From an uncultured bacterium (lineage in GTDB: Bacteria; Planctomycetota; UBA1135; GCA-002686595), in the NCBI GenBank assembly GCA_938083085.1, contig CALLKX010000012.1, positions 113,761 through 177,760 of the forward strand: a stretch of 64,000 nucleotides of DNA, written 5' to 3'. This document shows positions 1-64,000 of this stretch, in pieces (the first letter of the stretch is position 1; each line of letters starts with the position of its first letter). Made by a program: the position numbers and the translations under genes. Under the pieces are notes generated by a model that saw nothing but the letters and a program-made list of their open reading frames with translations, made no database searches and was not told the DNA's origin.

Positions 1-938
1 ATCGCGTCTTCCACCTGCGCGTTGACGCCGACCTCGTACACCGGGGCCTCCACGGCGCGCAAGACGCCGACCGGGACGGGCATCTCGGGGTCGTCCCGCA
101 TGCCTGCGATCAGGACCGTGGGTGCGTGAGAGGGGGTGTCAGGGCGCCAGACGTCGGCTTCCTCGGCAGAGCAGCGCTCGACGGTGAACCCGTTGAAGCG
201 TAGGCCCTTGTCGCGGTCAGCGCCGTAGATCATGGGCTCTCCGGCGACCAGGTCGACCGTCCGGTCGGGCCGGACCTTCTTCTCCACCGTGGTGGCGTAG
301 AAGTCCTTGTTGAAGATCACGCAGTTCTGAAGGATCTCGATGAACGACGTCCCCCTGTGCGCGGCGGCCGCCTTGAGGATCTTAGACATGTGCTTCATGT
401 CCTGGTCGATGGTCCGCGCCACGAAGGTGGCCTGGGACCCGACTGCGAACTGAGCGGGCTCGAAGGGGCGGTCGATGGAGCCCATGGGCGTCGACTTCTT
501 CTTCGTGCCTACCGGTGACGTGGGGGAATACTGCCCCTTCGTCAGGCCGTAGATCTCGTTGTTGAACATGAGGATGTTCACGTCGAGGTTGCGGCGCAGG
601 ATGTGGGCCAGGTGGTTGCCGCCGATGGAGAGAGAGTCTCCGTCGCCGGTCACGATCCACACGTCGAGGTCAGGGTTCGCGACCTTGACCCCGGTGGCGA
701 CCGCGGGAGCGCGGCCGTGGATGGTGTGGAAGCCGTACGTGTTCATGTAGTACGGGAAGCGGCTAGAGCAGCCGATCCCCGAGACGAACACGGTCTTGGC
801 GGGGTCCGCGCCGGACTCCGCCATGTGCTTCTGGAGGGCGTTGAGGATCGCGTAGTCCCCGCAGCCAGGGCACCAGCGCACCTCCTGGTCGGAGGCGAAG
901 TCCTTCTTCGTGAGGGCGGGCTGAGCGATGTCGGTCAT
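1..938 (-). CDS. korB: 2-oxoacid:ferredoxin oxidoreductase beta subunit (3'-truncated by window edge)
   Basis: This is the beta subunit of a 2-oxoglutarate (or related 2-oxoacid):ferredoxin oxidoreductase, which binds thiamine diphosphate and transfers electrons from oxidative decarboxylation to ferredoxin in the cytoplasm. The reverse-strand ATG at 936-938 opens a frame beginning MTDIAQPALTKKDF. It is followed by the family signature RWCPGCGDYAIL, then GIGCSSR, and the TPP/Mg motif GDGDSLSIGGNH with NNEIYGLTKGQ. About 312 codons are present and no stop is reached, so the C-terminus lies outside the window. It starts 14 bases after the KorA stop, so the two subunits are cotranscribed. Substrate specificity among the 2-oxoacid enzymes cannot be settled from sequence by eye, but the two-subunit KorAB form with a fused gamma domain is typical of 2-oxoglutarate enzymes. 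Confidence 0.93.
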   Translation of the reverse strand, partial: MTDIAQPALTKKDFASDQEVRWCPGCGDYAILNALQKHMAESGADPAKTVFVSGIGCSSRFPYYMNTYGFHTIHGRAPAVATGVKVANPDLDVWIVTGDGDSLSIGGNHLAHILRRNLDVNILMFNNEIYGLTKGQYSPTSPVGTKKKSTPMGSIDRPFEPAQFAVGSQATFVARTIDQDMKHMSKILKAAAAHRGTSFIEILQNCVIFNKDFYATTVEKKVRPDRTVDLVAGEPMIYGADRDKGLRFNGFTVERCSAEEADVWRPDTPSHAPTVLIAGMRDDPEMPVPVGVLRAVEAPVYEVGVNAQVEDA

Positions 939-952
939 GGTCGTATTCCTCC

Positions 953-2830
953 TCAGGCTCCCGCGTGCTCGTCGAGGACGCGCTTGATCTCGGCTTCGAT
1001 CTCGGTGACGAGGAACGGCTGGCCGGTGACCTTGTTGAAGGGGATGTAGTTGTGGTCCGGAAGTTCGCCGCGCAGGAGGGATGTCATCTGTGCCACGTTC
1101 ATCTCGGGGATCAGGACAACCTTGAACCGAGCGAAGATCTCGTCGAGCCCGTGGGGCAGCGGCCACACGTGGGTCAGGTGGATCCTGGAGACGCTCTGGC
1201 CCTTGGCCTGCGCGTTCTCGACGGCCTGTCGGAGGATGCCGACCGTGGAGCCCCAGCCGAGCACCAGGACGTCACCGGACTCGGCGCCGTGCACCTCGGG
1301 GGTGGGGATGGAGTCCGCGACGTTGCGCACCTTCTGGTGGCGCATGTCAGTCATGGCCTGGTGGTTGTCCGGGTCGTAGCTGATGTTGCTACTCGGGGCC
1401 TTCTCGAGGCCGCCGATCCGGAACTCCATGCCGGGGGTCCCCGGCTTGACCCAGGGGCGCGCGAGCTTCTCGTCGCGTCCGAAGGACTGGAAGTCCTCGG
1501 TCTTCTCCTCGGTGAACCGCACGGGGAACGGCTTGAGCGTGTCGAGGTCCGGGAGGGCCCAGGGCTCGGCGCCGTTGGCGATGAAGTTGTCCGAGAGCAG
1601 GATGACCGGGGTCATGTACTGCACCGCGATCCGGCAGGCGTCGATCGACAGCTCAAAGGCGTCGCTGGGCTTGCTGATGGCGATGACGGGCATGGGCGCG
1701 TCGCCGTTACGACCGAAGATGCTGCTCAGAAGGTCAGACTGCTCGACCTTGGTGGGCATGCCCGTGGAGGGGCCGGCGCGCTGGACATCGACGATCACGA
1801 GCGGGAGCTCGGTGGAGATCGCGAGGCCCATGGCCTCGCCCTTGAGGGCCATGCCAGGTCCAGAGGTCCCGGTCATGCCCAGGCTCCCGGCGAAGGAAGC
1901 GCCGATGGCGGAGCAGATGGCCGCGATCTCGTCCTCGCTCTGGATGGTCACGACGCCGTGGTTCTTGTAGCCCGCGAGAAACTCCAGGACGCTCGAGGCC
2001 GGGGTGATCGGGTACGAGCAGTACACGGGCTTGATGCCGGCGAGCTTGGCGCCAGCGACCAGGCCGATGGCAAGGGCTTGGTTGCCCATGACGTTGCGAT
2101 AGGTGCCCGGCTGAAGCGTCGCCTTGGGGACCTCGTATTGGCCCTGGAAGAGCTCGCGGATGTCCCCTGCGTTGTACCCGGCCTTGAGCGCCGTCTGGTT
2201 GGCAGCGATGAGGTCATCCTTGCCCTTGAACTTCTCTTCCAGCCACTCGAGCGTCGGCTCGAGGGGGCGGCTGTACACCCAGTACATCAGGCCCAGGGTG
2301 TAGAAGTTCTTGCAGCGCTGCTTGTCCTTGTTGGAGAGCGGCGAGTCGGCGAGCGCCTCGGAGACGCGGGAGTTGATGCCGACCTCGATGACGCGGAAGC
2401 CGTCCAGGGTCCCGTCCTCAAGGGGGTTCGTGTCGCACTTCGCCTTCTTCAGGTCCGTCGCCTTGAAGGCGTCGGTGTTGACGATGACGATCCCGCCCTT
2501 CTTCAGCGTGTCGATGTTGACCATCAGCGCCGCAGGGTTCATGGCAACGAGCACGTCGGGCTGGTCGCCCGGCGTGTGGATGTCAGAGGAGCTGAACTGC
2601 AGCTGGAAGCCAGAGACCCCCGGCCGCGTCCCGACTGGCGCCCGGATCTCGGCGGGGAAGTCGGGGAGGGTCGCGAGGTCGTTCCCGAACAGCGCGCTGG
2701 TGCGCGTGAACTGGTTCCCCGTCACCTGCATTCCGTCGCCGGAGTCGCCGGCGAAGCGGAGGACAACGCGGTCGAGCTGCTGGAGGGGGAGCTCACCTGC
2801 GGAGGTGTCTTGGGCGGTCGGCGGAGTCAT
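953..2830 (-). CDS. korA: 2-oxoacid:ferredoxin oxidoreductase alpha subunit with fused gamma domain
   Basis: This is the alpha subunit (625 aa) of the same 2-oxoacid:ferredoxin oxidoreductase. The N-terminal ~190 residues are the gamma domain (VVLRFAGDSGDGMQVTGNQF, then PDVLVAMNPAAL), and the remainder is the pyrimidine-binding alpha domain (CSYPITPASSVLEFLA, SEDEIAAICSAIGASFAG, TGTSGPGMALKGEAMGLA). This gamma-alpha fusion is the KorA/OorA architecture. The ATG at 2828-2830 gives a normal N-terminus without an obvious ribosome site. The enzyme would supply reduced ferredoxin and run the 2-oxoglutarate to succinyl-CoA step of the TCA cycle without a lipoate dehydrogenase complex. The long open frame on the opposite strand is a G+C artefact. 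Confidence 0.95.
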   Translation of the reverse strand: MTPPTAQDTSAGELPLQQLDRVVLRFAGDSGDGMQVTGNQFTRTSALFGNDLATLPDFPAEIRAPVGTRPGVSGFQLQFSSSDIHTPGDQPDVLVAMNPAALMVNIDTLKKGGIVIVNTDAFKATDLKKAKCDTNPLEDGTLDGFRVIEVGINSRVSEALADSPLSNKDKQRCKNFYTLGLMYWVYSRPLEPTLEWLEEKFKGKDDLIAANQTALKAGYNAGDIRELFQGQYEVPKATLQPGTYRNVMGNQALAIGLVAGAKLAGIKPVYCSYPITPASSVLEFLAGYKNHGVVTIQSEDEIAAICSAIGASFAGSLGMTGTSGPGMALKGEAMGLAISTELPLVIVDVQRAGPSTGMPTKVEQSDLLSSIFGRNGDAPMPVIAISKPSDAFELSIDACRIAVQYMTPVILLSDNFIANGAEPWALPDLDTLKPFPVRFTEEKTEDFQSFGRDEKLARPWVKPGTPGMEFRIGGLEKAPSSNISYDPDNHQAMTDMRHQKVRNVADSIPTPEVHGAESGDVLVLGWGSTVGILRQAVENAQAKGQSVSRIHLTHVWPLPHGLDEIFARFKVVLIPEMNVAQMTSLLRGELPDHNYIPFNKVTGQPFLVTEIEAEIKRVLDEHAGA

Positions 2831-3014
2831 CGTTGGGCTTGGGCGTGGGCGCCGGAAATTGGCAGGAGAGGATAGGCCCGACCCCGGTGCAGATGAGCAC
2901 CCATCCGAACAGAAGCCTCAGCATCGGCACCTGAACATCACCCGGACGCGGTCTGAGGCACAGGAAAGCCCTCTCCGGGGCGCCTCTAGAGGTTCGCCGG
3001 ACGTGCCCTCGGGG

Positions 3015-3032
3015 AGGCGCCGGATGGCGCCT
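3015..3032 (-). terminator. Hairpin downstream of the 3042-3557 gene
   Basis: A perfect inverted repeat AGGCGCC, four bases GGAT, GGCGCCT starts ten bases beyond the stop of the reverse-strand gene ending at 3042. It has no T tract, as with other hairpins in this genome. It would separate that gene from korA, whose start lies 211 bases further on. The rest of 2831-3014 holds no recognisable gene. Confidence 0.4.
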
Positions 3033-3041
3033 TAGCCGCGC

Positions 3042-3557
3042 TCAGATGGAGCAGACCCGCGATTTCGCGCGGTCGCGCATTCCACCCTGAAGGTCCGTGG
3101 CGCGGACCTGGGTCTCCAAGGACCGGTCAATCGCCTCCGCGACGACCTCCGGATCGCAGCTCTCGGGCAGCAGGAACGCGATCTCGGCGTCGTCCAGCGC
3201 GCCGCACGGGAGCTGGACGTGGAAGTCCACGTAGAGCGTCTCGATCACCATGGTCAGCGCCAGAGCGGCGTCCGAGCGGCTCCTGATCCTCGCCAGTGAG
3301 GCGACCAGGGGGATCGAGGCCTTCGCTCGCACGTAGCCCTCGGGAGCCTTGGACCACCTGGACATCCAGGGGTCGCCGTTGATCAGGAGGTACTTCGAGA
3401 CCTCCACCCAACGACTCTTCGAGGCCTTCGCGACGGTCTCATCTGGGGATCCGTCGTCGCAGGGGTCCGCGGAAATCAGCCTGAATTGCGGCCGCTCCGT
3501 CCCCGTGGAGGGTCCGGCGGGGTCGAACTGGTCGTCAATGGAGTCGGACTCGGTCAT
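3042..3557 (-). CDS. Hypothetical protein, 171 aa
   Basis: I do not recognise this protein. The chosen start (MTESDSIDDQFDP) gives 171 residues. A longer frame runs upstream to 3674 but adds only low-complexity residues that overlap the promoter area of the divergent gene. The N-terminal ~45 residues are acidic and probably disordered. The core (RWVEVSKYLLINGDPWMSRW, then residues suggesting two helices and a short strand) looks globular and soluble. It ends in CSI. There is no signal peptide, membrane segment or metal motif. It lies upstream of korAB on the same strand but is separated by 211 bases and a hairpin, so functional linkage is not implied. Confidence 0.6.
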   Translation of the reverse strand: MTESDSIDDQFDPAGPSTGTERPQFRLISADPCDDGSPDETVAKASKSRWVEVSKYLLINGDPWMSRWSKAPEGYVRAKASIPLVASLARIRSRSDAALALTMVIETLYVDFHVQLPCGALDDAEIAFLLPESCDPEVVAEAIDRSLETQVRATDLQGGMRDRAKSRVCSI

Positions 3558-3658
3558 GTGGTGCACGCGGTGCTGGGCTAGTGGTCGTCCAGATGACCCC
3601 TCGCACTGAACTGGAATCGGGGCCCGTACGTCCCCCCCTTCTCCTCTCGCACCTCCGT

Positions 3659-3664
3659 TACGAT
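3659..3664 (+). promoter_or_regulatory. Possible -10 element for the HEAT/VWA gene
   Basis: TACGAT lies 34 bases before the ATG at 3698 in the divergent intergenic region. There is no convincing -35 box. It would place the transcript start near 3671 and so favours the ATG at 3698 over the in-frame start at 3581. Confidence 0.3.
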
Positions 3665-3697
3665 CCTGGTGCAACTACGGCCCGCCCACCTCGTTCG

Positions 3698-5617
3698 ATG
3701 CACCCCATCCAGCAGACCTCCCCGGCCCAGATGACCCCTGTGGCCCAGATGACCCCCTTGGCGACCTCCTCGGCATGGGGCTGGGTTGAGGGCCTCGGGG
3801 GGCTCCTGAGTGCTCAACGGTGGATGCTCGTGCTCATGCTGGCTCTCGCCATGCCCTCTGGCGCCCTCGCCGCAGCGCCTCAGAATCGGGCGCTCGAGAT
3901 CTCCTCGACGATCCGCCGCGAGGGGGATAAGACGCCCTCGGCCCTCTTCGAGGAGCTCGGAGTTCTCGGGTCTGCTCAGGCCTTCGGCGTGCTCGAGCGT
4001 TCGCTGTCGCAGGTCAAGTCGGCCTCCAAGTTCGGCGCGATCTTCCGCGCGATGCGTCACTTCCTCCCGGACGCGGATCTTGGACCGAAGGCGGTTCGGC
4101 TCACGCTGCGCTACGCCAAGGGGCGCGACAAGGCCGAGGCTCCCCAGGCGGCGAACGCCCTGGCGAGCTTCGGGGCAGGCGCCACCGAGGCCCTCCTCGA
4201 GCTGGCAGAGCAGGGAAAGCTACCCCGAGCGCGCGCCACCGCGCTGCGGGGGCTGCAAGCGGAGATCCTTGAGCGCGGCGACCTGGACCTGCTCGACCTG
4301 GTCCTGGAGTCCTGGGTCACCCCCCGCTCCGGCACTCAGGCCCAGGCCTGCGCCGTGCTCGCCTCGTTCCGGGAGCTGGACGCCCTCAAGCGGATGGCGA
4401 AGTTCCTGGGGTCGAAGAAGGCCTCCTACCAGATGCGTCAGACCATCCTGCGGGCGATGGCGGCTCACCCCTTTGGAACGAGTGCCGTCTTGGATGAGGG
4501 GGTCGAGCAGGTCCTCTACCGCGGGCTGCAGGTCAAGGATTCACGGCTGCGCTACTACGCCCTGGACTCCATGGCGACCCGCGGCGGGACGGAGAGCCTG
4601 CCCGCGGTCACCAGGCTCACCAAGGACAAGGATCCGGCCGTTCGCCGTCTCGCCCTGCTGGTGGTCCTGCGGAGCACCTCGAACAGCAAGGGGGCGATGG
4701 GGCTCTCGCGCTCCTCCGATCCGGTCGCTCGCCAGGCCGCGGCCATCTTCCTCGCGGAGAGCTCCGGGCGGGACGCCTTGGGTGCCCTGCACGCCTTGCT
4801 CGAGGACGAGAACTCCTCCGTCCGCGCCGAGGCGATCCGTCAGATTGGACGGCGTCGGGAGGTGGCCTCCATCCTGCCGCTGATCGAATGCCTCTCCCGT
4901 GAGAAGGGGCGGCTCCGGGGCGACGTCCACTTCGTGCTCACGATGATGACGGGGTTGGACCTGGGGTTCAGGGTCGGGTCCTGGAGGAGCTTTTGGAGGG
5001 ACAGGGGCGAGGGATTCCAGATGCCGACCCTCGAGGAGGCGCGCAAGGTCGCGGCCGAGCTCGCGGCGAATCAGAGCGAGGAGGGCATGTCCGCCGTGTC
5101 CTTCTACGGGCTGACCGTGATCTCGGACAGCTTCGCCCTCGTGGTGGACACCTCGGGCTCGATGACCGCCAACGTGAAGGACGGCAAGACTCGGCTGGAT
5201 ATCGCCAAGGAGCAGATCAACCAGGCCATCAAGCGCATCCGAGCGGGGTCGCTCTTCAACATCATCCCCTTCTCCGACAACGCGTTCCCGATGGAGGAGG
5301 TGCTGATCGAGATGGACGATTCACTGCGCGAGGACTCGGTGCTCTACGTCGAGGGCCTCCGCGCGGCGGGGGGGACCAACGTCTACGAGGGCCTCGCGGC
5401 GGCCTTTGAGGACGAGTACGTCGACACGATCTACCTGCTCACCGACGGCGATCCCAGCGCTGGCGCCATCACGGACCCGCTCGCGCTCCGCGAGGAAGTC
5501 GAGCGCTGGAACTCGGTCCGTGGCATCCGGATCCACTGCATCTCTGTCGGAAAGGCGAGCCCCCTCCTGAGCGGCATTGCAGACGACTCGGGCGGAGACT
5601 ACACGGAAGTAAAATAA
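3698..5617 (+). CDS. HEAT-repeat plus von Willebrand factor A domain protein, exported
   Basis: The protein has 639 aa from the ATG at 3698; an in-frame start at 3581 would add 39 residues that look like non-coding sequence. A hydrophobic stretch at about residues 43-60 (WMLVLMLALAMPSGALA) after a long N-region suggests a signal peptide or anchor. A start at ATG 3827 would give a more normal signal length. Residues ~80-400 are alpha-helical repeats of HEAT type (for example DPAVRRLALLVVLRS, NSSVRAEAIRQIGRRREV). Residues ~470-639 are a VWA domain with an intact MIDAS motif (VVDTSGSM at ~482-489) and LLTDGDPSAG. It is likely a periplasmic scaffold that binds partners through metal-dependent adhesion. 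This domain pairing is common in Planctomycetota, but its role is unknown. Confidence 0.85.
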   Translation: MHPIQQTSPAQMTPVAQMTPLATSSAWGWVEGLGGLLSAQRWMLVLMLALAMPSGALAAAPQNRALEISSTIRREGDKTPSALFEELGVLGSAQAFGVLERSLSQVKSASKFGAIFRAMRHFLPDADLGPKAVRLTLRYAKGRDKAEAPQAANALASFGAGATEALLELAEQGKLPRARATALRGLQAEILERGDLDLLDLVLESWVTPRSGTQAQACAVLASFRELDALKRMAKFLGSKKASYQMRQTILRAMAAHPFGTSAVLDEGVEQVLYRGLQVKDSRLRYYALDSMATRGGTESLPAVTRLTKDKDPAVRRLALLVVLRSTSNSKGAMGLSRSSDPVARQAAAIFLAESSGRDALGALHALLEDENSSVRAEAIRQIGRRREVASILPLIECLSREKGRLRGDVHFVLTMMTGLDLGFRVGSWRSFWRDRGEGFQMPTLEEARKVAAELAANQSEEGMSAVSFYGLTVISDSFALVVDTSGSMTANVKDGKTRLDIAKEQINQAIKRIRAGSLFNIIPFSDNAFPMEEVLIEMDDSLREDSVLYVEGLRAAGGTNVYEGLAAAFEDEYVDTIYLLTDGDPSAGAITDPLALREEVERWNSVRGIRIHCISVGKASPLLSGIADDSGGDYTEVK

Positions 5618-5624
5618 TCTAGAG

Positions 5625-5630
5625 TATACT
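5625..5630 (+). promoter_or_regulatory. Possible -10 element in an AT-rich island before the sulfatase-like gene
   Basis: TATACT lies inside an AT-rich stretch (about 5609-5635) that overlaps the stop codon of the upstream gene and stands out sharply in this G+C-rich DNA. A good -35 box is not evident. It could start transcription of the gene at 5705, leaving a ~70-base leader. Confidence 0.3.
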
Positions 5631-5704
5631 AATGTGTGGGTTGAGCCTTGTTCAGGGCTCTCAGGCGGGATCGACGGGTGAGTTGACTGGTACGCTTCCC
5701 TCCG

Positions 5705-8086
5705 ATGGAAGGCTCCCAAACGACCTCGGACCCCGGCGAGCCCAACGTCCTCCTGGAGGTATTCCCCGGCGCCTTTCTGCTCGGCGGGGCGACGGCGCTG
5801 ATCGCAGGCGTCCTGCAGGTGGCCGCGGTCCCCGCTCACCTGGGCCAAGGGGCCCGGGACCTCGAGCAGGTGGCGCTGGCTGTAGGTTGGTTCGATCACC
5901 TCGCCGAGGCGCTCTTCGCGACGACCCTGGGCATGCTCATGGTGGCCGCGGCGCGGCGGACGGGGCGGCGCTCGGTGCGGGTGGGGGTCTTTGCGGTGGT
6001 GGTCCTGCTGCTGCTGACTTACCTCGCGGGCTTCCCCGGCGGCGCCGTCGGCCTGACAGTCGGCAGCATCGGGGCGGCCGGTCTCATCACGGCGGGCTTG
6101 TTCGCCGTCGACGCCCTCGGCCTTCGTGGGCGTGCAGCGCTTGCGGTCGGCCTGTTGCTCGGGGTCGGCCCTACGTGGTGGGCGGCCGCGCGTATCCAGG
6201 CGGACAGCCCCGGGATTCCGGTTCGGGTCGTGCTCTACGACCTCGTCGCCGCGCCCGACCTCTTTGAGAACCTGCAGGCCCGCCCAGGCGCGGAGCCTGG
6301 CGTCGGCGTCCTCACGCCGGCGGTGGACCAGCAGACAGACACCGGGGACAAGCCCGCGCTCATCATGCCGCCCCCCGCGGCGCAGGTCATGACGGTCCCG
6401 GTCTCCGCGGGCTCGGTTCGACTGATGGCCTCGGTGGGCGCGGATGGGTCCGTCGTCCAGCGGCTACCCCGCGAGCTCGAGGCCCTGCGGGTCCGCTACC
6501 GGATCCTCGTGGATGGTGACGAGGCCTGGTCTGAGGTCGTCGAGCACCGCCGCATGCCAGCCGGCCTCTGGGACACCAGCGTCTTCCGCTGGCGTCACGT
6601 GGCGGGGCCCGGGGGGCCGGGGATCCCGGTGACTGGCGGGCAGAGCCTGCGCTTCGAGACCGCCTTGCTGTGGGACTCGGAGGAGGAGCGCGCGCTCCTC
6701 GAGGGGCTCGGCGCGGAGGGCCTTCAGCTCGGCTTCGGAGGCGTGACCCTCGAGAAGGAGTTCCGCGAGCCCCGGCGACTGGCGACTCCAGACGCGCCCA
6801 ACATCGTGTACGTGGTGATGGACACCCTGCGGCGCGACCGCCTCAGCCTCTACGGCTACGAGCGGCCGACGACGCCTCGGCTGGACGCCTTCGCCAGCGA
6901 GGGGCTCGTGTTCGAGGACGCCTACACGACGTCCAGCTGGACCTGGCCGTCCACCGCCTCTCTCTTCACCGGGCGGCTCCCCGATTCCCACGGCGTCAAG
7001 AGCTCCAAGGCGTGCACCTTGAGCCAGCGTCTGCCCACCCTCGCAGAGGCCCTGCAGGCACGCGGCTACAGCACCGCGGCCTTCGTGGGGAACCCCATCG
7101 TCGAGCCCAACCGCTACTTCGATCAGGGCTTCGAGACGTTCGAGGTCGAGGTCCCCAAGTTCCGCATGTCGGACGAGGTGATGCCCGCCGCGCTCCAGTG
7201 GATGGAGGCCCACGCGCCGGTGCGCTTCTTTCTCTACCTGCACCTGGTCGACCCCCATACACCCCACCGGCCTCACCCCGCCGAGGCGGCGCGCCTCGAG
7301 CTGCCGTCTCCGCCCGCCGGCTGGCCCGAGCGAGGCCTGGACGGCGTCCCCTCGGACCCCGCGCCGACGCCGGAGATCAGCGAGTACTCGAGCCAGCTCT
7401 ACGACGCGAGCGTCGCCACGGGGGACCGCTGGTTCGGGGTGCTCTTGGACGAGCTAGACCGACTGGACCTCTCCACGCGGACCATCGTGGTCTTCACTTC
7501 GGACCACGGTGAGGAGCTCTTCGAGCACGGCCGACACGGCCACGGCCACGAGGTCTTCGACGAGCTGGTCCGCGCCCCCCTCGTGATGCGAGGCCCCGGG
7601 ATCCCGGTCAGGCGCCGCGTCGGCGTGGTCTCCAATCGTTACATCCCGACCACCCTCGCGACCCTCGCGGGCGCGACCCTGCGGACGCCGGGCCTCCAGG
7701 TCCAGCTGGTCGAGGACCAGCTGCCCGACGAGGCGCTCTTCGAGACCACGAAGGGGGTCTGGGGCAAGGCTCGCTATCAGCAGCTCTTCGGGCTCCGTCG
7801 CGGCGCCGCCGCGTTCCACCTGCGGGTCCGTCCGACGGAAGATGACCCGCTCGGCCCGGAGCCCGCAGCGGGGGGTGACCTGCGCGTCTTTGACGTGATC
7901 GGCGACCCGGAGCAGCAGCGTGACCTGGCGGGCATGCGCCCGGCGAAGGACGAGGCCGGGGAGCGGCGGATCCGTGAGCTGGTGGAAGAGGCGCTGGAGT
8001 CGCGGCCGCCGCTGGTCCTCGGCGTTGGCGCGCAGGGGCAGCAGCAGCTCGAGCAGATCGGATACGCCGACGGGCGCGACCGCTGA
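5705..8086 (+). CDS. Membrane-anchored sulfatase-superfamily protein with a Thr in place of the formylglycine Cys
   Basis: The protein has 793 aa. The N-terminal ~165 residues contain about four to five hydrophobic membrane segments (for example VVVLLLLTYLAGFPGGAVGL), followed by a ~200-residue extracytoplasmic linker. From about residue 362 it is an alkaline-phosphatase/sulfatase fold: NIVYVVMDTLRRDRLSLYGY carries the metal-binding Asp, and VVFTSDHGEELFEHGRHGHG the second metal site. The sulfatase signature C/S-x-P-x-R is replaced by T413-W-P-S-T417, so no formylglycine could form. Thr nucleophiles are known in the related LtaS and EptA phosphotransferases, which are also membrane-anchored, so phospho-group transfer to an envelope glycan or lipid is a reasonable alternative to sulfatase activity. 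The C-terminal tail (~700-793) is not assigned. Confidence 0.85.
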   Translation: MEGSQTTSDPGEPNVLLEVFPGAFLLGGATALIAGVLQVAAVPAHLGQGARDLEQVALAVGWFDHLAEALFATTLGMLMVAAARRTGRRSVRVGVFAVVVLLLLTYLAGFPGGAVGLTVGSIGAAGLITAGLFAVDALGLRGRAALAVGLLLGVGPTWWAAARIQADSPGIPVRVVLYDLVAAPDLFENLQARPGAEPGVGVLTPAVDQQTDTGDKPALIMPPPAAQVMTVPVSAGSVRLMASVGADGSVVQRLPRELEALRVRYRILVDGDEAWSEVVEHRRMPAGLWDTSVFRWRHVAGPGGPGIPVTGGQSLRFETALLWDSEEERALLEGLGAEGLQLGFGGVTLEKEFREPRRLATPDAPNIVYVVMDTLRRDRLSLYGYERPTTPRLDAFASEGLVFEDAYTTSSWTWPSTASLFTGRLPDSHGVKSSKACTLSQRLPTLAEALQARGYSTAAFVGNPIVEPNRYFDQGFETFEVEVPKFRMSDEVMPAALQWMEAHAPVRFFLYLHLVDPHTPHRPHPAEAARLELPSPPAGWPERGLDGVPSDPAPTPEISEYSSQLYDASVATGDRWFGVLLDELDRLDLSTRTIVVFTSDHGEELFEHGRHGHGHEVFDELVRAPLVMRGPGIPVRRRVGVVSNRYIPTTLATLAGATLRTPGLQVQLVEDQLPDEALFETTKGVWGKARYQQLFGLRRGAAAFHLRVRPTEDDPLGPEPAAGGDLRVFDVIGDPEQQRDLAGMRPAKDEAGERRIRELVEEALESRPPLVLGVGAQGQQQLEQIGYADGRDR

Positions 8087-8104
8087 GCAGCCGCGCCCGT
8101 CGGC
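8066..8104. terminator. Bidirectional hairpin between convergent genes
   Basis: The perfect 13-base arms GCCGACGGGCGCG and CGCGCCCGTCGGC flank a 13-base loop. The hairpin overlaps the stop codon of the sulfatase-like gene and lies 33 bases from the end of the convergent cystathionine beta-synthase gene. There is no T tract on either strand. Confidence 0.6.
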
Positions 8105-8136
8105 GGTCCCCCTTCGGGGCGAGTGAGGCGCAGGCG

Positions 8137-9501
8137 CTAGCTGCTCACCCTGGTGGCGGACAGGTGGTCGACCAGGTCCATCTTGGTCAGGATGCCGACG
8201 GGGTGGTGGTCGTCGTTCACGACCACGCCCACGGTCTCCTTGGAGAACATCTCGAGGAGGCTGCGGGCCGGGTCCTTCTCGTGAACGGTCTCCACGTTCC
8301 TGAACATCATCTCAGCCACTGTGGCGTTCAGCTGAGCGCGACCGTCGACGATCCGGCGCAGGAGATCGGACTCGGTGACGATGCCGACCAGGCGGCCGTC
8401 ATCCACCACGGGGAGCTGGCTGATGCCGGCCTCCTTCATGCAGCCGATGGCCTCGCTGAGGGTCTGCTCGCCGCTGGCGGTGATGACGTCGCGGGCGGGG
8501 AGCCGGCTGATGAGCGAGCCGCAGGAGTCCTCCTCCCATGACGGCTCGGTGAAGCCGTGCTGCTTCATCCAGCCGTCGTCCATGAACTTGGTCATGTAGT
8601 TGCGCACGCTGTCGGGGAGGATGACCACGAAGGTCTTGCCCGGGCCCACGCGCTTGGCCACCTCGACGGCTGCGGCCATGGCCGTGCCGCATGAGCCGCC
8701 GCAGAGCAGCCCCTCCTCGCGGATGAGGCGCCTCGCCATGAGGAATGAGGGGTGGTCCTCGCTCTTCACCCACTCGTCCACGAGGCTGCGATCGAGCACG
8801 TCAGGGATGAAGTCGTACCCGATGCCCTCGACCTTGTAGGCGCCAATCGGCGCGGGGCCGGCGAGGATCGAGCCGACGGGGTCGACGCCGATGATCTTGA
8901 CGTTCGGCGCGTCCTCCTTGAGGCGGCGAGCGCAGCCCGAGAGCGTTCCGCCGGTGCCGGCGCCTGAGACGAAGTAGTCGAACTGGCCGCCGTCGGTCTG
9001 CTCGAGGATCTCCACCGCGGTGCCCTCGTAGTGAGCGAGCGGGTTGTTCTCGTTGGAGTACTGATCGAGGATGTGCGCGTTCGGCAGCATCTTCTGGAGC
9101 TGCTTGGCGACACCGATGTGGCTCTCGGGGTCGTCCCATGCGGCATCGTTCGGGGTGCGGATGATCTCCGCTCCGAGCGCCTCGAGAACGACCTGCTTCT
9201 CGCGGCTCATCTTCTCCGGCATCGTGATGATCATCCGATAGCCGCGCACGGCCGCAGCGAGCGCCATGCCGATCCCGGTGTTCCCTGAGGTGGGCTCGAT
9301 GAGCGTGTCCCCGGGCGTGATGCGGCCGGACTTCTCTGCCTCGAGCACCATGCGCCGGCCGATGCGGTCCTTGATGGAGCCGCCGGCGTTCATGAACTCG
9401 CACTTCACCAGAAAGCGGCAGCCGGTCTCTTTGCCGACCTTCTGGAGCTCAACCAGCGGCGTGCAGCCGATCGCGTCGAGGATGGATTTGAGGGGGCCCA
9501 T
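8137..9501 (-). CDS. Cystathionine beta-synthase with C-terminal CBS pair
   Basis: This is a cytoplasmic PLP enzyme of 454 aa that condenses serine (or O-acetylserine) with homocysteine (or sulfide). The PLP lysine is K44 in NAGGSIKDR, the substrate/phosphate loop is [16 protein letters not shown], and a glycine-rich loop [15 protein letters not shown] follows. Residues ~335-454 form two CBS motifs ([40 protein letters not shown]), which in related enzymes bind adenosyl ligands such as S-adenosylmethionine. The N-terminal heme domain of animal CBS is missing, as expected for bacteria. No cystathionine gamma-lyase is adjacent. Cysteine synthase with a CBS tail is the alternative name. Confidence 0.92.
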
Positions 9502-9630
9502 GGGGTGCGACCTGGGCGCGCGCCGCGCCGTGCGTGATGGGGAAGGGGGTGCTCGATCGGCGACCCATGCCGCCGGTTCACGCGAAGAGTGTAGTGGGCA
9601 GGAGCCCTCGGGGGACCGTCCAACGTACGG

Positions 9631-9646
9631 CCCGCTCGCCAGCGGG
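9631..9646 (-). terminator. Hairpin just after the Rieske gene
   Basis: The perfect inverted repeat CCCGCT, CGCC, AGCGGG begins three bases after the reverse-strand stop codon at 9649-9651. It is short and G+C-rich without a T tract. Confidence 0.4.
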
Positions 9647-9648
9647 GG

Positions 9649-10020
9649 TCACCCGGGCTGGTCCCCGAGCATCACCTGGATCCGCCCCTGGGGGTCCAGG
9701 GCTGTTGGGTAGACCTCGATCGACGTCTCCGCGGCCTCCTCAGCGTCGCCCTTTGGCGCCCAGGTGCAGCGCCCCGTGTCCAGGGAGTAGCGCCAGCGAT
9801 GCCAGGGGCATGCGATCTCTCCCCCCGCGCTGGAGCCTTCCCAGAGCGGTCCGTCGAGGTGGGGGCACCAGGCGTCGATGGCCACGACCCGCTCTCCGTC
9901 CCGCACCAGGGCCAGCTTGCCCTGCGGCGTCTCCACCAGCTGCGGAGACCGCTCGGTCACAGCGGCGCCATCGACGTCGGTCGCGAAGACTTCGGGGCCC
10001 CGGGGTTCGTGCTCGGTCAT
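9649..10020 (-). CDS. Rieske [2Fe-2S] domain protein
   Basis: A small (123 aa) soluble Rieske-type ferredoxin. The cluster ligands are both visible: CPHLDGPLW (C-x-H) and CPWHRWRYSLDTG (C-x2-H), about 17 residues apart, which is typical of the dioxygenase or nitrite-reductase small-subunit type rather than the cytochrome bc1 Rieske subunit. There is no signal peptide or membrane segment. The start MTEHEPRGPEV leaves 26 bases to the divergent RNase HIII gene; the longer upstream frame would run into that gene and is rejected. The partner enzyme is not visible nearby. Confidence 0.88.
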   Translation of the reverse strand: MTEHEPRGPEVFATDVDGAAVTERSPQLVETPQGKLALVRDGERVVAIDAWCPHLDGPLWEGSSAGGEIACPWHRWRYSLDTGRCTWAPKGDAEEAAETSIEVYPTALDPQGRIQVMLGDQPG

Positions 10021-10046
10021 GTCGCCAACGTATGGTCCTTCGAGCG

Positions 10047-10949
10047 ATGGCCCAAGACACGTTCGTGACCAAGGTCCCCCGGGGCCAGTTCGCCGCTCTC
10101 CGGGCGCGGCTCTCCGCCGGCAGCTTCGAGTACGGGACGGTGCCCTACGCGGAGTTCCGCGCGAAGGGGGAGGGCGTCGTGGCCACCCTGTATTCCTCGG
10201 GCAAGTTCGTGGTTCAAGGCGGGGATCCGGCGGCCTTCGTGGCCCGCTGGACCGACCTCGACCCCGGGGCGTCGGCGGCGCCAAAGGCCCGAAAGTCCGC
10301 GCGAGAGGATGCCCCCCTGGACCTCGACCCCCCGGTGACGGGGAGCGATGAGGCCGGCAAGGGCGACTACTTCGGGCCCCTGGTGGTCGCCGCCGTGCGA
10401 GCGGACGGGGACATGCTGGAGCGGCTCACGGCCCTGGGCGCGGCGGACTCCAAGACCCTCACCGACAGTCGCGCGCTGAAGCTCGGCGCCCAGCTCCGCG
10501 ACGAGGTGGAGTTCGCGGTCCGGCGGGTGGACCCCAACGAGTACAACGCGATCTACCCCGATTATCCCGCCCTCAACCCGATGCTGGCGGACCTCCACGC
10601 GGAGGTGATCGGGCAGCTGGCGCAGCCCGGGGAGAACGTGCTCGTGGACCAGTTCGAGCGCCGCGGGCTCGTCCGCGAGCGCCTGGAGCCCCTGAAGATC
10701 CGGCTCACCGAGGTGCCGCGCGCCGAGCGCCACGCCGCCGTCGCCGCCGCGAGCATCATCGCCCGTCAGGAGTTCCTGCTCGGGCTCGCGGAGCTCTCGG
10801 AGGACTTCGGGATGCCCCTGCACAAGGGCGCGGGCGCCCCCACTGATGCGGTGGGGCGTCGCCTGGTGGAGGAGCAGGGGGAGGAGGCGCTGCAGGGCGC
10901 CGCCAAGCTCCACTTCAAGAACACCCGGAAGATCCTCGACCGTCTGTAG
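10047..10949 (+). CDS. rnhC: Ribonuclease HIII
   Basis: Cleaves the RNA strand of RNA:DNA hybrids. The 300 aa protein has an N-terminal TBP-like (DUF3378) substrate-binding domain (residues 1-85, with EGVVATLYSSGKFVVQG) and a type 2 RNase H domain whose catalytic motif SDEAGKGDYFGPLVVAAV holds the D-E pair. Later acidic residues are in LVDQF and the ERHAAVAAASIIAR helix. The DEAGKGD signature and the N-terminal domain distinguish HIII from HII. The ATG at 10047 is chosen; an in-frame ATG at 10032 would add five residues. Transcription is divergent from the Rieske gene with only 26 bases between. Confidence 0.93.
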   Translation: MAQDTFVTKVPRGQFAALRARLSAGSFEYGTVPYAEFRAKGEGVVATLYSSGKFVVQGGDPAAFVARWTDLDPGASAAPKARKSAREDAPLDLDPPVTGSDEAGKGDYFGPLVVAAVRADGDMLERLTALGAADSKTLTDSRALKLGAQLRDEVEFAVRRVDPNEYNAIYPDYPALNPMLADLHAEVIGQLAQPGENVLVDQFERRGLVRERLEPLKIRLTEVPRAERHAAVAAASIIARQEFLLGLAELSEDFGMPLHKGAGAPTDAVGRRLVEEQGEEALQGAAKLHFKNTRKILDRL

Positions 10950-10988
10950 GTGCTCCTCGGAGGAGGCTGAACCTACATTCCGAGCCTC

Positions 10989-12644
10989 ATGGGCCCCCTC
11001 TTCTCCGTCCTCGCTGCGCTCGTCGCGCTCACCCTCGCGCAGGCGGGGGTCGGGGCGAGTGAGCCGCGCCCGGAGGCGCTGCTCATTGGACTCCTCTTGC
11101 CCCACGTGATCGGGGCCGCCGCGCGCCGGGCTTCGATCGCTGGTCAGACGGTCCGGGCTCGGCGCCTCGAGCGGCTCCTGGCCGCGTCGGGGTGGATGGG
11201 CTACGCGCTTCTGGTCCTCGGCGCCAACTGGCTGGGGTCGATCCGGTGGTGGACGGGCCTCGCGCTGGACCTGGACGCCTGGCCGGACCTCGGCCTGCTG
11301 CTGGCCCTGGCGCCCTTCGTCCTCTTCGAGCTCTCTGCGATCCAGGCCACGGCGCGGGTCCACGGTGGCACCCCGCTGGTGCGCCAGCATCTGCGGCGCT
11401 TCCACGCGCGCCTCCTGCTCGCCAGCTGTGCTCCCATCGGGCTGTTCATCCTCTTCAGCATCGCGGTGGGGCAGAGCCACTGGCTCCGGACCGAGGTCCA
11501 GTACGTGGGGCTGGCGTCCTTCGCCTTCACCGTGCTGATGGTGGCGTCGCTTGGGGCTCTCCTGCCGCGCTTGCTGACCTGGTCCTGGGACACCCACCCG
11601 TTCCCCGCCGACGCGCGCCGTGAGGCGCTGGACGTGGTCGCGGAGCGTGCGGGGTTCGAGCCGGGGCGGCTCCTGGTGTGGCGGACCGGTGACTTGATGG
11701 CGAACGCGGCCATCGTCGGGTTCCGTGAGCGGGGGCGGGCCGTGCTCTTCTCGGACCACCTGCTCTCGCTGCTCAACATGCGCGAGCTGGGCGCGGTCTA
11801 CGCCCACGAGATCGGCCACGCGCGCTGTCGCCACGTGGGGGCCTTCATCGCGTGGCTCTGCGCGCTGGTGTTCCTCGGGGACACGCTGTTCCGTGAGGCG
11901 CTCGAGGGGCAGTCGATCTGGCTCCAGGGCGCGGTGGGCCTTGGCCTGCTCGGGGTCTGGTACGTGGGGTTCGGGTGGCTGTCACGCCGCTTCGAGCTCG
12001 AGGCGGACCTCTTCAGTCTCGAGGTTCAGGGTGATCTGGCTGCGCTCGTGAGCGCGCTCGACCGAGTCGGAGGTCGGGTCCGAGACGTGGCAAGCTGGCG
12101 CCACTTTAGCCCCTCGCACCGTGTGGCCTTCCTCGAGCGATCCCTCTCCGACGAGGGCTTCCGAACCAGCTTCAAGGGGCAGATGAGCCGCCTGCGGGCG
12201 GCGGGGCTGGCTGCAGCCCTGGTGGGCCTGCTCCTCCAGGGGCTCTCGCTCTCCGCCGACTTCCCCGCCGATCGGACCGTGGTGCACCTGGCTCGCGGTG
12301 AGTACGCGGCGGCCCAGGCCACCTTGCCGGGCCTCGCCGCCGAGGACGTGCAGGAGCTTGGGCCGCTGGTGGTCGCCGCGCTGGCGCTCCCCGACGACAC
12401 CAAGGTCGCGGTCGCGGAGGCGCTCCAGGTGGCGCTCCAGGCGCGGCAGCTGGACCGCTCCTGGGCCCTGGCGCAGCTGGCTGAACTGAGGGACGTCGAA
12501 GGGGTCCGCGCGATGGTGGACGCCCTGGAGCGTGCGCGGGACGGTGACGGGGCTGGCGCGCTCGCCGAAGCGGAGAGCATGGGCGGTGAGTGGGCGCCCC
12601 GGCTCAGGGCGGCACTGGGGGCCGCACTCGGCGCTCAGGAGTAG
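10989..12644 (+). CDS. M48 family membrane metallopeptidase
   Basis: The protein has 551 aa with several N-terminal membrane segments (about residues 1-25, 70-90, 100-120, 145-170, 180-200), then the zinc motif HEIGH at residues 273-277 in AVYAHEIGHARCRH, and further hydrophobic segments. The downstream FELEADLFSLE supplies the third zinc ligand (Glu) as in HtpX/Ste24 proteases. The C-terminal ~150 residues after another hydrophobic helix are alpha-helical and TPR-like (ARGEYAAAQATLPGLAAED). It likely acts in membrane protein quality control. It follows rnhC by 39 bases and its last ten bases overlap the convergent flavin reductase gene. Confidence 0.88.
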   Translation: MGPLFSVLAALVALTLAQAGVGASEPRPEALLIGLLLPHVIGAAARRASIAGQTVRARRLERLLAASGWMGYALLVLGANWLGSIRWWTGLALDLDAWPDLGLLLALAPFVLFELSAIQATARVHGGTPLVRQHLRRFHARLLLASCAPIGLFILFSIAVGQSHWLRTEVQYVGLASFAFTVLMVASLGALLPRLLTWSWDTHPFPADARREALDVVAERAGFEPGRLLVWRTGDLMANAAIVGFRERGRAVLFSDHLLSLLNMRELGAVYAHEIGHARCRHVGAFIAWLCALVFLGDTLFREALEGQSIWLQGAVGLGLLGVWYVGFGWLSRRFELEADLFSLEVQGDLAALVSALDRVGGRVRDVASWRHFSPSHRVAFLERSLSDEGFRTSFKGQMSRLRAAGLAAALVGLLLQGLSLSADFPADRTVVHLARGEYAAAQATLPGLAAEDVQELGPLVVAALALPDDTKVAVAEALQVALQARQLDRSWALAQLAELRDVEGVRAMVDALERARDGDGAGALAEAESMGGEWAPRLRAALGAALGAQE

Positions 12645-13129
12645 CGCAGCCCGTTCTTGCGGGTGTGGGTGAGTGGCGCCGCGTCCCCTTGCAGCGAGCC
12701 AGCCTCGACCACGCCGAAGACCACCACGTGGTCCCCCGCGTTGTGCTCGCCAGTCACGCGGCACTCCAGCCAAGCGAGCGCGTCGGCGAGGACCGGCGTA
12801 CCGCCGGGGGCTGCGCGGTGCTCCACGTCGTCGAAGGGGGAGCCGTCGTCGGGCCCCTTGAAGAACGGCTTCATCAGCCCCTTGTCCTCGTCGCCGAGGA
12901 CCGAGACGCCGAAGCGCCCCTGCCGCCGCACCTGGGTGAGATGCTCGCGGTCTGCGCCGATGGCCACGCAGACCGTGGGCGGAGAGAGGGCGACCTGCTG
13001 GACGAACGAGCCGAGGAAGCCAAGGGGCGCGCCGGATTCGTCCCGCGTGGTGACGATGAAGAGCCCGCTGGAGACGCGGCCGAGCGCGGGCCCGATGGCG
13101 TCCAGGGAGGTGGTTTCGTGGGTCGACAT
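12635..13129 (-). CDS. Flavin reductase-like FMN-binding protein
   Basis: The protein has 164 aa and matches the flavin reductase-like (split-barrel FMN-binding) family. Evidence is the N-terminal DAIGPALGRVSSGLFIVTT, the flavin-phosphate loop region GFLGSFVQQVALSPPTVCVAI, the GRFGVSVL strand and the ending VVVFGVVEAG with a basic tail. Relatives supply reduced FMN to monooxygenases or act as small NAD(P)H:flavin oxidoreductases. The ATG at 13127-13129 is preferred because the 20 residues encoded upstream look non-coding. The nearby Rieske gene is not in the same operon. Confidence 0.85.
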   Translation of the reverse strand: MSTHETTSLDAIGPALGRVSSGLFIVTTRDESGAPLGFLGSFVQQVALSPPTVCVAIGADREHLTQVRRQGRFGVSVLGDEDKGLMKPFFKGPDDGSPFDDVEHRAAPGGTPVLADALAWLECRVTGEHNAGDHVVVFGVVEAGSLQGDAAPLTHTRKNGLRYS

Positions 13130-13233
13130 GGGCGCATCCTGACAGAGACCGCTGCCTGGCGCCTCACCTTCCAGGGTGAGGGGAATCACCTTGCCCGTCC
13201 GGAGACGCCCGGTGAGAATCGCGGACCGCCGCC

Positions 13234-14265
13234 ATGATTGACCCGTCTTCGCCCCTCTCGACCTTCGAATGGACCCCGCCGTCTGCCGGCATCCCCCAGG
13301 CCGAGTCGGGTGAGCCCCTCGCGGAGCGACTGGGCTCCCTGGTGGAGGACCGGGCAGCCTCCGCCGCCGACGTGGTCCGACGCGCCGCGCGGACCTGTCA
13401 CGGGTGGTTGGTGGAGTCCTCCTGCGCGGACGCAGGGGTGGGCGCTGTCCTCCAGCAAGGCCTCGAGGTGTTCCTCGAGTCCCAGGGCTGGCGGGCCCCC
13501 GTGGACCGCTTTCGCGCCTCCCTCGAGCACGTGAGGGCCCAGATCCAAGAGGACGGCGGGCCCGAGCTGCGCGAGGCCCTGGCGGCGGAATGCGCCCTCT
13601 GGCTGGAGACCGCCGAGACCCTGGCGGGGCCGGGCTGGGAGGACGCCGCCGAGCGTCCCCGCCTCCGTCTCCCGGACCGAGCAGACTGCGCGCGCCCCAT
13701 GTTGGAGGGTCCGGCGGCGATCGAGGGAGGAGAGGTCTTCCTCGTGCACGGGTGGTCGGAGACCGTCGCCAGGGGCCTCGAGCTGGTGCAGGCCAGGGGC
13801 CTCGGGCCAGAGGTTATCGTCTCGGAGGGGGGTCCTGACCTTGGCGGTCGGCGGCTGGCCCGCCGGCTGGTGGCGAGCGGGATCAAGGTCCGCTTTGTCT
13901 ACGACGCGGCCCTCGTCGCCGCCGTTCGTCGCGCAGACCGAGTCTGGCTGGGGTCCGATGCCCTGGGCACCGTGGAGTTCCTCGGCCGCGTGGGGACCGG
14001 AGCCCTCGTGGAGCGGGCGCGAGACCTCGGGGTCATCACGACGCTGCTGGCCACCACCGACAAGCTCAGGCCAGGCGGCGAGATTGTCCTCCCGGGCTGG
14101 GCGTCGGGCGAGGCCTGGCACCTCTGGGAGAGCGCCCCGAAGGACGTTGACGTCGAGGCTCAGCCCTTCGAGGCCGTCGGGCTCGAGGGGCTGGACGGGG
14201 TTGCCACCGAGGTCGGGTTGATGCTCCCCGGGGACCTCCGGGACGCTCCGCTCCGGGCGATCTGA
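13234..14265 (+). CDS. eIF2B alpha/beta/delta-like (MtnA-type fold) protein
   Basis: The 343 aa protein has a C-terminal half that matches the initiation factor 2B / methylthioribose-1-phosphate isomerase / ribose-1,5-bisphosphate isomerase family. Visible are the EVIVSEGGPDLGGRRLA motif, GIKVRFVYDAALVAAVRRAD and the hallmark WLGSDALGTVEFLGRVGT followed by the TLLATTDKL strand. The N-terminal ~150 residues are helical, as in the family, but divergent. Bacterial members are sugar-phosphate isomerases, so an isomerase role is likelier than translation. The substrate cannot be named here. A solitary gene, about 250 bases upstream of gyrA. Confidence 0.75.
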   Translation: MIDPSSPLSTFEWTPPSAGIPQAESGEPLAERLGSLVEDRAASAADVVRRAARTCHGWLVESSCADAGVGAVLQQGLEVFLESQGWRAPVDRFRASLEHVRAQIQEDGGPELREALAAECALWLETAETLAGPGWEDAAERPRLRLPDRADCARPMLEGPAAIEGGEVFLVHGWSETVARGLELVQARGLGPEVIVSEGGPDLGGRRLARRLVASGIKVRFVYDAALVAAVRRADRVWLGSDALGTVEFLGRVGTGALVERARDLGVITTLLATTDKLRPGGEIVLPGWASGEAWHLWESAPKDVDVEAQPFEAVGLEGLDGVATEVGLMLPGDLRDAPLRAI

Positions 14266-14418
14266 AGTCGCCAGGGAGCCTCGTCGCCGGGGAGGGCCCC
14301 GGTCGCCCTGCGGAGGCGCCGTCTCGGTGGGCCCAGTGCACCCCCACGGCGGGCGCCAAATCACCTCAGAACGGCCATGGAATGGCCTCTAGGCCTAGCC
14401 GCGCACCCCTCCAGGGCA

Positions 14419-14424
14419 GATAAT
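14419..14424 (+). promoter_or_regulatory. Possible -10 element upstream of gyrA
   Basis: GATAAT (TATAAT-like) lies 94 bases before the gyrA ATG. Just upstream are the inverted repeat GGCCAT, GGA, ATGGCC (14373-14387) and the palindrome CTAGGCCTAG (14389-14398). A -35 box is not clear, and promoter function is inferred from position only. Confidence 0.35.
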
Positions 14425-14517
14425 AGCCCCCTCGCTGGGTCCCGCTGATGGGGCCCGCCAGCCCGCCATCTCCGCCGCGCCCGAAGGGGACGGGGAGACA
14501 CTCTCCCGGGACCACCA

Positions 14518-17148
14518 ATGACCGACACGGAAGCACCCCAGTTCGGGGGCAACACGACCCCGCGCTCCATCGAGCGTGAGATGAAAGAGTCGTACCTTAC
14601 GTACGCCCTTTCGGTCATCCACTCGCGCGCCCTCCCCGACGTTCGCGACGGCCTCAAGCCCTCGCAGCGACGCATCCTCGTCGCGATGAACGACCTGAAC
14701 CTGAGCCCCCGGGCCAAGTACAGGAAGTGCGCCAAGGTCGCGGGTGACACGTCCGGTAACTACCACCCGCACGGAGAGTCGGTGATCTATCCGACCCTGG
14801 TCCGCATGGCCCAGGACTTCTCGCTGCGCTATCCGCTGGTGGACGGTCAGGGCAACTTCGGGTCCATCGACGCGGACCCGCCGGCGGCCATGCGTTACAC
14901 GGAGGCGCGCATGGCGGGGATCACGATGGAGGTCCTGTCCGATCTGGACAAGGAGACCGTCGACTTCGAAGCGAACTACGACGAGACGCGCATGCAGCCC
15001 ACGGTGCTGCCCTCGCGCTTCCCGAACCTGCTCTGCAACGGATCGGACGGTATCGCCGTGGGCATGGCGACCAGCCTGCCGCCGCATAACCTGCGGGAGA
15101 TCGGCGCCGGCCTGATCGCCTTGCTGGACGACCCTGAACTCTCGGAGGAGGAGCTCTTCAGCCTCGTCCCCGGACCGGACTTCCCCACGGGCGGCACCAT
15201 CATGGGCCGCAGCGGAATCGTCCAGGCCTATCGCACGGGACGGGGGCTCGTCCGGGTGCGGGCGAAGTACCACATCGAGGAGGAGAAGAACCGGGAGGAG
15301 ATCGTCTTCACCGAGATCCCCTACCAGACCAAGAAGGGCGGCCAGGACTCCGGGATCATCGCCAAGATCGTCCAGGTCGTGAAGGACGGCCGGATCACCG
15401 GCATCTCCGACGTGACGGACTACTCCAGCCGCGACGGCATGCGGCTGGTGGTGAAGATCAAGAAGGGCGAGGACCCCCATGTGGTCCTCAACCTGCTCTG
15501 GAAGTTCACGCCGCTCCAGAGCACCTACTCGATCATCAACCTGGCCATCGACCGCCGCCAGCCGCGCACGCTCTCGCTGCGCGAGCTGATGAGCGCCTGG
15601 CTGGTGCATCGCCGCGACGTCATCCGGCGCCGCACGAAGTACCTCCTGCGGAAGGCCGAGGAGCGCAAGCACATCGTCGACGGTCTGCGGATCGCGGTGG
15701 ACAACATCGACCGGGTGATCGAGATCATCCGTGGCTCGGCCGACCGCGACACGGCCAAGAAGGCCATCGCCGCCGAGTTCAGCCTCTCCGAGCGCCAGAG
15801 CCAGGCCATCGTGGACCTGCGCCTGGGCTCCCTGACCGGGCTCGAGCGGGACAAGCTCGAGGCCGAGCACGCGGAGTTGATGGCGCGGATCGCGGACCTC
15901 AAGGACATCCTCGAGCGTGCCGAGCGCGTCACCGAGATGATCCGCGACGACCTCATCGAGGTGGTGGAGAAGTACGGCGACGAGCGCCGCACCAAGATCA
16001 GCCTCGAGGAGGTGGACGGCAGCATCGACATCGCTGACCTCATCACCGAGGACCTCACGGTGGTCACGTTCTCCCGGGACGGCTACGTCAAGCGCACGCC
16101 GCTGGACACGTACCGCACCCAGGCGCGCGGCGGACGAGGTGTCCGTGGTTCGGAGGCCAAGGAGGGCGACGTCCTCAAGTCGCTGTTCGTGACCTCGACC
16201 CACGACTACCTGCTGTTCTTCTCGAACTACGGCCAGGTCTTCTGGAAGAAGGGCTTCCAGGTGCCCGAGGCTGGTCGGAGCTCCAAGGGCCGAGCCATCA
16301 CAAACCTGCTCAAGCTGCGTGACGGTGAGGAGATCCACACGATCCTCCGCGTTCCGGAGTTCGACGAGGAGCGCTTCATCGTCTTCGCCACCCGCAACGG
16401 CGTGGTCAAGAAGACGAAGCTGGAGGCTTACTCCCGCCCGAAGAAGGGCGGCATCCGCGCCATCCTCGTGGACGAGGACGACGAGGTCGTCTCGGTCCGC
16501 CTGGCCAGCCCGGGCGACACCGTCATGCTCTCCATGGCGGCCGGTCGCACGATCCGCTTCGATGAATCCGGAGTGCGGGCCATGGGCCGCTCGTCGCGAG
16601 GCGTCAAGGGCGCCAAGCTCCTGGGCGACGACCAGGTCGTCGGCATGGTCGTGGCCGAGCCGGACGCGTTCCTGCTCACCGCCTCGGTCAACGGCTATGG
16701 CAAGCGGACCCAGCTCTCGGACTACCCCATCAAGGGGCGCGGGGGCCAGGGCGTCATCGACATCCGGACCACCGAGCGCAACGGCAAGGTCATCACGGCC
16801 AAGTTCTGCCGCGAGGAGGACGAGGCGATGTTCATCACCGAGAGCGGGATGATCGTGCGGACCGCCATCGCGGACATCTCAACGGTGGGGCGCAACACCC
16901 AGGGTGTTCGCCTGGTCAACCTCAAGGACGGTGACAGCCTCGTGTCGGTGGAGATCATCTCCAGCGCTGACCTCGAGCGATTCGTCGACGAGGAAGGCGA
17001 GGGTGCTGAGGGGGATGCGAGCCCCATTGAGGCCGGATCCGGTGAGGCCGAGTCTGGCGAGACCACCTCGAACGAGGCGGTCGACGATGACGCGGCTGGT
17101 CCCGAGGCCGGCGATGGAAGCGACCCTGAAACCCCTGCGGAGGACTGA
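14518..17148 (+). CDS. gyrA: DNA gyrase subunit A
   Basis: Breakage-reunion subunit of DNA gyrase (876 aa). The catalytic tyrosine is Y127 in AMRYTEARM. The start region [30 protein letters not shown] is canonical. The GyrA box [10 protein letters not shown] is present at about residue 535, and the C-terminal beta-pinwheel blades follow, confirming gyrase rather than topoisomerase IV. In the quinolone-determining region ([11 protein letters not shown]) the serine equivalent to E. coli S83 is kept (S88), but the D87 equivalent is proline (P92). The C-terminal ~55 residues form an acidic Glu/Asp/Ser/Gly-rich tail. The next gene starts one base after the stop, so the two are cotranscribed. Confidence 0.97.
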
Positions 17149-17149
17149 T

Positions 17150-17590
17150 ATGTCCCTCGAGAAGACCATCAGCGACCACCTCAAGGCGGCCATGAAGGCT
17201 GGCGATACGCTCCGCCGGGACACCCTGCGGATGCTCATCGCGGCCATGAAGAACGAGCGCATCGAGCGAGGCTCCGATCTTGATGAGGCCGCCGTCATGG
17301 CGGTGGTCCGACGCGGCGTGAAGTCGCGCAAGGACAGCGCCGAGCAGTACCGAGCTGCAGACCGCCTGGACCTCGCCGAGAAGGAGGAGTCGGAGATCGC
17401 CGTCCTCGAGGGCTACCTGCCGCAGATGCTGGACGAGGCCGCGACCGCCGCCATCGTCGAGCAGGCGATCGCGGACACCGGGGCCACTGAGAAGTGCGAC
17501 ATCGGCAAGGTGATGAAGGCCGTCATGGCCAGTCACCGGGACGTCATCGACGGCAAGCTCGTCAATCGCCTGGCCGCGGCGCGCCTCTGA
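17150..17590 (+). CDS. yqeY: GatB/YqeY domain protein
   Basis: The 146 aa protein is a stand-alone GatB/YqeY domain, related to the tRNA-binding C-terminal part of the Glu-tRNA(Gln) amidotransferase B subunit. Typical features are the N-terminal helix LEKTISDHLKAAMKAGDTLRRDTLRMLIAAMKN (in short, the DTLRMLIAAMKN signature), VRRGVKSRKDSAEQYRAADR, EIAVLEGYLPQML, and the C-terminal GKVMKAVMASHRDVIDGKLVN. Its cellular function is not firmly established. The ATG begins one base after the gyrA stop (TGATATG), so translation is probably coupled. Confidence 0.92.
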   Translation: MSLEKTISDHLKAAMKAGDTLRRDTLRMLIAAMKNERIERGSDLDEAAVMAVVRRGVKSRKDSAEQYRAADRLDLAEKEESEIAVLEGYLPQMLDEAATAAIVEQAIADTGATEKCDIGKVMKAVMASHRDVIDGKLVNRLAAARL

Positions 17591-17605
17591 GGGCCTCGGG
17601 GGCTA

Positions 17606-17611
17606 CATAAT
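17606..17611 (+). promoter_or_regulatory. Possible -10 element of the selenoprotein operon
   Basis: CATAAT (in TACATAAT) lies 95 bases before the ATG at 17707. It would start transcription near 17618 and place both hairpins at 17620-17639 and 17672-17697 inside the 5' leader. No good -35 box is seen. Confidence 0.35.
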
Positions 17612-17619
17612 CCCTACTT

Positions 17620-17639
17620 GCGCCGATCGACATCGGCGC
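17620..17639 (+). repeat. Leader hairpin 1 / possible terminator of gyrA-yqeY
   Basis: A perfect inverted repeat: GCGCCGAT, loop CGAC, ATCGGCGC. It lies 29 bases after the yqeY stop and 67 bases before the selenoprotein start. It may terminate the gyrA-yqeY transcript, or be a leader structure of the following gene. Confidence 0.5.
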
Positions 17640-17671
17640 TCGGTGCCGACGGGAACGGTCGATTTGGGTAC

Positions 17672-17697
17672 TCTCGGAAGGCACGTACCTTCCGAGA
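17672..17697 (+). repeat. Inverted repeat directly upstream of the selenoprotein start
   Basis: Perfect 10-base arms TCTCGGAAGG and CCTTCCGAGA around a six-base loop, ending nine bases before the ATG at 17707. The symmetry suits a dimeric repressor operator or an mRNA hairpin that masks the ribosome entry region. No Shine-Dalgarno is seen in the nine bases between. Confidence 0.5.
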
Positions 17698-17706
17698 TAA
17701 CCACCC

Positions 17707-18792
17707 ATGAGATTCAAGTCCATCCTGGGAATCGCTCTGATTCCCATGGTCGCCTACGCGGCCAACCCCGTCGTCGGGGAGGCGCCCGCTGCCATGGCAG
17801 CCGCGCCCTCCATCGACGACTTCACCGCCCTCGACGAGGAATTCGACACGGCGCTCGTTGAGTACACCAAGGAGCTCAAGGCCGCCGACAAGGCGCAGCG
17901 CCGCGAGCTCCGGGCGAACTCCCCGATCAAGCTCTACTGGCCGCGCTTCGAGGCCATGTCCAAGGCCGGCGAGGGCCGCGCGACGCTCTGGCTCGTGGAG
18001 CACATCAAGGAGAACCGCGACGTCCGCTCGAAGGAGCGCGGCGCAGTGCTCACGCCGCTGTTCAAGTCGATCATCGACAACCACGCGGACGCCGAGTGGT
18101 TCACGAGCGCCGTCAAGAGCCTCGCGGCCAACAAGAAGTACGTCGGGGCAGACGAGACGGTGGCCATGCTCGACAAGGCGGCCAAGACCGCCAAGTCGGA
18201 CAACGCCAAGGCCGCCTCGCTGTTCTTCGCAGCCAACATCCTCGCGGACAGCGACCCCGCTCGGGCCGAGAAGCTGATGGCCGAGATCGGCGAGAAGTAC
18301 TCGAACACCGTGTACGGCACCGCCGCCCGCGCCTCCAAGGCAACCCCCGAGGACTCCGAGGTCGGCAAGGTCGCTCCCACCTTCGTGGGCGAGACGATCG
18401 ACGGCTTCCAGTTCTCCATCGAGGACTACCGCGGCAAGGTCGTGGCCCTCGATTTCTACGGGTTCTGGTGACCCCCCTGCAGGCGCGGCATGCCGCACCT
18501 TAAGACGCTCGTTGAGCGTCACGAAAACGACCCCTTCGCACTCATCGGAATCAACACTGGCGACGAGCCAGACGCCTACCACGAAGGCGTCAAGGAGTTC
18601 GGCCTCACCTGGCTGAGCGCCTTCCAGGGCCAGGCCATGACGCCGATCTCGGACCTCTACAAGGTCCGGGGCTATCCCACCTATCTCGTGCTCGATACCG
18701 ACGGCACCATCGCCTACCGCGGCCACAGCGGCACCGAGATCGACGCGGTCGTCGCCGATCTCCTCGCCAAGGCCAAGGCCAAGGACAAGTAG
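17707..18792 (+). CDS. TlpA/ResA-like thioredoxin-fold protein, predicted selenoprotein (Sec at TGA 18469-18471)
   Basis: The frame reads 254 codons, a TGA, then 106 more codons to TAG, giving 361 aa if TGA encodes selenocysteine (U255). Residues 1-19 are a signal peptide (MRFKSILGIALIPMVAYA). Residues ~35-210 are a helical domain. From 218 a TlpA/AhpC-TSA thioredoxin fold begins (GKVAPTFVGETIDG, GKVVALDFYGFW). The redox motif reads W-U255-P-P-C258-R, where family members have W-C-x-x-C. After it the fold continues without interruption, including the cis-proline segment VRGYPTYLVLDTDG. The frame, motif position and intact downstream half argue against a pseudogene. A protein ending at the TGA would lack the whole active site. 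It is six bases upstream of the di-heme peroxidase gene, suggesting a periplasmic redox operon. Likely a periplasmic disulfide reductase, for example in cytochrome c maturation. Confidence 0.9.
18481..18500 (+). promoter_or_regulatory. Candidate SECIS hairpin after the TGA of the TlpA-like gene
   Basis: The RNA can fold as AGG, C, GCGG, loop CAUG, CCGC, A, CCU, with one C-A mismatch. The apex begins 18 bases after the TGA, similar to the E. coli fdhF spacing. The loop lacks the GGU of classical elements unless the G-C pair closing it opens. A second perfect hairpin (GACGCTC, GTT, GAGCGTC; 18504-18520) lies further on and could take part. The fold is less convincing than the one in the dsbD-like gene. 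Confidence 0.5.
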
Positions 18793-18798
18793 CGAGAT

Positions 18799-19818
18799 AT
18801 GGGAGACCGTGGAATCAGAGCGGGGCGCCTCGGCTGGCTGGCCCTCCTGCCAGTCCTCGTCGCGGCGCAGCTCGCGCAGGACGACGAAGCCCCCCCTCTG
18901 ATCCCACGGGACTCCCTCCCGACCCCCTTCGTGCGGACCGCGCCCCTCGGCGTGGAAGAGCTCGCGGAGGGGTTCGGGGCCTCCCAGGAGGTCTTCGACC
19001 TGGGCCGCCGGCTCTTCTTCGACCCGGTCCTGTCCCCGCTCCGATCGGTGTCCTGTGCGTCTTGCCATCAGCCCGAGCTCGGCTTCGCGGACAACCGCAA
19101 GCTCTCTCGCGGGATCGAGGGCTACCTGACCCTTCGCAACGCCCCCTCGCTCCTCAACAAGGGGCTCAGCGAGAAGGTCCTTTGGGACGGCCGGGCGGCG
19201 ACCCTCGAGGATCAGGTCCTCATGCCGATCGAGAACCCCGAGGAGATGGGGCTGGGCAAGGCTGCGGCGGTGAACCGCCTCTCGAGCGACCCGTCCTACG
19301 CGGCGGAGTTCCAGAAGGCCTTCGGGCGAGAGGTGGACGACGCGGCCCTCGCCGCGGCGCTGGCTGGCTTTGTCCGCGGGCTGACGGCTGGCGATTCCCC
19401 GGTGGACCGCTTCCGCGACGGAGACGTCGAGGCCCTCTCGGCCGATGAGGAGGCGGGACTCTGGATCTACGAGGGCCGCGGCCGCTGCTGGCGGTGCCAT
19501 AACGGCCCGAACTTCAGCGACGAGTCGTTCCACAACACCGGCGTCGGCGCCATCGAAGGTGTGCCGGAGCCGGGCCGGTTCGCGATCACCGGCGAGGACG
19601 GGGACCAGGGGCGCTTCCGAACCCCCGGACTCCGCATGTTGACCAAGACGGCGCCCTACATGCACGACGGGAGCCTTGGGACTCTCGCCGAGGTGGTCGA
19701 GTTCTACCGCGACGGCGGCAACGCGAACCCCCACCTCTCCGACCGCATGGGCAAGATCGAGCTGACCGACGAAGAGGCCGCGCAGCTCGTGGCCTTCCTC
19801 GAGGCGATGTCCCGCTGA
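18799..19818 (+). CDS. Di-heme cytochrome c peroxidase (CcpA/MauG family)
   Basis: The 339 aa periplasmic protein has an N-terminal signal peptide (residues ~1-25, RLGWLALLPVLVAAQLA). There are two heme c attachment motifs: CASCH at 86-90 and CWRCH at 230-234. The region LFFDPVLSPLRSVSCASCHQPELGFADNRKLSRGI is characteristic of bacterial di-heme peroxidases, as are the later SFHNTGVG and FRTPGLRMLTKTAPYMHDGSLGTL segments, where the Met and His ligands are expected. It reduces H2O2 with electrons from small cytochromes, or, in MauG-like members, oxidises a protein partner. It starts six bases after the selenoprotein stop and ends eight bases before the next gene, so the three are an operon. Confidence 0.93.
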   Translation: MGDRGIRAGRLGWLALLPVLVAAQLAQDDEAPPLIPRDSLPTPFVRTAPLGVEELAEGFGASQEVFDLGRRLFFDPVLSPLRSVSCASCHQPELGFADNRKLSRGIEGYLTLRNAPSLLNKGLSEKVLWDGRAATLEDQVLMPIENPEEMGLGKAAAVNRLSSDPSYAAEFQKAFGREVDDAALAAALAGFVRGLTAGDSPVDRFRDGDVEALSADEEAGLWIYEGRGRCWRCHNGPNFSDESFHNTGVGAIEGVPEPGRFAITGEDGDQGRFRTPGLRMLTKTAPYMHDGSLGTLAEVVEFYRDGGNANPHLSDRMGKIELTDEEAAQLVAFLEAMSR

Positions 19819-19826
19819 GCTGCGCC

Positions 19827-22800
19827 GTGGTGACCTCGGTGATGGTGAGCCGGAAGACGATTGGGGCGGTCGCGCTGCTCTCATCCCAGCTGATCTCCCT
19901 GTTGCCCGGGCAGGCGCTGCCCGAGCGGCCCTCGATCTGGCGGGAGGTGACAGGGGTCCTCGACGAGGGGGGCCCGCTGGAGCAGGACCACGACCCCCGC
20001 TTCCAGCGACCTCACCTGCCGGCCTTCCGGACCTCGCAGGATGGCCGCCTGGCCATGACGGTGGCGCGGGCGCCGCGCTTCACCCTCTTCACTCCGGAGA
20101 AGCTCCGTCGCCGGGGCGGGGGCGCGCCTCTCATGCTGCAGCCCGCCGGTGAGTCGAACCTACGGTGGACAGGCTGGGCCTACGTGGGCGGTGATCCGGT
20201 CACGCAGGCGCAGATTCTCGCCGCCGGCACGGGGCGTGAGATCATTCAGAGCTGCTTCTGGGACGAGGCGCTCCCGACCCGCACGCCTTCCGGGCGGGAC
20301 CGCTACCAGGTCAAGGCCGTGGTGACCACGCGGGGACCCGGCGGCAGCCTGCAGCTGTTCATGACGCCGCTCGCCATCGAGGTCGCCGCGCCAAAGACGG
20401 CGGGCGCCCACATCGCGGCCATCGAGGTGGAGGGACCCACCATCGCGGGGCCGAACTTCTCCGAGCTCGCCGCGGGCGCCTTTCACTCCGGCGGCGGCTT
20501 CGAGCCGATGATCGCCGGTGACGGCCGCCTGCTCGTCATGCGGATTCGCTCCAGTGACCTCCCGACCCCGTCCGGGCCGGGGGCGGCGGACATCGTCTAC
20601 TCCTACTACGAGGACCCCGCAGGGACCCGCGGAAGCGCCAATCCGGCCTTCTGGACCGAGGTGTTCCCGATCAGTCACGCTCCCCATGACCCGCGGCTGA
20701 ACGGGCCCATGGAACTGGGTGGCTTCGGCTTCGCGCAGTTCCCGTTCCGCGCACCCGATGGGCAGGTGGTGCCGGACTGGGAAGACCTCGGCGGCGCCTA
20801 TCCCTGGATCGATCGGGGCGCGCGGAACCTCTTCTACACGACCATCGGCGACACCCTGCACCTGCAGGACCCCAACCCACAGTTCCCCAACCGCGACCCG
20901 CGGAGCGCTGCGGAGTGGACCCAGACTCGCTACGAGGCCGTGGGCGTCCCTGGCGATCCGAGGCAGCGCTGGGGGGCCGAGTCGAGCCGGACCTTCCAGG
21001 GGGTGGCGGTGGCGGGCCTCTGGACCCGAGGCAAGACCGTCCTGCTCGACGGACTCCTGAACGACATGGACTTCGCGATCGGTCACTCCGAGGCGAGTTC
21101 ATACGGCGGGGCGCCCTACAACGTCGGGCCGCAGCAGCGACTGGTGCGCCTGTTCGAGGGGACCGGGGTTCCCTCGGTGGACCCATCCAGCGGATGGGTC
21201 CGGCTCGGTTACGGTCGAGCGTCGGAGACCCCTGGCCTGCCCTCGGGGGTCAATGGGAACAGCTCGGTGATCGAGTCCACCGAGAGCAAGCTGCATATCG
21301 CCGATCGCCTGCGTCCGCTGCTCCTGCGGGACGTCGTGTGGCACGTCCAAAACGGCAAACACACCGACGAGGTGGCCTTCGACGACTTCCTCGACCCCGG
21401 TGCGCTCATCGTGGCGGAGATGAACGGCAGGCTCACCCTCCCGGATCTCTCCGGCCCCGGCTTCAACGATCTCGAGCACCGCTCCGGCTGGAACCCGGTC
21501 ACGCGCGCGTTTGACCTCCCGGTGCAACTTCAGAACGCCGCGACGAACCTCGACGCGTGGCGTCTGCCCCCCTTTGGGGAGCTGGTCGGCTCGGGGGGCT
21601 TCGGCGGGCGCTTGGAGCCGGCTGCCCTGGGTGGCGTACGCGGCCGCGGGCTGTGGCTGGACGGGGGCCTCAGCTTGCGCTTCGACGCGCCAAGTCGGGT
21701 CCAGCCGGGACCGCCTTCGCCCGAGGCCTTCTATGTCGGGCTCTTCGTGGACTGCCGCTTCGCGGATGACGGCGAGCGACGGCCTCTGGTCACGTTCCCT
21801 GACGGCACGTCGCTCGAGTTGCTCGGACGCTCGTCCCTCCAGTACGTGTTCGGTGATCGCGTGCTGCACCGGATCCTCTTGCCCGCGGAGGTCAGCTTCT
21901 TGCCCGACGGTGCTCAGGCTCCCGAGCTCCACGGCTTCTTCCGCGAGGGCGCCTGGACCCACGTTGGCCTGCGTATTGAGCGGTTGGGCCGGCGCGTCAC
22001 GCTGCTTCTGGACGGCTTCCCGTTGGACCGCTGGCAGGATCCAACTCGTTCCATCTTCCAGCCCCTCGCGTCGGCCGGTGCCATCACCGTTGGCGGGGCC
22101 GTTGCCGGTGGGTCGCATTCGCTGAGGGGCTGGGTCGACGAATTCAAGGTCCTGGCGCACGACGTCGACCCCGAGTCTGCGTCCAACCACGCGCGCGGCA
22201 CGCTGATCGGCTTCCCCGCCAATCCGCAGTCGTCGCGTTGGATGGACAGGGTGGCCTCGCTCTTCCCCGCCTGGGCTCACGAAGAGCTCAGCGAGGCGTT
22301 GCGGCGTCGCGGGGAGCTGTCGGAGGATCGCTATGTGTCCTTCGTGGACGCCTCGCGCGACCTCGGCGTTCACCGGGCCTCGATTCCCGCGGGCGCGCGC
22401 CACCTGCGGACGGCGGTGCACTTCCCCGAGGGGCCGATCTTCCAGGATCGACCGCGCCCTGACTCCAGCGCGAATCTCTTCTGCCTCAGCTGCCACACCG
22501 CAGGCGCCTCCGGCGGGCTGGGGCTAGAGGCGCTCACGTACCGGCCGGGACTCGCTGCTCTCCGTGATCCGCGACGCCAGCCCTCCCAGCCCCCGGCGAG
22601 AATTGGTGGGGCCATCCCCAATGGACTCGTCGACGCCGGCAGCACGCCCCGTCCGCGCCCGGATGAGCCTCGGCCATTCGATGGCTCGCCGGTCCTCGTG
22701 GATCGCTGGCTGCTCGAGCGTTGGGGGAGCCGGGCAGCGGAGGTGCGCGCGTTCTCTGTGCTCTCCGATGAGCGTGTCATTGGCGCTCTGGAGCCCGGCC

Positions 22801-23624
22801 AGCAGCTGGACCCCGTGCAGGTTGGGACCGCGGTGGTGGACCTTCGGGTCGACCTCGACGCGGCCCAGGGTGATGTGGAATTGGTGCTCTCAGGCCTTGG
22901 TGCGGGCGCCCCCGTTGAGCTCCGCCGAACCACCCTCTCCCACGGCCCCTACAGGCTCTTCGGCCCGGGGGGCGTGGGGTTCGATCTGGTGCCGGGCAGC
23001 TACAGGCTCGACGCGACCCCCGCGGGTGGCGCGACGGTGTCACGTCAGTTCACGGTCGTCGGCGGGTCACCGCGAACGGTCGCTGCGTCCTCGGATCTCT
23101 TTCGGCCGGGGTCGCCCCCTGACGGTTGGTTCCTGCGGCGCAACGACATCGGTGGAGCCCTCGAAGCGGACGAGTTCGTGGCCCTCTCCTGGGACGCCCT
23201 GAGTCGACGCTACGCAGGCCGGACTCCGGAGGATGGTTGGATCGCCAACGGCGTCGGACGACCCGGTCGCGGGGTCCTTGAGTCGCCGGCGGGCGCGGAG
23301 CAGGGCGTCGTGGCGGCGGGGTACACGGTGAAGGCGGCCGGCTTCTACCTGGTGGAGGGACTCTCTTCGGGCGCCGTCGGCGGAACGGAGTTGATCTGCC
23401 GGGTGCTCCTCGGCCATGGGGCCGGCGGGGCGGCGACGACGCTGTTCGAGCAGACCCTGCCCGCCTCAGGGCCGCCCAACTTGACCAGTGGGCCGACCTG
23501 GATGGAGCCGGGGGATGTGATCTGGGTGGTCATGGCCCCGGGGCAGACGAGCGCCGGCGATGCCTTCAGCTGGGACTTCCGCGTCCGCTTTGGGGACGTC
23601 AGCTGGGCGCAGTCCTTCGATTGA
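19827..23624 (+). CDS. Very large secreted protein with LamG-like domain and one heme c motif
   Basis: The 1265 aa protein has an N-terminal hydrophobic signal (about residues 8-30, KTIGAVALLSSQLISLLPG). The first ~600 residues are beta-rich and unassigned, perhaps a propeller-like domain (many SxxDGRLxxM and DP-rich turns). About residues 610-790 resemble a LamG/concanavalin-like lectin fold (WLDGGLSLRFDAPSR, WTHVGLRIERLGRRVTLLL, LRGWVDEFKVLAHDVD). A single CxxCH motif, CLSCH at 886-890, indicates a covalently bound heme c. The C-terminal ~370 residues carry beta-sandwich stretches and a variable tail. The name of this family is not known to me. Cotranscription with a di-heme peroxidase suggests electron transfer or substrate oxidation outside the cytoplasmic membrane. 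Confidence 0.75.
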   Translation: MVTSVMVSRKTIGAVALLSSQLISLLPGQALPERPSIWREVTGVLDEGGPLEQDHDPRFQRPHLPAFRTSQDGRLAMTVARAPRFTLFTPEKLRRRGGGAPLMLQPAGESNLRWTGWAYVGGDPVTQAQILAAGTGREIIQSCFWDEALPTRTPSGRDRYQVKAVVTTRGPGGSLQLFMTPLAIEVAAPKTAGAHIAAIEVEGPTIAGPNFSELAAGAFHSGGGFEPMIAGDGRLLVMRIRSSDLPTPSGPGAADIVYSYYEDPAGTRGSANPAFWTEVFPISHAPHDPRLNGPMELGGFGFAQFPFRAPDGQVVPDWEDLGGAYPWIDRGARNLFYTTIGDTLHLQDPNPQFPNRDPRSAAEWTQTRYEAVGVPGDPRQRWGAESSRTFQGVAVAGLWTRGKTVLLDGLLNDMDFAIGHSEASSYGGAPYNVGPQQRLVRLFEGTGVPSVDPSSGWVRLGYGRASETPGLPSGVNGNSSVIESTESKLHIADRLRPLLLRDVVWHVQNGKHTDEVAFDDFLDPGALIVAEMNGRLTLPDLSGPGFNDLEHRSGWNPVTRAFDLPVQLQNAATNLDAWRLPPFGELVGSGGFGGRLEPAALGGVRGRGLWLDGGLSLRFDAPSRVQPGPPSPEAFYVGLFVDCRFADDGERRPLVTFPDGTSLELLGRSSLQYVFGDRVLHRILLPAEVSFLPDGAQAPELHGFFREGAWTHVGLRIERLGRRVTLLLDGFPLDRWQDPTRSIFQPLASAGAITVGGAVAGGSHSLRGWVDEFKVLAHDVDPESASNHARGTLIGFPANPQSSRWMDRVASLFPAWAHEELSEALRRRGELSEDRYVSFVDASRDLGVHRASIPAGARHLRTAVHFPEGPIFQDRPRPDSSANLFCLSCHTAGASGGLGLEALTYRPGLAALRDPRRQPSQPPARIGGAIPNGLVDAGSTPRPRPDEPRPFDGSPVLVDRWLLERWGSRAAEVRAFSVLSDERVIGALEPGQQLDPVQVGTAVVDLRVDLDAAQGDVELVLSGLGAGAPVELRRTTLSHGPYRLFGPGGVGFDLVPGSYRLDATPAGGATVSRQFTVVGGSPRTVAASSDLFRPGSPPDGWFLRRNDIGGALEADEFVALSWDALSRRYAGRTPEDGWIANGVGRPGRGVLESPAGAEQGVVAAGYTVKAAGFYLVEGLSSGAVGGTELICRVLLGHGAGGAATTLFEQTLPASGPPNLTSGPTWMEPGDVIWVVMAPGQTSAGDAFSWDFRVRFGDVSWAQSFD

Positions 23625-23891
23625 AGGGGCGACGGCGACTCGGTCCAGCAAGGGACAGGGCCCACTCTTGGGGTCTCCAGGTGGGATCACGGCGAGCGGG
23701 TGGAGGCGGCGCGCGGCGCTGCTCCGGCCCAGGTGGCCTGTTGGACGCCAGCGGCGGGCTGTTCGATCCTGGTTGGCTGTGAATCCGGGGGGCGTGGATC
23801 GCCGAACGGCGATCTGGCGGGAGCGATCCATCCAGGGGTCGTCTTTGGACCCTGCGGTCCCGCCACTCCTCCCGATCTCCAGACGGCAGCC

Positions 23892-25184
23892 ATGAATCAG
23901 ACCCTCGCGACCCTCGGCCTCTCAGGCCTCCTCATGCTCACGACTCAGGCACGCCCGCAGGACGGCGGGACCCTGGTGGACCTCGCGGTGGGCGCCGGGA
24001 ACTTCACGACCTTGGTCGCCGCGGTCGAGGCCGCGGGGCTCGTGGACGCGCTCTCTGGCGAGGGCCCGCTCACCGTCTTCGCGCCCACCGATGCTGCGTT
24101 TGCGGCCTTGGGGGAGGACACCCTGAAGGAGCTCCTCACGGAGCGCGGCCGGCCGCAGCTGACCCGCATCCTCCTGCACCACGTGGTGGCTGGAGAGGTG
24201 CTCGCGGAGGACGTGGTCCAGGCAGGTGGGCTTGAGACCCTCGCCGGGACCCGCCTCGCCGCACAGGCGGCGCTCGGGCGGGTGATCGTCGACGGGGCAG
24301 CGGTGGAGGCCGCCGACCTGCGAGCGAGCAACGGAGTGATCCACGTGATCGACCGCGTTCTGCTGCCGCCCGCGCGGTCGTCCGCGCTCGAGGCGCTGCT
24401 CGTGGGCGCGGTGGAGCGGGGCGTGGCGCTGTTCAACGATGGCGACGAGGCGGGCTGCTGTGCGGTCTACGCCACGGCGCTCGACGCCCTTCGGCTTGGG
24501 GGCGGCTTCGGCCTGTTGGACTGGGAGCGTGAGGTCCTCCTGGGGATGGTGGGCGAGGCCAACCGGTCCGCCGGGGCACGAGAGCTGGCCTGGGCGTACC
24601 GGGGCATCATCGACGCGGTGCTCGCCGGGGAGCTGCCTCGGCCCGCGCCAAAGGTCGACGTCTCGGGCCGCGTGGTCTTCAGCTTCGGCGGCGTAGCCGA
24701 GACACGCAGGTGGGACACCGTCCTCGACGGTGTCATGGGGGGACGGTCCACGGGCCGGATCCGTCAGGCAGAGGGCGCGATGATCTTCGAGGGGGTGACC
24801 TCGCTCGAGAACAACGGGGGCTTCTCCTCCATCCGCTGCGGCGTCGCGGACGGGGCGTTCGCCGGCGCGAACACGATCCAGCTGCGCGTCAAGGGGGACG
24901 GCCGGACGTACATCTTCGGCGCTCGGACCTCCAGCGGGATGGGAGGCGACTCCTTCTGGACGCGCTTCGCCACGGTGGACGGCGAGTGGCAGACCGTGGA
25001 CGTCCGGATCGAGGACATGGAGCGGCACTTCTTCGGCCGCAGGATGGACGGCACGATCACCCCGGAGCGGATCCGCGGGCTCGAGTTCTACGTCTATGAC
25101 AAGAAGGCCGGCCCGTTCCGCCTGGAGGTGGACGAGATCCGGGCGACGTCGAGCTCGAGAGCCCTGGCGCGCGGCGGCAGCTGA
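23892..25184 (+). CDS. FAS1 (fasciclin) domain fused to a CIA30/NDUFAF1-like domain, exported
   Basis: The 430 aa protein starts at the ATG of MNQTLATLGLSGLLML, a signal peptide of ~20 residues; the frame further upstream is non-coding in appearance. Residues ~28-160 are a FAS1 domain: FTTLVAAVEAAGLVDALSG, the family H1/H2 motifs LTVFAPTDAAFAAL and SNGVIHVIDRVLLPP. A helical linker follows (~165-245). Residues ~255-415 match the CIA30 fold (WDTVLDGVMGGRSTGRIRQ, GGFSSIRCGVADGAF, FWTRFATVDGEWQTVDV). FAS1 domains mediate adhesion, and CIA30 domains are carbohydrate-binding-like jelly rolls. Fusion of the two suggests a surface or periplasmic binding protein. It follows the preceding operon by 267 bases that hold no recognisable gene. 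Confidence 0.85.
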   Translation: MNQTLATLGLSGLLMLTTQARPQDGGTLVDLAVGAGNFTTLVAAVEAAGLVDALSGEGPLTVFAPTDAAFAALGEDTLKELLTERGRPQLTRILLHHVVAGEVLAEDVVQAGGLETLAGTRLAAQAALGRVIVDGAAVEAADLRASNGVIHVIDRVLLPPARSSALEALLVGAVERGVALFNDGDEAGCCAVYATALDALRLGGGFGLLDWEREVLLGMVGEANRSAGARELAWAYRGIIDAVLAGELPRPAPKVDVSGRVVFSFGGVAETRRWDTVLDGVMGGRSTGRIRQAEGAMIFEGVTSLENNGGFSSIRCGVADGAFAGANTIQLRVKGDGRTYIFGARTSSGMGGDSFWTRFATVDGEWQTVDVRIEDMERHFFGRRMDGTITPERIRGLEFYVYDKKAGPFRLEVDEIRATSSSRALARGGS

Positions 25185-25352
25185 TCCCCAGGGGGGGCTC
25201 GCGGGTGATGGCCCGGGACCGCGTGAGGGGGAGCGGGGAGAGGCGCTGTTTCGAGACGTCGCTGTCGGTGCAGGCGTCCTCGGCTGCGCCATTGGTTCCG
25301 CGTTCCCATGCTTGTGCAGGAACCCAACCCTTGGACGTGCCGTCCAGCACCT

Positions 25353-27944
25353 ATGACGATCGCCATCCTGACCGCCTCCCTGCTCGCCCTCTCCCCTGCC
25401 ATCACGCCCCAGGGAGGCGTCGGCCCTGAGCTCGCGCCCCTCGACGCAGCCCCCGCGGTTCCCGTCCCGGTGAGCTTGGGCACGGTCCAGCACCTGGTCA
25501 AGGTGAGCTCGGACCCCATGGGACTCCTGCGGCTGCAGCGATTGGACCTCGACCTGGTGTCGGTGGACCTCGCGGGCGGTGAGGCCACCCTGCTGGTCAC
25601 CGACGAGCAGATGGAACAGATCCGCGGGGTGCGGCTCACGCCGGAGGTGCTCATCGAAGACCTCGCGGGGTACTACGCGCGGCGGCTGGCCGCCGGGTCC
25701 GCCGAGGACAACGCGGGGGTGGGGTACGGCCAGTGGCTCAACCCGCCCTACGGGCAGGGCTCGATGTCGGGGTACTACACCTTCGCCGAGGTCGTCTCGG
25801 TCCTCGACCAGCTCACGGCGGCGTACCCCCAGTTCGTCTCCGCCAAGTCCTCCCTCGGGCAGTCACTCCAGGGCCGAGACCTCTGGATGGTCAAGGTGTC
25901 CGACAACCCGGGCGTGGATGAGCCCGAGCCGGAGATGCGCATCGACGCGCTGCACCATGCGCGCGAGCCCATGGGCATGCAGACGACCCTCTACTTCCTC
26001 TGCTACCTGCTCGAGGAGTACGGCAGCGACCCCGTGGCCACCTATCTCCTCGACGAGCGCGAGATCTACGTGGTGCCCTGCGTGAACCCGGACGGCTACG
26101 AGTTCAATCGCCTGACCGACCCCGTCGGCGGCGGCCTGTGGCGCAAGAACCGCCGCAGCAACGGCGGCAGCACCGGGGTGGACCTCAACCGGAACTACCC
26201 CTTCCAGTGGGGTGGATCGGGCTCCAGCGGATCCGGCTCTTCGGAGACGTATCGGGGGACTGCGCCGGCGTCCGAGCCGGAGGTCCAGGCCATGGTCCAA
26301 TTCATCAACAGTCGGGAGTTCGAGACCTCCCTGTCGGTGCACACCTTCTCCGACCTGTGGCTCGCGCCGTGGGGCTACGTGACCCAGTACCCGCCCGACT
26401 GGGACGAAATCGGTGAGATCGGCGACCTCGCGGTGGCAGACAACGGCTACGTCCACGGTCCAGCCTCGATCGTCCTCTACCAGGCGGACGGCGTCACGTT
26501 CGACTACGAGTACGGGGTCAAGGGCACCTACGGCTGGACCCCCGAGATCGGGAACGGCAACGACGGCTTCTGGCCGCTGCAGAACCGGATCGTGCCCCTG
26601 GCGGAGGAGAACCTCACCAGCTTCGCCCGCACCGTGCTCGCGGCGGGCGCCTGGCTCCGGCCCGAGGCGGTCACGCTGACGGATGCCGGCGACGGGGATG
26701 GGTCCTTCGAGCCGGGCGAGCCCGTGGACGTCTCGGCCTTCGTGCGCAACTCCGGACGCGGGGACTCGGCGGCGGCGACCATCGACCTCGCCACCTCGAG
26801 CCCGTTTGCGACGGTGACCACAGCCCAGTCTTCCCTCTCGGTGCCGTCCTTCACCACGGGGACGGGCGCGGCTCCGCTCCAGCTGCTCCTCGACCCCTCG
26901 GCGCCCTCAGGCGAGGTCGTGAACTTCACGGTCACCATCACCGAGGGGGGCCGAGCCGAGGTCCTCGACGGCCAGCTGACGGTGGGCGTGCGCGTGGTCG
27001 CGGCCTACGACTTCGAGGCGGCGGGCAACCAGGGCTGGACCATCGGGTCACCGAACAACGCGACCACGGGGGAGTGGACTCGGGCGGACCCGATCGGGAC
27101 CGCCGCGCAGCCGGAGAACGACAACTCGCCGAGTCCTGGCACTCGCTGCTGGTTCACGGGCCAGGGAAGCTTGGGCGGAGGCCTCGGTGAGAACGACGTG
27201 GATAGCGGGAGCACGGCACTGTTCTCTCCCCTCTTCGACCTCGACGGCTCGGCGACGGCCACCCTGCGGTACGTGCGCTGGTACTCGAACGACGAAGGCG
27301 CGTCGCCCGGGGCGGACGTGTTCAACGTGGACCTCTCCGACGACGGTGGCGTGAGCTGGACCAGCGCCGAGGTCGTGGGCCCCACCGGGGCCGGAACGAC
27401 CGGGGGGTGGATCGAAGCCTCGGTGGACATCGGCGCGTACGTGGCGCTGTCCGACCAGGTGCGGGTGCGCTTCGTCGCGTCGGACCTCGGCAGCGGCTCC
27501 ATCGTCGAGGCGGCGGTGGACGACGTGCGCGTGGAGGCCACGGATCCGGGCTGCCCTCAGCCCGAGAACTACTGCGTGCTGTCCCCCAACCAGTGGACCG
27601 CCGGCGCGACCATGGGGGCCACTGGGTCCACCGACGTCACCTTGAACCAGCTGTCCCTGACGGTCGCCGACGCGAACCCGTCGGGCTTCGGGCTGTTCTT
27701 CTACGGCCAAGGGCGGGACCAGGTCCCGGCCGGCAACGGCTCGATCTGCATCGGCGGCGCCTTCCAGCGCCTCCCGGTGGTCCAGACCGACGCCGCTGGC
27801 GCGGCGTCCTACGCCCTGGACTTTCCCTCGCTGCCGGTCCTGATCGCCAACGGCGAGACCTGGAACTTCCAGTTCTGGCTCCGGGACGTCGGCGGCGCGG
27901 CCTTCAACTTCTCGGACGGCCTCGAGATCACGTTCTGTCCGTGA
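25353..27944 (+). CDS. Secreted M14 zinc carboxypeptidase with lineage-type C-terminal domain
   Basis: The 863 aa protein starts at MTIAILTASLLALSPAI, a signal peptide; an upstream in-frame start at 25308 is less likely. The M14 catalytic domain (about residues 125-430) shows the zinc ligands H-x-x-E in DALHHAREPMGMQ, the substrate Arg region VDLNRNYPFQWGG, the third zinc His in LSVHTFSDLWLAPWG, and the catalytic Glu in TYGWTPEIGNG. Then come a CARDB/Ig-like stretch (~450-550), a jelly-roll domain (~555-730), and a ~120-residue C-terminal module beginning NYCVLSPNQW and ending LEITFCP. This last module resembles one I recall at the ends of many secreted planctomycete proteins and may be a sorting or anchoring domain. 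Confidence 0.9.
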   Translation: MTIAILTASLLALSPAITPQGGVGPELAPLDAAPAVPVPVSLGTVQHLVKVSSDPMGLLRLQRLDLDLVSVDLAGGEATLLVTDEQMEQIRGVRLTPEVLIEDLAGYYARRLAAGSAEDNAGVGYGQWLNPPYGQGSMSGYYTFAEVVSVLDQLTAAYPQFVSAKSSLGQSLQGRDLWMVKVSDNPGVDEPEPEMRIDALHHAREPMGMQTTLYFLCYLLEEYGSDPVATYLLDEREIYVVPCVNPDGYEFNRLTDPVGGGLWRKNRRSNGGSTGVDLNRNYPFQWGGSGSSGSGSSETYRGTAPASEPEVQAMVQFINSREFETSLSVHTFSDLWLAPWGYVTQYPPDWDEIGEIGDLAVADNGYVHGPASIVLYQADGVTFDYEYGVKGTYGWTPEIGNGNDGFWPLQNRIVPLAEENLTSFARTVLAAGAWLRPEAVTLTDAGDGDGSFEPGEPVDVSAFVRNSGRGDSAAATIDLATSSPFATVTTAQSSLSVPSFTTGTGAAPLQLLLDPSAPSGEVVNFTVTITEGGRAEVLDGQLTVGVRVVAAYDFEAAGNQGWTIGSPNNATTGEWTRADPIGTAAQPENDNSPSPGTRCWFTGQGSLGGGLGENDVDSGSTALFSPLFDLDGSATATLRYVRWYSNDEGASPGADVFNVDLSDDGGVSWTSAEVVGPTGAGTTGGWIEASVDIGAYVALSDQVRVRFVASDLGSGSIVEAAVDDVRVEATDPGCPQPENYCVLSPNQWTAGATMGATGSTDVTLNQLSLTVADANPSGFGLFFYGQGRDQVPAGNGSICIGGAFQRLPVVQTDAAGAASYALDFPSLPVLIANGETWNFQFWLRDVGGAAFNFSDGLEITFCP

Positions 27945-28114
27945 GGCCACCCGGTCGCCGGGGGGAGACCGTGACCAGGAATTGATCCGGGCGGTCGCGT
28001 GCCCGCTCAGCGACTCGATACCTTCAGCGTCCTCGCCTCCCTCGGCGGCACCTCCCCGCGCTCCTGATCCGTCGGGCGCGCGGGGGCACCGGGGATCAAC
28101 CGAGGTCCGCGCCC

Positions 28115-29806
28115 TTGGAACGCCCCGAGATCGACCCCCACCCCGAGCCCTCCAGGCCGCCTGACCGGCACCGTCGGTTGGCGCTCCGCACGGCGCTGGT
28201 GTCTAGCCTGACGCTGGTGAGCCGCGTGCTCGGATACGCGCGCGAGATGCTGGCGGCGGCGCTCTTCGGGGATACCTCGGGCGTCTTCGACGCGTTCCTG
28301 ACCGCGTTCCGCGTGCCCAACCTGTTCCGGCGCTTCCTCGGGGAGGGCGCCCTGGCCACGAGCTTCCAGACGGCTCTGACCGAGGTGGATGAGAGCCACG
28401 GGGAGCGCGCGGGGGCGGTCCTGTTCCGCAAGACGCTTGGGCTGATGATGGTGGTGTCCTTCATCCTGAGCCTCCTGGTCATGGCCGCGGTCTCCATGGC
28501 TCCCGATCAGCTGCCGGGGACAGAGTGGGCCTGGTTGGGGGCCGACCCGGACGCGGTGCGCGATCTCACCATCCGGGTCATGCCCTTCCTGGTGCTGGTC
28601 TGCCTGTCTGCGCTGGTCACCGGCGCCCTTCACGTGCGGGGTAAGTTCGGGGCGCCCGCGTTCGCCCCGGCGGCCATGAACCTCGCCTGGATCGCCACGC
28701 TGCTGGTGATCGCGTGGCACTTCGGCTGGGGGGACGGGTCGGAGCCGGGCGTGGGGAGCGCGGGGCAGGTGGAGCGCCACGTGGCCATGGCCCGCTGGCT
28801 GGCCTGGGGACTGTTGTTGGCCGGCCTCGTCCAGCTCGTGGTCCAGTGGCCCGCGCTGCGCAAGGCCGGGCTCCTGGGCGGCCGTGAGGGCCTCAGGGCC
28901 CTTCCGGAGGGCGCCCCCGGGCCTGGAGAGGTCCTGCGCCGGTCGGCGCCCCTGGCCCTCGGGGCGGCGGTCTATCAGATCAACGTGATGGTGGACGGGC
29001 TGATGGCCGAGAGCTTGCTCTCCAACGGCGGTCCGACCGCCCACTACTACGCCAACCGCGTCCAGCAGTTCCCCCTCGCCCTGGTGGCCGTCGCCGCCAC
29101 CAGCGCCGTGTTCCCGGCCCTCCAGCAGCTCGGGCACCGGCGGGAGCTGCTGGCCCTGCGCAGGCTCCATGATCGCACCCACCTGGCCATCGTCGCCGTG
29201 GCCCTGCCCGCGGCGGTGGGGCTGTTCGTCCTCGCCAGGCCGGTGGTGGAGGTCTCCTTCGAGCACGGCGCCTTCGGCCCGGAGGGCGTGGACCGGACCA
29301 CCCGGGCGCTCAAGGCCCTCTGCTTCGCCATCGTCCCGGCGGGCGCCACGGGCCTCGTGGCGCGCACGTATTACTCGGTTGGGGATTTTTCCACACCGGT
29401 GAAGGTCTCCGCCGCGATGCTCGTGCTCAACGGGCTCCTGAACGTGCTGTTCCTGGTGGTGCTGGGCATGGACGTCGAAGGGCTCGCGGCGGCGACGGCG
29501 GTGACCAGCGCCCTCAACGTCGCGATGCTACTTCCTGGGCTCACGCGTCGACTGGGGCTCCCGAAGAGCGAGGTGCCCTTCAGGCGTGCGCTGCCGAGGA
29601 TGGTGGCGGCCTCGGTGGTCTCGGGCGTCGCTGCAGGCGCCGTCGAGCGCACGCTCGAAGGCGCCCTCGGGCCCGCCCTCGCGCTCTTCCTCGCCATCGG
29701 CGCCGGCGGCGGGGCCTACCTGGGGGCGGCCCTCGCGCTCGGGATCGAGGACGTGCGAGCGATCAGCAAGAAGGTGCTCGCTCGGCTCCGGCCTGGGCGC
29801 AGATAG
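28115..29806 (+). CDS. murJ: Lipid II flippase MurJ (MviN)
   Basis: The 563 aa polytopic membrane protein of the MviN/MurJ branch of MOP flippases moves lipid II across the cytoplasmic membrane for peptidoglycan synthesis. Signature segments are SLTLVSRVLGYAREMLAAALFG, DAFLTAFRVPNLFRRFLGEGALATSFQTAL (in part), and YYANRVQQFPLALVAVAATSAVFPALQ. About 14 hydrophobic helices are visible. The start is taken as TTG at 28115; no ATG lies close enough, and GTG codons just inside the frame are alternatives. Peptidoglycan in Planctomycetota was long disputed, so the gene is informative about the cell wall of this organism. Confidence 0.93.
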   Translation: MERPEIDPHPEPSRPPDRHRRLALRTALVSSLTLVSRVLGYAREMLAAALFGDTSGVFDAFLTAFRVPNLFRRFLGEGALATSFQTALTEVDESHGERAGAVLFRKTLGLMMVVSFILSLLVMAAVSMAPDQLPGTEWAWLGADPDAVRDLTIRVMPFLVLVCLSALVTGALHVRGKFGAPAFAPAAMNLAWIATLLVIAWHFGWGDGSEPGVGSAGQVERHVAMARWLAWGLLLAGLVQLVVQWPALRKAGLLGGREGLRALPEGAPGPGEVLRRSAPLALGAAVYQINVMVDGLMAESLLSNGGPTAHYYANRVQQFPLALVAVAATSAVFPALQQLGHRRELLALRRLHDRTHLAIVAVALPAAVGLFVLARPVVEVSFEHGAFGPEGVDRTTRALKALCFAIVPAGATGLVARTYYSVGDFSTPVKVSAAMLVLNGLLNVLFLVVLGMDVEGLAAATAVTSALNVAMLLPGLTRRLGLPKSEVPFRRALPRMVAASVVSGVAAGAVERTLEGALGPALALFLAIGAGGGAYLGAALALGIEDVRAISKKVLARLRPGRR

Positions 29807-29898
29807 CGCCAGCATCTCGCGCGTTAGATGCACGCGAAAGAAGTCCCCCCCTTGCAACGGAAGCGGCTGGCGAGAATCATGGGGACAGGTCGGCACCC

Positions 29899-32526
29899 GT
29901 GCCTGATGGGGCGACTTTGACGAAGAGTCCCAAGCCCAGTCCACACCACGTGACCTCGACGCAGCCGCACGCAGCCGACCTTCTCCAGCACGACCTCGAG
30001 GCAACCGGAGTGAGCGCCGTCACCGACGGCGCCGGGACCTCTGAGCCCGCCGGTGAGACGCGAGGCGCAGAGGACGCCGGGGCGCTCCTTGGGGGCATCG
30101 ATCCCCCCGCGGATCTCCCGGACCCCGACCTCGGGGAGAACTCGCTCAAGGTGCTGGAGCGCCGCTACCTGATCCGCAGCGAGGACGGTGAACTCGCCGA
30201 GACGCCGCGCCAGATGTTCTGGCGCGTGGCGCGCACGGTCGCCGGAGCCGAGGTGAAGTTCGACGCCGAGCCCGAGGAGGCCCTCGAGGTCGCCAGGGAC
30301 TTCTACACGCTCATGAGCCAGCGGATGTTCCTCCCGAACAGCCCCTGCCTCACCAACGCGGGCCGCGGGAGCGGGATGCTCTCGGCGTGCTTCGTGCTCC
30401 CGGTGCCGGACTCGGTGGAGGGCATCTACGAGTCCGTCAAGGCGACAGCCCTGATCCAGAAGGCCGGCGGCGGCACGGGGTTCAACTTCTCAAGAGTTCG
30501 CCCGGCCGGGCGCCTCGTGAAGAGCACAGGCGGTCAGGGCGCTGGCCCCCTCACCTTCATGGACGTCTTCTCCAAGGCGTCGGACTCCATCCAGCAGGGC
30601 GCGTTCCGCAAGGGCGCGAACATGGGCATCCTGCGGGTGGACCACCCGGACATCGCGGATTTCATTGTCTGCAAGGACGACCGGTCGAAGCTGACCAACT
30701 TCAACGTCAGCGTGGCCGTGACGGACCGCTTCATGGAGCAGCTGGGGGCGGACCCGAGCGCTGCCCACCAGGTGCTCGATCCCCTCACGGGTGAATGGAG
30801 CCCGCTGGAGCGCGATGGGTCAACCTGCACCGTGGGCGACCTCTGGAGCTCGATCGTGGAGCACGCCCACGCCTCAGGGGAGCCCGGGATCGTCTTCATC
30901 GACCGGATCAACGCCACGAACCCGATCAAGAACGTCGGGCAGATCGAGGCGACCAACCCCTGCGGGGAGCAGCCCCTGCACGCCTGGGACTCCTGCAATC
31001 TCGGCTCGATCAACCTCGGCCGTTTTGTGATCCCTGGCGACGTCGATGCCACGGGCACCGCGACCGCGAGCTTCCACTGGGAGGCCTACCGCGAGGTCAT
31101 CCACACCTGCACGCGCTTCCTCGATGACGTCATCGAGGTGAACGAGTATCCCCTGAGGGAGATCGCCGAGATGTCTCGGTCGACCCGGCGCATCGGCCTC
31201 GGCGTCATGGGCTTCGCCGACGCCCTCTACGCCCTCGGGCTGCCGTATGACTCCAAGGAGGCCTGCGCCTTCGGCGAGGAGATCATGAGGGTGCTCAACG
31301 AGGAGTCGCACGTCGCCTCCGAGGTGTTGGCCGAGGAGCGCGGCGTCTTCGGGGCCTGGGAAGGTTCCGAGTTCGAGGCCCAGGGAAGACGCCTCAGGAA
31401 CAGCTACACGACGACGATCGCGCCGACGGGGACGATCTCCATCATCGCCGGATGCTCGGGCGGCATCGAGCCCATGTTCAGCCTCGCGTTCGAGCGTCAG
31501 ATCATGAAGGACGCGGACGGCAAGCCCACCGTCATGCGAGAGGTCAACGAGGTCTTCGAGCGCGCGGCGGCGGCCGCGGGTTACTTCTCGGACGAACTCG
31601 TGGAGAAGATTCTGGTCGACGGAACGCTCGCGCATATCGACGACGTGCCCGAGGCAGACCAACGCCTGTTCGTGACGGCCCATGACATCTCGCCCAAGTG
31701 GCACATGCGCATGCAGGCTGCTTTTCAGCGACACTGCGATGCGTCGATCTCGAAGACGATCAACTTCCCCAAGTCCGCTAGCGTCGAGGATGTTCGACAG
31801 ATCTACGACATGGCTATCGACATGGGCGTGAAAGGTGTCACTGTGTACCGCGACGGCTGCCGTGACATGCAGCCCATGGCGCTCAAGAGCGCCGACCGTC
31901 CCATGGGAGGGATGGCGACCGACGCGGCGGGGGCCGGGACCGCACACCCGACTCCTGCCGCTGAAGTCCTTCAAGGGGGAGCACAGCTCGACCCCGTTCG
32001 GCTGCCGGAGATCATGCCGTCCTTGCGGATCCGGCAAATGACGCCCTTCGGCAACATGCACGTGAAGGTGTCGGTGGATCCCCTGAGCGGGCGTGAGCGC
32101 GAGGTCTTCGCGCAGCTCGGAAAGGGCGGCGACGTGGCCAACTCAGACCTCGAGGCCATCTGCCGCATCCTCTCGCTCTGGCTCCGTTCCAACGGCAGCC
32201 TTGAGAAAGCGGTCTCCCAACTCTCCGGCATTGGCTCGAGCCTCTCCGTCCCGACCAAGGACGGACGGATCATGTCCCTCGCCGACGGGCTCGCGACTGC
32301 GCTGCGCCGCTACAAGACCGCCAAGGACGAGTACGGCCTCGAGGCGCTCCTGCTCGGACGCGTTTCCGCTGAGGAGCTTGAAGGCGACCCGAACCAGAAG
32401 CGCTCGTCGGGTGCGAAGGTGAGCGACGCCGAGCGCTACAAGGTCAAGTGCCCCCAGTGTGAGGGCGGGATCTCGTTCGAGGAGGGCTGCGTCATGTGCC
32501 ACTCCTGCGGGTTCAGCCAGTGCTAA
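29899..32526 (+). CDS. nrdJ: Adenosylcobalamin-dependent (class II) ribonucleotide reductase
   Basis: Makes deoxyribonucleotides using a B12-generated thiyl radical. The 875 aa protein contains NSPCLTNAGRGSGMLSACFV, the GGGTGFNFSRVRP loop, the catalytic N-P-C355-G-E-Q motif, and TIAPTGTISIIAGCSGGIEP. The C-terminal part holds the DUF-type domain of NrdJ and ends in a cysteine-rich segment (CPQCEGGISFEEGCVMCHSC, FSQC) with pairs that may bind zinc and shuttle reducing equivalents. The start is uncertain: the GTG at 29899 gives a ~75-residue low-complexity leader before the conserved ENSLKVLERRY, and the GTG at 29950 is possible. The 92-base upstream gap is too short for a cobalamin riboswitch. 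It ends seven bases from the convergent gene. Confidence 0.95.
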   Translation: MPDGATLTKSPKPSPHHVTSTQPHAADLLQHDLEATGVSAVTDGAGTSEPAGETRGAEDAGALLGGIDPPADLPDPDLGENSLKVLERRYLIRSEDGELAETPRQMFWRVARTVAGAEVKFDAEPEEALEVARDFYTLMSQRMFLPNSPCLTNAGRGSGMLSACFVLPVPDSVEGIYESVKATALIQKAGGGTGFNFSRVRPAGRLVKSTGGQGAGPLTFMDVFSKASDSIQQGAFRKGANMGILRVDHPDIADFIVCKDDRSKLTNFNVSVAVTDRFMEQLGADPSAAHQVLDPLTGEWSPLERDGSTCTVGDLWSSIVEHAHASGEPGIVFIDRINATNPIKNVGQIEATNPCGEQPLHAWDSCNLGSINLGRFVIPGDVDATGTATASFHWEAYREVIHTCTRFLDDVIEVNEYPLREIAEMSRSTRRIGLGVMGFADALYALGLPYDSKEACAFGEEIMRVLNEESHVASEVLAEERGVFGAWEGSEFEAQGRRLRNSYTTTIAPTGTISIIAGCSGGIEPMFSLAFERQIMKDADGKPTVMREVNEVFERAAAAAGYFSDELVEKILVDGTLAHIDDVPEADQRLFVTAHDISPKWHMRMQAAFQRHCDASISKTINFPKSASVEDVRQIYDMAIDMGVKGVTVYRDGCRDMQPMALKSADRPMGGMATDAAGAGTAHPTPAAEVLQGGAQLDPVRLPEIMPSLRIRQMTPFGNMHVKVSVDPLSGREREVFAQLGKGGDVANSDLEAICRILSLWLRSNGSLEKAVSQLSGIGSSLSVPTKDGRIMSLADGLATALRRYKTAKDEYGLEALLLGRVSAEELEGDPNQKRSSGAKVSDAERYKVKCPQCEGGISFEEGCVMCHSCGFSQC

Positions 32527-32533
32527 CCGACGC

Positions 32534-33346
32534 CTAGCGACGCCGGTCGCCGCCGGCCTTCACCGTGCCGGTCTTGCCGCTCTCCGAGTTCGGTACGGGA
32601 CGGCCGAAGATGTCTTTCTCCCCGCCAAGCTCCTCTGGGAGTCCGCGACCGAAGATGTCGGTGGCCTCGGAGGGGGCGTCAGCGGACGGTTGGATCCGGC
32701 GGCCGAAGATGTCGATCCGACCACTCATCGTGGGGGTTCGGCGACTGAAGAGAAGTTGGTTGGCGCCGCCGCCCCATGAGAGGGCGAGCTGGCGTTCGCT
32801 GAACACCGCCTTGAACTCGCGCGTCTTGCCCGTCCCTTCCCAGGCAAGCTGGTCGCTGTTGGTGTCCTGGAAGCTGCCGATCACCGTGCGGAGGCTGAGG
32901 GCACCGCCAGGCGTGAGCACGTACTCGCCGCCCAGGGACATGTGAAACGCGAGTCCGTTGGTGCGAGAGGTGGGATCACCGCTGCCGTGGAGCTCGAGGG
33001 AGAGGAAGTTCTGGCCGACCACGAGCAGCCCGGAGGCTCCTTGGCTCGAGGTGGGCCCCTTGCGCAGCTTCATGCTCTCGAGCGCCCAGCCGCCGATGAG
33101 GAGCTCCTGGGGAGACTTCGATTCCGACGATTGCCTCCGTCGACCGAACACGTCCAGGGTCGTCTCCGGAATGGCCCCCGGGAGGTCCTGGCCGGCCTGG
33201 TCCGGGGCGTTGGTGGTCGTCTTCGCTCCGTCCTGCCGCTGCGTCGGCCGAGAGGTGGCTCGGGTGCGCGAGGAGCCCTCCTGGCTCGCGAAGGAGAGGA
33301 CGGTCAGGGTGCTCAGCAGGAGCGTGAGGGCGTGGTGTAGCTTCAT
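32534..33346 (-). CDS. Exported protein with repeated DIFGR motifs
   Basis: The 270 aa protein begins MKLHHALTLLLSTLTVLSF, a signal peptide; the frame extends upstream but without coding character. I do not recognise the family. The pentapeptide D-(I/V)-F-G-R occurs four times: LDVFGRRRQ (~residue 70), IDIFGRRIQ (~210), TDIFGRGLP (~228) and KDIFGRPVP (~245). The middle (~80-200) looks like a beta-rich lipocalin-like domain (LLIGGWALESMKLRKG, FLSLELHGSG, LAFHMSLGGEYVLTPGG). The final three motifs are spaced 17-18 residues apart in a polar tail. The repeats look like short linear binding or sorting motifs. The gene is convergent with nrdJ. Confidence 0.65.
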   Translation of the reverse strand: MKLHHALTLLLSTLTVLSFASQEGSSRTRATSRPTQRQDGAKTTTNAPDQAGQDLPGAIPETTLDVFGRRRQSSESKSPQELLIGGWALESMKLRKGPTSSQGASGLLVVGQNFLSLELHGSGDPTSRTNGLAFHMSLGGEYVLTPGGALSLRTVIGSFQDTNSDQLAWEGTGKTREFKAVFSERQLALSWGGGANQLLFSRRTPTMSGRIDIFGRRIQPSADAPSEATDIFGRGLPEELGGEKDIFGRPVPNSESGKTGTVKAGGDRRR

Positions 33347-33592
33347 GGTCTGCGGGTATCGTGCTCTCCACTTTGTCGGAGGCTGGAGGTTCTTGCCATG
33401 AGCGTTGGCTGCAAGGATCTTGATAGAGGGACGTTCCAGGTCCGCAAGAGCCCACTCCGTGCCCGCCAGAGAGGCCAAAAGACCCTAGTCCTGGGACGGG
33501 AGCCGGTCACGGTTTCGCGGCTGCCTGCTAACTTCTCCCCGCCCCCTCTCCCGCCAACCCCGGCGCGAGACGGCACCGATCCAGGACCGAAG

Positions 33593-36151
33593 ATGTCTCG
33601 ACTGCTCTCCCTACTCCTCGTCGCGCTCGCGACGCTCGTCCCCGCGAGCGCCCAGTCCGTCAAGGTCAAGCTCTTCTCGAAAGCCGCCGGCGACGACGTG
33701 CTCGTGGCGATCCAGATCCGGCCGTCCTTCGACTGTTGGGTCTATGACCAGGGGGACCCTAGCGAGGTCGGGGGGCTGCCGACCACGGTGACCCTCGGGG
33801 AGCTCGAGGGCGCGGAGTGGACCGAGGTCTGGTTCCCCGAGCCCAAGGTGAAGCCCGACGAGGGCTTCGGCCCGGCGCGAGTCTTCGACAAGAAGACGTA
33901 TCTCTTCGCCGCAGCCCGTGGCGCCGCGGCCGCCGGCGTCGACGCCGGCGCGGTGGGCGCCCTGGTCGGGGGGCAGGTGTGCGACGAGAACCAGTGCCTC
34001 CCCTTCGACGAGGACCTCGAGACCCTCGGGGCGGGCCCGGAGTCGGTCTGGGAGGGCTTCCCCGAGTCGCTGCTCGCCGAGCCCGAGGAGGACCCCCTGA
34101 GTTGGAGCCCTGACTTCGGCGACGAGGCGGCGGCGGCGCGGGCGTTCGCGAGGGTGCTCGACGGAGACGACGGCGAGGTCGTCGAGCTCGTGGTGCAGGT
34201 GGCGACGCCCGAGCACTGGCACATGTACCACGGCCCCACCGCCGAGGACATGGGCCCGGGGCTCGGGACTCCGACCACGGTCACCGTCGAGGGAGGCAAC
34301 GTGGACTGGGACGACGAGGTCCGGTACCCCGAGCCCTTCCGCTACGTCCAGGACGCCGAGAAGGAGGAGTGGCTCTGGGCCCACGAGGGCCTCTTCCACT
34401 TCGCCCTCCGCGGCGAGGCCTTCGACGAGTTCGACCCGGGGGATGTCGAGGTCAGCCTCGACGGCCAGTCCTGCGACGAGGGTGCCTGCCTCCCGGTGGG
34501 ATTCTCCGGCATCGAGGTCGTGGGGGCTGGTTCGGAGGCTCTCTTCGCGGCGGCGTTCGCCACCTGGACCCTCCCGCAGGTGGCCAGCGGCGTCGCGGTG
34601 CCGGACATGGGATCAGGCGCTGTGGCCGGAGCCGACGCAGCTACTGGCACCGACACTGGCACTGGCACCGAGGTGGAGGTCGACGCCGAGGCGGTCGTCG
34701 ACGCGGCGGAGTCGACGCCCACGATCGAGGCCACGGCGGTCGTCCGCGAGAAGCGCTCCTTCGGCCAGGAGACCGAGAGCGAGGGCCTGCTCGAATTCAT
34801 CCTGCTCGCCATCGGCGCGGGGCTCTTCACGCTGCTGATGCCCTGCACCTACCCGATGATTCCCATCACGATCTCGTTCTTCACCAAACAGGCGGACGAG
34901 CGGGGCGGCAACGCGCTCCTGCTGGCGACGGTGTACGGGCTCGGGATCGTCGTGATGTTCGTGCTGTTGGGGGTCCTCGCCGGGCCCCTGCTGGTGCCCT
35001 TCGCCACGCACTACGTGACGAACCTGTTCATCGGCGTCCTGTTCGTGGTCTTCGCCCTCGCGCTCTTCGGAGCGATCACGCTCAACCCGCCCCAGTTCCT
35101 CATGGGCGCCGCGGGCAAGGCCAGCGGCACGGGCGGGATCTACGGCGTGTTCCTCATGGGCCTGACCCTGGTGATCACCAGCTTCACCTGCACGGGCCCC
35201 TTCGTCGGCACGCTGATCGCCGCCGGCGCCAGCGGCGGCGTGATGCGCATCGTGATCGGCATGGGGGTGTTCGGCGCGACCATGGCGGCGCCGTTCGTGC
35301 TCCTCGCGTTGATCCCCGGGCGCCTCAGCGCGATCCCCTCGGCGGGCGGGTGGATGAACACGCTCAAGGTCTTCATGGGGTTCGTCGAGCTCGCGGCGGC
35401 GCTGAAGTTCTTCTCCAACGCGGACATCGCCCTGCAGGCCGGTTGGCTGCCGCGCGAGGTCTTCCTGATGATGTGGGCGGTCATCGGCCTCGCCGCGGCC
35501 ATGTACCTCTTCGGCCGTATCAACCTGAAGGGCGAATCCCCTGACGGCGAGATCGGCCCCGGGCGCCTCTGCGGCGGCCTGGTGACCCTGATCGGCTCGG
35601 CCTACTGCTTCATGGGCGTCCTCGGGTACCACCTCGACGAGACCATCATGTCGGCCATGGCGCCGCCGCCCGAGTACTCCCGGGGGCTCGTGGAGACCCA
35701 CAAGGCCGAGGTCGTCAGCAGCGCTGGCAGCCTCGCCCTCCCCGCGGGCGTCAAGCGCCAGGGTGGCTCGCTGGTGGTGGTGGACGACTACGACCTGGCC
35801 CTGAAGGTCGCGCGAGAGCGCGGGCTGGGGGTCCTGGTGAACTTCACCGGTCACACATGAGTGGTCTGCCGCAAGATGGAGGTCTCCATCTTTCCCAAGC
35901 CTGAAGTCCGCGCACTCAAGCAGCGCTGGGTCGAGGCCCGGCTCCACTCGGACGCCCACGACCTCGCGCTCCGCGAGCGCATCGCGGGCCTGATCCAAAC
36001 CGTCGCGGGCAGCCCCGCTCAGCCCATCTACGTGGCGGTGGACCCCACCTCAGAGGAGGAGCTCGGCCGCTTCCAGGGTGGGACCATCAAGGACTGGTCG
36101 CCCTTCGTCGAGTTCATGACGGTGGTCACGAAGGACCTCGAGGCCCGCTGA
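33593..36151 (+). CDS. dsbD: DsbD-type thiol:disulfide interchange protein, predicted selenoprotein (Sec at TGA 35858-35860)
   Basis: Carries electrons from cytoplasmic thioredoxin across the membrane to periplasmic partners. From ATG 33593 the frame gives 755 codons, a TGA, then 96 codons to the true stop: 852 aa with U756. Residues 1-21 are a signal peptide. Two DsbD-alpha-like domains follow, with Cys pairs C130/C135 (QVCDENQCLPF) and C294/C299 (QSCDEGACLPV). A polytopic beta domain (~390-700) has the redox cysteines C418 (LMPCTYPMIPIT) and C533 (TSFTCTGPF). The C-terminal thioredoxin domain has F-T-G-H-T-U756-V-V-C759-R-K-M-E, where relatives have T-C-x-x-C-R. Conserved sequence continues (IFPKPEVRALKQRWVEARLH). 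Termination at the TGA would delete the gamma active site. A SECIS-like hairpin lies at 35873-35892. The alpha domain is duplicated. Confidence 0.93.
35873..35892 (+). promoter_or_regulatory. SECIS-like hairpin after the TGA of the DsbD-like gene
   Basis: A perfect eight-base-pair stem, AAGATGGA with TCCATCTT, encloses the loop GGTC. The apex therefore reads A-GGUC-U, the hexamer I recall at the apex of the E. coli fdhF SECIS. The loop starts 21 bases after the TGA, close to the fdhF spacing of about 18-20. The bulged U of the E. coli stem is absent. It lies wholly inside the coding frame, as bacterial SECIS elements do. Confidence 0.8.
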
Positions 36152-36177
36152 GGCTCCGCGTGGAGCCTCGCGGCGGG
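36144..36177. terminator. Hairpin between convergent dsbD-like and metalloprotease genes
   Basis: An inner stem GAGGCTCC, GCGT, GGAGCCTC (36150-36169) is extended by outer CCCGC and GCGGG arms. It overlaps the stop of the dsbD-like gene and ends seven bases before the end of the opposite-strand gene, so it can serve both. Confidence 0.6.
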
Positions 36178-36183
36178 TGAGCT

Positions 36184-38715
36184 CTACTGGGCCACGCCCG
36201 TCACGTTGATCGTGAACGGCGACGGCGCGTTCACGGCGTCGTGCTCCACGTCGAGCGTGGCGTTCTTCACGCCCGCGCCGCTGCGCGGCGCGAAGCGCAG
36301 GCGGTACTGGATGGTGTCCCCCGCCTCCATGGTCGCGTCGCCCAGGCAGCTGGCGTCCACCCGGCTCCGCATGATGTTGGAGACCTGCGGGTGGAACCGG
36401 AGGTCGATGCTGTTCATGCCGCCGCAGGAGTGGCAATAGCTCATCAGCGTGCCCAGGCTGCAGGCGGTGCCGCCGGTGCAGTTGGTGGTGCACGTGTCGA
36501 TGGGCGGGCAGTACTCGTGGGTGTGCTCGGCCCCGAAGTTGTGCCCCAACTCGTGGGCCACCACCACGAAGTCCCAGGTGAGGCTCCCGGAGTTGCCGGT
36601 CCAGCTGCCCCAGTTGATGTTCCCGTTCATGTTCCCGCTCACCCCGTAGGCGAAGTTCGGGCTGCACAGCACGTTCACATACGCGATGCCGCCGCCGAGG
36701 TCCGCGCCGGACATGAAGTGCGCGAGGTCGGCGGAAACGGGCCACCCTGAGCTGTTCCAGCTGCTCCGAAATTCGCTCAGCAGCGCGCCGGCGCTGGCGC
36801 CGACGTCGGGCGCGGTCCAGGGGTCGGCGGAGGTGGAGTGGAGGCCGATGTAGGCGATTGTGAGGGTCGTCTGGACGTGCTCGAAGTACACGTCGCTGAT
36901 GGCAGCGATGAGGCCCGTGACGTAGGCCGTGGCGTCGGGGGCGTTCCCGAACTTCTGGAAGAACTGCCAGTCCGTCTCGATGGCGAGGCGGCACGCGGCG
37001 ACGGTCACCAGGCCCGAGGTCGGCGGGTCCTCGCCGCCAGGGAGGGCGCCGGGTGCTCCGCCAGCGGCGCCCTGGAAGGCCGACTGAGAGGGGAGGAGCG
37101 CGCCAGGCGGGAGCTCCATGCCGCTGCACAGGGGCGGGCGCGCGCCGGGGGCGAGGGCCAGCAGGTCATCCTCGTGGATGAGGCGGCAGGTAGCGGCGGC
37201 CTCGGGGGTCGCGACGGTCTCGGTGGTGAGGTGAATGAAGCGCCCGTCCTCAAACGGCAGCTCGATCCAGCCCTCGGGCCCGGCCTCGCGCAGGGCGAGG
37301 AAGACGCGGCTACCGGGGAGCTCCAGGGCCCGCCCGCTCCAGGTGGAGAGGTCCCCCAGGACGGCGTGGAGGCCCCCCGCGACGGGCGCGCCGTCCAGGG
37401 CGAGCACGGCGTCTCTCGCGATCGGCAGGGGGATCCGGTCGAGCTCCAGGGTGACGTCGCCGCCCCCGGGCACGGGAAAGCCGTGCAGGCGGACGTGGTC
37501 GAAGTACTGCAGGTCAGCGAGGCTGGCGGCGTCCACCGACACCTCGATGCCGGGGCGCGCCGTGGCCGCGGGCAGCCCGAGTGCGGCAGCGCGTACGAAG
37601 GGCGCGGCCAGGTCGACGGTCTCTCCTGGGGCGGACATGGACGCCACGACCATCTCGCCGTTCTCGAAGCTGGCGGCCTCGATCTCCAGGGAGAAGTCGG
37701 TCGAGTTCGTCCCGCCGAAGGTCGGCTGGCCGAGGAGCATGTCCGCGCCGCCCTGGTTCGCGAGGACCATGAGCGTGCCGACGCTCGCGCCGCCCTCGTT
37801 GGGCATGGCGCCGAGGTCCACGGTGTCTCCGGACAGGAGAGTGGTCTCGACCCCGGTGGTCGGCCCGTGGCTCGCCCCGAAGAGGGGGATGGGCGCCCCC
37901 TCGTCGTCGACGATCGTGAGTACGTGCTCGGCGGGACCACCAAGAGCAAGGCGTGAGAGGTCGCTCCCCGAGAGGTTCAGGCGGACCGTCTCCGGCCCCT
38001 CCGGGAGGGCGTCATCGAGGACGTCCACGGTGACGGTGCGCGTGGTCCCCGAGGGGGTGCCCGCGCTGTACTGGACCGCGGCGGGCGCGACCGCCTGGTA
38101 GTCGGCGGTGGAGGTCGCGGTCCCGGCGCCGCCGTCCACGGCGAGGAGGTCGATGTCAAAGGCCAGGGTCGCGCCGGCGGAGAGGACGAGCTCCACGTCC
38201 ATGCTGTAGCTCGCTGTGGACTCGTTCGGCGTGAGGCTGGTGGGCTGCACGAAGCGCACGTCAGCGCTCTCGGCGTCGATGAGGCTGAGCAGGGTCTGGG
38301 CGGTGCTCCCGAGGGAGGCCCCTGACGCGTCGGTGAGGATCAGCTGGACGGTCTCGGTCGCTCCCTCGGCGAGGTTGTCCCCGAGGGCGGTGACTTGCAC
38401 GAGGGCCGTGGCGCCGCTCGTGGAGCCGGCCGGAAAGACCACGTCTGCGGCGGTGAAGGGCGCGTAGTCGGTCCCGCTGGTGGCGGAGCCGGACTGTCCG
38501 TCGGAGACGGTGACGGAGACGGGCTGGGGGAGGGCGTTGAGGTCGGTGGTCAGCTCGACGGCGATGAACAGCGCCCCCTCGTCTTCCCCGTGACTGGAGG
38601 CTCCCGTGACGAAGCCCACGGTCGTCTCCGGTCCGGAGACCTTGACGCCCTCCATGCCGCACGCTGCGAGCCCCAGGGCGCCGGCGACAGCCAGGATCCG
38701 AATTCGATGGGTCAT
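36184..38715 (-). CDS. Metalloprotease lipoprotein with Calx-beta domains
   Basis: The 843 aa protein has a lipoprotein signal (AVAGALGLAAC, Cys 19), so it is membrane-anchored on the periplasmic side or surface. Residues ~30-140 and ~150-255 resemble two Calx-beta repeats (ETVQLILTDASGASLGS; LPEGPETVRLNLSGSDLS). An ASH/Hydin-like segment follows (~280-350). The peptidase domain has H721-E-L-G-H-N-F-G-A-E-H (HEXXHxxGxxH), the metzincin zinc signature of reprolysin-like peptidases, preceded by the characteristic strand region YVNVLCSPNFAYGV. Cysteine pairs after it (YCPPIDTCTTNCTGGTAC) suggest disulfides. The C-terminal ~60 residues (DTIQYRLRFAPRSGAGVKNA) are another ASH-like domain. Its start codon is preceded by a hairpin at 38717-38745. 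Confidence 0.88.
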   Translation of the reverse strand: MTHRIRILAVAGALGLAACGMEGVKVSGPETTVGFVTGASSHGEDEGALFIAVELTTDLNALPQPVSVTVSDGQSGSATSGTDYAPFTAADVVFPAGSTSGATALVQVTALGDNLAEGATETVQLILTDASGASLGSTAQTLLSLIDAESADVRFVQPTSLTPNESTASYSMDVELVLSAGATLAFDIDLLAVDGGAGTATSTADYQAVAPAAVQYSAGTPSGTTRTVTVDVLDDALPEGPETVRLNLSGSDLSRLALGGPAEHVLTIVDDEGAPIPLFGASHGPTTGVETTLLSGDTVDLGAMPNEGGASVGTLMVLANQGGADMLLGQPTFGGTNSTDFSLEIEAASFENGEMVVASMSAPGETVDLAAPFVRAAALGLPAATARPGIEVSVDAASLADLQYFDHVRLHGFPVPGGGDVTLELDRIPLPIARDAVLALDGAPVAGGLHAVLGDLSTWSGRALELPGSRVFLALREAGPEGWIELPFEDGRFIHLTTETVATPEAAATCRLIHEDDLLALAPGARPPLCSGMELPPGALLPSQSAFQGAAGGAPGALPGGEDPPTSGLVTVAACRLAIETDWQFFQKFGNAPDATAYVTGLIAAISDVYFEHVQTTLTIAYIGLHSTSADPWTAPDVGASAGALLSEFRSSWNSSGWPVSADLAHFMSGADLGGGIAYVNVLCSPNFAYGVSGNMNGNINWGSWTGNSGSLTWDFVVVAHELGHNFGAEHTHEYCPPIDTCTTNCTGGTACSLGTLMSYCHSCGGMNSIDLRFHPQVSNIMRSRVDASCLGDATMEAGDTIQYRLRFAPRSGAGVKNATLDVEHDAVNAPSPFTINVTGVAQ

Positions 38716-38716
38716 A

Positions 38717-38745
38717 CCAGTCCCCCCGTCGGACGGAGGGGCTGG
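38717..38745 (-). repeat. Inverted repeat directly upstream of the metalloprotease start codon
   Basis: Arms CCAG, CCCC and CCGT pair with ACGG, GGGG and CTGG, with one bulged base on each side, around a three-base apex. The structure ends one base before the start codon (complement of 38713-38715) and would be the last element of the 5' leader. It could hinder or gate ribosome entry, or be an operator. Confidence 0.4.
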
Positions 38746-38824
38746 CGCTCTGAAGCCCTCCAGCGGAGCGGCCTCAACCTGGGAGCGATTCCAGCCTGAC
38801 GCGACCCTGGGCCGCGCCAGGGGG

Positions 38825-40408
38825 TCAGTCCACGTCGAGGGCCTCGGCCTTCATCTCACCCAGCCGCGTGGCCAGGCGGGCGATACGGGCGGTGTGCTCG
38901 GGGGCGCCGAACACGTTCGTGAGCTCGTCGGGATCTTCCTGGAGGTCATAGAACTCCCACTGGTCGATGTCGTGGAAGTACATGAGCTTGTAGCGGTCCG
39001 TGCGGATGCCGTAGTGCTTGGCGACCTGGTGCGGACCGGGGAACTCGAAGTAGCGATAGTAGATCGCGTCGCGCCAGTCCTCGGGGGTCTCGCCGCCGAG
39101 CACGGGGAGCAGGGAGCGGCCCTGCATGTCCGCAGGGATCTCGGCGCCGGCGGCCTCGAGGAACGTGGGGGCGTAGTCGAGGTTCTGGATCAGGGCGTCC
39201 GACGTGCCCCCCGCGGGCACGACGCCCGGCCAGCGGATGACGAAGGGCATCTCCAGGGACTCCTCGTACATCCAGCGCTTGTCGTACCAGCCATGGTCGC
39301 CCAGGTAGAAGCCCTGGTCCGAGGAGTAGATGACGATCGTGTTCTCGTCGAGGCCGTTCTCCGCGAGCCAGTCCACCAGGCGCCCGACGCTCTCGTCCAC
39401 GCCGCGCACGCAGCGCAGGTAGTTCTTCACGTAGCGCTGGTACTTCCAGCGAACGAGATCCTCGCCCTCGAGGTCGGCCGCGCGGAAGGCGGCGTTGCGG
39501 GGGCCGTAGGCGGCGTCCCAGAGGGCCCGCTGCGCCGGCGTCATGCGGTCCAGGTTGCGCTGACCCGAGGCGTCCAGGGAGCCGCCCTTCTTCGGATCCG
39601 CGCCCTCCACCGGCGGCACAAAGAGGTCGTAGAAGAGGTACATGTGCTCCGCGATCGTCATCTCGGAGCGAGCCGCGGCGCTCGAGTTGTCCGCGTGCTC
39701 GTCGAACAGTGTGTCGGGCACCGGGAGGTCCATGTCGGCGTACAGGTCCAGGTGCCGGGCGGCGGGCATCCACGTGCGGTGGGGCGCCTTGTGCTGGCAC
39801 ATGAGCAGCCAGGGCTGCTCGGAGTCCTTGTTCCCCTCGAGCCACTCAAGGGCGAGGTCGGTGACGATGTCCGTGCAGTGCCCCTCCACGACCCGGGGGC
39901 CCTCGGCGCGCTTGAGGCGCGGGTTGTAGTAGGCCCCCTGGCCAGGGAGCACGTCCCAGTAGTCGAAGCCCTGGGGGTCGCTGCCCAGGTGCCACTTGCC
40001 AATCATGGCGGTGGTATAGCCCGCCTTCTTGAGCATCTTCGGGAAGGTCGGCTGGCCCCCGTCGAAGCGGTTCCCGTTCTGCTCGAACCCGTTCACGTGG
40101 CTGTGCTTGCCCGTGAGGATCACGGCGCGGCTCGGCCCGCAGATGGAGTTGGTGCAGAAGGAGCGCCGGAAGACCATGCCCTCGCTCGCCAGCTGGTCGA
40201 TGCGGGGCGTGGGGTCCACGCCCGCGAGCCGCCCGCCATACGCCCCGATGGCGTCGGTGGCGTGGTCATCGCTGAAGATGAACAGGATGTTGGGCCGGCT
40301 CCCCTTGGGGCTGCTCTCCTGCGCGGTCGCAGCAGCAGGGGAGGCCGCGGAGGCGGCCAGGAGCAACACGAGGGAGGTGATCAGGCGGGGTCGCTGGGAG
40401 AGGAGCAT
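38825..40408 (-). CDS. Secreted type I sulfatase
   Basis: The 527 aa exported arylsulfatase-like enzyme has a signal peptide (residues 1-27, RLITSLVLLLAASAASPAAA). The N-terminal metal motif is PNILFIFSDDHATDAIGAYG, and the formylglycine signature C-G-P-S-R is intact in SICGPSRAVILTGKHSH. The central TTAMIGKWHLG and the C-terminal IYSSDQGFYLGDHGWYDKRW motif complete the active site. Such enzymes hydrolyse sulfate esters of marine polysaccharides or glycans and need a formylglycine-generating enzyme, which is not in the window. The start MLLSQRPRL is chosen over an upstream in-frame ATG at 40468 because it gives a clean signal peptide. Compare the Thr-containing relative at 5705-8086. Confidence 0.93.
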   Translation of the reverse strand: MLLSQRPRLITSLVLLLAASAASPAAATAQESSPKGSRPNILFIFSDDHATDAIGAYGGRLAGVDPTPRIDQLASEGMVFRRSFCTNSICGPSRAVILTGKHSHVNGFEQNGNRFDGGQPTFPKMLKKAGYTTAMIGKWHLGSDPQGFDYWDVLPGQGAYYNPRLKRAEGPRVVEGHCTDIVTDLALEWLEGNKDSEQPWLLMCQHKAPHRTWMPAARHLDLYADMDLPVPDTLFDEHADNSSAAARSEMTIAEHMYLFYDLFVPPVEGADPKKGGSLDASGQRNLDRMTPAQRALWDAAYGPRNAAFRAADLEGEDLVRWKYQRYVKNYLRCVRGVDESVGRLVDWLAENGLDENTIVIYSSDQGFYLGDHGWYDKRWMYEESLEMPFVIRWPGVVPAGGTSDALIQNLDYAPTFLEAAGAEIPADMQGRSLLPVLGGETPEDWRDAIYYRYFEFPGPHQVAKHYGIRTDRYKLMYFHDIDQWEFYDLQEDPDELTNVFGAPEHTARIARLATRLGEMKAEALDVD

Positions 40409-40505
40409 GGCCACGACCCTACAGGGATCCGCGGATGTCGTCCAAGCGCCTCGGGCAGCCCAGCCCATGATCGCAGCCGGCTGCCCTGGGCGCTAAGTTG
40501 GCCTC

Positions 40506-41192
40506 ATGAGCGCTTCCAAGAGAGCCGCGGGTCGCCGCGCAGCAGACGTGGTGGAGACCGGACAGGACGTTGGGCTGGGGACCGGCTCGACCGTGTTCTT
40601 TGCCCTCGAGCGCCTCGGGGAGCGGATCCGGGACGAGGGTCTGGTGATCCGCGGCGTGCCGACGTCCGTGGACACCGAGACCAAGGCGCGCGAGTTCGGC
40701 ATCCCGCTGGCGACCCTCGACGAGGTCGAGCGCTTCGACGTCACCATTGACGGGGCGGACGAGATCGACGGGGACTACGCCATGATCAAGGGCGGCGGCG
40801 GCGCGCTGCTGCGTGAGAAGGTCGTGGCGGCCGCCACCGAGCACATGGTGGTCGTCGTCGGGCCGGAGAAGGTCGTGGGCACCCTGGGGACCACGTTTGA
40901 TCTCCCCGTCGAGGTCGTCCCCTTCGCGCGGGCGGCGGTGGAACGCGGGATCCGGGCGCTCGGCGGTGCACCGAAGCTGCGGGGGGCGGAGGGCGCCTCC
41001 TACCTGACCGACAACGGCAACCAGATCCTCGACGTCCACTTCGAGAGCGGCATCTCGGACGCCGCCCAGCTGGAGTTGGCTCTCGATGCGATCCCTGGAG
41101 TCGTGGAGTCCGGCCTCTTCATCAACCTCGCGCGCACGCTCGTGATCGGTCACGACGACGGCTCGGCCGACCTGCGAAACAAAGGGGCGTAA
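40506..41192 (+). CDS. rpiA: Ribose-5-phosphate isomerase A
   Basis: Interconverts ribose-5-phosphate and ribulose-5-phosphate in the pentose phosphate pathway. The 228 aa length is normal. Family motifs are VGLGTGSTVFFALERLGERI (sugar-phosphate binding), TSVDTETKAREFGIPL, the catalytic DVTIDGADEIDGDYAMIKGGGGALLREK, and the C-terminal GVVESGLFINLA. The gene is divergent from the sulfatase with 97 bases between and about 100 bases before the flagellar cluster. It does not appear to be cotranscribed with fliK because a sigma-54 promoter lies between. Confidence 0.96.
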   Translation: MSASKRAAGRRAADVVETGQDVGLGTGSTVFFALERLGERIRDEGLVIRGVPTSVDTETKAREFGIPLATLDEVERFDVTIDGADEIDGDYAMIKGGGGALLREKVVAAATEHMVVVVGPEKVVGTLGTTFDLPVEVVPFARAAVERGIRALGGAPKLRGAEGASYLTDNGNQILDVHFESGISDAAQLELALDAIPGVVESGLFINLARTLVIGHDDGSADLRNKGA

Positions 41193-41263
41193 GGACTTTC
41201 CGGGGACGGAAAGGTCTTCCACCTGATTGTGGCCAAGACCTCGTTTGCGGCCCCGTGGCGCGC

Positions 41264-41280
41264 TTGGCACGGCCATTGCT
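41264..41280 (+). promoter_or_regulatory. Sigma-54 (-24/-12) promoter of the fliK-flgD-flgE transcript
   Basis: TTGGCACG, four bases, TTGCT matches the sigma-54 consensus almost perfectly, with the essential GG (41266-41267) and GC (41278-41279) separated by ten bases. The transcript would start near 41290-41291, only two or three bases before the ATG at 41293. Confidence 0.85.
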
Positions 41281-41292
41281 CCATGGCCGTCG

Positions 41293-42498
41293 ATGGAGTA
41301 TTTGAAGTCCCATTCGAATCTCCGTTCCATGGATATGGAAGGGCGGGCGCTCGGCACGGAGCGGCCGCCCACGTCCACCTCCTCTGGAGCGGGCAGCCCA
41401 GGCGGATCGCCCGCCGCGGGGAGGTTCTCGGAGTACCTGGAGCTGAAGTCGTCCGAAGGGTCGACGATGACGCGACGGTCCCGTGAAGAGGTGGAAGACA
41501 ACGTCACCGCACGCATACGTGACGGTCGAACGGACTCCGCCAAGCAGGTCAGGCGCCGCGAGTCGGCGGTCCGGGATGATCAGCAGGTGCGTGACGCCAG
41601 GGCAGACGCCCAGCGCAGCGACGCCGCGCGCCAGGCGGACCGCGCCACCGAACAATCCGGCTCCAGCCGCCGCAGCGCCGAGTTCCGGGGGGGCCAGGAG
41701 GCCGCCTCCGGGCGCCACGGCGGCAAGCTCTCCGGCCAGGAGAAGGCCGCTGGATGGACCGACGCAGGCGATGCCCAGGGCACGACCATCGAGCCTGAGG
41801 ACGTCACAGAGGCGCCCTACGCACCGACTCTTGGCGTCCAACCGCCCCAGCCAGCGGGCGCCGTGAACCTGTCGATGGGCGCCTCATCGGCCCCTGCGCC
41901 GGCGATCTCGGGGGTCTTCAGGGCCCCTGGGACGGGACAGCCTCTGGCTGGATTGGCGTCCGGTGGTAACCGCCCACCCGCCGCCGCGACCGCACCCGGA
42001 ACCCGGGTAGAGACGGCCGCTGGAGCACCCACGAACAAGGCGGCGCCGGCGAAGCCCGCGTCTTCGATGCAGCGCGCGGAGGCCATCCTCGAGCAGTTGA
42101 AGGTGCGCATCCAGGGCGGTGACCGGGAGGCGACGATCAACCTGAACCCCGTGGACCTCGGCCGCTTGCGACTCCACGTGAAGGTGGATCAGGGCGCCGT
42201 TCACGCGTCGATCGCTGCGGAGAGCGCCGAGACGCTGGCTGTCCTCGAGGCGCACGCCCCTGAACTCCGGGCGTGGCTCAGCCGCGACGGGGCAGAGAGC
42301 GTCGAGCTCAACCTCGGGTTGATGACCTCCGCCGAGGCGGACGCCCAGTCCCGCTCCGAACAGGGAGAGCGCGGCCAACACTCAGGATCGCGCCGGGACC
42401 AGGGCAGCGGAGGGGGCATCTCCCTCGCCAGCCCAGAGGCGCTCCTCAAGACCCTTGCATCACGCACCGCCGAGGGCGGTGTGGACCTCACCGCCTGA
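41293..42498 (+). CDS. fliK: Flagellar hook-length control protein FliK-like
   Basis: Sets hook length and switches export specificity. The protein has 401 aa from ATG 41293. The N-terminal ~270 residues are Ala/Gly/Pro/Ser-rich, low-complexity and charged, as in FliK proteins. The C-terminal Flg_hook domain is recognisable (~300-385): ATINLNPVDLGRLRLHVKVD, then ESAETLAVLEAHAPELRAWL, then AESVELNLGL. The start is uncertain: the sigma-54 promoter places +1 at about 41291, so the message would be leaderless at 41293, as for flgF. The ATG at 41329 is an alternative with a 38-base leader. It is the first gene of a hook operon with flgD and flgE. Confidence 0.85.
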   Translation: MEYLKSHSNLRSMDMEGRALGTERPPTSTSSGAGSPGGSPAAGRFSEYLELKSSEGSTMTRRSREEVEDNVTARIRDGRTDSAKQVRRRESAVRDDQQVRDARADAQRSDAARQADRATEQSGSSRRSAEFRGGQEAASGRHGGKLSGQEKAAGWTDAGDAQGTTIEPEDVTEAPYAPTLGVQPPQPAGAVNLSMGASSAPAPAISGVFRAPGTGQPLAGLASGGNRPPAAATAPGTRVETAAGAPTNKAAPAKPASSMQRAEAILEQLKVRIQGGDREATINLNPVDLGRLRLHVKVDQGAVHASIAAESAETLAVLEAHAPELRAWLSRDGAESVELNLGLMTSAEADAQSRSEQGERGQHSGSRRDQGSGGGISLASPEALLKTLASRTAEGGVDLTA

Positions 42499-42524
42499 GA
42501 CTCAAACCACACCAACAGGCAGCC

Positions 42525-43025
42525 ATGATTGACGGAATCGGAATCCAGGACGCGCAGCGGAGCTTCTCCAATGTGACGGCCAGCCAAGAGCTTGACAAGA
42601 ACGCGTTCACGCAGCTTCTGGTCGCGCAACTTCAGAATCAGGACCCCATGTCGCCTCAGTCGAACGAGGAGCTCGCCGCCCAGCTGGCGCAGTTCTCGTC
42701 GCTGGAGCAAATGGAGCTGGTCAACGAGAACCTCGTCGGGATGGCGCGCCTCCAGCAGGGCAATGCCCTGATGGATCAGCTCACTGGCGCCAGCGGCCTC
42801 GTAGGCCAGCGCGTCGGCTATCTCGACCCGGGCTCGGGCGAGATGATGGAGGGCGCGGTGGACTCTGCGCGGGTTCAGAACGGCGAGATCTTCCTCGGGA
42901 TCGACGGGATCGATGTGCCCCTGGCGCGTGTCGCCGAGGTCCTCGGCGAGATCGGGGACGGGGACGAGATCGTCGGGGAAGACGAGGACGAGGGCGAGGG
43001 CGAAGGCTCCGGCGAGTCCTTCTGA
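42525..43025 (+). CDS. flgD: Flagellar hook assembly (hook capping) protein FlgD
   Basis: The 166 aa cap protein directs hook subunit polymerisation. The N-terminal domain is typical: LDKNAFTQLLVAQLQNQDPM, then NEELAAQLAQFSSLEQMELVNENL. The C-terminal part is short, with only a tudor-like stretch (GLVGQRVGYLDPGSGEMM to ARVAEVLGEIG), and it lacks the Ig-like domain of enterobacterial FlgD (about 230 aa). It ends in an acidic Asp/Glu/Gly tail. The gene begins 26 bases after fliK and is followed by flgE after 62 bases. Confidence 0.92.
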   Translation: MIDGIGIQDAQRSFSNVTASQELDKNAFTQLLVAQLQNQDPMSPQSNEELAAQLAQFSSLEQMELVNENLVGMARLQQGNALMDQLTGASGLVGQRVGYLDPGSGEMMEGAVDSARVQNGEIFLGIDGIDVPLARVAEVLGEIGDGDEIVGEDEDEGEGEGSGESF

Positions 43026-43087
43026 CACACGGCGCTCCCGCGCCCCCCCTTTCAATCAACTCCACCACCTGAGCCAACCGTAGTTTT

Positions 43088-45064
43088 ATGCCTTCATCCT
43101 TCTATTCCGCCCTCTCCGGGATGCGATCGCACCAGCAGTGGATCGACGTCATCGGTAACAACCTCGCCAACCAGAACACCCCCGGCTACAAGAAGAGCCG
43201 AGCGGTGTTCGCGGACAACTTCTCACGCAACTTCAGGTTCGCGAGCGGTCCGCGCAGCGGCGTCGGCGGGATCAACGGCATGCAGGTCGGCTACGGCGTG
43301 GGCCTTGCCAGCGTCGATCAGACCTTCACTCAGGGGGCGCTCTCGGACACGGGGCGCGTCTTCGACCTGGCGCTCGAGGGCGGGGGGTTCTTCGCGCTGG
43401 ACAGCGGGGATGGTCGCAGCTTCACGCGGGTCGGTACCTTCGGCCTCGACTCCCAGCAGAACCTCGTGGACCAGGGCTCGGGGATGCGGGTCTTGGACCC
43501 CAGCGGCTCGGCCATCGCGCTCGATGTGGCCTCGCTCTTCCCCCCGCAGGTCACCACTGACGTGACCATGAAGGGCAACCTCTCGGCGGTGGTCGATGGC
43601 CCCCTCGCGGAGCTGCTCTCCGCCAACTCCTCGTTCTCCATGGGGACGCCCGCTGAGGTCGCAAGTGCGGGAACCAGCGGTACCTATAACGTCTCAGCTG
43701 TCGGCGGCGCGCCGGGCGACATCGTCGCGATGGAGCTGATCGCGAACGGCGGAGTACCCCAGCAGGTGATTGTTGCGAGCGATCCTGCGACGGGAGATGT
43801 GACCTCCACCGCGATCGCCGCGGCCATCAACGCGCTGCAGGATGTGACGGCCACCGTGAACGGAGCCGGGCAGATCGCGATCTCAACGAACCGCAAGGGT
43901 GGATCGTTCTCGATCGACCTGAACGCGCCCAACGGCGTGGCGGACCTGACGCAGATGGTGGGCTTCTCCACGACCGTTCAGAGCGGCACGGAGACTCCGA
44001 TCCCGAGCGACCTGAGTACGGCCAACCTGAACGACCTCACGGCCAACCTCGCCGAATACGTGGACGGTGACCAGATTCAGGTCGTCGGTGAGGACACCGA
44101 TGGATCTCCAGTCTCCGGGACCTTCACCTTCGGCGCGGCCAACGACGGCACGACGATGCAGGACCTCGTGAGCTACCTCGACTCGCTTTACACCGACGCT
44201 GCGGTGTCGGTGGACGGCTCGGGGCGCCTTGTCGCGACGGCTCAGTCTGCGGGCGAGGCGAACCTCCTGCTCTCGCTGTCGGACGGGTCGTCGAACACGG
44301 GCGGGACCGACTTCAGCGCCTACGCGATGTCGGTGACGACCAACGGGACGGGCCCGGATACGGTCACGACCTCCACCGAGATCTTCGACGCAGCCGGTGT
44401 GGCTCACTCGGTGACCATGCGCTACGAGCGGCAGGCGGACCTGACCTGGAATCTCTATGCCGACCTCGATCCCAGTGAGGGGGTGGTCGGCAAGGGCAGC
44501 GCCGCCGACCCGATCACAGGGATCACCTTCACCCCGGACGGGGCCCCCACGGGGCTCGGCTCGGTGGACTCCCGGATGCAGCTCCAGTTCACCGGCCAGC
44601 CCCTCCAGGAGGTCTCCGTCGACCTCGGGGCGGACGGCTCGGTCGACGGTCTGACCCAGTTCGGCAGCGCCGGGTCGGCTTATGTCTACGACCAGAACGG
44701 GTTCGGAGACGGTGAGCTCGCCAACATCACGGTCTCGACTACAGGTCAGATCGACGGCTTCTACTCCAACGGTCAGTCGCGCTCCCTGGGAGCTCTGGGG
44801 GTCGTGACCTTCCAGAACGACGAGGGCCTGCGGAGCGCAGGCAACAACATGTTCGAGGAGACCCCCAACTCGGGGGAGGCGCGCTACGGCGCGGGCAACA
44901 TCCGCAAGGCGGGCGCGGTGATCTCCGGCTCGCTGGAGAACTCGAACGTGGACACCGCGGAGCAGTTCGTGCGCCTCATCGAGGCCCAGCGCGGCTATCA
45001 GGCCAACGCCCGGGTGGTCTCCACTCAGGATGAGGTCCTCGCCGAGACGGTGAACCTGGTCTGA
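43088..45064 (+). CDS. flgE: Flagellar hook protein FlgE
   Basis: The main hook subunit (658 aa). The N-terminal rod motif SFYSALSGMRSHQQWIDVIGNNLANQNTPGYKKSR and the C-terminal SLENSNVDTAEQFVRLIEAQRGYQANARVVSTQDEVL (each in part) form the D0 helices that pack in the hook. Between them are large surface-exposed domains (about 100-560) rich in Thr, Ser and Gly, making the protein longer than the ~400 aa of E. coli FlgE but similar to hook proteins of several other phyla. It is the last gene of the fliK-flgD-flgE set and is followed by a strong hairpin. Confidence 0.95.
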   Translation: MPSSFYSALSGMRSHQQWIDVIGNNLANQNTPGYKKSRAVFADNFSRNFRFASGPRSGVGGINGMQVGYGVGLASVDQTFTQGALSDTGRVFDLALEGGGFFALDSGDGRSFTRVGTFGLDSQQNLVDQGSGMRVLDPSGSAIALDVASLFPPQVTTDVTMKGNLSAVVDGPLAELLSANSSFSMGTPAEVASAGTSGTYNVSAVGGAPGDIVAMELIANGGVPQQVIVASDPATGDVTSTAIAAAINALQDVTATVNGAGQIAISTNRKGGSFSIDLNAPNGVADLTQMVGFSTTVQSGTETPIPSDLSTANLNDLTANLAEYVDGDQIQVVGEDTDGSPVSGTFTFGAANDGTTMQDLVSYLDSLYTDAAVSVDGSGRLVATAQSAGEANLLLSLSDGSSNTGGTDFSAYAMSVTTNGTGPDTVTTSTEIFDAAGVAHSVTMRYERQADLTWNLYADLDPSEGVVGKGSAADPITGITFTPDGAPTGLGSVDSRMQLQFTGQPLQEVSVDLGADGSVDGLTQFGSAGSAYVYDQNGFGDGELANITVSTTGQIDGFYSNGQSRSLGALGVVTFQNDEGLRSAGNNMFEETPNSGEARYGAGNIRKAGAVISGSLENSNVDTAEQFVRLIEAQRGYQANARVVSTQDEVLAETVNLV

Positions 45065-45105
45065 TCGAGGCCGGGGCGCCCCAGGGGGCCCTGACATGAG
45101 GAATA

Positions 45106-45144
45106 AGGCGGGGGCCGGAGCGCATCGCGCCCCGGCCCCCGCCT
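45106..45144 (+). terminator. Terminator-like hairpin after flgE
   Basis: Perfect 13-base arms AGGCGGGGGCCGG and CCGGCCCCCGCCT around a 13-base loop, 41 bases beyond the flgE stop. There is no T tract. It would end the fliK-flgD-flgE message before the methyltransferase gene. Confidence 0.6.
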
Positions 45145-45197
45145 CCTGATCACCGCGACGCTGCGCCCTGACCCGCCCCGCTCGCTAGAGTCTCTCC

Positions 45198-45914
45198 GTG
45201 AACCTCGAAGCACGACTCCCTGACCTGGCCGGCGGCTGGGCCCGCCAGTCCCATGAGGTCTCGACGGGCCTGACGGTGGAGCTGTTCGTCCCCGCAGCGC
45301 CCGACGCGCTCCTGGACGACGATGCGGTGGTCGCCAGGAACGAGTTCAACGACTCCATGCCGTACTGGGCCTGGCTGTGGGACTCGGCGCCTGCCATGGC
45401 GCGTCGAATTGCAGCCTCGCCGCCCGCCAGCGGCGCGCGCATCCTGGAGCTTGGAGCAGGGCTCGGGCTGGTCGGGATCGCCGCCGCCCTCGCCGCAGAG
45501 GGACCAGCGGAGCTGACGCTCTCCGACCATGACCCCCTCTCGCTGGCGGTCCTGCCCATCAACGCTGCCCTCAACGGGCTCGAGGAGGCGAAGGCCTGGA
45601 ACCTCGACTGGCGGGAGCTCGAGCGGTCCGAGTCAGGGGTCTTCGATCTCCTGGTGGGCTGCGATGTTGCTTATGAAGCGAGGCTGCAGGAGCCCCTGCT
45701 GGACGTCGTCGAGCGCTACATGGCGCCAGGGGGGGCAGCGCTCTTCGCTGATCCGGGCCGGACGCGGCTCCCGGGCTTCCTGAGGCGGGCCCGAGCGCGC
45801 GGGTTGGCCGTGGAGACCGAGGATGCGGAGGGGCGGCCAGCCGACCCCGAGGCGGGCGCCTTCCGCCTCGTGCGGATCGTTCGGGACCCGGAACTTCTTT
45901 CCGGCGCTCGCTGA
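45198..45914 (+). CDS. Class I SAM-dependent methyltransferase (METTL/Methyltransf_16-like)
   Basis: The 238 aa soluble protein starts with GTG. The SAM-binding motif I is ARILELGAGLGLVGIAAALA, and the acidic motif II follows in ELTLSDHDPL. The upstream segment FNDSMPYWAWLWDSAPAMARRI and the post-motif FDLLVGCDVAYEARLQEPLLDVVERYMAPGG (in part) are like lysine or protein N-methyltransferases of the METTL/Nnt1 type. It sits between flgE and flgF, in a flagellar cluster but outside both sigma-54 transcripts. A flagellar substrate is possible but unproven; a general protein methyltransferase is as likely. Confidence 0.8.
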   Translation: MNLEARLPDLAGGWARQSHEVSTGLTVELFVPAAPDALLDDDAVVARNEFNDSMPYWAWLWDSAPAMARRIAASPPASGARILELGAGLGLVGIAAALAAEGPAELTLSDHDPLSLAVLPINAALNGLEEAKAWNLDWRELERSESGVFDLLVGCDVAYEARLQEPLLDVVERYMAPGGAALFADPGRTRLPGFLRRARARGLAVETEDAEGRPADPEAGAFRLVRIVRDPELLSGAR

Positions 45915-45978
45915 CCCACGGCGGGAAGTTCTTTCCGGATTGGCGCGCCTGAACGGCGCTCAGGGGTGCTGAGCGAGG

Positions 45979-45995
45979 TTGGCATCCCGCTTGCG
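45979..45995 (+). promoter_or_regulatory. Sigma-54 (-24/-12) promoter of the flgF operon
   Basis: TTGGCAT, five bases, TTGCG keeps the GG (45981-45982) and GC (45993-45994) separated by ten bases. The transcript start falls near 46005-46006, immediately before the flgF ATG at 46007, so flgF would be leaderless. Confidence 0.75.
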
Positions 45996-46006
45996 TAGGA
46001 ACCGGC

Positions 46007-46702
46007 ATGAACGTCGGGCTCTATCGAACGGTTGCCGCCATGAGCGCGAACCAGCAGCGCGTCGAGATCATCAGCTCGAACATCGCCAACGCGGACGCGA
46101 CGGGTTTCAAGCGGATGCTCCACGTCGCCCACGGCGTCGAGAACTGGGCGGACGATGCGGGCCACACGCAGGTTGCTGCGGCCTCGCGCCTCGACATGAG
46201 CCAAGGCGTGCTGCAGAGCACCGGCAACACGCTTGACCTCGCTCTGGAAGGCCCGGGCTTCTTCGTCCTTGAGGGCACAAGCAGCGAGATCTTGACGCGC
46301 AACGGCGAGTTCTCCCTGACCGAGAGGGGCGTCCTTGTGAACCCCAGCGGCTTCCCCGTCCAGTGGGCCGGAGGGCGCGGGATCATCGACCCCCTCAAGG
46401 GCGCCGTCCGCATCAGCGGGGACGGGGTGGTCGACCAGGACGGGCTCCCGGTTGGCCGGCTCCGCATTGTGAACGTCGACGGGCCCCGCTCCATCGAGCC
46501 CGACGAGTTTGGCGGGTTCAGTCTCCGTGATGGAGCGGAGTACGTCGAGGCCAACGCCACCGTGAGCCAGGGATTCCTGGAGCGCGCGAACCTCGAGACC
46601 ATCGATGAGCTCGTCGAGCTCATCGCTGCCCAGCGGTCCTTCGAGTCCGCATCTCAGGCATTCAAGACCATCGACCAGAGCTTCAGCCGCCTCTATCGCT
46701 GA
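46007..46702 (+). CDS. flgF: Flagellar basal-body rod protein FlgF
   Basis: Proximal rod component, 231 aa. The N-terminal motif MNVGLYRTVAAMSANQQRVE and IISSNIANADATGFKR define the flagellar rod/hook family, and the C-terminal QGFLERANLETIDELVELIAAQRSFE region the D0 coiled-coil. The ATG is fixed by the conserved LY..AA.M pattern. It is the first gene of a long operon (flgF-G-A-H-I-J-N-K-L and two more) driven by the sigma-54 promoter ending 12 bases upstream. Confidence 0.9.
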   Translation: MNVGLYRTVAAMSANQQRVEIISSNIANADATGFKRMLHVAHGVENWADDAGHTQVAAASRLDMSQGVLQSTGNTLDLALEGPGFFVLEGTSSEILTRNGEFSLTERGVLVNPSGFPVQWAGGRGIIDPLKGAVRISGDGVVDQDGLPVGRLRIVNVDGPRSIEPDEFGGFSLRDGAEYVEANATVSQGFLERANLETIDELVELIAAQRSFESASQAFKTIDQSFSRLYR

Positions 46703-46733
46703 GGCCGGGCAGGACCCTAGAGACCCAAGCACC

Positions 46734-47519
46734 ATGATTCGTTCACTCTACACCGCGGCCTCCGGCATGAAGGCCCAGCAGTTCCAGGTGGACACGATCG
46801 CGAACAATATCGCGAACGTGAACACGAGTGGCTTCAAGAAGAGCCGTCTCTCCTTTCGCTCGCTGCTCTACCAGACCTATCGCGAACCCGGTCTGCCCCT
46901 GGCGAACAACCAGAACGACGTGACCGGCCTCCAGATTGGCTCGGGTACGGAGGTGTCTGGCTCCCGCAAGGAGATGCAGCAGGGCGTCCTCGAACTCACC
47001 GGTAACTCCCTCGACCTCGGTGTCGAGGGAGCCGGCTTCTTCGAGATCGAGCTCCCGAACGGCGAGCAACGCTACACCCGGAACGGCACGTTCCGTCAGG
47101 ACGCCAACGGGCGCCTCGTGACGGCCGAGGGTTACCTCCTGAGCGACCAGGTTCAGATCCCCCCGGACAGCCAGGGCGTCTCGATCTCGGCCGATGGCGA
47201 GGTGTACTCCCTCGGTGAGGGCAACGTCCAGAACCAGATCGGCACGATCCGCCTGCACGTGTTCCCGAACCCGACAGGCCTCCGGGCCATGGGCGGCAAC
47301 TACTTCGCTGGCACACCGTCGTCCGGTGAACCCGCCGCGACTCAGCCGACCACGGCCGGCGCCGGGATGGTCAAGCAGGGCTACCTCGAGCGCTCCAACG
47401 TCGAGACCGTCGACGAGCTCGTATCGCTGATCGTCGCCCAGCGCAACTACGAGGTGAACAGCCGGGCCATCCGCGTCTCGGACGAGATGCTCCAGCAGGT
47501 CAACCAGCTCATCCGCTGA
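46734..47519 (+). CDS. flgG: Flagellar distal rod protein FlgG
   Basis: The 261 aa length is the family norm. N-terminal MIRSLYTAASGMKAQQFQVD and TIANNIANVNTSGFKKSR, central LDLGVEGAGFFEIELPNGEQ and C-terminal QGYLERSNVETVDELVSLIVAQRNYEVNSR (in part) are diagnostic. It forms the distal rod that passes through the L and P rings encoded just downstream. The start is the ATG at 46734, 31 bases after flgF; the longer upstream frame is shadow sequence. Confidence 0.96.
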   Translation: MIRSLYTAASGMKAQQFQVDTIANNIANVNTSGFKKSRLSFRSLLYQTYREPGLPLANNQNDVTGLQIGSGTEVSGSRKEMQQGVLELTGNSLDLGVEGAGFFEIELPNGEQRYTRNGTFRQDANGRLVTAEGYLLSDQVQIPPDSQGVSISADGEVYSLGEGNVQNQIGTIRLHVFPNPTGLRAMGGNYFAGTPSSGEPAATQPTTAGAGMVKQGYLERSNVETVDELVSLIVAQRNYEVNSRAIRVSDEMLQQVNQLIR

Positions 47520-47525
47520 TCCAAC

Positions 47526-48458
47526 ATGATTACCACGACACTACTTCTACTCTGTGCGGGAGGCGTCTCCATCGTCCTCCCGTCCGCGGCCACCTCATCC
47601 GGCATGGAGATCTCGGTCGACGAGATCGCCCAGGTCGAGGGCGAGGACGCCGACGAGGTCGAGCGGGTCCGAGCCGCGTCGCTCGGGTACGCCCCGGCGC
47701 CCGGTTACCACCGGTACCTGCGGGCGGACCTCCTCAAGGCCTCTCTGCGTCAGTCGCTGCCGGACATTGAGATCACGGTCAAGGGTGCGCCTCGATGCCT
47801 CGTGACCTCCGCCACAACGACCGTCCCCGGGGTGCGACTCACGGCCGAGGCGAGCCAGGCTCTCCGGGCGGCGCTGACTGGGATGGACGCCGAGGCCAGG
47901 CCCCTGATGGACCTCCCCGACCTCGTCTTGCCCGCGTCGGACGCTGAGCCGCAGCTGCGGACCTCCTTCCGCGTCGATCGGGTCTTCCCCGGGAAGATCC
48001 AGGTCCCCGTCGAGGTCTGGATCGGTGAGCGGATCTACCGCACGGTCCAGGTCCGCTTCGAGGTCACGGTCTGGAAGCGCCAGGCGGTCCTCAAGCAGGC
48101 GATCCCCGCGGGCACCGAGCTCTCACCTGGCATGTTCAAGGTCGTCCGAACCAAGGTGAAGTCCGGGTCGGGGCTCCAAGCTCTTGAGCTGCACGAGATC
48201 CCTGGCTCCGTCGCCAACCGAGCCATGGCCGCCGGCGCGTCGCTGGGTGAGCGAGACGTCAAGCGCATGACGCTGGTCCGGCGCGGGGACCTTGTCCAGG
48301 TGGCCGTGAAGAACCGCGGCGTCACGGTCAAGGACGTGGGCCAAGCCCAGTCCAACGGTCGCATGGGCGAGAGGGTCCGCGTCCAACTCCGCTCGTCCGG
48401 CGTCGAGCTCCTGGCGGTCGTCCGCGGCCCCAAGCTCCTCGAGGTGAAGATCAAATGA
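47526..48458 (+). CDS. flgA: Flagellar P-ring assembly chaperone FlgA
   Basis: The periplasmic chaperone helps FlgI assemble the P ring. The 310 aa protein has a signal peptide (MITTTLLLLCAGGVSIVLPS). The C-terminal SAF/ChapFlgA domain is visible: VLKQAIPAGTELSPGMFKVV, then VANRAMAAGASLGERDVKRM, and LVRRGDLVQVAVKNRGVTVK. The N-terminal ~130 residues are less conserved. Its last four bases overlap flgH (ATGA), and it lies six bases after flgG. Confidence 0.92.
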   Translation: MITTTLLLLCAGGVSIVLPSAATSSGMEISVDEIAQVEGEDADEVERVRAASLGYAPAPGYHRYLRADLLKASLRQSLPDIEITVKGAPRCLVTSATTTVPGVRLTAEASQALRAALTGMDAEARPLMDLPDLVLPASDAEPQLRTSFRVDRVFPGKIQVPVEVWIGERIYRTVQVRFEVTVWKRQAVLKQAIPAGTELSPGMFKVVRTKVKSGSGLQALELHEIPGSVANRAMAAGASLGERDVKRMTLVRRGDLVQVAVKNRGVTVKDVGQAQSNGRMGERVRVQLRSSGVELLAVVRGPKLLEVKIK

Positions 48459-49078
48459 GCCTCCTCCGAATCACACATGTCGCTCTCACCCTCGTCCTCC
48501 TGATGGGCGTGGCAGATGCCCAGCGGCGGGGTTCGATCTACGACCCCACCCGCGGCCCGGTCTCCCCGATCTCCGACAAGACCGCCAACCGCGTGGGCGA
48601 CCTGCTCACGGTGGTGATCCGGGAGAACCAGGACCTCAAGAACGAGGAGAAGACCGACCTCGCGAAGAACAGCACGCTGAACTACCAGCTGGTGGACTTC
48701 AACGTGGCGCCTGACGCCTTCAATCCGCTGCCGACCATGCGGACGACCAAGTCCGACACCTTCGGCGGCACCGCGAACTACGAGAAGAGTGGCGCCTTCG
48801 AGGCTCGTCTGACCGCGATGGTCGTGGACCGGCTTCCCAACGGGAACCTTGTCGTGGAGGGCCGACGCGAGATTCGCATCGACGAGGAGCGCAAGGTCCT
48901 CGAGTTCCGCGGCGTCGTGCGCCGCTACGACGTCCGTCGCGACAACACCGTCCAGTCCGAGCTCGTCGCGGACGCCTACGTCTCCTACTCGGGGAGCGGA
49001 CCGCTCACCCGAACGAATGAACGCCGCGGCCTCGCCAAGTGGCTCCACAGCGCCGTCGACTGGGTCTGGCCCTTCTGA
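48455..49078 (+). CDS. flgH: Flagellar L-ring protein FlgH, not a lipoprotein
   Basis: The 207 aa outer-membrane L-ring subunit is identified by GDLLTVVIRENQDLKNEEKT, then GRREIRIDEERKVLEFRGVV and AYVSYSGSGPL. The signal peptide (residues ~1-22, ALTLVLLMGVADA) ends in a signal-peptidase-I-like AxA site. The protein has no cysteine at all, whereas enterobacterial FlgH is a lipoprotein attached through a conserved lipobox Cys. How this ring is held in the outer membrane is therefore open. Overlaps flgA by four bases. Confidence 0.94.
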   Translation: MSLLRITHVALTLVLLMGVADAQRRGSIYDPTRGPVSPISDKTANRVGDLLTVVIRENQDLKNEEKTDLAKNSTLNYQLVDFNVAPDAFNPLPTMRTTKSDTFGGTANYEKSGAFEARLTAMVVDRLPNGNLVVEGRREIRIDEERKVLEFRGVVRRYDVRRDNTVQSELVADAYVSYSGSGPLTRTNERRGLAKWLHSAVDWVWPF

Positions 49079-49084
49079 TCTGCC

Positions 49085-50383
49085 ATGCGATTCTTCAACA
49101 TCATCTTCGCCCTGACCCTCACCGCCTCCGCGGGCGCTCAGGGCACCGTCCCGGCTACCGCCCCTGTTGACAGCTCGACCGCAGCTGGCGGCCAGGAGGG
49201 GAACCTCGCCACCGTGTTGCCCTTGGGCGGCGGTATCGAGGCCCCCACCCAACCCCAGGGCGTCTCGACCGCGAACTACTCGCGGACCGCACGGGTCCGG
49301 CCCATTTCGCGGACGGGCGGCAACTACGAGGCCAAGATCGCGTCGCCGCTCTCGAGCCTCTTTCGGGTCCGCGGTGTCCAGGAGAACGAAGTCAACGGCA
49401 TCGGCATCGTCATGGGGCTCGACGCGACCGGAGACAGCGGGCTTCTTGCCCCGCAGCTCCTGGCGAACAGCCTGTTGGCCTCCAACATCAACATTGACCC
49501 CAAGCTCCTCGCGACCTCGAGCATCGCGACGGTGCACGTGAAGGGTGTCATCCCGCACGGCGCGAAGCCGGGTACGCGAATGGACGTGATCGTCTCGACG
49601 CTTGGTGACGCAGAGAGCCTCTACGGCGGCAACCTGCTGATCACGGAGCTGATGGACATCGAGGGCAACAACGTCTATGCCACAGCGTCGGGATCGCTCA
49701 CAGTGGGCGGCTTCTTCGCCGCAGGGAGCGCGGCTTCGACCACCAAGAACCACGTCACGGTGGGCACCCTCGCCAACGCTGGTCGGGTGCAGATGGGGAT
49801 CGACGCCAGCGTCGTCAACGAGCACGGGTACATCTACCTCGACGCCAAGAACGGGCAGGGTTCGTTCGGGAACACCGTCCGCGCGACGGACGCGATCAAC
49901 CGTCTCTACCCGGAGACGGCACAGGTCTTGCCTGACGGGAAGTCCGTGCGATTCAAGGTCATGGATGGTGTCCCCGGTGAGAGCGTCGTCGCCTACCTCG
50001 ACAGCGCCATGCAGCTGGAGGTCGAGACGGACAACCTGGCCCGCGTCGTCATCAGCGAGCGCACAGGAGTGATCGTGATGGGCGGCAACGTCCGGCTCCG
50101 GCCTGGCGTGATTCAGCACGGCTCGATCATCGTGACCATCGCTGAGACCCCCGAGGTCAGCCAGCCGGCCGGCTTCTCGAACGGGGTGACCACCGAGGTC
50201 CCGCGCACCAATCTCAACGTCGTCGAGGGGGACGCGCCACTTGTCCTCATGGGCGGCGCCACCAGCCTCGAGGAGGTCGTGGAGGTGCTGAACGTCCTCG
50301 GGGCGACCCCGAGGGACATGATCGCCATCATGGAGTCGCTCGTCTCTGGCGGGCTGCTCGTCGCTGACCTCAAGAGGATGTGA
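49085..50383 (+). CDS. flgI: Flagellar P-ring protein FlgI
   Basis: The 432 aa periplasmic P-ring subunit has a signal peptide (RFFNIIFALTLTASAGA) and the conserved core from about residue 90: RVRGVQENEVNGIGIVMGLD, then ASNINIDPKLLATSSIATVH, GTRMDVIVSTLGDAESLYGG, and the C-terminal GATSLEEVVEVLNVLGATPRDM. The ~60 residue Ala/Gly/Pro/Thr-rich insert between signal and core is longer than in E. coli FlgI (~365 aa). The stop codon overlaps the next start by one base (TGATG). Confidence 0.96.
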   Translation: MRFFNIIFALTLTASAGAQGTVPATAPVDSSTAAGGQEGNLATVLPLGGGIEAPTQPQGVSTANYSRTARVRPISRTGGNYEAKIASPLSSLFRVRGVQENEVNGIGIVMGLDATGDSGLLAPQLLANSLLASNINIDPKLLATSSIATVHVKGVIPHGAKPGTRMDVIVSTLGDAESLYGGNLLITELMDIEGNNVYATASGSLTVGGFFAAGSAASTTKNHVTVGTLANAGRVQMGIDASVVNEHGYIYLDAKNGQGSFGNTVRATDAINRLYPETAQVLPDGKSVRFKVMDGVPGESVVAYLDSAMQLEVETDNLARVVISERTGVIVMGGNVRLRPGVIQHGSIIVTIAETPEVSQPAGFSNGVTTEVPRTNLNVVEGDAPLVLMGGATSLEEVVEVLNVLGATPRDMIAIMESLVSGGLLVADLKRM

Positions 50384-50751
50384 TGGAGCTTCACGCCGAG
50401 AACACAGGCGCCCTGACGGCGCGGAACGGCCTCATGGCAGGCCGGATCTCCCGGGTCGATAGGGGCGCGGACGCGCCCGACGTGGCTGCCAAGGAGATGG
50501 AGTCGCTCTTCGCGACGCTCCTGGTCACGGAGATGCGGAAGGGACTCGGCGAAGGGTTCTTCGGGACCGGCAAGGGGGCCGACACCTTCAACGGCTGGTT
50601 CGACGAGCAGCTCGGAGCTTCGATCGCGGATCAGGGCAACCTCGGCATCGGGGCTCAGGTGAAGGAGGGCATCATCCGTCAACAGGCCGCCGCCGCCGAG
50701 CAGGCGGCGCGGATGTCCGGTCAGCAGCCTGAGGGCGAGGTGGGGCAGTGA
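50383..50751 (+). CDS. flgJ: FlgJ-type rod-binding protein
   Basis: The 122 aa protein contains only the N-terminal rod-binding (Rod-binding, PF10135-type) domain: AKEMESLFATLLVTEMRKGLGEGFFGTGKGADTFNGWFDEQ (in part) is the family signature. The C-terminal muramidase of enterobacterial FlgJ is missing, so another lytic enzyme must open the peptidoglycan for the rod. The start is the ATG overlapping the flgI stop. The GTG at 50380 is the alternative. Its 3' end overlaps flgN. Confidence 0.9.
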   Translation: MELHAENTGALTARNGLMAGRISRVDRGADAPDVAAKEMESLFATLLVTEMRKGLGEGFFGTGKGADTFNGWFDEQLGASIADQGNLGIGAQVKEGIIRQQAAAAEQAARMSGQQPEGEVGQ

Positions 50752-51230
50752 GCGTCACGAGTCAATCGAACCTGGTGAACCGCCTGGTCGTGGCGATCCG
50801 TGAGGAGGTGGCCTCCCATCGCCGGATCCTCGAGCTGCTCACCGCTCAGGAGAACTCAATCCGCCAGCCCGCCAGCTCGGCGTTCAAGGCTGCGACGGAG
50901 GAGCTGGAGGTCCAGCTGAAGCGCAGCTCACAGCGCACTGCTCGGAGAGAGCGTGCCGTTGTCGCTCTGGCCGGCGAGTTCGGCGTCGCGCCCGCGGCAG
51001 CCACAGTGGGGAGCATGGTGGAGCGGCTCGGCGCGGAGGGGGAACTCCTCGCCGCCGAGCGCGCCCAGCTGATCGAGGTGAGCACCGAAGTCGGCCGCCG
51101 TAACCGTCGCATGGCGACGTTGGTGCGGCTCCACCGACAGGTCACGCGCGAGCTGATTCAGGTCGTCCTCGGTCCCGAGGACGGCGGAGACGTACACGCA
51201 GGCGGGAGCCTGATTGACGCAGAGGTCTGA
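50748..51230 (+). CDS. flgN: FlgN-like flagellar export chaperone
   Basis: The 160 aa alpha-helical protein (LVNRLVVAIREEVASHRRILELLTAQENSI; QVTRELIQVVL) has the length, coiled-coil character and gene position of FlgN, the cytoplasmic chaperone that holds the hook-associated proteins FlgK and FlgL before secretion. Both substrates are encoded immediately downstream. Sequence conservation in this family is low, so context carries much of the assignment. It overlaps flgJ by four bases (start GTG or ATG at 50748). Confidence 0.8.
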   Translation: MSVTSQSNLVNRLVVAIREEVASHRRILELLTAQENSIRQPASSAFKAATEELEVQLKRSSQRTARRERAVVALAGEFGVAPAAATVGSMVERLGAEGELLAAERAQLIEVSTEVGRRNRRMATLVRLHRQVTRELIQVVLGPEDGGDVHAGGSLIDAEV

Positions 51231-51231
51231 T

Positions 51232-53565
51232 ATGGGAGTGAGCACAAACATCGGCCTGCGGGCCCTGCTGACCTCGCAGGCAGCCCTCGACACGATCGGG
51301 CACAACGTCTCGAACGCGACGACGGAGGGCTACAGCCGGCAGCGGGTCCTGACCTCCAGCGCGCGCCCGCTCAATCTCAGGGGCCTCCAGCTCGGGAACG
51401 GGGTCGACGCGAACGTCATCACGCGCTCCGTCGACGAGCTCCTGAACTCGCGCATCGAGGGACAGTCCTCGTCGGTGGCCAGGCTGGAGTCCCAGCTGAC
51501 AGAGATGGGCAGCGTCGAGGCGCTCCTCAACGAGCCCGGCGAGGGGGGCTTTGGCGCCCTCATGGACAGCCTCTTCAGCAGCCTGTCTCTGCTCTCCGCA
51601 AGCCCTGAGGACGTGGTCGCCCGTAACGGGGCCCTCCAGTCCTCCGAGAACATGACGCGTCGCTTTCACCAGGTGGCGGATGAGATCCAGCAGCTCCAGG
51701 GGGACGCGCAGGTCAAGGCTGGAACGCTTGTGGCGGACGTCAACCTCCTCGCGGAGCGGGTCGTCGACCTGAACCAGCAAATCACCGAGGTCGAGTCGGT
51801 CCAGGGGACCGTGGCCAATGATCTTCGGGATCAGCGTGGCGTTGCGCTGCGAGCCCTCTCCGAACGCGTCGAGATCACCGCGAGGGAGAACGCCCAGGGC
51901 GCTGTCCTCGTCCAGGTGGACGGGCAGCTGCTGGTCGGCTCCCGTTCGGTGAACCGCATGCGAGCCGAGGCGGGTCCGAAGGGCGCGATCACGCTCCAGC
52001 TTGAGAGCGGCGTCCAGCCGGTGCAGCCGCGAGCCGGTCAACTGGCCGGCGTGGTGGCCTTCTCGGAGACGTTCGCCAACGACGTCATCGACGGCTTCGA
52101 CCGGTACGCCAAGGGGATCGCGCTGGAGATGAACCGAGCCCACTCCACGGGTGTTCCGCTCGGCGGCGGGTTCAACCAGCTGCGGGGCTCCACGGCGATC
52201 GCTGACCTGGACGGGGACGGGGCCTTTGGTGACGTGCTCCTGCGCGACGCGCAGCTCCCGTTCGATGTCCAGTCTGGGGAGCTGTTCGTCCACGTGGCGG
52301 TGGACGGTGACGACAGCTTCAAGACGACCAGGCTCGAGATTGACCCGAGCCGCATGACGGTGCAGGGCTTCGCGGACGCGCTCTCCGGGATTCAGGGGCT
52401 CTCGGCCCGTATTGACACGGCCGGCCGCCTCGCCGTGGACTCCCTCTCGCAGACCAAGTTCCACTTCGGCGCCCGCCTCGATTCCTCTCCGGATGATGTC
52501 GGGACCTTCGGAGGGGAGCGCGCCTCCCACGTGAGCAGCTTTGGCGGGCCCTTTGCTATCGGCACCACGTCGACCCTGGAGCTCGTCGGTGCCGCCGGCC
52601 CGTTCACGCTGACGCTGGATCCCGCGACCTTCGACTCGGTCGGATCGCCTACGGCTCAGGAGCTCGTGGATAGCTTCAACCAGTCGCCGGACATGGCGGC
52701 GGGGAATCTCCGGGCGGTGGCCGTAGGGGATCGCATCGGCTTCCAAACGCTCAGCACCGGCGCCGCTGCCTCCTTCCAGCTCGCCGGCGGTACGGCCGCG
52801 GCCGCGCTCGGGCTCTCGGTCGGGACCTACAGCGGCCAGGAGCTTGGGGTCGAGGTCGCCGCGACGGGGACCTACGAGGGCAGCGACAACGACCGCTGGA
52901 CCTTCACTCCGGTCGGGACCGGCACCATCGGGACGACGCCGCGGCTCGAGGTCGAGGTGCGCGACGAAGCTGGCGCGCTGATCACCACGCTCGATGTTGG
53001 GGAGGGCTACGCGCCGGGGACATCGATCCCGGTCGCCGAGGGCCTCGAGGTGTCCTTCTCCGTTGGGGAGCTCAACGGCACCGCTGGCGACGCCTTCGTC
53101 ATCGACATGATCGCGGACTCGGATACGAGCGATGTCCTCGTGGCGCTCGGACTGAACAGCCTCCTCACGGGAAACGACGCGGCGACGATCAGCCTCAACG
53201 GCGACATCGTGAAGGACCCGCGTCTGTTCGCTGGCTCCTCAACGGGTGAGGACGGCGACAACGGCGCCATCCTTGCCATGCTCGACGTCCAGAGCGCCGA
53301 GATCGAGGGCCTCGATGGGACGCTCGCGACCTACTACGGGTCGCTGGTCGGCGGGGTCGGGTTCGAGATCGCTTCGACTTCGAGCGCGCTCGAGGTGGAG
53401 AGGTTCATGCTCGGCAGCCTCGAGGGGCAGCGCGAGGAGGTGTCCGGCGTCAACGTCGACGAGGAGCTCGTGAAGATGATCGAGTACGAGCAGACCTACC
53501 AGGCTGCTGCGCGCTTCCTGCAGGTCGTTGGCCAGTTGAACGACACGGTCTTGGCGCTCGTTTGA
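51232..53565 (+). CDS. flgK: Flagellar hook-associated protein 1, FlgK
   Basis: The 777 aa protein joins hook to filament. The N-terminal MGVSTNIGLRALLTSQAALD with TIGHNVSNATTEGYSRQRV and the C-terminal SGVNVDEELVKMIEYEQTYQ to LNDTVLAL are FlgK hallmarks. The central region (about 300-650) is longer than in E. coli FlgK (~547 aa) and consists of surface-exposed beta-rich repeats. It starts one base after flgN and is followed by flgL after 13 bases. Confidence 0.94.
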   Translation: MGVSTNIGLRALLTSQAALDTIGHNVSNATTEGYSRQRVLTSSARPLNLRGLQLGNGVDANVITRSVDELLNSRIEGQSSSVARLESQLTEMGSVEALLNEPGEGGFGALMDSLFSSLSLLSASPEDVVARNGALQSSENMTRRFHQVADEIQQLQGDAQVKAGTLVADVNLLAERVVDLNQQITEVESVQGTVANDLRDQRGVALRALSERVEITARENAQGAVLVQVDGQLLVGSRSVNRMRAEAGPKGAITLQLESGVQPVQPRAGQLAGVVAFSETFANDVIDGFDRYAKGIALEMNRAHSTGVPLGGGFNQLRGSTAIADLDGDGAFGDVLLRDAQLPFDVQSGELFVHVAVDGDDSFKTTRLEIDPSRMTVQGFADALSGIQGLSARIDTAGRLAVDSLSQTKFHFGARLDSSPDDVGTFGGERASHVSSFGGPFAIGTTSTLELVGAAGPFTLTLDPATFDSVGSPTAQELVDSFNQSPDMAAGNLRAVAVGDRIGFQTLSTGAAASFQLAGGTAAAALGLSVGTYSGQELGVEVAATGTYEGSDNDRWTFTPVGTGTIGTTPRLEVEVRDEAGALITTLDVGEGYAPGTSIPVAEGLEVSFSVGELNGTAGDAFVIDMIADSDTSDVLVALGLNSLLTGNDAATISLNGDIVKDPRLFAGSSTGEDGDNGAILAMLDVQSAEIEGLDGTLATYYGSLVGGVGFEIASTSSALEVERFMLGSLEGQREEVSGVNVDEELVKMIEYEQTYQAAARFLQVVGQLNDTVLALV

Positions 53566-53578
53566 GCGAGGAAAACAC

Positions 53579-54994
53579 ATGAGTATTCGACCGACACAAG
53601 GGCGCATCTTTGACCTCGTACAGCAGGGCATCGAGCGCAATACATCGCGCCTGATCCGCGCTCAGGAGCAGGCCTCCAGCGGCCGCCGGATCGTGCGGGC
53701 CTCGGACGACCCCGTGGGGACGTCCGTCTCCCTCTCGCTCCGGCGTCAGCGCGGGGCCATCGAGGCTTATTCCACGTCGACGGCGTCGGCGAAGCCGGTC
53801 GTCGAGCAGGCCTCGTCACGGCTCCAGGACGGCGTGAACGTGGTCGCAGACATCCGAGCCCTGATGATCCAGGGCATGAACGGTGCGTTGAGCGCCGGGG
53901 ACCGGGGGGCAGTCGCGAACCAGCTTGAACTCCTCGAGGCGCAGCTGCTCGACATTGCCAACACCCGGAGCGGCGACCGGTTCCTCTTCAGCGGGACCGC
54001 GACTGACGAGCGCCCGTTCATGGAGGAGACCGTCGGCGGCGAGGCAGCGATCGTGTTCCGAGGCAACGCTCAGCGGCAGCTCATTCAGACCGGGCGGGAC
54101 GCGGACGTGGCGATCAACGTCTCCGGTCAGGAGGTCTTCTCGAAGTTCGCCTACACCGACACCACCCTGACCTCGACCACCGGGATCAAGAGCGGGGCAA
54201 CGGCCGACTCTGGCTCAGGCTACGCCGAGCTGATCGTCCAGCAGAACGGGACCACCGGCGCCATGGGCGCGGGGATCACGCTCGTGGACGCCGCGGACAC
54301 GCTGGTCGGGACCCAGGCGCTGAACGTGGACGGAGGGGCGAGGACGGTGCAGCTGGGCACCGGTCAGGTGCTCGACATCCCAACGCCGGCGCCCTCCATG
54401 ATGACCGTGCGGGATGAGAACGGCGCGACCGTGGAACTCGACCTCAGCGCGTGGGGTGGTGGGAACCTCAACACCTCCCTCACTGGCGCGGCGTCGGTCT
54501 CCCTCGACGGCGCGAGCTTCACGCCGGTCAACCTGACCGAGACGGATCTGCTGCTCAGGAGCCAGAGCACCGGCGCGCGCATGCACGTGGATACCACTGG
54601 CTTGAAGGTCGCCGGCAGCGACCTGGTCACGTTCGCCGGGACCCCCAGCGTGTTCGACACGATCCGCGGTGTGGTGGCGGACCTGCGCATGCCGGAGGGC
54701 ACGGATCGGCTCATGCTCTCCGAACGCCTCCAGACCCGCCTGGGTGAACTGGACCGCAGCGAGGGCGACATGATCGTGGCGCTCGGCCGGCTGGGCACCG
54801 CCGCGCAGCAGATCGATATCGCCTCCTCCCGGCTCGAAGACCTGGACGTCTCGGTGAGGAGCCTCATCTCGAACGTCGAGGACGCTGACTTCGCCGACGT
54901 GGCGCTCGACCTTCAGCGCTCGGAGCAGACGCTCATGCTCGCCCAGGCCACAGGCTCGCGCCTTCTGCAGCAGAGCCTGCTGCGCTACCTCTGA
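53579..54994 (+). CDS. flgL: Flagellar hook-associated protein 3, FlgL
   Basis: The 471 aa hook-filament junction protein is flagellin-like at both ends: SIRPTQGRIFDLVQQGIERN and RLIRAQEQASSGRRIVRASDDP at the N-terminus, SRLEDLDVSVRSLISNVEDA and DLQRSEQTLMLAQATGSRLL at the C-terminus. The central domain (~200-380) is a beta-rich insertion. Flagellin itself is not in this window. Cotranscribed with flgK. Confidence 0.93.
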   Translation: MSIRPTQGRIFDLVQQGIERNTSRLIRAQEQASSGRRIVRASDDPVGTSVSLSLRRQRGAIEAYSTSTASAKPVVEQASSRLQDGVNVVADIRALMIQGMNGALSAGDRGAVANQLELLEAQLLDIANTRSGDRFLFSGTATDERPFMEETVGGEAAIVFRGNAQRQLIQTGRDADVAINVSGQEVFSKFAYTDTTLTSTTGIKSGATADSGSGYAELIVQQNGTTGAMGAGITLVDAADTLVGTQALNVDGGARTVQLGTGQVLDIPTPAPSMMTVRDENGATVELDLSAWGGGNLNTSLTGAASVSLDGASFTPVNLTETDLLLRSQSTGARMHVDTTGLKVAGSDLVTFAGTPSVFDTIRGVVADLRMPEGTDRLMLSERLQTRLGELDRSEGDMIVALGRLGTAAQQIDIASSRLEDLDVSVRSLISNVEDADFADVALDLQRSEQTLMLAQATGSRLLQQSLLRYL

Positions 54995-55025
54995 TTCGTC
55001 CCCGAAACCTCTCAAGGAATATTCA

Positions 55026-55352
55026 ATGTCGATCGATCCCAGGATCCAGAGCAGCGCGGAAGCCACCGTCGAGGGTGGGGCGCGAACTCAGCAACCTGAT
55101 GCGAAGGCCGGCGCGGCTTTCAGGGCCGTTCTTGAGCGGCTGGAGGAGAAGACTCGAGCTCTCGGAGAAGCCTCCGAGAACCTCGACGACCCCAGCCGGC
55201 TAGGGGACGCCGTTCTGAGCGCGCGGGCCTCCGTGGAGGAGGCTGTCTCGCTCGGAACCGAGCTGATTGAGGCCTACCGGGCTTCAAGCCAGCGAAGCAA
55301 TCACGAGGCGCAGAGCGCCGCATCCGACTCTCTCAACGACGCAGACCAATGA
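55026..55352 (+). CDS. Small helical protein, possibly FliE-like
   Basis: The 108 aa protein (31 bases after flgL) has a disordered N-terminus and then a predicted helical segment AAFRAVLERLEEKTRALGEASENL, followed by AVLSARASVEEAVSLGTELIEAYRASSQ. The layout and the ending ELIEAYR resemble FliE, the MS-ring/rod junction protein (VRNKLVEAYQEIMRM), but the match is weak and fliE normally sits with flgB and flgC. It may instead be an unrelated flagellar export chaperone. Its stop overlaps the next gene by four bases, so it is cotranscribed. Confidence 0.55.
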   Translation: MSIDPRIQSSAEATVEGGARTQQPDAKAGAAFRAVLERLEEKTRALGEASENLDDPSRLGDAVLSARASVEEAVSLGTELIEAYRASSQRSNHEAQSAASDSLNDADQ

Positions 55353-56425
55353 TGACCACGCCGATGACCAGCCAGCCTGAGGCTGCGCTTCAACTCATGG
55401 AAGCCGTCCTGCGAGACGGTCGTCCGATGGCAGCTGAGTACGCTCAGATCTTCGGTTCCGGGGCCTCCGGGCACGTGGAGACCATCGAGGAGGAGGGCGA
55501 GATCGTCTCCACCTGCGCGTGGATCCGGCGTGACCTCCTCGTCGGAGGGCTGGAGCTGCCCGTGGCCTTTGTCGGGTCCGTGGCCACCCAGGTCAACCAT
55601 CGCGGGAAGGGCCACGGTACAGCCGTGGTGGAGCGGGCAATCGCCCGCGCTGCCGAGGACGGGGCGGCGATCGCCTTGCTCTGGGCGGACGAGTCGGCGT
55701 GGTATCAGTCGCGCGGCTGGGTGCCCCTGGGGACCGAGAACGTCTTCGTGGTCAACGGCAACAACGCCTTCCTGCTGCCTGACGCCGAGGGGGTGCGCCC
55801 CATGGAGGCGCGCGACGTACCCGCGGTTCACGGGCTCTATTGCACGCATGACTCGCGAGTCGATCGCTCGGAGGCCGAGACGGGCTCGATCTTGACCACC
55901 CCTGGTCTCCGGGCCCTCGTCCGCGAGGTCGACGGAGAGGTCACCGGTTACGCCTGCGTCGGCAGGGGCGAGGACCTCGTGCACTGCGTACACGAGTGGG
56001 GAGGGACGCCCGAGCAGGTGCTGCCCCTCATCGCCGGCCACTGGGAGGCGACGAGCGAGGAGTCAGACCGGCTCTTCGTGATGGTCCCTGAGTCCGAGGC
56101 CGACTTCACCGCCTACTTCACCTTCATTCGTTCGCTCGGCGCCAAGGGCATCCTCGCCATGGCTCGGATCGGCGACCTCGGCGCGGTCGCGCGGGTCTTT
56201 GAACGGCTGACCCCCGAGGAGGTCACCGTTGAGACCGTGGGCGACCGCTCCATCGCGCTGAACGGCCCGTCCGGTCGGATCACGCTGAGCGATCACGAGA
56301 TCCTGCTCGCCCTCTGCCCGCCCCGTGGTGACAAGCGCGTCACCGAGGTGGTCGAGGCGGAGATCGGCGTCGATCTCCCGTTGCTCCCGATCGAGCCGTA
56401 CGCCTGGGGCCTCGACTCCATCTGA
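55349..56425 (+). CDS. GNAT-family acetyltransferase at the end of the flagellar operon
   Basis: The 358 aa protein has an N-terminal GNAT domain (about residues 10-145): LELPVAFVGSVATQVNHRGK followed by GHGTAVVERAIARAAEDGAA, the acetyl-CoA loop (R/Q-x-x-G-x-G/A) in QVNHRGKGHG, and the motif YQSRGWVPLG. Residues ~150-260 look like a second, degenerate GNAT or SCP2-type half as in Eis-like enzymes, and the C-terminal ~95 residues are unassigned. The operon position suggests a flagellin or flagellar protein/glycan modification role, but an unrelated acceptor is equally possible. A strong hairpin follows. Confidence 0.82.
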   Translation: MMTTPMTSQPEAALQLMEAVLRDGRPMAAEYAQIFGSGASGHVETIEEEGEIVSTCAWIRRDLLVGGLELPVAFVGSVATQVNHRGKGHGTAVVERAIARAAEDGAAIALLWADESAWYQSRGWVPLGTENVFVVNGNNAFLLPDAEGVRPMEARDVPAVHGLYCTHDSRVDRSEAETGSILTTPGLRALVREVDGEVTGYACVGRGEDLVHCVHEWGGTPEQVLPLIAGHWEATSEESDRLFVMVPESEADFTAYFTFIRSLGAKGILAMARIGDLGAVARVFERLTPEEVTVETVGDRSIALNGPSGRITLSDHEILLALCPPRGDKRVTEVVEAEIGVDLPLLPIEPYAWGLDSI

Positions 56426-56436
56426 GGCTCCCATTA

Positions 56437-56452
56437 CGCCGTGTACACGGCG
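56437..56452. repeat. Perfect 16-base palindrome
   Basis: CGCCGTGTACACGGCG is a self-complementary sequence with no loop, 12 bases after the GNAT stop codon and 8 bases before the larger hairpin at 56460-56507. It may be part of the terminator or a protein-binding site. Confidence 0.5.
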
Positions 56453-56459
56453 AATGCCA

Positions 56460-56507
56460 AGCGCCCCGCAGCGCCGCGACCGTCCGGTCACGGTCCTGCG
56501 GGGCGCT
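56460..56507. terminator. Long hairpin ending the flagellar operon
   Basis: Perfect 12-base arms AGCGCCCCGCAG and CTGCGGGGCGCT enclose a 24-base loop that itself pairs (GACCGT with ACGGTC). It separates the plus-strand flagellar operon from the minus-strand gene ending at 56521. No T tract. Confidence 0.65.
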
Positions 56508-56520
56508 CGACGTCCTGGGA

Positions 56521-57300
56521 TCACCGCACCCGCGGGGGCTCCTCCTCGAGCGGCCCGTCCCGGATCACCGCCCCGAGGCCGGCCAGCAGGGCTGGGCCGG
56601 TCTGCTCTGGCGGCGACCCACGGAGAAACTCGAGGGTCAGGATGGGCTGGCCCCGGTCGCGGCCCATCCATGACCCGAGGGAGCCGGGCGTGGCGTAGCC
56701 CATGGAGGGCTTGACGAACCACGGAGCGCCGGCGGCGGCGGCGAAGCGCCGGGCGAGACCCTCGGCAGGGCCGTCGTAGTTCACGAAGGGACCCGAGGAG
56801 GTGGAGTGCAGCACGACCACGAGGTCCGGGTTGAACTGGACCAGGTCCCGATAGACGTGTCCCACGCCAGGCTCGCTCAGGGGCCGAGGCCCCCGCGACT
56901 GTGCGGCGGTGAAGCTGGAGGCTGGCCAGTTGCGATTGGGATCCACGCCGGCGGAGGTCCCTCGACGATGGGCTGCGGTGCCGTCCGGGTTGACGTCCTC
57001 GTAGAGCCGGATGTCCGCGGGCTGCAGTGCGAGCATCGCGACCAGCTCCGGCACGTGCCTCAGGCCCTCCTGCTCCGTGCCATGGATGCCCGCGATGACC
57101 GCAACGCGCTGACCGCCGACCCCGAGATCTCGCGCCCGCAACGGGCGTCCCTCTCGGCTGGTGCCGAGCTCCCTCCAAGGGGAATCAGGGCTCGCGGAGA
57201 GGCTGGAGGTCGTGGGGGGTGGGTGGAAGGCGCACCCCGCGACGGCCAGCAGCGCGGATGCGACCGCGGCGCCTCGGCGCCATCCCCTCACTCGTAACAC
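56521..57300 (-). CDS. M14-type amidase lipoprotein (MpaA-like)
   Basis: The 259 aa protein has a lipoprotein signal (ALLAVAGC, Cys 23), so it sits in the envelope. Its core matches the short M14 branch of murein peptide amidase A / succinylglutamate desuccinylase-like zinc enzymes: zinc ligands in GIHGTEQEG (H-x-x-E), the NPDGT and VDPNRNWP motif, the third ligand in VVLHSTSSGPF, and the catalytic Glu in LTLEFLRGSPP. It would remove terminal residues from peptidoglycan peptides. Its first 13 bases overlap the end of gmhA, so the two are translationally coupled. Confidence 0.8.
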   Translation of the reverse strand: MLRVRGWRRGAAVASALLAVAGCAFHPPPTTSSLSASPDSPWRELGTSREGRPLRARDLGVGGQRVAVIAGIHGTEQEGLRHVPELVAMLALQPADIRLYEDVNPDGTAAHRRGTSAGVDPNRNWPASSFTAAQSRGPRPLSEPGVGHVYRDLVQFNPDLVVVLHSTSSGPFVNYDGPAEGLARRFAAAAGAPWFVKPSMGYATPGSLGSWMGRDRGQPILTLEFLRGSPPEQTGPALLAGLGAVIRDGPLEEEPPRVR

Positions 57301-57887
57301 CCAGGGAACATCGATCGCTCCACCGTCTCGATCGCGATGTGGATGATCTTGATGTGAAGCTCCTGGATCCGGTCCGAGGTCTTCGCGACGGGGACGATGA
57401 TCGCGAGGTCGGCCAGGTCCTTCATCCTCCCGCCGTCCTTGCCGAGGAGCGCGACGGACGGAATGCCCATCCGGCGCGCTTCTTCCAGCGCTCGGATCGT
57501 ATTCGGCGAATCGCCGCTGGTGGAGAGGCAGACCAGGAGGTCTCCCGCCCGCCCGTGGGCCTGGACCGACCGAGCGAAGACCTCGTCATAGCCGAAGTCG
57601 TTGGCGATGCAGGAGAGCTGGCTCGGATCGGAGAAGGCGATGGCGGGGAGGGCGCTCCGGTCTCCGCGGAACCGGCCGGTCCACTCCTCAGCGAAGTGCA
57701 TGGCGTCGCACATGGAGCCGCCGTTGCCGCACGCCAGCAGCCTGCCGCCCCCGGCCAGAGCCGCCTCGCAGCGCTGGGCGAACTGTCCGACGGCCTGGAT
57801 CAGGGCGGGGTCGGAGAGGAACGCGTCGAGGGTGGCCCGAGCCTCTTCGAATGAGGCCCGGACGGCGTGGTCTTGGGGGGACGTCAT
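57288..57887 (-). CDS. gmhA: Sedoheptulose-7-phosphate isomerase (phosphoheptose isomerase)
   Basis: Makes D-glycero-D-manno-heptose-7-phosphate, first step of ADP-heptose synthesis for the LPS inner core. The 199 aa SIS-fold enzyme has GGGRLLACGNGGSMCDAMHF, the catalytic AEEWTGRFRGDRSALPAIA, the AIAFSDP, and the LLVCLSTSGDSPNTIRALEEA loop. Length and motifs are standard. It implies an outer membrane with heptose-containing LPS. It follows hemL by 48 bases and overlaps the downstream amidase gene. Confidence 0.95.
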   Translation of the reverse strand: MTSPQDHAVRASFEEARATLDAFLSDPALIQAVGQFAQRCEAALAGGGRLLACGNGGSMCDAMHFAEEWTGRFRGDRSALPAIAFSDPSQLSCIANDFGYDEVFARSVQAHGRAGDLLVCLSTSGDSPNTIRALEEARRMGIPSVALLGKDGGRMKDLADLAIIVPVAKTSDRIQELHIKIIHIAIETVERSMFPGCYE

Positions 57888-57935
57888 GGTCCGATCCTAC
57901 CCTCCCGGAGCGAGATCGCCTCGCCCCCGTCGCGC

Positions 57936-59237
57936 TCAGGCGATGGCGGCGAAGCTGGCGTCCGCTGCGTCGAGGACGCGGTCGAGGACGCCGCGGTCGT
58001 GCTCCACGGAGAGGAAGAAGGCCTCGTAGGGAGACGGGGGCATCAGGACGCCGCGGGAGAGCATCTCATTGAAGAAGCGGACCCAGCCTTCTCGGTCGGT
58101 GGCCGTGACGTCGGTGAGGTTTCGCGGCATCACCGGGGAGAAGTAGGGGCACATCATCGATCCGATGCGGCCGACGGTGAGCACGCGGCCGTGCCGTGCG
58201 GCGATCTCCATCAGGCCCGTCGCGAGCTGGGAGCCCGCCGCCTCGAGGGCCTCGTAGATGCCGTCGCGGCCGAGGATCTCCAGGGTCTTGCGCCCCGCAG
58301 CCACCGCGAGCGGGTTCCCGCTCAGGGTGCCTGCTTGGTACATGGGCCCCGCGGGCGCCACCTGCTGCATGAGGTCTCGGCGGCCGCCGTAGGCGCCGAC
58401 CGGGAGCCCACCGCCGATGATCTTGCCCAGGGTGATCAGGTCGCAGCGGACCTCGGTGAAGTCCTGGAAGCCGCCGCGAGCCACGCGGAAGCCGGTCATC
58501 ACCTCGTCAAACACGAGCAGCGCGCCGGACACGTCGCAGTGGGCCCGAAGCCCCTCGAGGAAGCCGGCGTCAGGGGGGATGGTCCCCATGTTCCCGGCCA
58601 CCGGTTCCACGAAGACCGCGGAGATCTCGGGGCCGTGCTGGTCGAAGACCGCCTTGACCGAATCGAGGTCGTTGTACACGGCTACCAGGCTGTTCTCCGC
58701 CGTGGAGCGGGTCACGCCGGGGGAGTCCGGCGCGCCGAGGGTGAGGGCGCCGCTGCCCGCAGCCACGAGGAACGAGTCGCCGTGCCCGTGGTAGCAGCCC
58801 TCGAACTTCAGGATCTTCTCGCGGCCCGTCGCGGCCCGCGCGAGGCGGGCGGCGGACATGGTCGCCTCCGTTCCGGAGTTGACGAGCCGGACCATCTCGA
58901 CCGAGTGGACGCGGCCGCAGATATCGCGGGCCATGTCCAGCTCGCCTCGGGTGGGAGCGCCGAAGGTGGTGCCCCCGTCGACGGCCTCATGGAGAGCGGC
59001 CCGCACCTCGGCGTTGCCATGCCCGAGGATGAGGGGGCCGTAGGAGCCGACGAGGTCGACGTACTCATTGCCATCCTCGTCCCACACGAGGGGCCCCTTT
59101 CCGCGGACGAGGTGAGGTGGGACGCCGCCGACGCTCCCGTACGCTCGGACGGGGCTGTTCACGCCCCCCGGGATGAGCTCCTTGGCGGCGGCGAAGATCT
59201 CCTCGCTACGGGTTCTGACGAAGTGCTGCTGGTTCAC
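57936..59237 (-). CDS. hemL: Glutamate-1-semialdehyde 2,1-aminomutase
   Basis: The PLP enzyme converts glutamate-1-semialdehyde to 5-aminolevulinate in the C5 heme pathway. The 433 aa protein has EIFAAAKELIPGGVNSPVRA, the PLP-phosphate region VNSGTEATMSAARLARAATG, YHGHGDSFLVAAGSGALTLG, the PLP lysine within DLITLGKIIGGGLPVGAYGG, and YQAGTLSGNPLAVAAG. It works after HemA, also encoded here. Its first four bases overlap the hemD stop (ATGA). Confidence 0.96.
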   Translation of the reverse strand: MNQQHFVRTRSEEIFAAAKELIPGGVNSPVRAYGSVGGVPPHLVRGKGPLVWDEDGNEYVDLVGSYGPLILGHGNAEVRAALHEAVDGGTTFGAPTRGELDMARDICGRVHSVEMVRLVNSGTEATMSAARLARAATGREKILKFEGCYHGHGDSFLVAAGSGALTLGAPDSPGVTRSTAENSLVAVYNDLDSVKAVFDQHGPEISAVFVEPVAGNMGTIPPDAGFLEGLRAHCDVSGALLVFDEVMTGFRVARGGFQDFTEVRCDLITLGKIIGGGLPVGAYGGRRDLMQQVAPAGPMYQAGTLSGNPLAVAAGRKTLEILGRDGIYEALEAAGSQLATGLMEIAARHGRVLTVGRIGSMMCPYFSPVMPRNLTDVTATDREGWVRFFNEMLSRGVLMPPSPYEAFFLSVEHDRGVLDRVLDAADASFAAIA

Positions 59238-59956
59238 CCGCGAAGTGTAGCGAGAGCGTCGACGAGTGCGCTTGGAGTGGGCCGGGGGAGCCGCAAGAGC
59301 TTCTGGAATCTCGAGTACGAGCCGGCCAGTTCGGACTGGGTGGTGGAACCGATGGCGATCGCGGCGACGCGGGGTGCGTCAGCCATCCGCAGCCAGGCGC
59401 GTACGGCTGAGGGGCTGGCGAAGAAGGCGGCGTCGAGGGGCGACGGTGGTTCGGCGCCGGCCACCTCCTCGGAGCGATAGGCCACGGGGTCCTCCACGAT
59501 CCGGCCGGCGACGACCAGGTGTTCCCTCAGGTCGGACGCGAGGTCGCCCCGCGGCCAGAGAATTCGAGCCCCAGGCTGCGTCGCCTTGGCGATCGAGGCG
59601 GCCAGGGGGGCGGCCCCGCTCTCCTCAGCGCGCCCCACGAGGACCGGATCGACGCCTGCCTGTCGCAGGGCGCGGGCCGTGGCCAGGCCGATCGCCGCAT
59701 GGGGTGCCTCGCGCACGTCGACACGCTGCGTCCAGAGCCGCCGCAGGGCCGGGATAGCGTTCTGACTGGTGACCGCGACCATGGCTGGGAGCATGGTCAC
59801 TCCGGCGGGCTCGATGGGCCGGCCGACCACCCGAACCAGCGGGCAGTGAACGGGCTCCCAGCTCCCCGTCGCCTCGACGGCGTCGATCCATCTCGCCGCG
59901 GCCCGCGGTGTGGAAGGGCCCGTCAGGCACACTCTCGGCAACCGGCCAGCGCTCAT
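59234..59956 (-). CDS. hemD: Uroporphyrinogen-III synthase
   Basis: The 240 aa protein closes hydroxymethylbilane into uroporphyrinogen III with inversion of ring D. The HemD family is weakly conserved, and the match rests on the overall pattern VCLTGPSTPRAAARWIDAVE, VAVTSQNAIPALRRLW, and the C-terminal half FFASPSAVRAWLRMADAPRV with AIGSTTQSEL, plus strict context. It overlaps hemC by four bases and hemL by four bases, which gives a hemC-hemD-hemL operon. Confidence 0.88.
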   Translation of the reverse strand: MSAGRLPRVCLTGPSTPRAAARWIDAVEATGSWEPVHCPLVRVVGRPIEPAGVTMLPAMVAVTSQNAIPALRRLWTQRVDVREAPHAAIGLATARALRQAGVDPVLVGRAEESGAAPLAASIAKATQPGARILWPRGDLASDLREHLVVAGRIVEDPVAYRSEEVAGAEPPSPLDAAFFASPSAVRAWLRMADAPRVAAIAIGSTTQSELAGSYSRFQKLLRLPRPTPSALVDALATLRG

Positions 59957-60861
59957 GAGGTCAGCCGGCGAGCCTCGTCCACCAGCGCGCCAGCGCCCTT
60001 GGACAGCAGGTCCTCGGCGAGCGTGGCGCCGAGCTCCTCGGCGCGGTCCATCGGCCCGCGGACCTCGCCCTCGAGGCGCCGCGCCCCGTCGACGGAGAGC
60101 ACCCTGCCGCGCAGGTGGAGCTCCCCGGCGTCGAGGGTGGCGTGCCCAGCGATCGGGGCGTTACAGCCGCCGTTGGTGCCGCGAAGGAAGGCTCGCTCCG
60201 CCAGCGCAGCGGCCCAGGTGTCCGGGTCTCGGAGCTTGTCTTCCACGACCGCGCGGGCGTCGCTGTCCTCCTCTCGGCAGGTGATCCCGACGATCCCCTG
60301 GCCGACGGCGGGGAGGAAGCGCTCGACGCTCAGCACCTCGCTGATGTGATCCGCCAGGCCCAGGCGATCCAGGCCGGCCCGGGCGAGCAGGCAGGCGTCG
60401 AGCTCTCCGTCGAGCACGTGGGACAGGCGCGTGTTCACGTTCCCCCGCTGGGGGACGACCTCGAGGTCGCCGCGCGCCGCGCGCAGCATCGAGCCCCGGC
60501 GCAGCGACCCCGTGCCAACGCGGCTCCCCGCCGCGAGGTCACCGAGCAGCGCCCCGTCCCTGGAGATCAGCGCGTCCTCAACGAGGCCCCGGGGGAGGCA
60601 CCCGGCCAGCACGACACCGTCCTGAAGGGTCGTGGTCATGTCCTTCATGCTGTGGACGCCAAGCGAGGCGCGGCCGTCGAGGATGGCCCGGTCGACCTCT
60701 GCCGTGAAGATTCCGATGCTCCCGAACCGCGCGAGCTCGGTCTCGCGGTCGAGATCTCCCGACGACTTCACGATCAGGAGCTCGTGCTCCTCGCCCAGAA
60801 TCGCCTGGGTGGTGTGGGCTTGCCAGAGTGCGAGCTGGCTGCCCCGGGTTGCGAGGTGCAT
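59953..60861 (-). CDS. hemC: Porphobilinogen deaminase (hydroxymethylbilane synthase)
   Basis: Polymerises four porphobilinogens into hydroxymethylbilane. The 302 aa protein starts MHLATRGSQLALWQAHTTQA. Family signatures are GSIGIFTAEVDRAILDGRAS, VHSMKDMTTTL, SVRVGTGSLRRGSMLRAARG-like segment, PQRGNVNTRLSHVLDGELDA, and the cofactor cysteine C233 in GTNGGCNAPI, which carries the dipyrromethane primer. A longer upstream frame (to 61161) is rejected because the family N-terminus begins at this ATG. It is the first gene of the hemC-hemD-hemL unit. Confidence 0.96.
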   Translation of the reverse strand: MHLATRGSQLALWQAHTTQAILGEEHELLIVKSSGDLDRETELARFGSIGIFTAEVDRAILDGRASLGVHSMKDMTTTLQDGVVLAGCLPRGLVEDALISRDGALLGDLAAGSRVGTGSLRRGSMLRAARGDLEVVPQRGNVNTRLSHVLDGELDACLLARAGLDRLGLADHISEVLSVERFLPAVGQGIVGITCREEDSDARAVVEDKLRDPDTWAAALAERAFLRGTNGGCNAPIAGHATLDAGELHLRGRVLSVDGARRLEGEVRGPMDRAEELGATLAEDLLSKGAGALVDEARRLTS

Positions 60862-60891
60862 GGGAAGCTGGGTCCAGTGTCGGTGGGCGGG

Positions 60892-60935
60892 GGCCCGAGG
60901 GTTGGAGGCCCGAGGATTGGGGCCTCGGGGGTGGA
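60892..60935. repeat. Imperfect 15-base tandem repeat
   Basis: Two near-identical 15-base units, GGCCCGAGGGTTGGA and GGCCCGAGGATTGGG, are followed by a third degenerate unit, 31-75 bases upstream of hemC. A hairpin (60933-60950, GGAGCCCC / GGGGCTCC) follows and may terminate the DUF3500-type gene on the minus strand. Confidence 0.5.
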
Positions 60936-60976
60936 GCCCCGGGGGGCTCCTTGGGCGGTCTGGAAGCGTGGGAGCG

Positions 60977-62056
60977 CTACTTGCCGCCGAAGTCGCGGTC
61001 GATGTCGCGGAGCACAGCGTGGACGTGGTCGGGTCCCTCGGTCGTGAAGAGCTCGAGGGCGAACCTCGGGGTGAGCAGGGTCCAGGCCCGAGGTCCGTCG
61101 AGGGTACCCGCTCCCCAGCGCATGAAGCGCACGGCGTTCGCGCGCTGGGGGTCGAAGGCATAGGGGACGCGCAGCGGTTCCTCGAGCAGCTCCAGGTAGG
61201 TGGTCAGCAGGGCCGCGACGCTGGCCCGAGCCTCGGGCTGGAGGTCCGCGAAGCGGACGCCGTCCTCGGCGGGCAGGGCGTCGTGGCCGGGCCCCATCTG
61301 GATGTCCCTGGGGCGGGGCCGCTCGGACTCTGGGAGGGCGCTGCCGCCGCTCTCGAGCGCAGATCGATAGCCCCGGTTGAGGGCTCCAAACACATCAACC
61401 GTGGCCGCCGGGACGCCGCTCTCGGAGCCGGCTGGTCTGTCCCCCTCGGGCGTGGGGGCGGCCGGGGAGATGCCGTCGGGCAGCGAGCCCTGGAGGACGG
61501 GCCGTGCGCCCACGAAGAAGGGCGTGACGCTCGGCGTGCGCCCAGGCCGGCAGTCCACGTGGAGGGCGAGGTGGTGCCCCTCGAAGCGCCAGGACCACCG
61601 CTGCTCGGGGTCGGGCTCGCCATACACCCGCAGCCAGTAGAGGTCGGGGTCGCGGTGCGTGGCGATCTTCTCCGGCGTGGACTCGAGTCGTCGAAGCTCC
61701 GTCTCGAGCTGCCGGACCTGCCGCCACATCGTCATGCCCTTGTCGGAGAGCGCCGTGTCCAGGAGCGCCTCCAGTGCCTCGACCTGGCCCTCGTTCAGCG
61801 CGCCGATGGCGAGCCCCTCTCGCTGGACGGGGCCGAAGGCCCATTGGGTCCGCTCCGGGTCCTCGTGGAGGGTCCTCGCCTCGCCACTCAGCTTGGCGGG
61901 CAGGGCGGCGAGCATCGACCGGGCGGCCCGTGCCATCCGGTCGGTGACACCGTCTGGCTCCTGGGGTTCGACCCGGGCCACGGCGGTGGATACGAGGGCG
62001 ACGGCCAGGCAGCCCGCCGCGGGGGCGAGTCTCTTGATCCAGGAGCTGCTGGGCAT
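60977..62056 (-). CDS. DUF3500-type exported protein
   Basis: The 359 aa protein has a signal-like N-terminus (residues ~8-28, KRLAPAAGCLAVALVSTAVA). It matches the DUF3500 pattern: ERTQWAFGPVQREGLAIGAL, YWLRVYGEPDPEQRWSWRFE followed by GHHLALHVDC, then TPFFVGARPVLQ. The function of this domain is not known. It sits between hemA and hemC on the same strand with 219 and 115 base gaps, so linkage with heme synthesis is uncertain. Confidence 0.8.
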   Translation of the reverse strand: MPSSSWIKRLAPAAGCLAVALVSTAVARVEPQEPDGVTDRMARAARSMLAALPAKLSGEARTLHEDPERTQWAFGPVQREGLAIGALNEGQVEALEALLDTALSDKGMTMWRQVRQLETELRRLESTPEKIATHRDPDLYWLRVYGEPDPEQRWSWRFEGHHLALHVDCRPGRTPSVTPFFVGARPVLQGSLPDGISPAAPTPEGDRPAGSESGVPAATVDVFGALNRGYRSALESGGSALPESERPRPRDIQMGPGHDALPAEDGVRFADLQPEARASVAALLTTYLELLEEPLRVPYAFDPQRANAVRFMRWGAGTLDGPRAWTLLTPRFALELFTTEGPDHVHAVLRDIDRDFGGK

Positions 62057-62275
62057 TCCTCGAAGATACGCGCACTGGACGAACCCTGCCCTGGAGAAGC
62101 GGCCGGCTCGGGGCTGTCGAACGGAGAACCAGCGGCCTCTTGCCCAACGCGCCTGGCTCTCCCCCGCGGGGCGGCCTGAACAGCGGCGCTGAATGGGCGC
62201 GCCCCGGGGCCACCCGCGCGGAGCGATGACGAAGGGCCTCGAGAGCCCCCTAGAACTCGGCTTGGCCGCAGCCGC

Positions 62276-63526
62276 TCAGCTCACGTCGCCCGGGAGCCCG
62301 TCGACGAACCGCAGGTAGGCGCGCTCCAGGGCCGCGGTGGACTGGGTCTGCCTGGCACTCTCCTTGAGCTGGGAGAGGGCGAGGTGCAGGAGCTGCCGCT
62401 CCATGGCGTGCGCCAGCTCCAGCTCGCGTGCCGTGGCCTGTCCCTTCGTGACCCGGTCGAGGAGCAGCTCGCGCTCCTCGGCGAAGCCGCTCTTGAGTTC
62501 CTCGATCGCCGGCGTGAACGCCGCGAAGGTGCGCAGGCTGAGGAACTTGTGGACCTCGCCAATGAGGATGGGCGTGACCTCCTCGGCGGCGGCCTGGCGG
62601 CCCGCCCGGTGCTCCTCGATCACGGGCAGCAGTGCGTCGAGGTCGTAGACGATCACGCCGTCGAGGCCCGCCACGTCGGGCGCGACGGCCCGGGGGACCG
62701 ACAGGTCGAGGACCACCAGGGGCTGGTCCCGCTTCGCGAGGGCCTTGCGGTTCAGGTCGGCGGCGCTCACGAGGGGCTCCGAGCCGTCGACGCAGACGAC
62801 GGCGAGGTCGGCGCCCTCGAACTCCTCCGGCAGGCGCTCGAGCCCGGCGGAATCCACCCGGTCGCCAAGCTCCAGGGCGGCCTCCGCGGATCGCTCAGGG
62901 GTGCGGTTCATGAGGCGCAGGTGGCCGATACCGGCGGCGGTCAGGTTCCGTGCCACGAGCAGGCCGGTCTCGCCGGCGCCGACGACCACGGCCCGCCGCT
63001 CCTCGAAGCGTCCGACGGCGCGTGAGGCCACCTCCAGCCCGACCCGCGCGACCGAGAGGCTGCCCTCGCCGATGGAGGTCTCGCGTCGGACCCGCTTGCC
63101 CACGGTGATCGCCTGTTCGTAGAGGGGCGTCAGCTTCTTGCCGGTGAGCCCCGCCACGAGGCTGCGCTTGAGCTGCCCCAAGATCTCGGTCTCGCCGAGC
63201 ACGAGGCTGTCGAGCCCCGACGCGACGCGAAAGAGGTGCATGATCGCCTCGACGCCCCGGAAGCTGTAGACGTGAGGCCCCTCTGCGTTGCGGAAGAGCG
63301 CGCCGCGGAGGGCCGCTTCCCCCCGGGTGCCGTCTGTGGTGGAGGCGAGGATCTCGGTGCGGTTGCAGGTGGACAGGACCACGCCTTCCTCCACGAGCCC
63401 GCCTTGGCTGAGCTGCTGGAGCAGGGCCCGCGCATCGTCCTCGCTGACGGCGTACCGCTCCCGCACCGCCACCGGCGCGGTCCGCTGGGACATTCCCACG
63501 AGGACTAGGTCGTCGATCGCGTGCAT
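62276..63526 (-). CDS. hemA: Glutamyl-tRNA reductase
   Basis: The first committed step of the C5 heme pathway: NADPH reduces glutamyl-tRNA to glutamate-1-semialdehyde. The 416 aa protein has the nucleophile C54 in VVLSTCNRTEILAST, the GLDSLVLGETEILGQLKRSL segment, the NADPH-binding AVVVGAGETGLLVARNLTAA, and the C-terminal dimerisation helices (YLRFVDGLP). It is preceded by a HemX/CcsA-like gene by three bases. The strand order hemX-hemA is common. Confidence 0.96.
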   Translation of the reverse strand: MHAIDDLVLVGMSQRTAPVAVRERYAVSEDDARALLQQLSQGGLVEEGVVLSTCNRTEILASTTDGTRGEAALRGALFRNAEGPHVYSFRGVEAIMHLFRVASGLDSLVLGETEILGQLKRSLVAGLTGKKLTPLYEQAITVGKRVRRETSIGEGSLSVARVGLEVASRAVGRFEERRAVVVGAGETGLLVARNLTAAGIGHLRLMNRTPERSAEAALELGDRVDSAGLERLPEEFEGADLAVVCVDGSEPLVSAADLNRKALAKRDQPLVVLDLSVPRAVAPDVAGLDGVIVYDLDALLPVIEEHRAGRQAAAEEVTPILIGEVHKFLSLRTFAAFTPAIEELKSGFAEERELLLDRVTKGQATARELELAHAMERQLLHLALSQLKESARQTQSTAALERAYLRFVDGLPGDVS

Positions 63527-63529
63527 CGC

Positions 63530-64000
63530 TCAGTCCAGGGAGTGGAACGAGGCCTCAGGGATGAGCGCCGACGCGACCAGCGCGCCGAGGAGGAGCATCA
63601 GCCCTCCCACCGCCGCCCAGCTCGCGCGGTTGGCGGTGATCCCGGGGATGCGCTTGGAGAACGCGATCAGCCCGAAGTGGATGCAGATCGCGAGCATGCT
63701 CAGCACGAACGAGTCGGTGTAGCCGAACCCCTCAACGCCGCGGCTGTGCGCCATGGCGATCCCCACGTTGACCCCCAGGAGCAGGCCGAGGAAGCCCGTC
63801 AGCGCCGAGAGGCGCGTCATCATCGCCAGCTGGCGGAGGTCCGGGAGCTGGCGAAAGAGCGCGCCGAAGGTCTGCCGCCGCATCTGGCGGAACAGGAGCA
63901 GGTAGAGGAAGCCGTACAGCCCCGAGAGCATCACCGCCGCGCTGGCGAGGACGACGGTGAGCACGTGCATGATCGTGCTGATCGTGGAGGGGCCGCGCTC
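63530..64000 (-). CDS. HemX/CcsA-like cytochrome c assembly membrane protein (5'-truncated)
   Basis: The frame stays open to the window edge, so the N-terminus is missing; an internal ATG at 63970 gives 146 aa. Visible are several hydrophobic helices (VVLASAAVMLSGLYGFLYLL; LTGFLGLLLGVNVGIAMAHS; SFVLSMLAICIHFGLIAFS; WAAVGGLMLLLGALVASAL) in the arrangement of the C-terminal part of CcsA/HemX proteins. HemX homologues next to hemA influence HemA levels; CcsA proteins help attach heme to c-type cytochromes. The fragment lacks a recognisable tryptophan-rich WWD motif, so HemX is preferred. Confidence 0.7.
   Translation of the reverse strand, partial: ERGPSTISTIMHVLTVVLASAAVMLSGLYGFLYLLLFRQMRRQTFGALFRQLPDLRQLAMMTRLSALTGFLGLLLGVNVGIAMAHSRGVEGFGYTDSFVLSMLAICIHFGLIAFSKRIPGITANRASWAAVGGLMLLLGALVASALIPEASFHSLD

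Follow-up and report, generated by a model that had tools for sequence, protein, structure and literature searches.

DsbD is the electron gate from the cytosol to the periplasm, where it serves disulfide reduction and cytochrome c maturation. As our reference we take the E. coli protein (NF001419/PRK00293; PDB 1vrs and 1jpe) to consist of an alpha domain, a membrane domain and a C-terminal thioredoxin (gamma) domain with their redox cysteines, and we take the conserved domain cd02953 to be this gamma domain. The UxxC entry for the Thiol:disulfide interchange protein, PF13098, is said to go back to a 2004 paper. Trx-like 2 (thiol disulfide interchange protein, cd02953) figures as a UxxC family of 22 sequences in a 2008 survey of the Global Ocean Sampling set (PMC2398784, Table 2), so that selenocysteine (Sec) in a DsbD-gamma-type domain is not new. 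What the accessible part of that source describes is a domain-level metagenome family; for this family it names no taxon, places no SECIS and shows no full-length membrane DsbD. In the accessible part of a 2026 inventory of 119 selenoprotein families or subfamilies, the PF13098 protein appears with the motif UxxC and the representative WP_011366075.1 (PMC13188914, Table 1), TsoB (rhodanese/DsbD fusion-like, NF045694) stands under rhodanese-like proteins with two Sec in UxxxxU, and the table, in which these two come nearest to the window protein, has no entry for a full-length DsbD (PMC13188914).

Sec insertion in bacteria is described by a bSECIS model with G at loop positions 1 and 2, a stem of 4-16 bp, a spacing of 16-37 nt and an MFE of -7.5 or below; this spacing, also stated in the part of PMC10778597 available, is said to hold for most elements, and some do not fit (PMC13188914, in part). 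Selenoproteins are known in planctomycetes, six of them in one isolate according to the portion of PMC4807772 at hand. We found no description of a full-length DsbD selenoprotein in the literature covered, which included few subscription papers, and prior notice in the supplementary list of PMC4807772 is possible.

Here we analyse a window of 64,000 nucleotides from the genome of an uncultured planctomycete (contig CALLKX010000012.1; genome of 4.58 Mb in 111 contigs, 89.65% complete), in which a whole membrane hub of DsbD type is a predicted selenoprotein. Like Trx-like 2, it carries its predicted Sec first in the UxxC of a DsbD-gamma-type thioredoxin domain; its likeness to the PF13098 protein is one of name and UxxC motif, as listed in the table.

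Results

Architecture of the DsbD-type protein

The protein combines alpha-type domains, a DsbD_TM membrane domain and a C-terminal thioredoxin domain, with redox cysteines, or a Cys and the predicted Sec, in each (Table 1). An earlier note on this DNA had placed a TGA at the first Cys of a T-C-x-x-C-R motif, with all other redox cysteines intact and the frame continuing through the thioredoxin domain. The open reading frame bears this out: codon 756 lies in N-F-T-G-H-T-U-V-V-C-R, where it replaces the leading Cys of T-U-V-V-C-R; C130/C135, C294/C299, C418, C533 and C759 are all present; and 96 codons follow before the terminal stop. The frame is also open upstream of the start given in Table 1, up to an ATG at 33398, and we consider the downstream start, with its hydrophobic, signal-like N-terminus, the more likely one.

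Table 1. Positions, strand and details of the annotated features of the window.
Feature	Position	Strand	Details
DsbD-type gene	33593..36151	+	852 residues with Sec read at codon 756; stop TGA 36149-36151
In-frame TGA, predicted selenocysteine codon 756	35858..35860	+	from comparison across the order
First alpha-type (DsbD_N) beta-sandwich domain	33656..34027	+	about residues 22-145; pair C130/C135
Probable second alpha-type domain	34127..34528	+	about residues 179-312; pair C294/C299, both invariant in A1
Membrane (beta) domain	34781..35626	+	about residues 397-678; C418 and C533, both invariant in A1
C-terminal thioredoxin (gamma) domain	35753..36148	+	about residues 721-852; U756-V-V-C759
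Predicted SECIS hairpin	35873..35892	+	8-bp stem; GGUC tetraloop 35881-35884
Second predicted selenoprotein gene, TlpA/redoxin-like	17707..18792	+	TGA 18469-18471, W-U-P-P-C
Predicted hairpin after TlpA TGA	18504..18520	+	7-bp stem, GUU loop, 39 nt after TGA

Pfam matches cover DsbD_N, DsbD_TM (residues 402-607) and Thioredoxin_7, the last spanning codon 756 when this is read as Cys. Residues 179-312 have no Pfam match of their own; in the AF2 model their strand pattern repeats that of the first domain, which together with the invariant cysteine pair suggests a second alpha-type domain. The same model has helices at the membrane domain and places residue 756 immediately before the thioredoxin fold enters its first helix. 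Fold-search (VIA-align) rows span residues 16-149, with three rows at 721-852. Searched against PDB sequences, the single sequence matched 3f9u and 5vkv, and a profile built on the full alignment had no hit at E<=0.001.

Among NCBIfam models only TsoB and PRK00293 matched at E<=0.001, both far under their cut-offs. TsoB shares the membrane domain (106.4 bits against a cut-off of 805; best stretch residues 391-639) but differs in its two Sec residues, the window protein having one predicted Sec, which lies in a thioredoxin domain. The score for NF001419 was 94.6 bits, short of the cut-off of 330, and we therefore call the protein DsbD-type by architecture and not a member of that subfamily. It has the same alpha, membrane and thioredoxin domains as E. 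coli DsbD, with corresponding cysteines, but the E. coli protein has Cys where a Sec is predicted here, and the window protein adds the second alpha-type domain. Behind the gene, on the opposite strand (36184-38715), lies a gene with Calx-beta repeats and a reprolysin-type metallopeptidase domain, and a flagellar cluster with FlgE/FlgG-type, FlgI, FlgK and flagellin genes occupies 43088-54994.

TGA and cysteine codons at one site across the order

Of 151 genomes searched within the order, 145 gave a match, and one locus was taken from each of 130; the other 15 had matches weaker than about E 1e-58 or stopping before the site (for example G033, G052, G074 and G111). One locus, L131, was dropped because its contig ends before the site, and the 131 rows obtained (94 U, 37 C) became 129 on removal of a minus-strand row of L091, from another thioredoxin, and of a second domain in L135, both with C. 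At the 129 readable sites the codon is TGA in 94, TGC in 28 and TGT in 7, and nothing else. That only TGA or one of the two Cys codons (35 genes in total) occurs there argues that the TGA is not due to chance, as the earlier note had held, and supplies the homologues with U or C by which it had proposed to check its reading. In a quick FastTree built from all 129, the site itself being replaced by X, Cys rows are nested within Sec rows several times, and the Sec/Cys state changed at least nine times, at least eight of these changes being forced by starred branches. Coding sequence is conserved on both sides of the codon: a comparison of five close genomes (L021-L025) gives dN/dS values of 0.03-0.12 over the 100 codons before the TGA and 0.05-0.17 over 90 codons after it, so the sequence beyond the TGA is under purifying selection at the protein level.

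The window stems from a fragmented assembly, as do most of the genomes compared, so that a sequencing or assembly error might be suspected of having created the TGA. The same TGA, however, is seen in another 93 genomes from the order and in strain Pla86, whose chromosome is CP036296.1, and the probability of such an error is practically negligible; the earlier note's own concern, that the TGA might vanish on resequencing, is thereby answered.

A GGUC hairpin that accompanies the TGA

Downstream of the TGA the window gene has a predicted SECIS hairpin that starts 12 nt, and has its loop 20 nt, after the codon. With its GGUC loop, stem of 8 bp, 20-nt spacing and -13.5 kcal/mol for 45 nt from the TGA on, it agrees with the published bSECIS model. 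Across the order, 81 of 94 TGA genes have a predicted GGUC hairpin in the first 75 nt with a stem of 4 bp or more, compared with none of 35 Cys genes; after thinning to less than 85% nucleotide identity the counts are 66 of 76 versus 0 of 32. Synonymous resampling of the TGA genes over 200 rounds gave a mean of 8.1 and a maximum of 16 such hairpins in 94.

The loop distance in the 81 genes is +44 in 70, +20 in nine, +38 in one and +53 in one. Where GGUC lies at +44 (75 genes), the numbers of genes able to form each of the four inner pairs are 75, 70, 70 and 75, and three of these pairs vary by compensating types (C-G to A-U; G-C to A-U; C-G to A-U or U-A). All four form in 70 of the 75 (resampled mean 28.4, maximum 37) and in only one of the 35 Cys genes. 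The same genes preserve a proximal hairpin (+17 to +33) more often than their codons would predict; 53 of the 75 have it complete (resampled mean 31.6, maximum 37; Cys genes, 5 of 35). In the window's genus, whose nine genes (L021-L029) form one clade with support 100, GGUC sits at +20 in all nine, on the hairpin at the proximal place. Set against the +44 of 70 relatives, this suggests that the loop moved from the distal to the proximal hairpin in this genus. The window hairpin shares with the bacterial model the small loop starting G-G, a stem of at least 4 bp and a 20-nt spacing, whereas most relatives differ: 70 of the 94 TGA genes have the loop at 44 nt, outside the 16-37 nt, and this +44 class would be an exception to the spacing model.

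No GGUC hairpin with a stem of 4 bp or more is seen in the other 13 of the 94 TGA genes, but 11 of these have another G-G or G-U loop: five carry GGUCG or AGUUG at +44, another five a loop of CGUG-, AGGU- or CGUU-type at +23 to +26, and L147 has CGUGAC at +44. The remaining two of the 13, L082 and L084, show no convincing G-G/G-U loop hairpin. The protein seems to carry an imprint of the distal hairpin, at whose position P-A-V-A is encoded in 57 of 94 Sec forms versus one of 35 Cys forms; the RNA element thus appears to shape the protein sequence.

Overall folding energy is a weak discriminator, the folding of 48 nt being barely above synonymous expectation (mean z -0.88 for TGA genes, -0.32 for Cys genes). 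A long stem between the first 11 nt and positions 41-50, frequent in single-sequence folds, was dropped because it is paired less (0.34) than its synonymous control (0.41). At gathering score, Rfam matched no family in the whole window, and hence no SECIS family.

Spread beyond the order and shortened database entries

A scan of a genome collection for N-F-T-G-x-x-U-x-x-C-R-x-M-E yielded 105 stretches, whose titles, as labelled by submitters, read Planctomycet- or Phycisphaer- in 86, 'bacterium' only in 17, Bacillota in one and Proteobacteria in one; the last two are TGA-DsbD loci L163 and L207. A GGUC hairpin is present in 76 of the 105 loci, including that of strain Pla86 (L214, at +44), whose chromosome, CP036296.1, titled a complete genome, carries the TGA form. 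In a search of 294 genomes of the phylum, TGA-containing matches occurred in families outside the order, among the matches listed. The 23 TGA loci gathered there under 20 family codes all have the TGA at the identical motif position, and the GGUC form is seen in only 3 of them, while some G[G/U]-loop hairpin of at least 6 bp is found in 16 (resampled 6.8, maximum 11). Because these 23 loci and the 105 of the scan were picked for their TGA, they are uninformative on the ratio of TGA to Cys.

Of the nearest database proteins (best 120 of 360), 97 end just before codon 756, 19 have Cys there and 4 end elsewhere. P0089, the annotated Pla86 protein of 748 aa, listed under the name Engelhardtia mirabilis, stops in this way at N-F-T-G-H-T, directly before the TGA, in agreement with the DNA. 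Such entries are what an ordinary stop would give, with a shortened DsbD of two alpha-type domains and a membrane domain and a thioredoxin part that is a decayed remnant. We regard this as very improbable: purifying selection extends past the TGA (90 of the 96 codons were compared), the codon exchanges with Cys only, and the hairpin is kept in TGA genes and not in Cys genes. With the protein filed as shortened, the thioredoxin domain is instead lost from those annotations.

Selenocysteine machinery

The earlier note had made its reading hinge on the Sec machinery, and all four components are present in the window's genome: SelA (459.8 bits; cut-off 267.9), SelB (322.4 bits, or 344.6 with the neighbouring stretch; cut-off 242.25), SelD (327.2 bits; cut-off 125) and one tRNA-Sec above gathering score (69 bits; 47), with the anticodon UCA by ARAGORN. 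SelA adjoins SelD (L018, G000:C48), SelB lies on contig C14 and tRNA-Sec on contig C3. This SelD itself has one in-frame TGA, C-A-G-U-A-A-K, and UxxK is the Sec motif given for SelD in the part of PMC13188914 available. The searches for SelB and tRNA-Sec covered the window's own genome. SelA was followed across the order and is above the cut-off in 138 of 151 genomes (77 of 80 and 61 of 71). By hand tally it matches in 92 of 94 TGA genomes and in 31 of 35 Cys genomes, and is therefore no discriminator between them; SelA was not matched in the TGA genomes G140 (77% complete) and G094 (73% complete), and in G130, G086 and G092 it is only fragmentary.

This machinery also bears on whether UGA might be reassigned, for example to Trp, or be decoded as some standard amino acid by read-through. 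Either would leave the frame open across the TGA, as it is, but TGA is the stop in 11 of 14 window genes looked at, dsbD included, and the alternatives at the site are Cys codons only, never Trp. With SelA, SelB, SelD and tRNA-Sec at hand besides, we consider such decoding extremely unlikely.

A second candidate in the window

The second redox protein with a TGA that the earlier note had pointed to, a TlpA-like protein, is present and reads F-W-U-P-P-C at the site (Table 1). Homologous domains in genomes of the family (33 domains in 30 loci) have U in 30 and C in 3; a hairpin with a G-U/G-G loop 38-39 nt after the codon accompanies 24 of the 30 U domains and one of the 3 C domains in a hand count made without resampling control, a distance just beyond the published spacing. 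Six nucleotides behind this gene lies one for a di-haem cytochrome c peroxidase (CCP_MauG, 18799-19818). The window's genome has a second TGA-containing TlpA-like match (G000:C30:26933-27946, 34% identity), and two TlpA-like matches elsewhere, G025:C53:61510-62478 and G052:C22:200259-200768, carry two in-frame TGA codons and are possible double-Sec proteins.

Discussion

Using a combination of codon comparison, analysis of selection, RNA folding and searches for the Sec machinery, our work supports the reading of the DsbD-type gene as a selenoprotein gene. UGA stands at a Cys position, and a hairpin follows it in most UGA-type but no Cys-type relatives; we therefore predict, with a probability of about 0.95, that UGA 756 is read as Sec by SelB and tRNA-Sec, likely directed by the GGUC hairpin 20 nt downstream. 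To the earlier note, which had arrived at a selenoprotein from the DNA alone and is upheld by the codon exchange, the 3' conservation, the hairpin and the machinery, we add the hairpin, the distribution across the phylum, the shortening in databases and the fact that Sec had already been reported in DsbD-gamma-like sequences. What appears to be new is that the whole membrane hub is a predicted selenoprotein, and that the loop of its putative SECIS lies at +44 in 70 relatives and at +20 in the window's genus.

We propose that SelB with bound Sec-tRNA would attach to the GGUC loop and decode UGA 756, and that U756 and C759 would form the selenenylsulfide of the C-terminal thioredoxin domain. For the electron route we take E. 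coli DsbD as the model, and U756 to correspond to the first Cys of its gamma-domain CxxC, the residue through which that domain is joined to the alpha domain in a mixed disulfide; the title of PDB 1vrs names an alpha-gamma mixed-disulfide complex. Electrons would then pass from cytosolic thioredoxin to C418/C533 in the membrane, on to U756/C759, and from there to the disulfides C130/C135 and C294/C299 of the alpha-type domains and to periplasmic clients such as TlpA-type proteins, among which the TlpA-like protein of the window is a plausible candidate. The window's genome, at its 89.65% completeness, holds a single DsbD-type match, so that this reduction route would depend on selenium.

Where Sec is short, translation would halt after the membrane part and leave a protein without its thioredoxin domain. 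Termination at a Sec-UGA generally competes with SelB, and one may ask whether both products are made, with their ratio set by selenium supply as a selenium switch of envelope reduction. Such a dual product is compatible with Sec reading of UGA 756, and the short form would retain the alpha-type and membrane domains of the genome's one DsbD-type protein; with no sign of regulation in the sequence, we think this switch unlikely, and keep it as a tentative addition to the predicted Sec insertion.

For the RNA element itself we lean, with some reserve, towards a movable two-hairpin SECIS in planctomycetes, in which the GGUC loop recognised by SelB would lie on a distal hairpin at +44, beyond the accepted range, a conserved proximal hairpin would fold away the extra length, and the loop would have hopped to the proximal place (+20) in one genus. 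On this account the element would dictate the P-A-V-A stretch, and envelope reduction across much of the order would be selenium-dependent.

The 94 TGA and 35 Cys genes constitute a natural experiment on SECIS: since the GGUC hairpin is missing from all 35 Cys genes and relocated in one genus, the strictness with which SelB measures the distance from UGA to loop is directly testable, and selenoprotein searches confined to 16-37 nt could miss genes of the +44 class. For the organisms themselves, Sec at the DsbD thioredoxin site in 94 of the 129 genomes examined would tie the redox balance of the envelope to selenium.
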